A stretch of DNA of 35,374 nucleotides from Bacteroidales bacterium (GTDB lineage: Bacteria; Bacteroidota; Bacteroidia; Bacteroidales; UBA3824), in assembly GCA_024401025.1 (NCBI GenBank), contig JAKSLV010000014.1:1-35374 (forward strand). The letters are read 5' to 3'. Positions 1 through 35,374 of the stretch are shown one piece after another. Each line of letters begins with the position of its first letter. Positions within the stretch are counted from its first letter, which is position 1. Under the pieces are notes generated by a model. That model was not told the origin of the DNA and searched no databases. It saw only the letters and a list, made by a program, of their open reading frames with translations. A program made the translations under genes and the position numbers.

Positions 1-100
1 CAGATAACACTGATACCCACAGATTTATTACTAAATTTTATGCGATATTATCTATAATAATCTGTGCTATCTGTGTAATCTGTGCGAAACCTTAAATTCG
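1..100 (-). repeat. Interspersed intergenic repeat, copy 1
   Basis: AT-rich non-coding stretch downstream of the first gene. Read on the minus strand it carries AAGGTTTCGCAC (82–93 as complement) followed by direct short units of the type CACAGATTACACAGAT. The same 12-mer and units recur at 25297–25334, and the CACAGATTACACTGAT-type units recur at 12734–12760. All copies are intergenic. The function is unknown; it resembles a small dispersed Bacteroidales repeat. The exact left edge is not defined because the window starts inside it. Confidence 0.6.
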
Positions 101-124
101 TTACGCCTTTCTTTAGAACAAAAA

Positions 125-1288
125 TTATTTTCCGGCCACCTTCAGGGCCAGGCCAATTATCAGGATGTCGTTGCCCTTGGCGTTTTCGCCCTTCCAGTTC
201 AGGAATTCCTGCTCGTAGGCGGCCTTCTGCTCTATCATAGGCTCGTTGGCGTGTTTCATCATCAGCTGACGGAGATAGATGTCGCCAAAACGGTCGTTGT
301 TGGTGCCGCCGCGCTGGTTTACGTAGCCGTCGGTCTTCATGTATAGCCTGTCGTCCTTTTCCAGCTCTATAAACTCGGTGGAATAGTTTTTCCGGCGTCC
401 AAACGATACCGCAAAATTCATCCTGTCGCCCCGGAACTCGTGCAGGTCGTTTTCCTTTCTCGAAGTTCCCGGATACGATTTCCTTATCAGACAGACACTT
501 CCGTATGCTCCGGCGTAGTTTAGGCTGCGCTGTTTCTCGTTTATTATGCACAGCGAGAAATTCACAGGAATGTCCTCGTCGTATCTGTATTGCTCGTTGC
601 GTTCGGCCAGGTGTCCGTACTTGCTTCTCAGGCTGTCCAGAATCTGTCCTGCCTCCATCGTGGCCAGGTTTCCGCGCTCCACAATCTCCTGAAGGAACAC
701 AATGTTCAGCAGGCCCTTTGTAAGTCCGCTTATGCCCGATTGTCCGCAGTTTCCGCAGGCCACCAGGGTGGTGTCGCCCTTCCTTATAAATTTGTAAAAA
801 TCGCCTCCCACGGCATCCCAGGGCCTGTACAGCACAAAGAAATCGGCAAACATCGCCTTTATCTGTCCCGTGTCGGTCATCGTGGTTCGTTGCAGGGCCT
901 GCAGGTGTTTCAGCATGTCCACCATCCTCAGCTTTGCGGCGTCCATTTTCTGTCGCTGTGCGCTGTTCTCGGCGGCCAGCCCGTCCATTGCGGCGCGTGT
1001 CTGCTGCATCTCGGCCTTCAGGCTGTCGTTTTCGGCGGTCAGGTTCTCGTTTTTGTCTTCCAGTTCTGATGCTGCTTTTTTTAGTTCTGAAGCTGCTGTT
1101 TTCAGTTCTGATGCTGCCTTTTCCTGTTCCGCCAGCCTGCCTTCCATCTCCTTGCCGGCCTTCTCAAGGTCGGTTTTCTGATGCTGCAGAATCTCTGTCT
1201 GGCTCTTCAGGTTCTTGTATTTGGTAAAGTATGCTATGGCCACGGCTGCTGATGCTGCGGCTGCTATTAGCGCTATTATAATCCACAT
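125..1288 (-). CDS. Membrane-anchored coiled-coil protein with degenerate SpoIIE/PP2C phosphatase domain
   Basis: The 387-residue protein has an N-terminal membrane segment (about residues 2–20), a long Glu/Lys/Ala coiled coil (about 25–120, with repeated ASELK units) and a C-terminal SpoIIE-like phosphatase fold (about 145–385). The first metal motif is kept as GGDFYKF and the third as TDG. The second motif, DCTGHG in active homologues of this window, is NCGQSG, so the Asp is Asn and the His is lost. The final DD(V/I) motif is reduced to ND. It is therefore probably a weak or inactive phosphatase, perhaps a binding or regulatory homologue. There is no PAS, TPR or YfiR input domain, so sensing would come from the membrane or coiled-coil part. 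It is transcribed divergently from the YfiR–PAS–SpoIIE operon. Family membership is clear; loss of activity is inferred. Confidence 0.85.
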   Translation of the reverse strand: MWIIIALIAAAASAAVAIAYFTKYKNLKSQTEILQHQKTDLEKAGKEMEGRLAEQEKAASELKTAASELKKAASELEDKNENLTAENDSLKAEMQQTRAAMDGLAAENSAQRQKMDAAKLRMVDMLKHLQALQRTTMTDTGQIKAMFADFFVLYRPWDAVGGDFYKFIRKGDTTLVACGNCGQSGISGLTKGLLNIVFLQEIVERGNLATMEAGQILDSLRSKYGHLAERNEQYRYDEDIPVNFSLCIINEKQRSLNYAGAYGSVCLIRKSYPGTSRKENDLHEFRGDRMNFAVSFGRRKNYSTEFIELEKDDRLYMKTDGYVNQRGGTNNDRFGDIYLRQLMMKHANEPMIEQKAAYEQEFLNWKGENAKGNDILIIGLALKVAGK

Positions 1289-1658
1289 ATTATATTATAT
1301 ATTAAAACTGATCCAGGCGGAATGTGCACTTCCGCAATTGCGTGTCAAAATTAGATTATTGCCGTCAATAAAAAAAATCTAATCGCCTAATTTTTTTTTG
1401 TTTCTTGGCTATTTTGCTGATTTCTAAATATATAACTTCAATCATTTTTTGTTGTTGATTATTTATTGAAAAAAATATTCAAAAATATTTCCGTATATCG
1501 AATTTACTTGTTAATTTTAGCAAAATTTTGATAGTTGTATAATTGTCATTACAATAATATTTGGCATTAATATTGTTTTAGACAATGGGGAAGGGCTGAT
1601 GCCAAGCAAGCATCACCAAAATCCATCAACTTACAATTTAATTATATAAAATCACACG
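1289..1658. other. Divergent intergenic region with candidate promoters
   Basis: This 370-bp AT-rich gap separates two divergent SpoIIE-domain genes. It holds a minus-strand TAATTTTG (complement of 1346–1353), a good −7 match for the left gene, and a short inverted repeat TTAGATT/AATCTAA (1351–1357 and 1376–1382). On the plus strand the nearest −7-like element is AATATTTG (1556–1563), one mismatch from consensus, with TTTG at 1527–1530 at a poor spacing. A small hairpin TGATGC/GCATCA (1597–1602 and 1610–1615) would lie in the plus-strand leader. I see no open reading frame worth calling. Confidence 0.4.
1346..1353 (-). promoter_or_regulatory. Candidate Bacteroidota −7 element for the degenerate SpoIIE gene
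   Basis: The minus strand reads TAATTTTG, a full match to TAnnTTTG, 58 nt from the start codon at 1288. No convincing −33 TTTG lies at the usual distance, so confidence is limited. Confidence 0.4.
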
Positions 1659-4061
1659 ATGCAAAACATTGATAGACATATAGTTCCCACAAGATTTAGT
1701 CTTACGAGGCTATTTGCTAGAATTCTGTTTGCCTTGCTGCTAGTGGCAGGGGCAAACGGCAATGCATTTGGTCAGATGCAGCCCGAGATCCTCAGGGCCG
1801 ACCTCATCGTGAAGTGTTCCGAGATTGTGGAATGGAACGAGTTCAAGAACCCTGATGTTTTCACAATCGGTGTCTACGGTTCTATGGCCGAGGAGGTTAA
1901 CCCTCTTAGGGAGATTACCAAAAACCGCAAAATCAGCGGACGTCCAATCCAGATTGTTCAGTTTACCAGGGTAAAGGATATCACTCCTACTGATATGCTC
2001 TTTGTCAACAACCGTCAGAACGAGAGCCTGGAGCAGATATACAATCAGGCAGTCAGCAACAAGACTCTCCTCATTACCGACCACGCCCAGACCGACAAGT
2101 ATTTCATGATAAACATCCTGCTTGAGGGCAAGGACAATCAGTACGAGCTCAACGCTCCAAATCTCAAGAATTCCAACGCTACAATTTCTTCAGATAAGTT
2201 TACACGTCAGGGCGGAAGCACTCTTGATTATCAGGAGATTTACGCCAAGAAACTCCGCGACCTCAAGGCCCGTGAGGACGTGCTGAACGAGCAGCTCGCC
2301 CAGGTGGAGGAGCGCAAGCAGGAGATGGAAAAGCAGCTTGAGGAAAACCGCCGTCAGGAGAGCGACAACATCCGCCTCCGTCAGCTTGTGGACCAGACAG
2401 CCGCACGAGTAAACCAAGAGAAGAACGATGCCGCAATCCTTATCCAGCACGTTCAGAGTCAGCAGTATCAGCTCCAGAAAAACCAGGATCTTATTGAAAA
2501 GCAGGTTCGCGAGATCGACGTTAAGAACGCCCAGATCAACCAGGCCAAGGAGCAGACCCTGATGATGGAGCAGACTCTTAACGACCAGGTAAAGAGGCTT
2601 GAGCGTCAGATGAAGGATATCGACGTTCAGGATCAGCAAATCAATACCAACCGCAATATAATAATAGGTGTTGTGGTATTCATCTTAGTGGTTATTGTTT
2701 TGGTTGTGCTCATCATCAAGTCGCTGCGTGAGCGTATGCGCGCCAACGTAATGCTCCGTCAGAAAAACCAGGAGCTTACCCAACAGACCAAGGAGATCAA
2801 CGAGCAGGCCAAGCAGCTCGAGAACGTAAACAAGGAGCTTGAGAAACTTTCCATCGTGGCGGGCAAAACTCAGAACGCCATCGTAATCATGGACCGCAAC
2901 GGATATTTCGAGTGGGTGAACGCCGGTTTCACACGTTTCTTCGGCTATACGCTTCAGCTTCTGCGCAACGAGCGCGACGAGAATATCGTAAACGTATCTT
3001 CCAACAAGAGCATCAGAAACATCCTCTTCAAGTGCGTAAGCAACAAGCAGACAATCGTTTTTGAGAGCGACGCCGTTACAAGGTCGGGTCAGGTGATTGC
3101 CGCCCAGACCACATTGTCGCCAATCATCAACAAGAAGGGCGATGTGTCGCAGCTTGTGGCCATATATTCCGACATCACCAAGCTCAAGGAGCAGGAGGTT
3201 GCCATCCGCAATCAGAACGAGGAGCTCCAGCAGCAGAACCACACTCTCGAGGTTCAGAAAACACAGATCGAGGAGCAGACCAAGAGCATCAAGGCCGGTA
3301 TCTACTATGCTCAGACCATTCAGCAGACCATTCTGCCACCTAAGGAGCAGATAGAGAGATATTTCGATTGTTTCATACTTTTCCGCCCCAAGGATATCGT
3401 GTCAGGCGATTTCTATTGGTTCTCGGAGGCTCAGGACGGAATCCACAGCTATCAGTTTGTAGGCGATTTCGACTGTACTGGCCACGGCGTTCCGGGTGCG
3501 TTCATGAGCCTTATCGGCAACCGTATCCTCAACGAGGTTATCAACGTGCGCAAGACCTACTCGCCACGCGACATCATGGACGAGCTAAACCTTAACGTTA
3601 TCAAGGCCCTCAAGCAGGACCAGAGCACCAACAACGACGGTATGGATACTTGTCTATGCCGTGTGGAGAAAACTTCGCTAAACGAATACAAGGTATTGTT
3701 CTGCGGTGCCAAGCGTCCGCTCTATTATATCACTACTGATGTAAACGACGTTCAGGAGCTTAAGGGCGACCGCAAGTCGATCGGTGGTACTCAGAAAAAG
3801 CGTGGCAACATCCAGTTCACCGATCAGGAGCTTACCCTTCATTCGGGCGATATGTTGTTCCTATGCAGCGATGGTATCAGCGATCAGTGCGACAAGGACC
3901 GCAAGAAGTTCTCTTCCGACCGTCTGCGCGGCATTTTCCTCCAGAACAGCGGTCTTCCTATGGACACCCAGGGACAGCTGCTAAGCGAGGCCCTCGACAA
4001 TTACCGTGGCGAGGAGGAGCAGCGTGACGATATTTCTGTAATTGGAATTAAATTTAGATAG
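1659..4061 (+). CDS. YfiR–coiled coil–TM–PAS–SpoIIE phosphatase (active-site complete)
   Basis: The 800-residue transmembrane sensor phosphatase begins with a signal peptide (about 1–39). A YfiR/DUF4154-like periplasmic domain follows (about 42–175; motifs VKCSEIVEWNEF, FTIGVYG). Then come a Gln/Glu-rich coiled coil (about 195–325), a transmembrane helix (about 332–355), a PAS domain (about 394–510; motif AIVIMDRNGYFEWVN), a second coiled coil, and a SpoIIE/PP2C domain (about 560–800). All metal motifs are present: GDFYW (D584), DCTGHG (D605), SDG (D738) and DD (790–791). SpoIIE-type enzymes remove phosphate from Ser/Thr of switch proteins; the SiaC homologue encoded at 12184 is a plausible substrate. 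The next gene starts one base after this stop, so the two are translationally coupled. Domain order is clear; the stimulus is unknown. Confidence 0.93.
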   Translation: MQNIDRHIVPTRFSLTRLFARILFALLLVAGANGNAFGQMQPEILRADLIVKCSEIVEWNEFKNPDVFTIGVYGSMAEEVNPLREITKNRKISGRPIQIVQFTRVKDITPTDMLFVNNRQNESLEQIYNQAVSNKTLLITDHAQTDKYFMINILLEGKDNQYELNAPNLKNSNATISSDKFTRQGGSTLDYQEIYAKKLRDLKAREDVLNEQLAQVEERKQEMEKQLEENRRQESDNIRLRQLVDQTAARVNQEKNDAAILIQHVQSQQYQLQKNQDLIEKQVREIDVKNAQINQAKEQTLMMEQTLNDQVKRLERQMKDIDVQDQQINTNRNIIIGVVVFILVVIVLVVLIIKSLRERMRANVMLRQKNQELTQQTKEINEQAKQLENVNKELEKLSIVAGKTQNAIVIMDRNGYFEWVNAGFTRFFGYTLQLLRNERDENIVNVSSNKSIRNILFKCVSNKQTIVFESDAVTRSGQVIAAQTTLSPIINKKGDVSQLVAIYSDITKLKEQEVAIRNQNEELQQQNHTLEVQKTQIEEQTKSIKAGIYYAQTIQQTILPPKEQIERYFDCFILFRPKDIVSGDFYWFSEAQDGIHSYQFVGDFDCTGHGVPGAFMSLIGNRILNEVINVRKTYSPRDIMDELNLNVIKALKQDQSTNNDGMDTCLCRVEKTSLNEYKVLFCGAKRPLYYITTDVNDVQELKGDRKSIGGTQKKRGNIQFTDQELTLHSGDMLFLCSDGISDQCDKDRKKFSSDRLRGIFLQNSGLPMDTQGQLLSEALDNYRGEEEQRDDISVIGIKFR

Positions 4062-4062
4062 A

Positions 4063-6477
4063 ATGATGTCAGGAGGCTACAACAAAATATTATCCCAAAA
4101 ATTATGGCTGGTATGCTTGATGCTGCTTGCCCTGATTCCTGTTGCCCAAAAGGCAAATGCGCAGGGACGAAACACTGTTTCGCAGCGTGCGTTGCACGTT
4201 ACGATGCTCTCCGGATACATCAACTGGCCCAACGAGGATTCCATTGATGTGTTCACTATCGGTGTGTACGGATACAACGCCCCTGAATACGGCAACCTCG
4301 ACACTCTGGCTCAGCGCGGATATATGATTGCTGATAAGAACAAGAAATTCAAGGTTGTTCATTTCCGCCGTCTTAAGGATTTGACGCCTACCAACATTCT
4401 TTTCGTAAACTCCAACTATAACAGCGATTTGCCTTCCATCGACGCCAAGCTTAATGGAGCGCCCACTTTGGTTTTCACTTCCGATTTGGAGCCCGACAGC
4501 AAGCTGGTGCGCTATACTATGATCAACCTTACTCTCAAGAACAAGGACAAGAAGGACGCATTTCAGGTGAACGACGAGAAAGCCAAGATGACGGGTTTCC
4601 AACTTGGAGAGAAACTTCTTATGTATGGTGGTTCCACCGTTGCGATGAGTAACGTAATCTACGGCAAGGACAAGGAGCTTCAGGAAAAGGAGCAGAAAAT
4701 CAAGGAGCTTACCGATCAGATTGCCAAGCAGAACAACGAGATCAACGAGCAGATGCGTATCAATGCCACCAAGAAGCGTCAGAACGACGAGAAGTCTCAG
4801 GAAATAGAGCAGCTTCAGATCATTATTGATTCCAGCAAGGCATACGCCGACTACCTTCGTAACCGAGGTATCATCCTTAGCCGCGACCTCAAGGAAAACC
4901 AGATAAAGCTCGACGAGCAGGGTGTGCTTTTGCGCGAGAAGCAGTCGGAATACGAGCAATCTATCCAGGAGCTTAATGAGCGTAAAAACCACAACGACTC
5001 GTTGAAGATACAAATTGCAGGCTATCAGGAGATTATCGAACAGCAGGGCGAGAACATCAAAAAGCAGGACAGGTTTTTGCTCTTTGCGGGAATTTTCTCC
5101 ATCATCATCGTGATTCTGGTAATCATCACCACTATTTCGAATATCTCACGTAAGAAGAAAAACCGCCAGCTCGAGCTCATCAACGACGAGGTAGACCGTC
5201 AGAAGGATCACATCCAGGCTCAGAGCGAGCAGCTGCTTCAGTACAACAAGGAATTGGAGAAACTTTCCATCGTGGCCTCTCAGACCGATAACGGCGTTGT
5301 CATCATGGATAATCTCGGCAATATCGAGTGGGTAAACCGCGGTTTCACAAATCTTTACGGTTTCACTACTCAGGACCTCAAGAACGATTCAAAGGATAGC
5401 CTCACAGGTTTCTATGCCAACAATCCCGACATTCAGGCAATCAAGGAGCAGTGTCTGTCTACTTCTGAGTCGAGGGTTTTCGAGTGCGAGATCATCAACA
5501 AGCACGGCAATTCGGTTTGGGTGCAGAGCACGCTTACACCTATCCTCGACGACAACAACGAGATTGGCCGTCTTGTAACAATCGATACCGACATCACTCA
5601 GATAAAGGAGCAGGAGCTCGCCATTATGGAGCAGGGTAAGACTCTGGCCAGCCAGCGCGACGAGCTTGCCGAGCAGAACGAGTTCATCAAGGAGCAGAAT
5701 GCTCACATCAGCACATCGCTCACATACGCCAAGACTATTCAGGATACTGTGATGCCTCTTGAGGTAAACATAACAAAGTATTTCAAATATTTCGGAATAT
5801 TTATCCCGTTGCAGATTGTAAGTGGTGATTTCTACTGGTTTACCAGAATCCCCGACGATCCTAGGGTGGCATTCACCGCTGCGGTTGACTGTACCGGTCA
5901 CGGTGTGCCGGGCGCGTTCATGTGTATGATCACCACACGTATCTTGTCAGAGATTATCGTGGAGCACAAGATTTACGATACCAAGGCCATCCTCGAGCAG
6001 CTCAACAAGGGTCTTGTGGCTGCTCTGAAGCAAGAAGAGACCGACAACAACGACAGCCTCGAGATATGTCTCTGCAGGTTTACCCACGTAGACGACGAGA
6101 ACTACGAGCTTCAGTTTACCGGAGCCAAGCGTCCGTTGTACATCTATCACGACGAAACCAAGCAGTTCGACATCCTTAAGGGCGACCGCAAGACTATCGG
6201 CGGCCTGATGTCGAAGCGCAACAACACCGAGTTCACCAAGGAGGTTGTGATACTTAGACGAAACGACAAAGTTTATATGACATCAGATGGTTTTGTAAAC
6301 CAGTTTGACGAAAATACAAAGAAGTACGGCAGCGAGAGGTTTGTACAGCTTCTCAAGTCGATTTCTAACATGGAACTGCCTGACCAGAAAATCGTCCTCG
6401 AACAGGAGTACGCAAAGCACCGCGGCAACGCAGAGCAGAATGACGACGTAACGATTTTTGCGGTTCAGCTTATTTAA
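4063..6477 (+). CDS. Second YfiR–coiled coil–TM–PAS–SpoIIE phosphatase (paralogue)
   Basis: The 804-residue paralogue of the preceding gene has the same architecture: signal peptide (about 1–34), YfiR/DUF4154-like domain (about 38–175; FTIGVYG), coiled coil (about 200–335), TM helix (about 339–360), PAS (about 397–512; VVIMDNLGNIEWVN), coiled coil and SpoIIE domain. GDFYW (D589), DCTGHG, SDG and DD motifs are all intact, so it should be catalytically active. An in-frame TTG at 4042 lies inside the upstream gene, but ATG at 4063 sits one base past the upstream TAG and gives the normal signal peptide, so I use it; ATG at 4066 is equally possible. The two paralogues probably sense related ligands and act on a common target, or form a heterodimer. 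It is followed after 37 bp by a SiaB-family gene, implying one operon. Confidence 0.93.
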   Translation: MMSGGYNKILSQKLWLVCLMLLALIPVAQKANAQGRNTVSQRALHVTMLSGYINWPNEDSIDVFTIGVYGYNAPEYGNLDTLAQRGYMIADKNKKFKVVHFRRLKDLTPTNILFVNSNYNSDLPSIDAKLNGAPTLVFTSDLEPDSKLVRYTMINLTLKNKDKKDAFQVNDEKAKMTGFQLGEKLLMYGGSTVAMSNVIYGKDKELQEKEQKIKELTDQIAKQNNEINEQMRINATKKRQNDEKSQEIEQLQIIIDSSKAYADYLRNRGIILSRDLKENQIKLDEQGVLLREKQSEYEQSIQELNERKNHNDSLKIQIAGYQEIIEQQGENIKKQDRFLLFAGIFSIIIVILVIITTISNISRKKKNRQLELINDEVDRQKDHIQAQSEQLLQYNKELEKLSIVASQTDNGVVIMDNLGNIEWVNRGFTNLYGFTTQDLKNDSKDSLTGFYANNPDIQAIKEQCLSTSESRVFECEIINKHGNSVWVQSTLTPILDDNNEIGRLVTIDTDITQIKEQELAIMEQGKTLASQRDELAEQNEFIKEQNAHISTSLTYAKTIQDTVMPLEVNITKYFKYFGIFIPLQIVSGDFYWFTRIPDDPRVAFTAAVDCTGHGVPGAFMCMITTRILSEIIVEHKIYDTKAILEQLNKGLVAALKQEETDNNDSLEICLCRFTHVDDENYELQFTGAKRPLYIYHDETKQFDILKGDRKTIGGLMSKRNNTEFTKEVVILRRNDKVYMTSDGFVNQFDENTKKYGSERFVQLLKSISNMELPDQKIVLEQEYAKHRGNAEQNDDVTIFAVQLI

Positions 6478-6514
6478 CAAAACTAAACAACAACTAAACT
6501 TAATTATTTAAGAT

Positions 6515-7057
6515 ATGGCATTAGTAGAAAACGGTCGTGACATTTTCGAATCGATGTTCGACAACAAGGTTGTGATTTCATACATCGGGCCTTTCGATGG
6601 TCAGATTCTTTCGCTCCTTGCCTCCAACATCGAGGACTCACTTTGGGGTGATCCTAAGCGCGGCAAAAAGTTCTTCAAGATCTTTATCGAGCTTAGCCAG
6701 AACATCTATCTGTATTCCAAAGAGAAAGCTCACGGTCTCGACAAGTCGGCAGGTGTTGGCCTTATGCTTATAAAGGAATTCGACGAGCATTTCCAGTTCA
6801 TTACCGGAAACCTCGTTGGCAAGAAGGATTACCTGAAACTTACCGAGAAGTGCGACCTCATAATGTCGAAAACCAAGGAAGAGCTCAGGGAGTTTAAGCG
6901 TCAGCAGAGATCGATGCCCCGCGAGTCGGAAACCGACGGCGGAAATATCGGCATCATTCAGTCTACTTTGCTGAGCGGTTATCCTCCTTCATACACTTTC
7001 CACAAGATCGACGATGACAACTATTTCTATATCTTAAGCATTAGGATAGATAAGTAA
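6515..7057 (+). CDS. SiaB-family kinase homologue (DUF6272), diverged
   Basis: The 180-residue cytoplasmic protein resembles the SiaB family, HATPase-fold kinases that phosphorylate the switch protein SiaC in Pseudomonas aeruginosa. The N-box-like helix is present (FIELSQN, E59–N63). The C-terminal glycine motif, GGGGLGFIDMARKSGN in the second homologue at 11598, is altered here to GGNIGIIQSTLLSGYP, so ATP binding or target choice may differ. It lies third in an operon behind two SpoIIE phosphatases and just before a hairpin terminator. That matches the SiaA–SiaB kinase/phosphatase antagonism known from SiaABCD, but no SiaC gene follows it directly. Family assignment is fairly firm; activity is uncertain. 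Confidence 0.8.
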   Translation: MALVENGRDIFESMFDNKVVISYIGPFDGQILSLLASNIEDSLWGDPKRGKKFFKIFIELSQNIYLYSKEKAHGLDKSAGVGLMLIKEFDEHFQFITGNLVGKKDYLKLTEKCDLIMSKTKEELREFKRQQRSMPRESETDGGNIGIIQSTLLSGYPPSYTFHKIDDDNYFYILSIRIDK

Positions 7058-7114
7058 CAATTAATAATTAACAATTCACAATTAATAATTTGAACTGTTA
7101 ATATTCATATAAAG

Positions 7115-7160
7115 ATTAAGAGCGCTGATAATTGCAATTCGCAATATCAGCGCTCTTAAT
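7115..7160. terminator. Bidirectional hairpin between convergent genes
   Basis: A perfect 16-bp inverted repeat, ATTAAGAGCGCTGATA (7115–7130) against 7145–7160, is extended inside by ATTGC/GCAAT. It lies between the convergent stop codons at 7057 and 7177. AT-rich tracts flank both sides (ATTAACAATT-type repeats at 7060–7090 and 7160–7190), so it can terminate both strands. Confidence 0.75.
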
Positions 7161-7176
7161 TGTTAATTGTTAATTC

Positions 7177-9072
7177 TTAATTATTATCAGATTCCTTGAT
7201 TTCTTCCAGCTCCAGCCAGCGCATCTCTTTCTCGTCGAGGGCGGAAAGTATCTCGTTGATGCGGGTGGAAAGTTTTGTAATCTCGTCCATATCCTGAGTG
7301 CCTCCTGAGAGTTTTTCCTCGATATCAGCCTTCTCGGCTTCCAGCTCCGCAATTTCCTTTTCAAGTGCCTGATATTCAAGGTTTAGCTTGTAGGTGAAAT
7401 TTTTCTTGCGTTTCTCGCCGTTGCGGTTGTCGGTTTTTGGGGCAGCCTCAGCCTTCCTTAAACTAGCGGCCTCTCTCTCGGCCTGTTTCTCGTCTTCCTT
7501 GGTGGTGAGGTAAACGGTGTAGTTGCCCGGGAAATTCCTGATTTTGCCGTCGCCCTCAAAAACAAACAGGCTCTCGGCCACCTTGTCGAGGAAATATCTG
7601 TCGTGGCTCACCACAATCAGGCATCCGGCGTAGGCGTTCAGATAATCCTCCAAAACGTTCAGCGTAATGATGTCGAGGTCGTTGGTAGGCTCGTCCAGTA
7701 TCAGGAAATTGGGATTCCGCATCAGCACCGTCATCAGGTAGAGACGCCTGCGCTCGCCGCCGCTAAGCTTGGCTAGCGGAGCATAGTGCATCTTGGGCGG
7801 AAACAGGAAATACTCCAGAAACTGCGATGCCGACAGCTTGCGTCCGTCGCCGAGAATCACCACCTCGGCTATGTCCTTTATGATGTCGATCACCCTTTGG
7901 TCTTCCTTGTAGCTGATGCCGCCCTGCTCGTAATATCCCGGAAAAACCGTCTCGCCAAACTCCGCGGTGCCCGAGTCGGGAGCCAGTCTGCCCATGATGA
8001 TGTTCAGAAGCGTGGATTTTCCGCAGCCGTTGTGTCCGCAGATGCCTATCTTGTCGGTTTTCTGGAACGAGTAGGTGAACCCGTCGATAAGTTTCCTGTC
8101 ACCGAACGATTTGCACAGATTCTTGATTTCCAGCACCTTGTTGCCCAGACGGTGGGCGGCTCCGGTGGCTATCTCCACCTTCTTGTTCTCGATGCGCTTG
8201 GATGCAAATTCCTTAAGCTTGTAGAAATTGTCGATGCGGTATTTGGCCTTGCCGCCGCGCGCCTTAGGCATCCTCGAAATCCAGTCCTGCTCTTTCCTAA
8301 GCAGGTTGTTGGCCTTGTCGATGGCTGCCGACATGTTTTGGAGCCTCTCGTCGCGTTTCCTCAGATAATACGAGTAATTGCCTGTGTAGTTGTATATTAC
8401 GTTGTCGTCGATCTCTATTATGAAGTCGCATACATTGTCGAGGAAATATCTGTCGTGGGTCACCATCAGCAGGGTGGTTCTGGTGTCGTGGAGGTATTTT
8501 TCCAGCCATTCGGTCATATCGGTGTCCAGGTGGTTGGTGGGCTCGTCAAGTATCAGAAAATCAGGATGCTCTATCAGCACGTCGGCCAGCGCTATACGCT
8601 TTTTCTGACCTCCCGACAGCGTTCCGATTTTCTGGTCGAGGTCGTGGATTCTCAGCTTGCCGAGTATCTGCTTCATGTCGCTCTCGTAGTCCCACGCGTT
8701 CGACGAGTCCATCATTGCCTGAGTCCTGGCAATCTGCTCCTCGTTTCCGGAAGCCATGGCGGCCTCGTATTCGCTCACAATCTGGGCCAGGCGGTTGCTC
8801 ACCGAGAATATCTGCTCTCTCACGGTCAGGTTGTCGTCGAGCACGGGGTCCTGCGTAAGGTAGCCGACGCTGATGCCGTTTCGGAACACCACGTTTCCCG
8901 AATCGGCCGATTCTTTGCGGCCTATAATATTAAGGAGCGTGCTTTTTCCAGCTCCGTTTTTGGCGATAAGGGCCGTTTTCTGGTCCTTCATCACCGAGAA
9001 TGTTATGTTCTCGAACAGCACGTTGTCGCCAAACGATTTGCTCAGGTTTTCTACTTGTAGATATGTTATCAT
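7177..9072 (-). CDS. ABC-F family ATPase, Uup-like
   Basis: The 631-residue soluble protein has two ABC ATPase domains and no membrane segments. Domain 1 has Walker A AKNGAGKST, signature LSGGQKKR and Walker B LILDEPTNHLD; domain 2 has GHNGCGKST, LSGGERRR and LILDEPTNDLD. An interdomain linker rich in basic residues (about 245–310) and a charged C-terminal coiled coil (about 545–625) match the Uup subgroup in order and length. ABC-F proteins act on the ribosome, and Uup is linked to ribosome and DNA-structure maintenance. Nothing suggests an antibiotic-resistance subtype. It is a monocistronic minus-strand gene with its own promoter at 9126–9156 and converges on the terminator at 7115. Confidence 0.93.
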   Translation of the reverse strand: MITYLQVENLSKSFGDNVLFENITFSVMKDQKTALIAKNGAGKSTLLNIIGRKESADSGNVVFRNGISVGYLTQDPVLDDNLTVREQIFSVSNRLAQIVSEYEAAMASGNEEQIARTQAMMDSSNAWDYESDMKQILGKLRIHDLDQKIGTLSGGQKKRIALADVLIEHPDFLILDEPTNHLDTDMTEWLEKYLHDTRTTLLMVTHDRYFLDNVCDFIIEIDDNVIYNYTGNYSYYLRKRDERLQNMSAAIDKANNLLRKEQDWISRMPKARGGKAKYRIDNFYKLKEFASKRIENKKVEIATGAAHRLGNKVLEIKNLCKSFGDRKLIDGFTYSFQKTDKIGICGHNGCGKSTLLNIIMGRLAPDSGTAEFGETVFPGYYEQGGISYKEDQRVIDIIKDIAEVVILGDGRKLSASQFLEYFLFPPKMHYAPLAKLSGGERRRLYLMTVLMRNPNFLILDEPTNDLDIITLNVLEDYLNAYAGCLIVVSHDRYFLDKVAESLFVFEGDGKIRNFPGNYTVYLTTKEDEKQAEREAASLRKAEAAPKTDNRNGEKRKKNFTYKLNLEYQALEKEIAELEAEKADIEEKLSGGTQDMDEITKLSTRINEILSALDEKEMRWLELEEIKESDNN

Positions 9073-9125
9073 ATTGTGTATTAGTGTTTTGCGCCAGCAT
9101 CAGGCCGGTGCTTAGCTTTATGGTG

Positions 9126-9156
9126 CAAATATACGCATTTATTGCCGTTTATTAAA
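9126..9156 (-). promoter_or_regulatory. Promoter for the ABC-F gene
   Basis: The minus strand reads TATATTTG (9126–9133), a full −7 match, with TTTA (9153–9156) 19 nt upstream as an imperfect −33. The leader to the ATG at 9072 is about 50 nt. Confidence 0.6.
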
Positions 9157-9283
9157 ATTTTTTTCGGTCTGAGGCTTGCCCCATTTATAAGTAACAGTCC
9201 GAATATCAGTCCGTTAACCTTCTATAAAACTTGTCATATAAAATTAGTGACAAAAAATAATAATCAAAATTAATCAAAAGTGT

Positions 9284-9311
9284 TTTGTTTCACAAATTTT
9301 TTATATATTTG
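9284..9311 (+). promoter_or_regulatory. Promoter for the DUF368 gene
   Basis: TATATTTG at 9304–9311 matches the −7 consensus, with TTTG at 9284–9287 upstream (spacing 16, slightly short). Its position shows that the in-frame GTG at 9280 cannot be the start; ATG at 9364 is used instead. Confidence 0.6.
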
Positions 9312-9363
9312 CATCGGTAATATTGCGGGCGCATTGTGTACCCGCTTGCAAATTAAGTTTTTT

Positions 9364-10332
9364 ATGTTAAAGAACATTATACTGTTTTTTAAGGGATTCT
9401 CGATGGGTCTTGCAAATGTAGTTCCTGGTGTTTCCGGGGGTACAATTGCATTACTAGCGGGTGTTTTCGAAAGGTTTATCAACGCCTTGAAATCATTCGA
9501 CATGGAGGCTCTGAAGCTTCTGTTCAAAGGTGAGTTCAGGGAATTTGCCAAGCATACCGACCTTCTTTTCCTGGTGGTACTGATGTCGGGTGAGTTGATC
9601 AGCATCTATACTATGGCCAACCTCCTTGATTATCTTTTCACTTTGCCAAACGGCGACATCTACGTTTGGTCGTTTTTCTTTGGTTTGATTTTAGCTTCTG
9701 TATATTATATAGGAAAAACAATCAAGAAATTCAATTTCCTTACAATTATTCTTTTGATTGTGGGCGCTGCACTCGCATACGGCACTTCCATTGTGGCCCC
9801 GGCATCAGAAAACGACAATGTTTTCTACCTTATTTTCTGCGGTGCAATAGCAATTTGTGATATGCTCTTGCCCGGTATCTCAGGCAGTTTTACCCTTATC
9901 CTGCTAGGCAACTACAAACTAATCATGCTGGATGCGGTAAAGAACGTCCGTTTTGATGTTCTAATACCTGTGGGCCTGGGCTGCGGAATTGGTTTCCTGG
10001 CGTTCTCGAGATTCCTCTCATGGCTTTTGAAGAATTACTGGGACCAGACTCTATCGATTCTTACCGGATTCATTTTCGGCTCTCTGATATTCATCTGGCC
10101 ATGGAAGAAAGGCATTCCGCTCGAATCTGACGGCGTGGCAGTGTTTACAAGCCACGGAAAGGCGGTTTATGTGGGCTATGATTATTTTCTTCCTGAGCTC
10201 AACATGGTTACATTCATAGCCATAGCTATTATAATTGTGGGCATTGCGGTGCTCTGCGTGGTGGAGGAGCTGTCGAAGAAGAAGAAGGCATCACAGGAGG
10301 ACGGCAAGGCCTCCGCAAAGGACGAAAATTAA
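9364..10332 (+). CDS. DUF368 membrane protein (probable polyprenyl-phosphate transporter)
   Basis: The 322-residue polytopic membrane protein has the DUF368 hallmark near its N-terminus (MGLANVVPGVSGGTIALLAGVFERF, about residues 14–38) and a second, related motif in the middle (LLPGISGSFTLILLGNYK). The two motifs suggest an internal duplication with re-entrant loops. DUF368 proteins have been implicated in recycling undecaprenyl phosphate across the membrane, alongside DedA proteins, for cell-envelope synthesis. The C-terminus is a basic, charged tail (about 305–322). The start at 9364 follows the promoter at 9304–9311. The next gene begins 58 bp downstream without an obvious promoter, so the two may be cotranscribed. 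Confidence 0.88.
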   Translation: MLKNIILFFKGFSMGLANVVPGVSGGTIALLAGVFERFINALKSFDMEALKLLFKGEFREFAKHTDLLFLVVLMSGELISIYTMANLLDYLFTLPNGDIYVWSFFFGLILASVYYIGKTIKKFNFLTIILLIVGAALAYGTSIVAPASENDNVFYLIFCGAIAICDMLLPGISGSFTLILLGNYKLIMLDAVKNVRFDVLIPVGLGCGIGFLAFSRFLSWLLKNYWDQTLSILTGFIFGSLIFIWPWKKGIPLESDGVAVFTSHGKAVYVGYDYFLPELNMVTFIAIAIIIVGIAVLCVVEELSKKKKASQEDGKASAKDEN

Positions 10333-10390
10333 AATTATAATTCTAATATCACACAATTAAATAACAATTAAAGTGGAAGAACCAATAAAA

Positions 10391-11509
10391 ATGAAAGCCA
10401 AGACCTATGTGGGCTTGGAGGATGTTTTGGGACGCGAGCTTATCCGTCTCGGTGCCGACGACGTGGAGACTGAGGCAGAGCCTGGTACTGTAACCTTCAG
10501 CGGTGACAAGTTCCTGCTCTATCAGGCCAACTACGAGTTGCGTACTGCCCTCAAAATCTATAAGGAGGTTTGCAGTTTCGATTTCGCCGATAAGGACGAG
10601 TTCTATGCCCAGTTCAAGGATTACCGCTGGAGCAAAATCCTTAACATTTACAAGAGTTTCCGTATTGAGGTTATCTGCAAGTCGGATGCCTTTGGCGCTG
10701 ATGAGGACATCAAGGCCAATGTTACCGGCATCATCACCGACTATTTCTTTGCCAAGTCGAGAAAGCAGCCCCCTCACGACACTCCAAATCCAGCAGTTGT
10801 GGTGGTCCTCGAGATCAACCAGAACAATTGCCAGTTCCTTCTCGATTCGTCGGGCGCATCGCTTGCCCACCGCGGATACAAGGTTTCTGGTTCCGGCATA
10901 GGATACGACGAGGTTTATTGCGCTGGTCTTGTACAGCTTTCTGGCTGGAAGTCCAACACCAATTTCATCGATCCCGCCTGCGGCATAGCCACATTGCCCA
11001 TCGAGGCCGCTATGTTTGCATACAACATTCCATCTCAGATCTGCCGCGAGTCGTTCGGTTTCTTTACATGGAGAGATTTCGACGAGGTGCTCTGGAAGGA
11101 TGTAAAAGATTCTGGTCGCCTTGGCGTTAAGCACAACGGCGATTTCACACACAAGATTATCGGTTACGTGGCCGACGATACACTTTTCCGTGCCGCCAAC
11201 CAGAACGTCAAGAAGGCCGTTCTTGACAAATACGTAGATATCGTAAAACTTCCATGCGACGAGATTACAGCTCCCGAAAGCAAGTCTACCGTAATGATCG
11301 TTACCCCAAAGATTGACACATTCAATCAGGAGCAGACCAAGGATACGCTAGGCAACATCAGCGCTCTTGTAAAGCGTACTTTCAAGGAGAACGCCAATGT
11401 ATGGATCCACACGTCATACGAGGATATGCCAAAGGCTATGGGCATTCAGCCAAGCAAGGTTTTGGAGATATCCAATGGCACAGAGGAAAATAAATTGGCT
11501 CTTTATTAA
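10391..11509 (+). CDS. RlmL-like THUMP/methyltransferase protein with degenerate catalytic motifs
   Basis: The 372-residue protein aligns by eye with the RlmL (23S rRNA G2445) family. It has an N-terminal ferredoxin-like/THUMP region (about 1–160), then a linker (SLAHRGYK) and a Rossmann methyltransferase domain (about 175–372). The SAM-binding motif I, normally DPMCGSGT, reads DPACGIAT (from D194). The catalytic NPPYG-type motif IV expected around residue 305 is replaced by VTPKID. That argues for loss or change of methyltransfer, leaving an RNA-binding protein. A GTG at 10373 would add six residues; the ATG at 10391 with A-rich leader is preferred. It sits between the phosphatase operon and the SiaB–SiaC pair. 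The family call is good; inactivity is inferred. Confidence 0.82.
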   Translation: MKAKTYVGLEDVLGRELIRLGADDVETEAEPGTVTFSGDKFLLYQANYELRTALKIYKEVCSFDFADKDEFYAQFKDYRWSKILNIYKSFRIEVICKSDAFGADEDIKANVTGIITDYFFAKSRKQPPHDTPNPAVVVVLEINQNNCQFLLDSSGASLAHRGYKVSGSGIGYDEVYCAGLVQLSGWKSNTNFIDPACGIATLPIEAAMFAYNIPSQICRESFGFFTWRDFDEVLWKDVKDSGRLGVKHNGDFTHKIIGYVADDTLFRAANQNVKKAVLDKYVDIVKLPCDEITAPESKSTVMIVTPKIDTFNQEQTKDTLGNISALVKRTFKENANVWIHTSYEDMPKAMGIQPSKVLEISNGTEENKLALY

Positions 11510-11524
11510 TTTTTTTCATTAATA

Positions 11525-11557
11525 TTTGTGTTTTTTTGATATTTGTTATTATATTTG
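11525..11557 (+). promoter_or_regulatory. Promoter for the SiaB–SiaC unit
   Basis: TTTG (11525–11528), 21 nt, then TATATTTG (11550–11557): a full match to both elements of the Bacteroidota housekeeping promoter. It lies 40 nt before the ATG at 11598, so kinase and switch protein have their own transcription start. Confidence 0.7.
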
Positions 11558-11597
11558 CAAGCAGAAAAGCACAATTAATTAAATTACGTCAAATCGA

Positions 11598-12161
11598 ATG
11601 GAAGCGAATATTCATAGCCTCTATCAAAAGGTAAGCAAGGGCAATCTCGTGATCTCTCACGAGGGTGCAATTGACTCTGACCTCATCAGCACCTTTTTGG
11701 CAAAGGTGGAGGATTCGCTTTTGCAGGATGGCGAGAATGCAAAAAGGGTTAGAAAAATCTACAACATTCTTGTCGAAGCTTTGCAGAATTTGTATCACCA
11801 TCAGGAAATCCCGCCTAAGGCTTTCCTGGATTCTATGCAAATCCCTGGGCTTGGCCAGTATGTTTTCTTCGTGATGACAAAGGAAAACAGCGGCAACTAC
11901 AGAGTTACCTGCGGTAATTTTGTTCTTAAGTCCAAGGTAAAGGTTTTGCGTGATAGGATGGAGCAGTTGAACTCTCTGTCTCAGGAGGAATTGAAGGAAC
12001 TCTACAAGATCATCCTAAACAACGACGAGTTTTCCGAGAAGGGTGGCGGTGGTCTTGGTTTTATTGATATGGCGCGTAAGTCGGGCAATAAGTTCGGTTA
12101 TGAGTTTATCAATTTTGACGATAAATTTAATTTCTTTATTTTCGAAGTTCTTGTTAGCTAA
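11598..12161 (+). CDS. siaB: SiaB-family protein kinase (DUF6272)
   Basis: The 187-residue cytoplasmic kinase is of the SiaB family. The N-box-like helix is VEALQN (E60–N64), and the C-terminal glycine-rich motif GGGGLGFIDMARKSGN (149–164) is the family's ATP-lid and target region. SiaB phosphorylates SiaC on a threonine in P. aeruginosa, and here the SiaC homologue follows after only 22 bp. The pair has its own promoter and terminator. This is the canonical copy; the homologue at 6515 has a diverged glycine motif. No SiaA or SiaD gene is adjacent, so the phosphatase must be one of the SpoIIE proteins elsewhere in the window or genome. Confidence 0.87.
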   Translation: MEANIHSLYQKVSKGNLVISHEGAIDSDLISTFLAKVEDSLLQDGENAKRVRKIYNILVEALQNLYHHQEIPPKAFLDSMQIPGLGQYVFFVMTKENSGNYRVTCGNFVLKSKVKVLRDRMEQLNSLSQEELKELYKIILNNDEFSEKGGGGLGFIDMARKSGNKFGYEFINFDDKFNFFIFEVLVS

Positions 12162-12183
12162 ACAATTATAAAATTACTAAAAA

Positions 12184-12567
12184 ATGGATTCAATTAATAT
12201 AGAAGGTACACCCAAAACCCCTACCATCTCTTTCGACGCCAAGTCGGGCAACATCGAGATCAAGGGTCGTTCTATTCCAGAAAACTCTATTGAGTTTTAC
12301 AAGCCTCTTGTTGACTGGCTTGATAAGTTCTCTGACGTGGCTCAGGGCACTGTAAATGTCAACATTCAGCTCGAATATTTCAACACTAGTTCATCTAAGT
12401 GTATTCTCGATGTTTTCAAGAAGCTCGAGAACATTCAGAACAAGAACAAGGCCGAGGTAGTTATCAACTGGTACTACGAGGAGGACGACGAGGACATGCT
12501 GGAGGCCGGCGAGGACTACCAGTCGATTCTCAAGATTCCTTTCAAGATGGTTGAGATTGCCGATTAA
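12184..12567 (+). CDS. siaC: SiaC-family phospho-switch protein (DUF1987)
   Basis: The 127-residue protein is a clear SiaC/DUF1987 member, with the family blocks GRSIPENSIEFYKPLVDWL (about 28–46) and LEYFNTSSSKCILD (about 63–76). In P. aeruginosa SiaC, threonine 68 is phosphorylated by SiaB and dephosphorylated by the SpoIIE-type phosphatase SiaA. The threonine of NTSSSK is also residue 68 here. The fold is a STAS-like anti-sigma-antagonist type. In Pseudomonas the dephosphorylated form activates the diguanylate cyclase SiaD; no GGDEF protein is encoded in this window, so the partner must differ or lie elsewhere. It ends in an acidic stretch (EEDDEDMLEAGED). It is the likely common target of the SpoIIE proteins here (inference). 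Confidence 0.92.
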   Translation: MDSINIEGTPKTPTISFDAKSGNIEIKGRSIPENSIEFYKPLVDWLDKFSDVAQGTVNVNIQLEYFNTSSSKCILDVFKKLENIQNKNKAEVVINWYYEEDDEDMLEAGEDYQSILKIPFKMVEIAD

Positions 12568-12647
12568 GGTTTATTGTGTTGATTAATTCCATTTTTTAAG
12601 GTTCTTACAACTTTAATTGTTGCATTAGATTTAATTTTATTATATAT

Positions 12648-12684
12648 GCGCAATACAGCAGAAGATGTTGTATTGCGCTTTTTT
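12648..12684 (+). terminator. Intrinsic terminator after siaC
   Basis: The stem GCGCAATACA (12648–12657) pairs with TGTATTGCGC (12669–12678), with an 11-nt loop, followed by six T and a further T-rich run. It lies 80 bp after the siaC stop codon. Confidence 0.85.
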
Positions 12685-12733
12685 GTTTTTTGAGGGCTAT
12701 TGAAAAACGTCGGTTCTACGAAAAGTTTTATTT

Positions 12734-12760
12734 CACACTGATAACACAGATTACACTGAT
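12734..12760 (+). repeat. Interspersed intergenic repeat, short copy 2
   Basis: CACACTGATAACACAGATTA and following bases reproduce the CACAGAT/CACTGAT units of the repeats at 1–100 and 25297–25334. It lies between the siaC terminator and the stop codon of the convergent dehydrogenase gene. The AAGGTTTCGCAC segment of the other two copies is not seen here. Confidence 0.5.
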
Positions 12761-12761
12761 T

Positions 12762-14042
12762 TTACAATCTTCCGTCCACAATTTCCCTGTCCAGAACGCC
12801 CTTTACGTCGTAAATTACGCCGTTGGGGATGCGGAGAAGCGGCCTCAGGGCTAGCTGCATGAACTCCTTGTGTGAGACGGCGAGGATGATGGCGTCGAAG
12901 TGGGCGAGGGGCAGGGCGGATAATTCTGTAAGCATCAGCCCGTACTCCTGATCTACGCGGCTGGCATTTGCCCAGGGATCGCAGATGGTGATGTTTTGGG
13001 TGTACTGGCGCAGGGTGCTTATGATGTCGGCCACCTTGGTGTTGCGGATGTCGGGGCAGTTTTCCTTGAATGTGAAACCCAGTATCAGGATTCGCGCGTC
13101 CTTCACCATTACGCCCTTCAGGTTCATGAGCTTTATGGTCTGATTGGCCACGTAGTCGCCCATGCCGTCGTTGAGGCGGCGCGCGGCGCTCATGATGCGG
13201 GGCAATACTCCGTACACTTGAGCCTTCTGTATCAGGTAGTAAGGGTCTACGCTTATGCAGTGGCCGCCCACCAGGCCGGGGCGCATTTTTATGAAATTCC
13301 ATTTTGTGGCGGCCGCCTCTATTACGTCGTTGGTGTCGATGCCCATTGCGTTGAAAATCTTGGCAAGCTCGTTTATGAAGGCTATGTTTACGTCGCGCTG
13401 CGAGTTTTCTATTATCTTGCTGGCCTCAGCCACCTTTATCGATGGCGCCTTGTGGGTGCCGTTTATGAGCACGGAGTTGTAGAGCGAATCCACTATTTCG
13501 GCGGCCTCAGGGGTGGAGCCGGAGGTAACTTTCCTGATTTTCTCCACTGTGTGCTCGCGGTCGCCGGGGTTTATGCGCTCGGGCGAGTAGCCGGCGTAGA
13601 AGTCGGTGTTTAGCCTCAGCCCTGATGTTTTCTCTATCTCCGGTATGCACACTTCCTCGGTAACTCCCGGATAAACGGTTGATTCATAGATGGCTATGTT
13701 GCCCTTGCTGATTACCTTGCCCACGGTTTGGCTGGCCTTTATCAGCGGCATCAGGTCGGGACGGTTGTTCTGGTCTACGGGCGTGGGAACGGCCACGATG
13801 TAGATCTTGCAGTCTCTGATGTCGTCGATTTGGGTGGTGCACCTGAACCCCTTGCCGATGGCCTCTTGCAGCAGATGGTCGGAAAGTTCCATGGTGTGGT
13901 CGTGGCCCTGCATGATGGATTCCACGCGCTGGGCGTTCATGTCGAAACCTATTGTGGGGTATTTGGTGGAGAAAAGCCTGGCCAGCGGCAGTCCCACGTA
14001 GCCGAGGCCTATCACTGCTATTCTGTAAGTATCAGCCAGCAT
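12762..14042 (-). CDS. Nucleotide sugar dehydrogenase (UDP-GlcNAc/ManNAc-type 6-dehydrogenase)
   Basis: The 426-residue cytosolic enzyme is of the UDP-glucose/UDP-N-acetylhexosamine dehydrogenase family, which oxidises the sugar C6 twice with NAD to a uronic acid for capsule or O-antigen. It has the NAD-binding Rossmann motif VIGLGYVGLP (about 10–19), the substrate motif YSPERINPGD, the catalytic cysteine in GGHCISVDP (C262) and the C-terminal domain motif GFTFKENCPDIRN. The ERINPGD and FKENCPDIRN forms resemble the WecC/TviB (VipA) group more than plain UDP-glucose dehydrogenase, so an N-acetylhexosamine substrate is likely but not proven. The reading frame runs up to 14105, but the promoter at 14077–14108 places the start at ATG 14042. 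No other polysaccharide genes are adjacent. Confidence 0.92.
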   Translation of the reverse strand: MLADTYRIAVIGLGYVGLPLARLFSTKYPTIGFDMNAQRVESIMQGHDHTMELSDHLLQEAIGKGFRCTTQIDDIRDCKIYIVAVPTPVDQNNRPDLMPLIKASQTVGKVISKGNIAIYESTVYPGVTEEVCIPEIEKTSGLRLNTDFYAGYSPERINPGDREHTVEKIRKVTSGSTPEAAEIVDSLYNSVLINGTHKAPSIKVAEASKIIENSQRDVNIAFINELAKIFNAMGIDTNDVIEAAATKWNFIKMRPGLVGGHCISVDPYYLIQKAQVYGVLPRIMSAARRLNDGMGDYVANQTIKLMNLKGVMVKDARILILGFTFKENCPDIRNTKVADIISTLRQYTQNITICDPWANASRVDQEYGLMLTELSALPLAHFDAIILAVSHKEFMQLALRPLLRIPNGVIYDVKGVLDREIVDGRL

Positions 14043-14076
14043 AATTTTATGTGTGTTTAGTCTTGTTTTTCGGCTG

Positions 14077-14108
14077 CAAATTTCGTTATTTTTTTGCTTT
14101 TTCACAAA
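14077..14108 (-). promoter_or_regulatory. Promoter for the nucleotide sugar dehydrogenase
   Basis: The minus strand has TTTG (14105–14108), 20 nt, then GAAATTTG (14077–14084), one mismatch from TAnnTTTG. The spacing is ideal and the leader to ATG 14042 is about 30 nt. It excludes the upstream in-frame start. Confidence 0.6.
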
Positions 14109-14120
14109 TAAAACTGCCGT

Positions 14121-15032
14121 CTATAGTTTCCAGTCTTTCAGGTTCAGCTCCGATTTCACCTGTTCCTGAATCTCGTCGGGCAGGTTGTAGAAGAAGTTGA
14201 TTCCGGTGAACGATTCCAGCTTTCCCAAAGGCACGGCGTGGTTGGCCAGTTTGCGGTCGTCTGGGCTGTATTTGTTGCGGTGCTCTATGCAGAATGCCAT
14301 TGCCTTGTATTTGCCGTCCTTCAGGCACAGCACGGCCATCCAGAAATATTTCGGCACTATCAGGCCCGATTTTGTGTAGCCCATTATCTGGTCGTCGTGG
14401 TCGATGGTGCCGCCCTTGGCCACATACAGCGTGTCGCGGAAATCGTCGTTGTTCCAGCTTCTCAGCTTGTCTTCCATGTCCTGCCAGATTCCGGCGTTCA
14501 GCACGTTCAGCTGCGGATGTATGTTGCTGTAGCAGAACGTCTGCTTGTTCATTGCGCGCGATTCCAGGCGGTCGGCAGATGCTATTATGTGTCCGCGGTC
14601 GTATCCGTTTTGGTAGTGGTCGGCGTATGATGTCCGGTATGCGCTGTCGAGGTCGGGGTCCTCGTGCCAGGCGTCGTCGCCCGATCGTCGCACGTTCTGT
14701 ACGCTGTTGCCGTGGTACATCTGCATTGCGCTCCATCGCTGGGCCCTCTTGGATTTGTCCCATTCCACGGCGTAGTTTATGCCGTACGTGGGGTCGGTTT
14801 TTATCAGTAGCTGGTTGCTGATGCTTTCCCCAGGCTCGGGGCACTCTATGCGGCGCCGGAAGTCGAGCCCCTCGGATTTCGATTTCGGGTTCTCTATCTC
14901 GGGGTCGTATTCTGTATCAGGAATGGAGTCCCTGATGCTGATGTTTTCAATATCATCCAGATACGCGTCGTTTGGCACCAGACAGGCGGTGAAAATCAGT
15001 GTTGATATTGTTAATATTATTTTAAGTGTCAT
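14121..15032 (-). CDS. DNA/RNA non-specific endonuclease, lipoprotein
   Basis: The 303-residue lipoprotein has a signal sequence ending in a lipobox (LIFTAC, C17). After a variable acidic linker comes a ββα-metal nuclease domain of the NUC1/EndA/Serratia nuclease family (about 75–300). The catalytic DRGH motif is present (H148), as is the downstream metal Asn region (SNIHPQLNVLNAGIWQDME), so it should be an active Mg-dependent nuclease. It would be tethered to a cell-envelope membrane and could degrade extracellular or periplasmic nucleic acid for nutrient use. It is transcribed divergently from the TonB-C protein gene, with nearly overlapping promoters. Confidence 0.9.
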   Translation of the reverse strand: MTLKIILTISTLIFTACLVPNDAYLDDIENISIRDSIPDTEYDPEIENPKSKSEGLDFRRRIECPEPGESISNQLLIKTDPTYGINYAVEWDKSKRAQRWSAMQMYHGNSVQNVRRSGDDAWHEDPDLDSAYRTSYADHYQNGYDRGHIIASADRLESRAMNKQTFCYSNIHPQLNVLNAGIWQDMEDKLRSWNNDDFRDTLYVAKGGTIDHDDQIMGYTKSGLIVPKYFWMAVLCLKDGKYKAMAFCIEHRNKYSPDDRKLANHAVPLGKLESFTGINFFYNLPDEIQEQVKSELNLKDWKL

Positions 15033-15057
15033 TTATTATCTGATTTATTAGTTATTA

Positions 15058-15090
15058 TTTCTGATGTTGCAAATATTTTTCTTACCTTTG
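15058..15090 (+). promoter_or_regulatory. Promoter for the TonB-C protein and tcdA
   Basis: TACCTTTG (15083–15090) is a full −7 match, with an imperfect −33 TTTC (15058–15061) 21 nt upstream. It lies 32 nt before ATG 15123. Confidence 0.65.
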
Positions 15091-15103
15091 CAGCAATTAC
15101 AAA
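15070..15103 (-). promoter_or_regulatory. Candidate divergent promoter for the endonuclease gene
   Basis: The minus strand has TTTG (15100–15103), 22 nt, then AATATTTG (15070–15077), one mismatch from consensus. It interlocks with the plus-strand promoter at 15058–15090, so the two would compete for polymerase. Confidence 0.4.
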
Positions 15104-15122
15104 TTTAAAAAACTTTCGTGTC

Positions 15123-16004
15123 ATGAAAAAATTTTTTACATTGTTTTTGGGTCTGATGCTTTCCTTAAACGTCATGGCCCAGGAATTGGTCTGGAACGGC
15201 GAACTCATCGATATGGGTCCATCGGACTTTTTGCTGAATTCTCATATCAAAAATGAGTATGTAAAGGTGGATGTATATAAAAGTGCGTCTACAGAAATCG
15301 ATGACATTTATGGTCAATTTGTTTTGATGGTTCAGCATGAGAGTGATGAGTTATGGTCGGTTATCGTAAGAAAAACAACAAGGGAAAACGAAATCACCAT
15401 CAAGGACAAAAAAGGCCATGAGCTTTCCATTCCTTTGGATTCGGATGCTCTTGAGGTGGATCATGCTTATAAAATCAAGATAATTACCACAAGTTCAGCC
15501 CAGGAGCAGGTTCTTGGCGTTATCAACGATTCCGAGTCGGCAGGTGGATTGGATTTCATCTGTTTTGTTGATGATAATATTCCTGTAGTAAAAGATGATT
15601 CCGACATCGAGATTATTTATTTTCAGCCAGAACCTCCTTCTGATGTTGATACATCTACAATTTATAGGTTTGTGGATGAGTATTCTTCGTTTACCAAGAT
15701 AGCTATCAAGTCTCAGAACGATTTAGATTTCGATAAAAAATTCCTTAGTGACTACATTATTTGTCATTTGGAATATCCAGCAGATAGTTTGGTTGCTGGT
15801 CAGAGGGCAGGAGTATATGTACAGTATGTTTTAGGCTGTGATGGATCTGTTATTGATGCCTCTGTGCGTATCTCCTCTGGAAATAGCGATTTTGACAATG
15901 CTGTTTTAAAAGCTATCAAGGCCCTTCCGAAATTCAGACCTGCACAAATCCAGGGTGTAAATGTAAAATCACTGAATGTTATTAATGTTGTGTTTAGGCA
16001 TTAG
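15123..16004 (+). CDS. Secreted protein with TonB C-terminal-like domain
   Basis: The 293-residue protein has a signal peptide (MKKFFTLFLGLMLSLNVMAQ). A middle region of about 170 residues is not recognised. The C-terminal domain (about 205–293) has the TonB_C pattern: a β-strand with LEYPADSLVAGQRAGVYVQYVLGCDGSV, then DNAVLKAIKALPKFRPAQ. In Bacteroidota such free TonB_C domains occur in many envelope proteins, and their partner is usually unknown. There is no transmembrane anchor beyond the signal peptide. It is followed after 5 bp by tcdA, so the two probably share a transcript without an obvious functional link. The AT content is higher than in the neighbouring signalling genes. Confidence 0.82.
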   Translation: MKKFFTLFLGLMLSLNVMAQELVWNGELIDMGPSDFLLNSHIKNEYVKVDVYKSASTEIDDIYGQFVLMVQHESDELWSVIVRKTTRENEITIKDKKGHELSIPLDSDALEVDHAYKIKIITTSSAQEQVLGVINDSESAGGLDFICFVDDNIPVVKDDSDIEIIYFQPEPPSDVDTSTIYRFVDEYSSFTKIAIKSQNDLDFDKKFLSDYIICHLEYPADSLVAGQRAGVYVQYVLGCDGSVIDASVRISSGNSDFDNAVLKAIKALPKFRPAQIQGVNVKSLNVINVVFRH

Positions 16005-16009
16005 TTTTT

Positions 16010-16738
16010 ATGAATAACGAAATTTTCAGCCGTTCCTTGCTTGTTATTGGCGAGGACGGATTGGAGAAGCTTCAGACCAAGAAGGTGATTCTTTTTGGCG
16101 TGGGCGGAGTGGGCAGCTGGGTGGCTGAGGCTCTCGTTCGCACCGGATTGAAACACCTTACCATCGTGGACTGCGACAACGTGGCGGCGTCAAACATCAA
16201 CCGTCAGCTGATGGCCACCACCAAAACTGTTGGAAAAATAAAGGTGGAAGCTATGCGCGACCACCTGCTCGAAATCAATCCTGAAGCTGAGATTACGGCT
16301 GTAAATCAGATATTTACAGAAGTAAACACACCCGATTTCCACATCGGCGAATACGATGCCATCATCGACTGCATCGACAGCCTCAAGGACAAGGCGGCGC
16401 TAATTCTCCTTGCCTGCGATACCAAAGCTTTCTTCATGTCGTCGATGGGTGCGGCCCTTAAGATGGATTCTATGAAGATTGCCGTCGACGAGTTTTGGAA
16501 GGTGAAAGGCTGTCCGCTAGCAAGGGCGTTGCGTGGCAAATTCAAGCACAACAAAACCTTCCCTTCAAGGAAGTTCAAGTGCGTGTATTCGCCCGAGGTT
16601 TTGCAGAACAGGTTCCGCGCCGAGCTTGACTCCAATTCGCCAATAGTGAAGGCTCAGGTAAACGGCAGCCTTGTCCACATAACCGGCATTTTCGGTTTTA
16701 CCATCGCCGGAAAGGTGCTGGAAGCGCTAATAGGTTAG
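16010..16738 (+). CDS. tcdA: tRNA threonylcarbamoyladenosine dehydratase
   Basis: The 242-residue cytosolic E1-like enzyme (ThiF/MoeB family) cyclises N6-threonylcarbamoyladenosine at position 37 of ANN-decoding tRNAs to the cyclic form, using ATP. The N-terminal motif RSLLVIGEDGLEKL, the nucleotide-binding loop GVGGVGSWVAEAL (about 30–42), the DCDNVAASNINRQ segment and IIDCIDSLKDKAAL are all typical of TcdA. Length fits the shorter bacterial forms. It lies 5 bp after the TonB-C gene and converges with the small repeat-protein gene, with only a 10-bp gap. Confidence 0.93.
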   Translation: MNNEIFSRSLLVIGEDGLEKLQTKKVILFGVGGVGSWVAEALVRTGLKHLTIVDCDNVAASNINRQLMATTKTVGKIKVEAMRDHLLEINPEAEITAVNQIFTEVNTPDFHIGEYDAIIDCIDSLKDKAALILLACDTKAFFMSSMGAALKMDSMKIAVDEFWKVKGCPLARALRGKFKHNKTFPSRKFKCVYSPEVLQNRFRAELDSNSPIVKAQVNGSLVHITGIFGFTIAGKVLEALIG

Positions 16739-16748
16739 GGTAGAGGCT

Positions 16749-17087
16749 TTATTTTATTCCCGGCCAGTTTTCCACCACTTCTACCTTGATGTCGGGGAAC
16801 GAATCCACGATCTCTACCTTGAGGTCGGGCCAGTTCTCCACTATTTCCCATTCGCCGCAGTCGTCGGGCCAGTTTTTCACGAACTTTACCTTGATGTCGC
16901 CGAACGATTTCACGAACTGCACCTTGATGTCGCCCCAGTGCTCCACGAACTTAACCTTGCCGTATAGCTTGAAGGTTTTGCCGTTTTTGGTGATGGTGCA
17001 GTTCTCCTTGTCGATCTTTACGTCCTGAGCCGATGCTGTAAACGCCAGCATCAGGCAGATAATTGTTGAAAATAGAAATTTTATCAT
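16749..17087 (-). CDS. Small secreted protein with WPD-type 11-residue repeats
   Basis: The 112-residue protein has a signal peptide (MIKFLFSTIICLMLAFTASAQ). The second half consists of consecutive units of about 11 residues such as GDIKVQFVKSF, GDIKVKFVKNW, PDLKVEIVDSF and PDIKVEVVENW, interrupted once by DDCGEWE. The alternating hydrophobic pattern predicts short β-strands in a solenoid or small barrel. I know similar short repeat proteins in other Gram-negatives but no function. The frame is open upstream to 17147, but that part is encoded by a simple repeat (17086–17123) and lies before the signal peptide, so the start is set at 17087. It is probably cotranscribed with the upstream MATE gene (37-bp gap). 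Confidence 0.75.
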   Translation of the reverse strand: MIKFLFSTIICLMLAFTASAQDVKIDKENCTITKNGKTFKLYGKVKFVEHWGDIKVQFVKSFGDIKVKFVKNWPDDCGEWEIVENWPDLKVEIVDSFPDIKVEVVENWPGIK

Positions 17088-17123
17088 TTTTGATTTTTGA
17101 TCATTTTTGATTTTTGATTTTTG
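17086..17123 (-). repeat. 7-bp tandem repeat between MATE gene and small secreted protein
   Basis: Five copies of ATTTTTG (plus strand) occur in two blocks: 17086–17099 and 17103–17123, separated by ATC. On the coding strand this is CAAAAAT repeated, forming the whole leader of the small gene and overlapping its ATG. Copy-number slippage would change the distance from the MATE stop to the start. Confidence 0.8.
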
Positions 17124-17124
17124 A

Positions 17125-18423
17125 TTATTTCCTTTTGTTCCAGGCAAGCCTCAGCACCATTCCTCTGGCCAAAAGGTACATATCGAAGCCCAGCCATAGT
17201 GCGTGGTTGCCCATCACGGGCGATAGTGCAAACCATATTCCAAAGAATGTCAGTGCGCCTACAAATGTGCAGAGCAGCATGCTTTTGATTTTGCCGATGC
17301 CGAGGTAGATTCCGTCCCACGTAAAGGCGTCGATTCCTGCCAGCGGTATCAGCAACACCCACCAGAAATATTTGTTTGCGGTTTCCACCACGCTGGCCTG
17401 ATCTGTCAGCAGCCCCACAAATGGATGCCCCAGCATCAGATACAAAACCACAAAACCGAGGCCCACAGCCCAGCCGAACTTGAAGAGTTTCTGTACGCTG
17501 ATGTTGAGGGCCGTTGTGTTGCCCGCGCCGTAATATTTGCCGCAGATGGCCTCGCCGGCGTAGGCGAATCCGTCGATGAAGTAGGTGTATATCAGGAAAA
17601 ACTGCATGAGTACGGCGTTGGCTGCCAATATCGTGTCGCCCATCTGAGAGCCCGCCACTGTAACGTATACCGTAACCGCCACCACGCAAATAGTGCGCAG
17701 GAATATGGTGCTGTTTACCTTGAAGAACTTGATGAGTTCCAGCGTGTTGAGTATCTTTCTGATATCGAGGTAGCGGAACACTTTACTGTAATATCGCAGG
17801 CAGAGCACGGCGGCAATGGCGAATCCCGAGAGCTGCGCTATCAGAGTGCCGAGGGCGACGCCCCTTACTCCCATATCCAATGCGTAAACCATTATAAGAC
17901 TGGCCACTATGTTGATTACATTCTGGCTGATGGATATGACGAGCGGTATTTTGGTGTTCTGCATTCCAACGTACCAGCCCGTAAAGGCAAACTGACCCAG
18001 AAAGCCCAGCGATCCGTAGATGCAGATGTCGAAATACACTCCGGCCCATTCCTCCACCTGCGGCGACGGCTCTATGATACCGAACGCCATGTTTTTGATG
18101 ACTGACTGCAACGATATGAGTATCAGCGATATCAGGCTGCATATCAGCAGCGACCTTATGAGTGTGAGCGAGCAGTCCTCCAGGCTGCGTCGGCCGTATG
18201 CCTGCGATGTAAGGGCGCCCGTGCCGAACCTCAGGAAATTGAAAATCCAGTATATCATATTGAATATGGTGCCGCCCACGGATATTGCGCCTATGAAGAT
18301 CTCGCTGCCAAGGTGACCCGTAATGGCCATGTCTACAAGGCCAAGCAGCGGAACGGATATGTTGCTGATGATGCTCGGTACGGCAAGTTTCAGGATTTCG
18401 GATGATGTTTTGGATAATTTCAT
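17125..18423 (-). CDS. MATE family efflux transporter
   Basis: The 432-residue polytopic membrane protein has about 12 hydrophobic segments and the MATE/DinF-type N-terminus (LAVPSIISNISVPLLGLVDMAITGHLG) plus the repeat-half counterpart (TIFLRTICVVAVTVYVTVAGSQMGDTILAANAVLM). MATE proteins export cationic drugs or metabolites using Na+ or H+. The sequence pattern suits the DinF-like branch; the substrate cannot be read. The start at 18423 is directly behind a −7 element (18431–18438), implying a nearly leaderless mRNA. Confidence 0.9.
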   Translation of the reverse strand: MKLSKTSSEILKLAVPSIISNISVPLLGLVDMAITGHLGSEIFIGAISVGGTIFNMIYWIFNFLRFGTGALTSQAYGRRSLEDCSLTLIRSLLICSLISLILISLQSVIKNMAFGIIEPSPQVEEWAGVYFDICIYGSLGFLGQFAFTGWYVGMQNTKIPLVISISQNVINIVASLIMVYALDMGVRGVALGTLIAQLSGFAIAAVLCLRYYSKVFRYLDIRKILNTLELIKFFKVNSTIFLRTICVVAVTVYVTVAGSQMGDTILAANAVLMQFFLIYTYFIDGFAYAGEAICGKYYGAGNTTALNISVQKLFKFGWAVGLGFVVLYLMLGHPFVGLLTDQASVVETANKYFWWVLLIPLAGIDAFTWDGIYLGIGKIKSMLLCTFVGALTFFGIWFALSPVMGNHALWLGFDMYLLARGMVLRLAWNKRK

Positions 18424-18430
18424 GATGGTG

Positions 18431-18438
18431 CAAAGTTA
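18431..18438 (-). promoter_or_regulatory. −7 element of the MATE gene
   Basis: The minus strand reads TAACTTTG, a full TAnnTTTG match, only 7 nt from the ATG at 18423. Transcription would begin within a few bases of the start codon. No clear −33 element is seen. Confidence 0.5.
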
Positions 18439-18469
18439 GTGATTTTATTTTAATTTTTTTTGCGGATTT

Positions 18470-18500
18470 TTTGGAATTTGTTAAAATATGTTTATTTTTG
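18470..18500 (+). promoter_or_regulatory. Promoter for the porin–symporter unit
   Basis: TTTG (18470–18473), 19 nt, then TATTTTTG (18493–18500), both consensus. It lies 28 nt before ATG 18529 and downstream of the in-frame codon at 18460, which is therefore not the start. Confidence 0.65.
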
Positions 18501-18528
18501 CGACACAACAAAATACTATATTTTTGAT

Positions 18529-19863
18529 ATGAAAAGATTATTCCTTACATTAATGATTGCAGCCAGCGGAATGTTGGCTTTTGCTCAGAATCCTGCCCAG
18601 GATTCTACCCACCACGGACACCGTCATCATCATGATGGTCCTGAGGCTCAGCACCACGGACACGGCGGACCCGACGGTCAGCATCACGGCGGCCCGGATG
18701 GTCAGGACGGACCCAGAAAGAATCCTTTCTTCATGGACAGGGTTTTCAAGACTTTTATGGTGAAGGGCTATGCCCAGGGTGGTTTCACATATATGGACAA
18801 GGATCCTCAGAAGCATCAGGTGATTCCAAACCTGATACCGAGCCCCGATCCCAACGCTCCAGCCGGCACTATGATTCCTGCCGGACCTCCCACTGTCATA
18901 GACCAATCCACCAACACTTTTGATATGAAGCGTGCCTACATCTTTGCTCAGGCCACTCTTACAGATCATTTCAAGTTCTGGATCATGTACGATTTCTGCG
19001 GCGTTTTCAATGAGTATTACCTCGAATACAACGCCTTCAAGAATGGCGCGCTCAATTTCCGACTCGGTCAGCAGAAGCATCCGTTCGGCCTCGAGAATCC
19101 ATATTCTCCCACCAAGATGGAGCTTATCGACGTTTACTCTCAGGCCACAACATACCTTGCAGGCTGTGGCAGCGACCCATTGTACGGCGTTCAGTATGGC
19201 CGTGACCTCGGTCTCGTGATGCTTGGCGACCTCGGCAATCCTATGGGCAAGCATCTCCACTACGAGATGGGCGTCCTAAATGGTCAGGGCGTAAACTCCA
19301 ATGACCGCAACAACAAGAAAGACTTCTCGGGCCGTCTGGAGTTTTTCCCTGATGCCAAGTTCAAGGTAGTGGTTTCGGGTCAGACTGGCTGGGGCAATGT
19401 GGAGTCCAACAGCCGCACTATGAATGGCGCAATGCCTTACACCGTGCCAGCCATCGGTCAGAAATCAACACTTCAGCCCGGTATGGACTACAAGCGTCAG
19501 CGCTGGGGCTTTGGCGCCGAGTATAGAACCCACGCTATGAGTGGACCCGCCGCCTGCGACTATTGGACCACACGTCCAACAGTTTTGCGCGCCGAGATCC
19601 TTGGCGGCAAGGATGATGTCTACAAGTCTTTGGGCTACTACGTGGCAGGAGCCGTTCCAATGTTCGGCAAGTTCGACGCCGTGGCTTCCTACGACTTCAT
19701 GAACTACAACACAGATCTCGACATCAAGCAGACCAACTATGTTGTAGGCCTCCAGTACTGGTGCTACAAGGGCTGTAGAATCCAGCTTCAGTACACCTAC
19801 TGCGACACCGAGCTCATGGGCGGCTACAGCAAGCTTCAGATCCAGACCCAGGTAGCATTCTAA
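18529..19863 (+). CDS. Porin O/P-like outer-membrane β-barrel with His-rich N-terminus
   Basis: The 444-residue protein has a signal peptide (MKRLFLTLMIAASGMLAFAQ). A low-complexity His/Gly/Asp/Pro segment follows, with 11 histidines between residues 28 and 53, then a β-barrel of about 370 residues. Barrel features resemble the phosphate-selective porin O/P family: KGYAQGGFTY strand start, MKRAYIFAQATLTDHFKFWIMYD, FRLGQQKHPFGLENP and a C-terminal aromatic residue (QVAF). The His-rich stretch could bind Zn, Ni or Cu in the periplasm. The transported solute is not known. A sodium:solute symporter follows after 50 bp, suggesting outer- and inner-membrane uptake of one compound. The start at 18529 is chosen because the promoter lies at 18493–18500. 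Confidence 0.85.
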   Translation: MKRLFLTLMIAASGMLAFAQNPAQDSTHHGHRHHHDGPEAQHHGHGGPDGQHHGGPDGQDGPRKNPFFMDRVFKTFMVKGYAQGGFTYMDKDPQKHQVIPNLIPSPDPNAPAGTMIPAGPPTVIDQSTNTFDMKRAYIFAQATLTDHFKFWIMYDFCGVFNEYYLEYNAFKNGALNFRLGQQKHPFGLENPYSPTKMELIDVYSQATTYLAGCGSDPLYGVQYGRDLGLVMLGDLGNPMGKHLHYEMGVLNGQGVNSNDRNNKKDFSGRLEFFPDAKFKVVVSGQTGWGNVESNSRTMNGAMPYTVPAIGQKSTLQPGMDYKRQRWGFGAEYRTHAMSGPAACDYWTTRPTVLRAEILGGKDDVYKSLGYYVAGAVPMFGKFDAVASYDFMNYNTDLDIKQTNYVVGLQYWCYKGCRIQLQYTYCDTELMGGYSKLQIQTQVAF

Positions 19864-19865
19864 TT

Positions 19866-19911
19866 ACTATCTACTATCTACTAACTACTAACTACCATCT
19901 ACTATCTACTA
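19866..19911 (+). repeat. 7-bp tandem repeat in the leader of the symporter gene
   Basis: Six and a half units of ACTATCT/ACTAACT/ACCATCT, starting two bases after the porin stop (19863) and ending two bases before the symporter ATG (19914). The repeat fills the whole intergenic gap. Length variation would alter spacing and any coupling between the two genes. Confidence 0.85.
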
Positions 19912-19913
19912 AA

Positions 19914-21389
19914 ATGCTAATCAAGATAATTCTTACAGTAATATTCCTGGCCATTGCGGTAGGCGTGGGCATCTACTCGCGCAAGCAGGCCAAGAGCGTT
20001 GACGGATTTGTTTTGGGCGGACGCAACGTCGGCCCATGGCTTACCGCCTTCGCATACGGAACGTCGTATTTCTCGGCAGTGGTTTTCGTGGGATACGCCG
20101 GACAGTTTGGTTATAAATACGGCCTCAGCAGCTCGTGGATTGGCGTGGGCAACGCCATAATAGGATCGCTGCTGGCGTGGCTGGTGCTTGGACGCCGTAC
20201 CAAGGCAATGACTCAGCACATTCAGAGCCGCACAATGCCCGATTTCTTCGGCACAAGGTTCAGCTCGCAGGGCCTCAGGATTGCGGCCTCCATCATCGCC
20301 TTCATATTCCTGATACCCTACACAGCCGGTGTCTACAATGGACTCTCGCGCCTCTTTGCCATGGGCTTCGATATCCCCTACGAGGCTTGCCTTGTTACGA
20401 TGGCGGCGCTCACAGCCGTTTACGTAATCCTTGGCGGCTACAAGGCCACAGCCATCAACGATTTTATCCAGGGCATCATCATGATATTCGGCATCATAGC
20501 CGTTATCTGCGCCGTTATAGCCTCTCAGGGTGGTCTCGGCGAGGCCGTGGGCAAGCTTTCGGAGTTGCCTTCGGATGCTGATGCTGCTGTTAATGGCGGG
20601 TTCGCCGATCTGTTCGGTCCCGATCCGCTCAACCTCTTCGGCGTTATCGTGCTTACATCGCTCGGCACATGGGGACTTCCACAGATGGTGGGCAAGTTCT
20701 ATTCCATCACCGACGAGAGCGCCATCAAGCGTGGCACCATCATCTCCACGGTTTTTGCTTTCATAGTGGCCGGAGGCTGCTATTTCCTCGGAGGCTTTGG
20801 CCGATTGTTCGGAGTGCCTCCCACACTGGCCAACGGCAAGCTCGATTTCGATTCCATAATTCCATCGATGCTCTCCAACCTCGACAACTGGCTGATAGCC
20901 TTGGTGGTTTTGCTGGTGCTCTCGGCATCAATGTCCACACTGGCTTCGCTGGTCCTCACTTCCAGCTCCACAATGACACTCGACCTCATCTACCGCGACA
21001 AGGCCGATGTTGACGAGAAGAAGAAGGTGGTGGTAATGCGTGCTCTCATCGTGTTCTTCATCCTGGTATCGCTGATAATAGCTTTCACCAAGCCAACCTT
21101 CATCGCTCAGCTCATGGGCATATCGTGGGGTGCGTTGGCCGGTGCATTCCTTGCTCCATTCATGCTGGGATTGTATTGGAAGGGCGTTACCACGGCGTCG
21201 GTATGGGCCTGCTTCGTTTGGGGCGTGGGCATTACCGTTGTAAACATGCTGCTCGGCAATCCTATGTCGCCAATCAACTGCGGCGCCATTGCCATGGTGG
21301 GCGGTTTTGCGGTGGTTTACATTGTAAGCCTCTTTACCAAAAAGATGGATCAGAAAACAGTGGACGGCATTTTCGAGTGCTACAAGTAG
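19914..21389 (+). CDS. Sodium:solute symporter (SSS family)
   Basis: The 491-residue polytopic inner-membrane protein has about 13 hydrophobic helices. SSS-family signs are the N-terminal VDGFVLGGRNVGPWLTAFAYG, the segment RTMPDFFGTRF, YVILGGYKATAINDFIQGIIM and a late LSASMSTLASLVLTSSSTMTLDL, which carries the Na-site serines and threonines. It imports an organic solute with sodium; overall look is close to the proline/pantothenate branch, but substrate cannot be fixed from sequence. It forms a unit with the porin-like gene upstream. Confidence 0.9.
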   Translation: MLIKIILTVIFLAIAVGVGIYSRKQAKSVDGFVLGGRNVGPWLTAFAYGTSYFSAVVFVGYAGQFGYKYGLSSSWIGVGNAIIGSLLAWLVLGRRTKAMTQHIQSRTMPDFFGTRFSSQGLRIAASIIAFIFLIPYTAGVYNGLSRLFAMGFDIPYEACLVTMAALTAVYVILGGYKATAINDFIQGIIMIFGIIAVICAVIASQGGLGEAVGKLSELPSDADAAVNGGFADLFGPDPLNLFGVIVLTSLGTWGLPQMVGKFYSITDESAIKRGTIISTVFAFIVAGGCYFLGGFGRLFGVPPTLANGKLDFDSIIPSMLSNLDNWLIALVVLLVLSASMSTLASLVLTSSSTMTLDLIYRDKADVDEKKKVVVMRALIVFFILVSLIIAFTKPTFIAQLMGISWGALAGAFLAPFMLGLYWKGVTTASVWACFVWGVGITVVNMLLGNPMSPINCGAIAMVGGFAVVYIVSLFTKKMDQKTVDGIFECYK

Positions 21390-21406
21390 TAATGCTTGCA
21401 GGTAAC

Positions 21407-21414
21407 GAAATTTG
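21407..21414 (+). promoter_or_regulatory. Candidate −7 element for TPR–SpoIIE pair 1
   Basis: GAAATTTG, one mismatch from TAnnTTTG and identical to the −7 of the dehydrogenase promoter (14077–14084). It lies over the in-frame TTG at 21412, so translation more likely begins at GTG 21451. No −33 match is seen. Confidence 0.4.
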
Positions 21415-21450
21415 CCGAATATCAAAATCAAATTTTACAAACAGTCAATT

Positions 21451-23373
21451 GTGCGCTCTGCTTTAGTTGCCATATTATTGATGATCAGCAGTCTTGCATT
21501 ATCGCAGCAGGATTATTTCCAGCACATCGAGGAGCTCCGCAAGATGGCGGAGACTGCCAAAGATGAGTTGGCTGATACTCTCTATATGGAAGTGGGGCGC
21601 GCATTTGCCTATACCATGCCTGCTGATGCCATCGTTTATCTGCAAAAATCGCTGGAGCTGGCCGAGAAACACAATCGATACAGGATTATGTGTATGGCCA
21701 ACAGTTTCACCGGAATTGCATATAGTCAGATGGGCAGCTACGCCCAGTCGGTGGAATATTTCAAGAAGCAGCTGAACATCGCCAAGCGGCTTGGTATCCT
21801 CGACGAGGTGGCCTGGGCCAACAGCAACCTAGGTCAGGTTTTGCTCGAAATCAAAAACTACGAGCTGGCCAAGGAATATCTTCAGGAGGCCAACGACCTT
21901 GCCGACCTTATTGGCGACGATTACATGAAGCAGTACGTGTATTCAAATATGGGATGGCTGAAACTGTGTCTGGCCGAGTATCAGGAATCACTTACATTCT
22001 ACGAGAAAGCGCTGGCTATCAGAAAGAAGCATCCTACCGATTCGATAAACCTGGCCGCCAACTACCGCGACATCGGCAACCTCTATTTTGCTCAGAGCGA
22101 TTTCGAAAATGCCAAACTGTATTACAGCCTCAGCAGCAACTACTGCAACACGCTGTTCAGCAGCCTGCTGGCTCCAGTGATGGTGAAACTTTCGTACATC
22201 CACCTTGAATCCGGCAATCTGGATTCTGCCCTCTCTTGCATAAGCCAAGCCCTCGACATGGCCAACCGCGGAGGCGAGAAATCCGTAATCCGCGATGCCT
22301 ACGGAATATACGGCAGCATCTATTACAAGATGGGAAAATTCGACAAGGCCGAGCAATGCTATTCGATGCAGATAGCTTATCACGACAGCGTAAACCTCTC
22401 CGACGTAAGCAAGAAGATTTACGAGCTGCAATTCCACGAGAAGCTGGAATCGCAGAAGCTGGCCCGCGAGACTGCCGAATATCACACGCGCACCTTTGTG
22501 CATCTGGTGATTGCAATTGCCGTATTGCTGATAGCCTCGGTTTTCATAATTTTCTGGCTCAGGAAAAAGAGGATGACGATCAACAGCATGAACCAAGAGC
22601 TGGTCTACAACAACTTGCAGACCAACGAGAGCATCGCCTACGCTCAAAGGATTCAGAAGGCCGTGATGCCCGATCTGGACTGCCTGGATAAGTTTTTTGC
22701 CGACAAGTTCCTCTTTTTCAGGCCCAAGCACGCCGTAAGCGGCAATTTCTACTGGACATTTTCCAACGATGTGTATGGAATGTTGGCCGTATGCGACTCG
22801 GGCGAGGCTGGAATTCCCGGAGGCTGCATCAGCATGCTGGGTCTGTCGGTTTTGCACGAGCTGGCCGAGATTGACGCCGATCCGGCCATAGTGCTGGAGC
22901 TGTACAGGAGGAAGATTGTATCGGCCCTAAAGTCGGTGAGCCACGTGGACGGCGACAGCTACAATGGCTCCGACATCAGCCTTATGGTGATGGACCGCCA
23001 CGAGCCAAGACTCTATTTCTCAGGCGTTAAGCATCCGCTGCTGATAGTGCGGCAGGGCAAATTGTTGCAGTATCAGGAAAACAAAGAAAGCGACTCGTTC
23101 ATTACAAAGGATCTGGAGACCTGCCAGGTGGACCTCCAGGACGGCGATATGATATACCTGATGACTCACGGAATGGCCCGACAGAACAACGCTGACGGAC
23201 AGGAACTTAGTCGTGAGCGGCTTTTCCAGCATATCAGCAGCATCAGCAATCTGCCGATGGAAAAGCAGCATCAGGAACTACTGAAACTGCTGGATGGCTG
23301 GATGGGCAAGCATCCGCAGCAGAGGGACGTGCTGATAATCGGTGTTTTGTATAAACGCGAAATTACAAGATGA
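21451..23373 (+). CDS. TPR–TM–SpoIIE pseudophosphatase, pair 1 first gene
   Basis: The 640-residue envelope protein has a signal peptide (RSALVAILLMISSLALSQ), about seven TPR-like helical repeats outside the cytoplasm (about 35–330), a TM helix (about 350–371), a short signalling helix (SIAYAQRIQKAVMPD) and a SpoIIE-type domain (about 405–640). Catalytic motifs are altered: GDF is GNF (N432), DCTGHG is CDSGEAG, SDG is THG (H573) and the final DD is RD (625–626). Three of the metal-site signatures are therefore lost and it should not be a phosphatase. GTG 21451 is chosen because the paralogues of this array are all 639–642 aa and begin with their signal peptide here. It overlaps the next gene by ATGA, so the two products are made together. 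Confidence 0.88.
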   Translation: MRSALVAILLMISSLALSQQDYFQHIEELRKMAETAKDELADTLYMEVGRAFAYTMPADAIVYLQKSLELAEKHNRYRIMCMANSFTGIAYSQMGSYAQSVEYFKKQLNIAKRLGILDEVAWANSNLGQVLLEIKNYELAKEYLQEANDLADLIGDDYMKQYVYSNMGWLKLCLAEYQESLTFYEKALAIRKKHPTDSINLAANYRDIGNLYFAQSDFENAKLYYSLSSNYCNTLFSSLLAPVMVKLSYIHLESGNLDSALSCISQALDMANRGGEKSVIRDAYGIYGSIYYKMGKFDKAEQCYSMQIAYHDSVNLSDVSKKIYELQFHEKLESQKLARETAEYHTRTFVHLVIAIAVLLIASVFIIFWLRKKRMTINSMNQELVYNNLQTNESIAYAQRIQKAVMPDLDCLDKFFADKFLFFRPKHAVSGNFYWTFSNDVYGMLAVCDSGEAGIPGGCISMLGLSVLHELAEIDADPAIVLELYRRKIVSALKSVSHVDGDSYNGSDISLMVMDRHEPRLYFSGVKHPLLIVRQGKLLQYQENKESDSFITKDLETCQVDLQDGDMIYLMTHGMARQNNADGQELSRERLFQHISSISNLPMEKQHQELLKLLDGWMGKHPQQRDVLIIGVLYKREITR

Positions 23374-25292
23374 CAAGATTTTTTGCAGCCATATTGATTG
23401 CGATTCTTGCGCTGGCGCAGGAGGGCCGCGCGCAGAGAGCCGACCGCGTGCTGGATAGCCTGGAGAGGCTTTCAGCTACGGCCCCTGATTCCCTCTTGCC
23501 ACGTATTTATTATGATATGGCTTGGCAAAACAGGCTTACGAATCCCGTGGGTGGCATGCAATACGCCTTGAAATCCATCGACCTGGCTCTTGCCAACAAC
23601 AACAAGAATTACATCGTTCTGGGATATAACTTGCTGGCTTTCTGCGAGAAATACGCCAATATGCCCGAGACGGCAATGCAGCACTACATTACCGCCAAAG
23701 ACTACGCCGAAAAATTCGGCATCCCTAATCTATGCGGACAATGCTACAACAATCTGGCCCGACTATACCTTGAATACAACGACCTAGAGACCGGCGATTT
23801 TTATCTGAAGAAGGCCGTAAACATTGCCAACGAACTGGGCGACAGCCTTATACAGTCGTATTCGTATCTCAACCTCGGCATCATGTACAAGAAACAGATG
23901 AAATACGATCTTGCCATAGGATACCTTACGGAATCGTATCAGATGCGTGCCGGCAACGAGGACGTGTTCAGCTCGGAGAATTTTGTGCCCCTCTGGCATC
24001 TGGCCGATATCTACATGGAGCGTCAGGAATTCGAGAAATCCAAGAACCTAATGTATATCAGCCTCAACAATCCCAAGATTCAGGAAATGCCTGATTATCT
24101 GTCGCGTATATGGTACAAGCTCAGCCAGATCTATTTCAATACCAATATGCTGGATTCCGCCGAATTTGCCGGGCTTCAGTCGTTGATTCAGGCACGGAAA
24201 TGCCTCAGCATGCTGCGACTGGAAAACACCTGCAAGATTCTGGATTCCATCTATCTGGCCAAGGGCGAGAAGCAGAAAGCCGCCAATATCTGCAAGGAAT
24301 ACATGGATATCTGCGACACCATTTTCAACAGCCAGCTAAGCGACCAATTGCAGAAAATACAGTATTCGTCGGAATATGTGGAGAGCAAGAAAATTGTGGA
24401 TCAGTCGCTTAGCGCAAGAAATATTTCCGTCATCTGGCTAAATATCGCCGTGGTTTTCCTGCTGGTGGTTGCGTGTTCCATCTTTTTGCTGATACTGCGC
24501 AACAGGAAAATCCGCCACCTGAACAGCAGCCTCGTAAGTCAGCGCCAATCGCTTGAGCGTGGCCTCACATACGCCAATGCCATCCAGATGGCTGTGCAGT
24601 CTGATATCTACGACCCCGACACCGTTTTCCGCGACCAGTTTCTCCTGTACATTCCGCGCGACATCGTTAGCGGCGATTTCTTCTGGCGATATTCCGACAT
24701 GCATCACGAGATGCTTGTAGTGGCCGATTGCACGGGTCACGGTGTGCCGGGCGCATTGCTTACGATGCTTGGCACTTCGATGCTTCAGGATATGGCAACA
24801 TCGGGCATCAGGAATTCCGGCGAGATGCTCAACGAGCTGAGGCTGCGCATAAAGGCAATGCTGGGCGCCAACCAGTTAAACCGCATGCAGGACGGTATGG
24901 ATATTTCGCTGATAATAATCGACCGCGCCACTATGACTCTGGATTTTGCCGGAGCCTACAATTCGCTCTGGTATATCCGCGATGGCCAGTTTGGCGAGCT
25001 TAAGGCAAACCGCTGTCCGATAGGCGAGTATGTTTTGGAGAAGAGTTTCGAGAGCAAGTATCTGCAGCTCTGCCCCGGCGATATGATATATATGCTGAGC
25101 GACGGATACACCTCGCAGTTTGGCGGCAGCGACAACAGCAAGATTTCCAGCCGTCAGCTAAAGGCCATTCTGCTGGAAAACAATGGGAAATCTATGGCCG
25201 AGATCCGGGAAATCCTTTTGAAAAAATTCAACGATTGGAAAGGTCAGAATCCTCAGATTGATGATGTAACAATTGCCGGTTTCAGGTTCTGA
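23370..25292 (+). CDS. TPR–TM–SpoIIE phosphatase, pair 1 second gene (active-site complete)
   Basis: The 640-residue partner has a signal peptide (MTRFFAAILIAILALAQEGRAQ), TPR-like repeats (about 35–330), a TM helix (about 351–374), a linker helix (GLTYANAIQMAVQSD) and a SpoIIE domain with every metal motif: VSGDFFW (D436), ADCTGHGVPGA, SDG and DDVT. It should dephosphorylate Ser/Thr of a cytoplasmic switch protein under control of a periplasmic signal. The ATG overlaps the upstream TGA. Closest relatives in the window are 27377 and 33301, which occupy the same second position in their pairs. Confidence 0.92.
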   Translation: MTRFFAAILIAILALAQEGRAQRADRVLDSLERLSATAPDSLLPRIYYDMAWQNRLTNPVGGMQYALKSIDLALANNNKNYIVLGYNLLAFCEKYANMPETAMQHYITAKDYAEKFGIPNLCGQCYNNLARLYLEYNDLETGDFYLKKAVNIANELGDSLIQSYSYLNLGIMYKKQMKYDLAIGYLTESYQMRAGNEDVFSSENFVPLWHLADIYMERQEFEKSKNLMYISLNNPKIQEMPDYLSRIWYKLSQIYFNTNMLDSAEFAGLQSLIQARKCLSMLRLENTCKILDSIYLAKGEKQKAANICKEYMDICDTIFNSQLSDQLQKIQYSSEYVESKKIVDQSLSARNISVIWLNIAVVFLLVVACSIFLLILRNRKIRHLNSSLVSQRQSLERGLTYANAIQMAVQSDIYDPDTVFRDQFLLYIPRDIVSGDFFWRYSDMHHEMLVVADCTGHGVPGALLTMLGTSMLQDMATSGIRNSGEMLNELRLRIKAMLGANQLNRMQDGMDISLIIIDRATMTLDFAGAYNSLWYIRDGQFGELKANRCPIGEYVLEKSFESKYLQLCPGDMIYMLSDGYTSQFGGSDNSKISSRQLKAILLENNGKSMAEIREILLKKFNDWKGQNPQIDDVTIAGFRF

Positions 25293-25296
25293 AATT

Positions 25297-25334
25297 AAGG
25301 TTTCGCACATATATCACAGATAACACAGATTTTA
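25297..25334 (+). repeat. Interspersed intergenic repeat, copy 3
   Basis: AAGGTTTCGCAC (25297–25308) followed by ATCACAGATAACACAGATT units, the same order as copy 1 (1–100, opposite strand). It begins just after the stop of pair 1 and lies upstream of the pair 2 promoter. Confidence 0.6.
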
Positions 25335-25374
25335 TTTTAATTTCGTAACTTCGCTGATAAATTATTTGATTTTT

Positions 25375-25406
25375 TTTGTTTTTTAACATTTTTGTTCATA
25401 AATTTG
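25375..25406 (+). promoter_or_regulatory. Promoter for TPR–SpoIIE pair 2
   Basis: TTTG (25375–25378), 20 nt, then TAAATTTG (25399–25406): a full consensus promoter. It rules out the in-frame TTG at 25376 as start and points to ATG 25424 or 25433. Confidence 0.75.
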
Positions 25407-25432
25407 CAGATAAAACCAACTTGATGGAAATT

Positions 25433-27361
25433 ATGCTCAAGCGTTTTACTGCAATCATATTATCATTACTATTATTCAACAACTTGTTGAGGGCTCAGGA
25501 TTACGGCTCATATATCGACAGTCTCGAGAAAGTGGCCGCCCGTGTAAATCCTTCCTCCGATACCGCCGCTTCAGTCTATCTGAACGTGGCCCGTACCATT
25601 CTGTATCAGAGTCCCCGTCTTGCGTTCAAGTATCTGCACAAGGCCATCGACGGCTTTGAGGCCAAGCAAGATTATCACGGAATCTGCATGAGCTATAGTT
25701 TTCTGGGCATTGCATACGGTCAGCTTGGCAATTTCGAGAAGGCGTTCGAGAATTTCAACATTCAGATGCATTTGGCCAAAGAGCACAACGTTTTGGACGA
25801 ATACGTCTGGGCCAACAACAATCTGGGCCACTCGATGTTGCTGCTCAAGAATCCCGTACTGGCCAAGCCTTATATTATGGAGGCCCTCCGCAGGGCTCCC
25901 GAGGTGGATGTGCCTCATCTTCTGCACAATATCTATTTCAACGTAGGTTCCATGTATCACCTCCAAAACGAGTATGATTCCTCCATCTACTGGTACACTC
26001 AATGTCTGGAGCTGAGGCTTACCGAGAAGGAATCCGACAACAAGTCGATAGCCGCCGCCTACCGCGATATGGGAAACGTTTATTATTCCTGCAACGATTA
26101 TGCAAAGGCCATGGAATGTTATCGCCTAAGCGATTCCTTAGTGGCCAACGAATTCACCGACATCCCTGCCGGAATCAATTCTTACCGCGCCAGCATCTAT
26201 CTGAACAGCAACAAGTTGGATTCGGCATATTATTTCGCCAACAAGGCCATAGAGGTAGCCAGGATTTTCAACAGCCGCGATGTGCTGAGGTATTCCTACG
26301 GAGTGCTCGGGCGCATATTTTCAGCATCAGGGCAGTATCAGGAAGCCGAAAAAGCTTTTGCCAAGCAGATACTCTACAACGATTCCATAGTATCGGAAAA
26401 CACATCGTGGGTGATTTTCGAGAACGAGTTCAAACGCGAGATCGACCGGCAGAACACCGACATCCGCGAGGTGGAAGGCAACGTGAGAACCAACGCATTG
26501 ATTTGCATAATAATAGTGGTGGTTTTGCTGGCCTTGGTGATTCTGTATTTCCGCATCAAGAGCAAGAGCCGCATAATAAATTCCATAAACAAGGAGATGG
26601 ACGAGCACGACGCACAGATGAACACCAGCCTGCGCTATGCCAGCATGGTGCAGAAGATTGTGCTTCCCGATTTTGCCGAGATGGACGGCCTCTGCCTTCA
26701 GAAATTCCTCATCTACGACCCCAAGAAGGAGATAAGCGCCGATCTTTTCTGGCAGTATCAGAAAAGCGAGAACCTCTTCATGTTTGCCGTGGGGGGGTGC
26801 GGAATTCCCGATTTCAAGGGCGCATGCATCACTATGATAGCCACATCGCTTCTCTACGAGTCGGCATCGCAGGCATCTGATATAGAGGGCCTTGTGGAGC
26901 TGGCAAGGCATAAATTCATGTCGATTATCCGAAACCTGAATATCGAATCGGAATATTCCCAAAGCTCAGATATCAGCATTGCCTCGGTGGACCGCGAGAG
27001 CCGCCTGCTGCGTTTCCTCGGAGTCAAATGCCCTCTGGTGATAGTCAGGAACGGCTCTTTGATAATCTACAACGAGAATGCCGAACCCGGAAGCTGCCTC
27101 TTCAACGCGCGGCTGCTTACCGACGAGATAGAGCTGAAGCCGGGCGATTCGGTATATTTCATGACCCAGGGTTTCTGCAATCAGACCGGCGAAAAGGACG
27201 GCAAGCCTTTCTCACTTAACCGCCTTTACGCTCTGCTGCTGGAGATAAGCGATAAGCCGATGGACATGCAGGAGCAGTTGCTTAGGAAAGCCCTAAGCGA
27301 CTGGCGAGGAAGCCGCGAGCAGGATTTCGACGTCACCATTGCGGGATTCAAGTTTTTTTAA
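25433..27361 (+). CDS. TPR–TM–SpoIIE pseudophosphatase, pair 2 first gene
   Basis: The 642-residue protein has a signal peptide (MLKRFTAIILSLLLFNNLLRAQ), TPR-like repeats (about 35–330), a TM helix (about 355–374), a linker helix (SLRYASMVQKIVLPD) and a strongly diverged SpoIIE domain. The first motif is ISADLFW (D437 kept, Gly lost). The second is GGCGIPDFKGA in place of DCTGHGVPGA, so the Asp is lost. The third is TQG (Q579) and the last is DFDVT. It is the most diverged of the three first-position proteins but shares their TPR region (ICMSYSFLGIAYGQLG). ATG 25424 is an alternative start three codons upstream. The second gene of the pair starts 15 bp later. Confidence 0.87.
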   Translation: MLKRFTAIILSLLLFNNLLRAQDYGSYIDSLEKVAARVNPSSDTAASVYLNVARTILYQSPRLAFKYLHKAIDGFEAKQDYHGICMSYSFLGIAYGQLGNFEKAFENFNIQMHLAKEHNVLDEYVWANNNLGHSMLLLKNPVLAKPYIMEALRRAPEVDVPHLLHNIYFNVGSMYHLQNEYDSSIYWYTQCLELRLTEKESDNKSIAAAYRDMGNVYYSCNDYAKAMECYRLSDSLVANEFTDIPAGINSYRASIYLNSNKLDSAYYFANKAIEVARIFNSRDVLRYSYGVLGRIFSASGQYQEAEKAFAKQILYNDSIVSENTSWVIFENEFKREIDRQNTDIREVEGNVRTNALICIIIVVVLLALVILYFRIKSKSRIINSINKEMDEHDAQMNTSLRYASMVQKIVLPDFAEMDGLCLQKFLIYDPKKEISADLFWQYQKSENLFMFAVGGCGIPDFKGACITMIATSLLYESASQASDIEGLVELARHKFMSIIRNLNIESEYSQSSDISIASVDRESRLLRFLGVKCPLVIVRNGSLIIYNENAEPGSCLFNARLLTDEIELKPGDSVYFMTQGFCNQTGEKDGKPFSLNRLYALLLEISDKPMDMQEQLLRKALSDWRGSREQDFDVTIAGFKFF

Positions 27362-27376
27362 TTGAAATTGATTTTT

Positions 27377-29296
27377 ATGCACAGATACATTTTATCCATA
27401 TTGCTGATGCTTGCCCTATCGATGGGCAGCGCATTCTCGCAGAAAGGCAAGGCCGACATCGACAGCCTGGAGAATCTGGCCGCAAGTGTGGGCGACTCGT
27501 TGAGGATTGGCATCTACAACGAGCTGTCGATGCTTTACCGTCACTTTAATCCGGGTAGGGGAATGGATTACGCATCCAAGGCCATCTACCTATCCGAGCA
27601 GCTTAACAATCCGGAGATGCTGGCCAAGTCGTACTTTACGCTGGCCATCAGCGAGAGAAATCTCGATATGGAGATGAAGGCGCTGGAACATTTCCAGAAG
27701 GTTCTATCAATTGCCCGCTACAACGACCTCGACGATATGATAGGGCAGGCCTGCAACAACGTGGCGCGCATGCACCTGGTCCTCAACAATCTAGACAGCG
27801 TTCAGCCCTACATCATAGAGGCGTGGGAGGTGGCCGACGAAACCAGGGACCTAAACACATTATCGTACGTGTTCCTGAATTCCGGAATCATGTATTCCAA
27901 AAGCGGCAACCTCGATTCTGCCATCACACTGCTTAAGGCCTCGTACGTAATAAGGCACGATTCGCTGGGCATATCCACCGATTTTCTTATGCCGCTTTGT
28001 CATCTCTCTGATATCTATGTAAAGAAAAAAGATTACGCCAAGGCCAAAGACTGCCTTAATATGTGCCTATCCAACAAAGGTTTCAGTCAGTGGGATTTTT
28101 TCCATTCAAAGATTTGGCTGATGCTTGCCTCTATTTATTACAAGGAGGGCAGGATGGATTCGGCCGAGTATGCTACTCAGAAATCCGTGGAGCAGTCGCT
28201 CAACTGCAAAAACCTGAAGTGTCTTGAGCTTGCCTACAAGCTTCTGGATTCCATATATTTGAGCACCGGCGATTATCAGAAAGCATCAGAGGCCTGCAGC
28301 AGCTTCATGGACCTGAACGATACTCTCTACAACAAGTTTCTGGAGGAACAGCTCTCCAACATTCAGCACACTACCAACTACATCGCCAACAATCAGACGC
28401 TCAATCAGTCGAAATCTCACCGGCAGGTGGTTTTCATAATTCTGGCGTCGGTGGCGTTGGCGCTTCTTGCCGCCATTCCCTTCATCGCAAAGATCATCAG
28501 GAGCAACCGCCGCATCAACCAGCTCAACAAAGACATGGGCACAAAGCGACTCCAGCTGATGAACGGCCTCAACAACACTTACGCTCTCCAGATGGCTCTC
28601 CAGCCCACCAACGAGGAACTCGGCGAGGTGTTTCTTGAGATGTTTCTTTTGTATATGCCGCGCTACGTGGTGAGCGGCGATTTCTTCTGGAAACAGACCG
28701 CCGGCGAATACGAGATTATCGCCGTGGCCGATTGCGCAGGTCACGGAATGCCGGGCGCGATGCTCACTATGCTGGGCATCTGCACCATCAACGATATTGT
28801 GGCCAAGGGCGAAACCCGTGCCGATGTAATTCTTGAGAAACTCAGGGAAAGGATCAAGTCGCTGATGAGCACCAACGCCCTCAACAAGATGACCGACGTA
28901 ATGGACATATCGCTGGTATCGGTACACAGGAAAACTATGACTATGGAGTTTGCCGGAGCTTGCAACTCGCTCTTCTACACCCGAAACGGCAAAATGTACA
29001 GGCTTTCGGCCACGCCTTGCGCCATTGGCGATAATCCCGACGAGCCGGAGTTTGCATCGCAGAAATTGGAGCTCCGCATCGGCGACTGCATCTACATGAT
29101 GACCGACGGATACTGGAGTCAGCTTGGCGGACCCGACAAAACCAAGATGCAGATGGTTCAGTTTCTCGACATCCTCCTGAGCATCCATCAGAAATCCATG
29201 AACGAGCAGAAAGAAATCCTCGAAACCTTCTACCGCGAGTGGCAGGGCGCCAACGAGCAGGTCGACGACGTTACCGTGGTGGGTTTCAGAGTCTAG
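27377..29296 (+). CDS. TPR–TM–SpoIIE phosphatase, pair 2 second gene (active-site complete)
   Basis: The 639-residue protein has a signal peptide (MHRYILSILLMLALSMGSAFSQ), TPR-like repeats (about 35–330), a TM helix (about 352–374) and a SpoIIE domain with VSGDFFW (D435), ADCAGHGMPGA, TDG and DDVT, i.e. all metal-binding aspartates. The DCTGHG threonine is Ala here, which is outside the metal site. ATG 27377 is used; a TTG five codons earlier is in frame but weaker. The last 11 bp overlap the 3' end of the convergent Ser/Thr kinase gene, so transcripts of the two will be complementary at their ends. Confidence 0.91.
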   Translation: MHRYILSILLMLALSMGSAFSQKGKADIDSLENLAASVGDSLRIGIYNELSMLYRHFNPGRGMDYASKAIYLSEQLNNPEMLAKSYFTLAISERNLDMEMKALEHFQKVLSIARYNDLDDMIGQACNNVARMHLVLNNLDSVQPYIIEAWEVADETRDLNTLSYVFLNSGIMYSKSGNLDSAITLLKASYVIRHDSLGISTDFLMPLCHLSDIYVKKKDYAKAKDCLNMCLSNKGFSQWDFFHSKIWLMLASIYYKEGRMDSAEYATQKSVEQSLNCKNLKCLELAYKLLDSIYLSTGDYQKASEACSSFMDLNDTLYNKFLEEQLSNIQHTTNYIANNQTLNQSKSHRQVVFIILASVALALLAAIPFIAKIIRSNRRINQLNKDMGTKRLQLMNGLNNTYALQMALQPTNEELGEVFLEMFLLYMPRYVVSGDFFWKQTAGEYEIIAVADCAGHGMPGAMLTMLGICTINDIVAKGETRADVILEKLRERIKSLMSTNALNKMTDVMDISLVSVHRKTMTMEFAGACNSLFYTRNGKMYRLSATPCAIGDNPDEPEFASQKLELRIGDCIYMMTDGYWSQLGGPDKTKMQMVQFLDILLSIHQKSMNEQKEILETFYREWQGANEQVDDVTVVGFRV

Positions 29297-31220
29297 TAAT
29301 CAGTATTTTGGCCTCCTCGTTGTCTTGGTCGGCCGATTGTTTTATCCAGAATTTTGCGCTGTTGCGGTCCTTGGCGGTTCCTGTGCCGTACAGGTAGCAT
29401 TTTCCAAGCTTCAGCTCGCCCTCTGGCAGTCGGCAGTTGGCGGCCCGCTGGTAATATTCGAATGCCATCTCAGGATTTTTCTGCACTCCTTTGCCCTCCA
29501 TGTAGCAGTCGCCTATGTAGCACATTCCCACGGGGTTGTTTAGGTCGGCGGCCTTCTGATACGATTTTACGGCGTCGTCATATTTTCCGCTGTTGTAATA
29601 GTTGTCGCCCTCGTCTATCCACACAAAATATTGGCACAGAGGCGATTCGTTGTTGTTTTTGGCAAAGTCGGGATCTTTCTCCTGACAAATCTCCCAATAT
29701 TCGTTTGCCTTTCTGTAGTTTCCTATCTGAGCGTAAATCTGGCCCTTGGCCTCCAGCAGGCTTATGTCGGTAGGCCTCAGCTCCAGAGCCTGGTCGATGT
29801 ATTTGAGGGCCACGGCCGGCGATAGGGTAGTGCCCTTTCCGTAGGCGTAGCAGAGCGAAAGTCCGCGCAGCGCCTCGCACCTCAGGGCCTGGTCGCCGCT
29901 GTTGCTCAGTTTCTTGAAAATCTCCACCGCATCCTTGTAACGCTCTGGCTGCCTGTAATATTCCCAGGCCAGCTCTATCTCGCTCTTGCTGCTCTCGGCA
30001 GGAGCCTGTGCCTCGCTTTGCGCAGCCTGTCCGCTTGTTCTCGTGGCCAGATACACCACGCCCGTGGCTATCAGTCCCAAAATCAGGAGCGCGGCAAACA
30101 CGGCGCCCCATTTCACTCGGGTTTTCTTCACGGGTTTTCCTGATGCTGCTGTTGCAGGTGTGGGCTGATGCTGCGGCTGTATCTGCGGAGCCTGCGGAAT
30201 TGGTGCAGGCTGATGCTTCTCCAATTTAAAGTTCAGCATCGCGGTCACCATGTTGTAGTCCAGATTGTGCTTGGCCACCATGGCGTTCAGATAGTTGCGT
30301 TCGGCGTCAGTGACCTTGCCGTCGGCGGCTATCTCGTCTATCAGGCTCACCACCTCTGCCGGAATGTCGGATTTCTTTATGTTTAGGTCGCTGATAATCT
30401 CGCTGCAATTCCTGTAGCGTCCCAGTTTGGCAGGGTTCAGGCACTTGTCGGCAATCTTCCTAAGCTGTGGGTCCCTGATGCCGAGGCTCACTGTAGAGAA
30501 CTGTCCCGTAAGCAGTTCCACCATCACCAGGCCGAACGCGTAGATGTCGCTCTGCTGGTCGATGTTGGCGGAGTTTATCTTCTGCTCGGGGCTCATGTAT
30601 TTCTTGCTGCCGGCCAGCCTCAGCCTCTCGGCAAACTGGTCGCTGATGGCCAGGCCGAAATCTATGATCTTCACATTCCTGTTGCGGTTGGCTATCATTA
30701 TGTTTTCGGGCTTCAGGTCGCGGTGTATCACGCCGTTGCGGTGCACGTATTGCAGTCCGTTAAGTATCTGGGTAAGGATCTCCAGCTGGTCGGCGGTGTT
30801 GGTGATTTCGTTGGCGGCAATTATCTGCGCCAGGCTCTTGCCGTCGATGTATTCCATCGAATACCATGGACCCTGAGCATCCTCGCCCATGCTGCGCGCC
30901 GATACTATGTTCTCGTGGCTCAGCTGCCTCAGGTTTGTGAATTCCTGTGCAAAGAGGCCGCGGAATTCAGGGTTTTGGCGCTGTGCGGGCTTTATGCGTT
31001 TCACCACCTCGCGGAAGTTGCTCTTTGGGTAATAGCGGCAATACAGGTCACCCATTGCGCCCTTGTCGCTAATCAGGGTGTCCTGGTATTCGTCGGGGTT
31101 GGGATTTGGGCTTTCTCCTCCTCCTCCTCCTGAGGCTTCGTTTCCTACAAATCCGCTGCCCAGCGGGTTTACGCTTATGAAACCCGAATCTCCGTTTATG
31201 AATCCGCTGTTGCTGTCCAT
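29286..31220 (-). CDS. Hanks-type Ser/Thr kinase with TM and TPR/Sel1 repeats
   Basis: The 644-residue protein has an N-terminal low-complexity stretch (three S-G-F motifs, then five Gly) and a eukaryote-like kinase domain (about 48–275). K74 in VVKRI, HRDLKPEN (D168) and DFG are intact, so it should be active; the glycine loop is unusual (DKGAMGDLY). A TerB-like helical segment follows (about 287–330; IAADGKVTDAERNYL), then a Pro/Gln linker, one TM helix (about 373–393), and C-terminal TPR then Sel1-like repeats (about 410–644) outside the cytoplasm. It is the natural antagonist of SpoIIE/PP2C phosphatases. It lies on the minus strand between TPR–SpoIIE pairs 2 and 3, with its own promoter, converging on pair 2 and diverging from pair 3. 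Confidence 0.92.
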   Translation of the reverse strand: MDSNSGFINGDSGFISVNPLGSGFVGNEASGGGGGESPNPNPDEYQDTLISDKGAMGDLYCRYYPKSNFREVVKRIKPAQRQNPEFRGLFAQEFTNLRQLSHENIVSARSMGEDAQGPWYSMEYIDGKSLAQIIAANEITNTADQLEILTQILNGLQYVHRNGVIHRDLKPENIMIANRNRNVKIIDFGLAISDQFAERLRLAGSKKYMSPEQKINSANIDQQSDIYAFGLVMVELLTGQFSTVSLGIRDPQLRKIADKCLNPAKLGRYRNCSEIISDLNIKKSDIPAEVVSLIDEIAADGKVTDAERNYLNAMVAKHNLDYNMVTAMLNFKLEKHQPAPIPQAPQIQPQHQPTPATAASGKPVKKTRVKWGAVFAALLILGLIATGVVYLATRTSGQAAQSEAQAPAESSKSEIELAWEYYRQPERYKDAVEIFKKLSNSGDQALRCEALRGLSLCYAYGKGTTLSPAVALKYIDQALELRPTDISLLEAKGQIYAQIGNYRKANEYWEICQEKDPDFAKNNNESPLCQYFVWIDEGDNYYNSGKYDDAVKSYQKAADLNNPVGMCYIGDCYMEGKGVQKNPEMAFEYYQRAANCRLPEGELKLGKCYLYGTGTAKDRNSAKFWIKQSADQDNEEAKILITRL

Positions 31221-31260
31221 GGTTTTATATTAGTTTGGTCTGATACTTTTTTAGAATACG

Positions 31261-31292
31261 CAAATGTATGTTTTTTTTCGTTCAACTCCAAA
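31261..31292 (-). promoter_or_regulatory. Promoter for the Ser/Thr kinase
   Basis: The minus strand has TTTG (31289–31292), 20 nt, then TACATTTG (31261–31268): a full consensus match, about 40 nt from the ATG at 31220. It is back-to-back with the candidate pair 3 promoter. Confidence 0.75.
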
Positions 31293-31311
31293 TATTTTGA
31301 TGCGGAAATAC

Positions 31312-31343
31312 GTTGCTGAAGCTGCCTTTTGGATTGATTTTTG
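31312..31343 (+). promoter_or_regulatory. Candidate promoter for TPR–SpoIIE pair 3
   Basis: GTTG (31312–31315), 20 nt, then GATTTTTG (31336–31343); each element has one mismatch. It lies 35 nt before GTG 31379 and overlaps the in-frame TTG at 31313, which is therefore unlikely to be the start. Confidence 0.45.
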
Positions 31344-31378
31344 CTTGGATATTGTGCGAAAGGTTAATTTTTTTTCAC

Positions 31379-33304
31379 GTGTTTCGCTATACATTAATAA
31401 CAATTCTATTGTCAATCAGCTGTCTTGCGTATTCGCAGGAGAGTTATGGCCCGCGCACCGACAGTCTTCTCAATCTGGCGCGCAATGCCACTCGCGACGT
31501 TGCCGACTCCCTGTATATGGAGGCTGGCCGAAGTCTTGCGTACGTTAGGCCCGTGGATGCCATCGGCCTTCTTAACAAAGCCCTCGACCTGGCCGAGCGC
31601 AACGAGAACCACAAGATTATGTGCATGGCCCACAGCTTTATCGGCATTGCCTACAACCGTATGGGAAGCCTCAACATGGCCGTTGAGTATTACAACAATC
31701 AGCTCAACATCGCCAAGCAATACGGCATCGACGACGAGGTGGCCTGGGCCAACAACAATATCGGACTCCTGCTCCTTCACCTAAGGAATCTTGAATTCGC
31801 CAACATCTATCTACAGGAAGCCAAAGAGCTTGCCGAGCAAATCGGCGACGACTACATGCTGCAATACGTGTATTCCAACATCGGATGGTACAAGCTGGAG
31901 ATGGAGGAATACGATTCGTCGGTATGCTATTTCAATATGGCGCTCGATATCAGGATGAAACCGCCCGTAGACAATATCGTTGTGGCAGCATCCTACCGCG
32001 ACCTCGGCAACGTGTATTTTGCGCAACATTCCTACGCCGAGGCCAAATATTACTACGGACTCAGCAATACATGGGTTGACACCATCACCTCCGATATGTC
32101 GGCGGCCATCAACGTAAACATGGCGCGCATCTACATCGACGAGCACAAGCCTGATTCAGCCCTCTACTGCGCCCACAAGGCCGTGGGATGCGCCCGAAGG
32201 TTTGTGGACAGGATGGTGCTCCGCGATGCCTTTGGAGTGATGGGCAGCATTTATTATCAGCAGGGCAAATACGAGGACGCCAACCGCTGCTACAATAGTC
32301 AGATTCTCTATCAGGATTCGGTGAAACTCACCAACCTCACCGACAAGATCTACAACCTCCAGTATCAGAAACAGGTGGCTGACCAGAAGGATAACATCCG
32401 TATGGCTCAGGAACATACGCAGCAGTACGGCATTGTGGCGCTGGTGGTGATAGCTCTGGTGATTGGCGGAATGTATTTCCATTTCAGGCTCAGATCCAAG
32501 CGCCGTCAGATTATCAAGATCAACAATGCCATCTCGGAGCATAATGTCCAGATAGATAAGAGTATGGCCTACGCCAAGAAGATTCAGATGGCCGTAATCC
32601 CCGATTTCGACAAGGTGAACATTACCGTTCCAAACAAGTTCCTGCTCTTCAAGCCCAAGCACGAGGTTAGCGGAAATTTCTACTGGGCTCAGAACAAGGG
32701 CAGCGTAAGGATGCTGGCAATCTGCGATTCGGGCGAGGCCGGTGTGCCGGGCGCTTTCATGAGCATGCTCTGCTCGTCGATGCTGTTCGATGTTTCTACC
32801 CACGAGAACGATCCAGCCAAGATTCTCACACTCCTGCGAGAGAAGATGCTTCAGGTAATCAGGAAATACAGTTTCACAACGGCCACTGCCAATGGCGTCG
32901 ACATCAGCCTTCTGGTGATGGACCTTAGGAATACGATGCTCTATTATTCGGGCGTAAAGTTCCCCATGCTGCTGATACGCGATGGAGTTGCAAACCTTGT
33001 TCAGGACAACGACGAGAGCGCAAGTTTCTACGACACCGATTTCCAGACGTCGGCCGTGGAGGCCAATCCCGGCGATTCCATCTACATCATGACCCACGGC
33101 CTCAGCCTCCAGAAAAACCCCGACGGCCAGGAGCTATCGCGCGAGAGGCTTTTTAGCTATATCCTCAGCATCAGCCAACAGCCAATGAAGGCACAGAAAG
33201 CCCTGATACTGAGTTTCTTCGACCAATGGAGGGGCGATGTGGCCCAGCAGCGCGACCTGCTGTTGGCTGGCGGCGTATATCCTAACAAATTCCGAACCTT
33301 ATGA
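31379..33304 (+). CDS. TPR–TM–SpoIIE pseudophosphatase, pair 3 first gene
   Basis: The 641-residue close paralogue of the pair 1 first gene has a signal peptide (FRYTLITILLSISCLAYSQ), TPR-like repeats (about 35–330; shared IMCMAHSFIGIAYNRMG block), a TM helix (about 350–369), a linker helix (SMAYAKKIQMAVIPD) and a SpoIIE domain lacking metal ligands: GNF (N433), CDSGEAG, THG (H573) and RD. The substitutions are the same as in the pair 1 protein, so they are conserved rather than random decay. GTG 31379 is chosen since it immediately precedes the signal peptide and gives the array's standard length. It overlaps the next gene by ATGA. Confidence 0.88.
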   Translation: MFRYTLITILLSISCLAYSQESYGPRTDSLLNLARNATRDVADSLYMEAGRSLAYVRPVDAIGLLNKALDLAERNENHKIMCMAHSFIGIAYNRMGSLNMAVEYYNNQLNIAKQYGIDDEVAWANNNIGLLLLHLRNLEFANIYLQEAKELAEQIGDDYMLQYVYSNIGWYKLEMEEYDSSVCYFNMALDIRMKPPVDNIVVAASYRDLGNVYFAQHSYAEAKYYYGLSNTWVDTITSDMSAAINVNMARIYIDEHKPDSALYCAHKAVGCARRFVDRMVLRDAFGVMGSIYYQQGKYEDANRCYNSQILYQDSVKLTNLTDKIYNLQYQKQVADQKDNIRMAQEHTQQYGIVALVVIALVIGGMYFHFRLRSKRRQIIKINNAISEHNVQIDKSMAYAKKIQMAVIPDFDKVNITVPNKFLLFKPKHEVSGNFYWAQNKGSVRMLAICDSGEAGVPGAFMSMLCSSMLFDVSTHENDPAKILTLLREKMLQVIRKYSFTTATANGVDISLLVMDLRNTMLYYSGVKFPMLLIRDGVANLVQDNDESASFYDTDFQTSAVEANPGDSIYIMTHGLSLQKNPDGQELSRERLFSYILSISQQPMKAQKALILSFFDQWRGDVAQQRDLLLAGGVYPNKFRTL

Positions 33305-35223
33305 TCAGATTCACTCACATATTAATATTGGCGGCGTTGCTGCTGTGTCAGCAGGCCGTGGCACAGCGGCCTCAGGATCGTATCGACAGCATGGAGCAGG
33401 TGGCTGAGGCTGCCTCTGAGGAGGACCTGCCGCGCATACTCCTCGACATTGCCTACGAATGCAGGATAACCAGCCCGATACGCGGAATACAGAACGCGCT
33501 GAGGGCGATGGACGTGGCCGAGGACAACGGCGACCTCTATTACATAGTGGAATCGTATAATCTGCTCGCCCTCAACGAGAGGTACTCCAAGATGGAAAAC
33601 GAGGCGCTCAACCATTACAAGATGGCGCTCAGGAAGGCTCAGGAATTCGGCTTGGAAGATCTCTACGACAAATGCTACAACAACGTGGCCCGTATGTGTC
33701 AGGAGCTTGGCGATATGGATGGATCCAGGCCGATGATAGATTCGGCTTTCGTATATGCCAAGCTCACCGAGGACACTCTGGAGCTGAGCAACGCGTATCT
33801 TCATTTGGGACTCTGGATGCACCGCAACGGCAAAGAGGAGCTGGCTCTGGGATATCTGAAGGAATCATTCAATATGCGCGAGATGGTGTTGCCGCCATAC
33901 GACCTTGAGCGACTGATACCTCTCTGGCACATGGCTGACATCTACGTGGAGCAGAAGGAGTATCAGAAGGCCAGAGACCTCATAAATATGAACTTCCAGA
34001 ACTCGCAGCTGTCGCAATGGCACGATTTCATGTCGAGATTGTGGTACAAGCTGGCGCAGATTTATTATATGGAGAATATGCTGGATTCGGCGGAATACAC
34101 CCTGGAGCGGGCCATGCAGGAGAGCGTGTTCTGCATGGATGTTCAGAAAATGGCCATCACATCCAAGCTGATGAACAGGATTTATGTGGCCAAGGGCGAT
34201 TTCAAGAAGGCAGCCGACATATCGCACCGCTTTATGGAAACCAGCGACATGATTTTCAATCAGGAGCTTTACGATCAGTTTATAAAGATACAGTATACCG
34301 ACGAGTATCAGGACAACGAGAAAAGCATCTCGCTGCAGCACACACGACGCAACACGGCCATAGTATTGTTGCTGTTTGCGCTGCTGGCAATGGTGGGAAG
34401 CCTGATATTCTATTTTGTGATGGTGAGGAGCAACAAGGAGATCTCTCAGCTAAACAAGGACCTGGGCCGCAAGCAAACCACCATGCAGCACAGGCTAAAA
34501 TACGCCCACGCCATTCAGATGGCCATCCAGCCCGACTTGAAGGAGTTTGGCGAGGTTTTCAGCGACAAGTTCCTCCTCTACATTCCGCGCGACATCGTGA
34601 GCGGCGATTTCTTCTGGAAATTCAGCGACGATAACCATGAGATGCTAGTGGTGGCCGACTGCACGGGTCACGGTGTGCCGGGTGCGATGCTTACGATGCT
34701 GGGAACATCAATACTTCAGACTCTGGCATCTTCGGGAATGAGGAAGGCCGCCGAGGTGCTTCAGGAACTGAGGGCAAGGATAATATTCCTGATGGGCGTA
34801 AACTCCGTAAACAAGATGCAGGACGGTATGGACATATCGCTGATAGTGATTGACAAGGCCACGATGAAACTCGACTACGCCGGCGCGTACAACAATCTGG
34901 TGTACATCCGCGATGGCGAGCTTCACGAGATTAAGGCCACACGCTGCCCCATTGGCGAATACATCGTGGAGCCGCCTTTCAAGAGTCAGGAGCTTCAGCT
35001 TCAGAAAGACGACTGCATCTACATCATGAGCGATGGCTACGCATCCCAGTTTGGCGGCGACGACAACAGGAAATACTCTCAACGAAAGCTTCTGAAACTT
35101 CTGCTTGAGCATCACAAGGAGCCGATGGCCGATTTCTGCAAATTGCTGAAAAAGCATTTCAACGACTGGCGCGGCAACTGCGAGCAGGTGGACGACGTTA
35201 CGGTGGCAGGCTTCAGGGTGTAG
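33301..35223 (+). CDS. TPR–TM–SpoIIE phosphatase, pair 3 second gene (active-site complete)
   Basis: The 640-residue protein has a signal peptide (MIRFTHILILAALLLCQQAVAQ), TPR-like repeats (about 35–330), a TM helix (about 351–374), a linker helix (RLKYAHAIQMAIQPD) and an intact SpoIIE domain: VSGDFFW (D436), ADCTGHGVPGA (D453), SDG (D578) and DDVT (D631/D632). It is very similar to the pair 1 second gene in length, motif position and domain sequence. The ATG overlaps the upstream TGA. It is the last gene of the array; a new promoter follows. Confidence 0.93.
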   Translation: MIRFTHILILAALLLCQQAVAQRPQDRIDSMEQVAEAASEEDLPRILLDIAYECRITSPIRGIQNALRAMDVAEDNGDLYYIVESYNLLALNERYSKMENEALNHYKMALRKAQEFGLEDLYDKCYNNVARMCQELGDMDGSRPMIDSAFVYAKLTEDTLELSNAYLHLGLWMHRNGKEELALGYLKESFNMREMVLPPYDLERLIPLWHMADIYVEQKEYQKARDLINMNFQNSQLSQWHDFMSRLWYKLAQIYYMENMLDSAEYTLERAMQESVFCMDVQKMAITSKLMNRIYVAKGDFKKAADISHRFMETSDMIFNQELYDQFIKIQYTDEYQDNEKSISLQHTRRNTAIVLLLFALLAMVGSLIFYFVMVRSNKEISQLNKDLGRKQTTMQHRLKYAHAIQMAIQPDLKEFGEVFSDKFLLYIPRDIVSGDFFWKFSDDNHEMLVVADCTGHGVPGAMLTMLGTSILQTLASSGMRKAAEVLQELRARIIFLMGVNSVNKMQDGMDISLIVIDKATMKLDYAGAYNNLVYIRDGELHEIKATRCPIGEYIVEPPFKSQELQLQKDDCIYIMSDGYASQFGGDDNRKYSQRKLLKLLLEHHKEPMADFCKLLKKHFNDWRGNCEQVDDVTVAGFRV

Positions 35224-35231
35224 AAAAAAAA

Positions 35232-35263
35232 TTTGGTGCATTAATGCTTATTTCCTACATTTG
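35232..35263 (+). promoter_or_regulatory. Promoter for the aminotransferase gene
   Basis: TTTG (35232–35235), 20 nt, then TACATTTG (35256–35263): full consensus at ideal spacing, 20 nt before ATG 35284. Confidence 0.75.
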
Positions 35264-35283
35264 CAAAATTTTTATTGCATATT

Positions 35284-35374
35284 ATGAACGAAGAACTAGA
35301 AATGAATTCTGCTAATTCATTACAGATATCGCAGCGTGGTATCGAGATGCCACAGTCGCCTATTAGAAAACTCG
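35284..35374 (+). CDS. Probable PLP-dependent aminotransferase, 5' end only
   Basis: Thirty codons are present before the window ends. The segment ISQRGIEMPQSPIRKL resembles the N-terminus of Bacteroidota class I/II aminotransferases, which read ISxRGxxMPxSPIRKLVPxAD. The catalytic lysine region lies beyond the window, so the call rests on this short stretch only. It has its own promoter and is probably unrelated to the phosphatase array. Confidence 0.55.
   Translation, partial: MNEELEMNSANSLQISQRGIEMPQSPIRKL

Follow-up and report, generated by a model that had tools for sequence, protein, structure and literature searches.

In the 35,374-nucleotide stretch of a Bacteroidales genome analysed here (hereafter the window), six paralogous open reading frames between positions 21451 and 35223 form three tandem pairs of TPR–TM–SpoIIE proteins, in each of which the first member has lost acidic metal ligands of its phosphatase domain and the second has kept them. 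Such pairs recur in the genus, where they appear to have arisen at least three times, each time with a dead catalytic domain akin to the lineage of its own partner, and the dead copies look retained, not decaying. Such repeated origin points to a receptor of two parts in which the dead copy has a function. We lean, cautiously, towards the reading that each pair is a two-subunit membrane receptor-phosphatase, in which the dead protein dimerises with the active one and gives it a second sensor, with an output perhaps on SiaC-like phosphoproteins.

Three tandem pairs in the window

The first-pass annotation described the locus as three such pairs, and profile matches and hydrophobic segments confirm this for all six proteins: each matches the SpoIIE profile PF07228 (30.8-83.3 bits, curated cut-off 25 bits) and TPR profiles above their cut-offs, and each has a hydrophobic segment immediately N-terminal of the phosphatase domain. 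The TPR sensor is probably periplasmic. The reported coupling is also as found: the genes of pairs 1 and 3 overlap by ATGA, and in pair 2 there are 15 bases ahead of the ATG. The six genes are:

21451..23373, + strand: pair 1 first, TPR–TM–linker helix–pseudo-SpoIIE; GTG start, the longest open reading frame beginning at 21412
23370..25292, + strand: pair 1 second, TPR–TM–intact SpoIIE phosphatase; ATGA overlap with pair 1 first
25424..27361, + strand: pair 2 first, TPR–TM–pseudo-SpoIIE; D474G, G477I, D600Q and D653F, with D457 kept
27377..29296, + strand: pair 2 second, TPR–TM–intact SpoIIE phosphatase; ATG 15 bases past the stop of pair 2 first
31313..33304, + strand: pair 3 first, TPR–TM–pseudo-SpoIIE; longest open reading frame, ligand substitutions as in pair 1
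33301..35223, + strand: pair 3 second, TPR–TM–intact SpoIIE phosphatase; ATGA overlap with pair 3 first

The real start of the pair 3 first gene probably lies about 60 bases downstream of 31313.

Residues are numbered as in SiaA (PDB 6K4E), and D457, D474, D600 and D653 were scored as the four acidic metal ligands. The first members of pairs 1 and 3 carry D457N/G477E/D600H/D653R, and that of pair 2, substituted as listed, retains the Asp of motif 1 (SADLFW); three of the four ligands are lost in each. D457, D474, C475, G477, D600, G601 and D653 are all present in the three second members. Loss in the firsts and retention in the seconds had been noted from the start and stands, with the corrections that motif 1 reads GNF, ADL and GNF in pair order and that the firsts of pairs 1 and 3 still have D474. 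Mapped onto the SiaA structure, these ligands indicate that the PPM domain of the first subunit probably cannot hold the catalytic metals and that of the second probably can. The substitutions common to pairs 1 and 3 had been taken as an argument for a conserved role; the two pairs are paralogues, 47% identical, and the shared substitutions are therefore no independent evidence.

Distribution and separate origins of the pairs

This genome holds five TPR pairs, the three of the window and two on contig C135. Of the 45 SpoIIE genes found in it, six have lost one or more of the four acidic ligands. Five of these six are the first members of the five pairs; as they are mutually related, they do not count as five independent events. 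The genus (uncultured Bacteroidales) has at least 12 TPR pairs. Among the matches listed, the upstream member lacks at least one acidic ligand in 11 of the 12, for which reason the firsts are not classed as phosphatases; no downstream member lacks any (12 of 12 keep all four), nor does any of 32 unpaired TPR relatives. Two of these unpaired genes adjoin another intact SpoIIE gene. The extent of the loss varies: two acidic ligands are gone in the first member C135 12832, D600 is the sole one lost of the four in type B firsts, and the first member at L074 has all four, its only difference being GHG to GRG. D474 is retained in 11 of the 12 firsts and G601 in all 12, and D600 is replaced by H, Q, P, K, N or G.

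The order dead then active, said earlier to be invariable, is found in 12 of 12 TPR pairs and reversed in both type C pairs, among the matches listed. The PF07228 profile does not match the dead type C protein of L123, and the first gene of pair 1, used as query, returned no named relative. The order-level search covered 393 genomes, with the best 3 or 2 candidates scored per genome. At 25 loci fetched from other families of the order, a biased sample, 20 have a single SpoIIE gene and 5 have two adjoining, and all four ligands are present in 30 of 30 SpoIIE genes. The pairing thus recurs within the genus and not at these other loci, and this genus is the only group for which dead/active pairs have been demonstrated. 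There are also tandem SpoIIE genes in which neither member is dead.

Catalytic-domain trees place the dead copies in three separate lineages: A (that of the window), B and C. A single catalytic clade of all 12 firsts is rejected (p 4.5e-7), which rules out a single ancestral first-position clade for this domain, and joint origins are rejected for A with C (p 8.6e-6) and for B with C (p 1.7e-4). The first-pass annotation had set independent origins of the inactive forms against its own reading; they did occur, in three lineages, and we read them as convergence favouring a role for the dead copy. The two clades that it expected, of firsts and of seconds, were recovered for four of the five pairs in this genome. 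In the catalytic tree their firsts form one clade (100/100) and their seconds another (100/99). The branching order within the two clades matches in the TPR tree, which is the pattern expected if a whole pair was duplicated. For the fifth pair (C135 6946/8983) the picture is not as clear. Type A firsts split into two groups in the smaller catalytic tree, but the AU test does not reject one clade (p 0.32); C46_125, divergent or long, was excluded beforehand from this tree and from the one-clade test. In the larger tree, from which C46_125, C169 and C163 were excluded on the same grounds, all 14 type A rows group together (94/93). Its rows include 12 of the 32 unpaired genes, and every one of these lies outside both the type A and the type B clade.

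The TPR parts tell a less simple story for type B. Its firsts group with the unpaired intact gene L086 (95/98), apart from its seconds, which argues against a plain tandem duplication over the full length; a single type B clade is not rejected for this part (p 0.26). Since the one-clade tests on the TPR part (firsts p 0.027, seconds p 0.39) are weaker than that on the catalytic domain, there may have been an older shared pair whose catalytic domains were replaced in type B.

Conservation of the dead copies

The pattern of conservation differs along the protein. Identity among type A firsts and among type A seconds (7 rows each) is 30 and 29% in the TPR part, 37 and 34% in the linker, and 31 and 51% in the catalytic domain; for type B (4 rows each) the values are 59 and 46%, 70 and 54%, and 53 and 79%, and an earlier comparison of 4 type B firsts with 5 seconds gave the same picture. 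None of 10000 column shuffles reached the difference between linker and catalytic domain, nor did any block (0 of 195 and 0 of 193), the linker having been chosen for this test after its identity table was seen. Relaxation is thus confined to the phosphatase domain of the dead copies, their TPR part and linker helix being at least as conserved as those of the active partners. The catalytic domains of type B firsts have dN/dS of 0.144 (bootstrap 0.07-0.23), 0.127 and 0.147, and type A paralogues 0.34 among firsts versus 0.25 among seconds, ratios that are rough because dS is near or above 1. The two marks of a pseudoenzyme, loss of catalytic residues and purifying selection on the fold, are both found in the firsts, and the proposal that they are retained is upheld by dN/dS and region-wise identity.

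The same data bear on two other explanations. One might suppose that the firsts are relaxed duplicates heading for loss, persisting by chance with no phosphatase-related role, as their lower catalytic-domain identity would allow and as the first member at L084, which a frame change interrupts in its assembly, might illustrate. The other 11 of 12 are unbroken, and the low type B ratios, the three origins and the conservation of TPR, TM and linker, about as in the partner, make such decay extremely unlikely. Alternatively, the firsts may still be enzymes, with altered metal chemistry. The widespread D474 and G601, and the slight losses in type B and at L074, point in this direction; however, the window firsts and C135 12832 have lost several ligands and no new residue pattern is common to the firsts, and we consider this very unlikely.

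A proposed two-subunit receptor and known phosphatases

Models of one first and one second member have a SiaA-like PPM fold in both, and for the two members examined SiaA-PP2C (6K4E) is the best match by sequence as well as by fold (TM by target 0.87 and 0.90). One long helix is predicted to run from the TPR part via the membrane to the phosphatase (316-405 and 301-409), with block pLDDT of 65-92 along it and confidence moderate in places. The models thus show a continuous helical linker into the PPM domain, as in RsbU. Each subunit would thus consist of a TPR sensor, one TM segment within the long helix into the cytoplasmic linker, and a SiaA/RsbU-type PPM domain. First and second subunits would pair through the linker/switch-helix interface, and the dead domain, as obligate dimer partner, would set the switch of the single live domain. 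The switch helices (462-499, numbering of pair 3 second) are less conserved among firsts than among seconds (28 vs 45% in type A, 61 vs 83% in type B), and the proposed interface is therefore only partly kept. TPR parts are 17-32% identical within pairs (11 pairs), which argues for two different sensors; a single active site would then serve two distinct TPR inputs.

As output, the receptor may dephosphorylate SiaC-like phosphoproteins. Three further genes of the window are relevant here:

11598..12161, + strand: DUF6272 protein
12184..12564, + strand: SiaC-family protein, a candidate kind of substrate
29286..31220, - strand, separating pair 2 from pair 3: Ser/Thr protein kinase that carries TPR/Sel1 repeats

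The first two precede pair 1 by about 9 kb, and we take DUF6272 to be the family of the kinase SiaB. The genome has 15 SiaC and 14 DUF6272 matches. No SiaC or DUF6272 gene flanks the TPR pairs in a scan of at least one side of 11 of the 12 (all but L084, with one side at L074), and the SiaA-type arrangement, in which siaB and siaC are clustered with a diguanylate cyclase gene, is thus not seen there; a SiaC-type substrate is a guess from gene numbers. HATPase_c_2 (RsbW-like) kinases have two matches in the genome, so that a DUF6272 opponent seems likelier than an RsbW-like kinase. The Ser/Thr kinase gene, unmentioned in the first-pass annotation, was weighed as a source of the opposing enzyme. 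The genome has three Pkinase matches, this one included, and no protein kinase occurs in the other scanned flanks, and so we claim no link between it and the pairs. At C135, L074, L075 and L080-L083 no flanking gene types were shared save PFK and HMGL-like genes at L081 and L082, which are type B loci.

A bolder version, which we hold somewhat less likely than not, is that the dead PPM domain has become, by convergent evolution, an obligate subunit that activates bacterial transmembrane phosphatase receptors: live/dead heterodimers, with a separate sensor on each subunit, would act as a two-input, one-output receptor with at least three origins in one genus. Homodimers of each protein, instead of heterodimers, are also possible. 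The dead subunit could instead be a brake, the heterodimer being off and a signal-driven exchange to live/live homodimers turning the phosphatase on. Anatomy and conservation would then be identical, sequence being blind to whether a partner activates or inhibits, but the ATGA coupling of pairs 1 and 3 hints that the two proteins are made in balanced amounts, as would suit permanent heterodimers, and we regard a brake as rather unlikely. The number of SiaC matches and the fold retained in the model of a first member would also suit a substrate trap or titrant, whose PPM-like domain binds phosphorylated SiaC-like proteins with no hydrolysis, in competition with the active partner. The former active-site loops, however, have the lowest first/second identity ratios in type A (0.52-0.54) and the D600 replacements differ between firsts, which is unlike a conserved binding pocket and leaves a trap distinctly unlikely.

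If the pairs are two-subunit receptors with one live site, their three origins, with conserved sensor and linker beside a relaxed catalytic domain (as measured in types A and B), amount to a natural experiment on the contribution of a dimer partner. It bears on whether a dimer can do with a single active site and on whether activity is set by the helices of the partner. Among kinases, pseudoenzyme partners are a familiar theme, and TAB1 is a eukaryotic PP2C pseudophosphatase with a diverged metal site; neither TAB1 nor PHLPP2 is known to be paired with an active membrane phosphatase paralogue. Our literature search, mostly of non-subscription journals and including passages of a survey of bacterial PP2C proteins, found no bacterial active/dead SpoIIE pair. 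PHLPP2 is reported to be a eukaryotic pseudophosphatase with a PP2C fold and a diverged metal site (PMC12002173).

According to the available passages of the cited reports, control of PPM phosphatases by dimerisation has been described only recently (PMC12143880), and an active/dead paralogue pair would be new there, judging from the literature searched. SiaA, SpoIIE and RsbU form dimers via linker and switch helices (PMC7647112, PMC12143880, PMC8080068), a control proposed to be general for RsbU/SpoIIE PPM phosphatases (PMC12143880, PMC8080068), and RsbU has an alpha-helical linker into the PPM domain and a linker dimer (PMC12143880). Our pairs share this helical linker, whereas the dimers described in those passages are self-pairs and involve no dead paralogue. 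A bacterial PPM-derived pseudophosphatase domain, in which activity is lost and regulation by linker and switch is kept, is also reported for Escherichia coli RssB (PMC12143880); there the domain is described as C-terminally truncated and as part of a sigma S adaptor, with no active paralogue as partner. SiaA of Pseudomonas aeruginosa is reported to be one active protein whose PP2C domain crystallises as a homodimer (PMC7647112); the pair members resemble it in their PP2C domain and in the SiaC and DUF6272 genes of the same window and genome, and differ from it in joining TPR sensors to a dead and an active partner.

Anatomy and metal ligands of the window pairs

The six ORFs that the first-pass annotation arranged in three tandem pairs were recovered at the stated places, and in all six proteins Pfam recognises TPR repeats together with a SpoIIE domain, both above the cut-off. 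Since a hydropathy scan placed a membrane segment directly ahead of the phosphatase domain in all six, and five also have a hydrophobic segment at the N-terminus, the TPR part is most likely periplasmic. The upstream gene (the first) meets the downstream gene (the second) through ATGA in pairs 1 and 3, and with 15 bases before the ATG in pair 2. A gene for a Ser/Thr kinase with TPR/Sel1 repeats (29286-31220, reverse strand) lies between pairs 2 and 3 and shares 11 bases with the end of pair 2.

Ligand positions were read off alignments to SiaA-PP2C (PDB 6K4E), whose active-site residues are D457, D474, C475 (carbonyl), G477, D600, G601 and D653 (excerpts of PMC7647112). All seven are kept in the three seconds. 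In pairs 1 and 3 the first carries D457N, G477E, D600H and D653R; the pair 2 first has D474G, G477I, D600Q and D653F. Two details of the earlier reading need correction: the motif 1 Asp is present in the pair 2 first, and D474 is present in the other two firsts. Pairs 1 and 3 are 47% identical over their full length in both positions, and the best full-length matches within the genome run first to first and second to second.

Models of the pair 1 first (alignment of 37 rows, mean pLDDT 85.7, pTM 0.56) and of the pair 3 second (33 rows, 87.4 and 0.52) both predict TPR helices, one long helix holding the membrane segment (residues 316-405 and 301-409, respectively) and a PPM fold. Their top PDB fold matches were the two SiaA-PP2C chains (better-chain E 1.6e-15 and 5.8e-20). 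In sequence searches, 6K4E was the sole match of the pair 3 second at 1e-3 (1.2e-32), and the best of 26 matches of the pair 1 first (4.6e-17).

Dead and active genes in the genome and the genus

In the genome of the window (G000; assembly of 2.84 Mb, 75% complete, the window being contig C46), 46 PF07228 matches correspond to 45 genes, six of which are missing one or more of the four acidic ligands (D457, D474, D600, D653). Five of these six are the upstream members of TPR pairs, of which the window holds three and contig C135 two, and the downstream members are intact in 5/5 cases; the sixth gene, at window 125-1288, has no recognised sensor. Nine junctions join SpoIIE genes on the same strand: five are the dead/active TPR pairs, one is the gap between pairs 1 and 2, and three join two four-ligand genes (on contigs C113 and C24, and at C46 1659/4042), so that tandem order alone is no sign of a dead member. 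In the second C113 gene, which keeps the four ligands, GHG has become GCG and SDG has become TDS.

The phosphatase family is greatly expanded, with 40 to 55 SpoIIE matches per genome in G000, G002, G006, G008, G009 and G016. Degenerate SpoIIE genes without a recognised sensor (window 125-1288, reverse strand; L114 1613-2743; L166 2070-3155; L109 6690-7631) have DNDN at the four ligand sites in three cases and DR-- in the partial L109. Such a gene adjoins a tandem intact SpoIIE pair in four genomes of the genus, the pair beside window 125-1288 being DUF4154-PAS-SpoIIE. Another SpoIIE family has GDCNxxG as motif 2 (L126 101-2125, L112 3102-5150, L118 2993-5014, L165 2301-4322), with CHASE4 in both genes scanned (L126 and L112). 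It is followed in L112, L118 and L165 by a gene of 386-391 aa, without Pfam matches in the two scanned (L112 and L118); the contig of L126 ends there.

In the collection used, the taxonomic family of this bacterium comprises one genus, with 19 genomes. A profile built from 11 of the proteins matched 19/19 genomes at 1e-75, in some cases only across the catalytic part, and we examined the strongest full-length loci among the matches listed, then 20 weaker ones. Among the matches listed there are at least 12 TPR pairs in at least 8 of the 19 genomes: at least seven of the window's lineage, type A (five in G000, one each in G009 and G016), and at least five of type B (G001, G007, G008, G015, G018). 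Within this same set, at least one acidic ligand is missing in 11 of 12 firsts, in none of 12 seconds and in none of the 32 unpaired TPR relatives (12 + 20). The exceptional first, L074, has all four ligands and GHG changed to GRG as its only change; GHG is altered in a few unpaired relatives (L076-L079, L152), and two members of the unpaired set (L147, L149) adjoin another intact SpoIIE gene. In one type B first (L084 555-2593) a frame change in the assembly, perhaps a sequencing error, splits the gene. Five database records of type B loci are Bacteroidales MAGs, three of which name yak rumen, sheep rumen and sheep reticulum. In other families of the order, a sample of top matches biased to intact genes (two or three candidates scored per genome), the four ligands are present in 30/30 SpoIIE genes at 25 loci, and two intact SpoIIE genes are neighbours at five of these loci.

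A third lineage, type C, was sought by PF07228 scans of G008, G009, G016, G002, G006 and G000, a profile that can miss its dead member. It forms a four-gene SpoIIE run in two genomes: an intact membrane phosphatase, a dead one and two short proteins.

Type C runs (four-letter strings give the residues at the four ligand sites)
L123 534-7284 (G016): intact protein of 748 aa, dead protein of 753 aa with ligands HNND, two short SpoIIE proteins
L164 1954-8361 (G002): intact protein of 756 aa, dead protein of 695 aa with ligands HTNG, two short SpoIIE proteins

The order is active then dead in 2/2 runs, and the inactive-then-active order initially taken as fixed is therefore not general. Pfam named no sensor domain in the active and dead proteins of L123. 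The last short gene of the run has TDS for SDG, as do C113 6869 and L117 2730. In G016, a further gene (L120 3301-5544), divergent from two intact ones, has lost D600.

Origins of the dead copies and location of constraint

In a catalytic-domain tree of 53 rows, the type B firsts form one clade (100/97) and the type B seconds another (100/98), joined at 100/99; four of the five G000 firsts form a clade (100/100), as do their four seconds (100/99). For this domain, a single clade is rejected for all 12 firsts (p 4.5e-7) and all 12 seconds (p 1.3e-4), and is not rejected for type A firsts (p 0.32) or type A seconds (p 0.39). With type C added (65 rows), the 14 type A rows stay together (94/93), and dead members as one clade are rejected for A+C (p 8.6e-6) and B+C (p 1.7e-4). 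From these trees we conclude that catalytic domains were inactivated separately at least three times.

The sensor parts have a less clear history. In the TPR tree, the seven type A seconds lie on one side of a branch (94/96), six of the seven type A firsts group (82/91), and the first and second clades of four G000 pairs show the same branching order; type B firsts stand beside the unpaired intact gene L086 (95/98), apart from type B seconds. A single clade of type B TPR parts is not rejected (p 0.26), and the TPR values are p 0.027 for all firsts and p 0.39 for all seconds. The first-pass annotation had expected separate SpoIIE and TPR trees to give two clades in matching order, and had named independent origin of the inactive forms as evidence against its reading. 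The matching order is seen in four G000 pairs, but the catalytic clade of all firsts is rejected, and we conclude independent origin, which we read as convergence that favours a role for the dead copy.

Catalytic dN/dS (Nei-Gojobori) in type B is 0.144 (bootstrap 0.07-0.23), 0.127 and 0.147 for firsts and 0.057, 0.160 and 0.097 for seconds, and between pairs 1 and 3 is 0.336 for firsts and 0.254 for seconds, all rough values because dS is near or above 1; the L082 versus L083 comparisons are saturated. Judged by these ratios, the dead firsts do not look like decaying genes. Identity among firsts and among seconds is 30/29% in type A (7/7 rows) and 59/46% in type B (4/4 rows) for the TPR part, 37/34% and 70/54% for the linker helix, and 31/51% and 53/79% for the catalytic domain. 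The linker versus catalytic difference was reached in both lineages by 0/10000 column shuffles, and by 0/195 and 0/193 same-length blocks, the linker having been picked only after the region-by-region table was seen. Inside the type A catalytic domain, first-to-second identity ratios are lowest in the active-site loops (0.52, 0.54, 0.53). Those of the switch helices are also reduced (0.63 in A, 0.73 in B), which counts against a perfectly kept interface. The TPR parts of two partners are 17-32% identical (11 pairs), and one pair could therefore read two signals.

Proposed partnership, candidate substrates and known systems

SiaA-PP2C dimerises via helices 1-3 (excerpts of PMC7647112). RsbU becomes active once its linkers assemble into a coiled coil and so join the phosphatase domains as a dimer through the switch, a mechanism proposed as general (passages of PMC12143880), and the switch sets metal binding (passages of PMC8080068). 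The dead subunit retains sensor, membrane helix and linker while its active site is gone, as would be expected of an obligate dimer partner, and we infer this role for it. It may activate or brake the live subunit.

The genome has 15 SiaC and 14 DUF6272 matches versus 2 HATPase_c_2 and 3 Pkinase, and contig C178 has SpoIIE, DUF6272 and SiaC genes in a siaABC-like row; together these point to SiaC-type partner switching, with SiaC-family proteins as candidate substrates. We take DUF6272 to be the SiaB family. The window itself has two DUF6272 genes (6515-7057, 11598-12161) and one SiaC gene (12184-12564).

A bacterial active/dead SpoIIE pair was not found in the literature searched, including passages of a bacterial PP2C survey (PMC12088040). 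Of the bacterial precedents encountered, E. coli RssB comes closest, an adaptor with a truncated pseudo-phosphatase domain (passages of PMC12143880). We file the dead/active unit with the dimeric SpoIIE/SiaA-type sensor phosphatases, as a variant of them.
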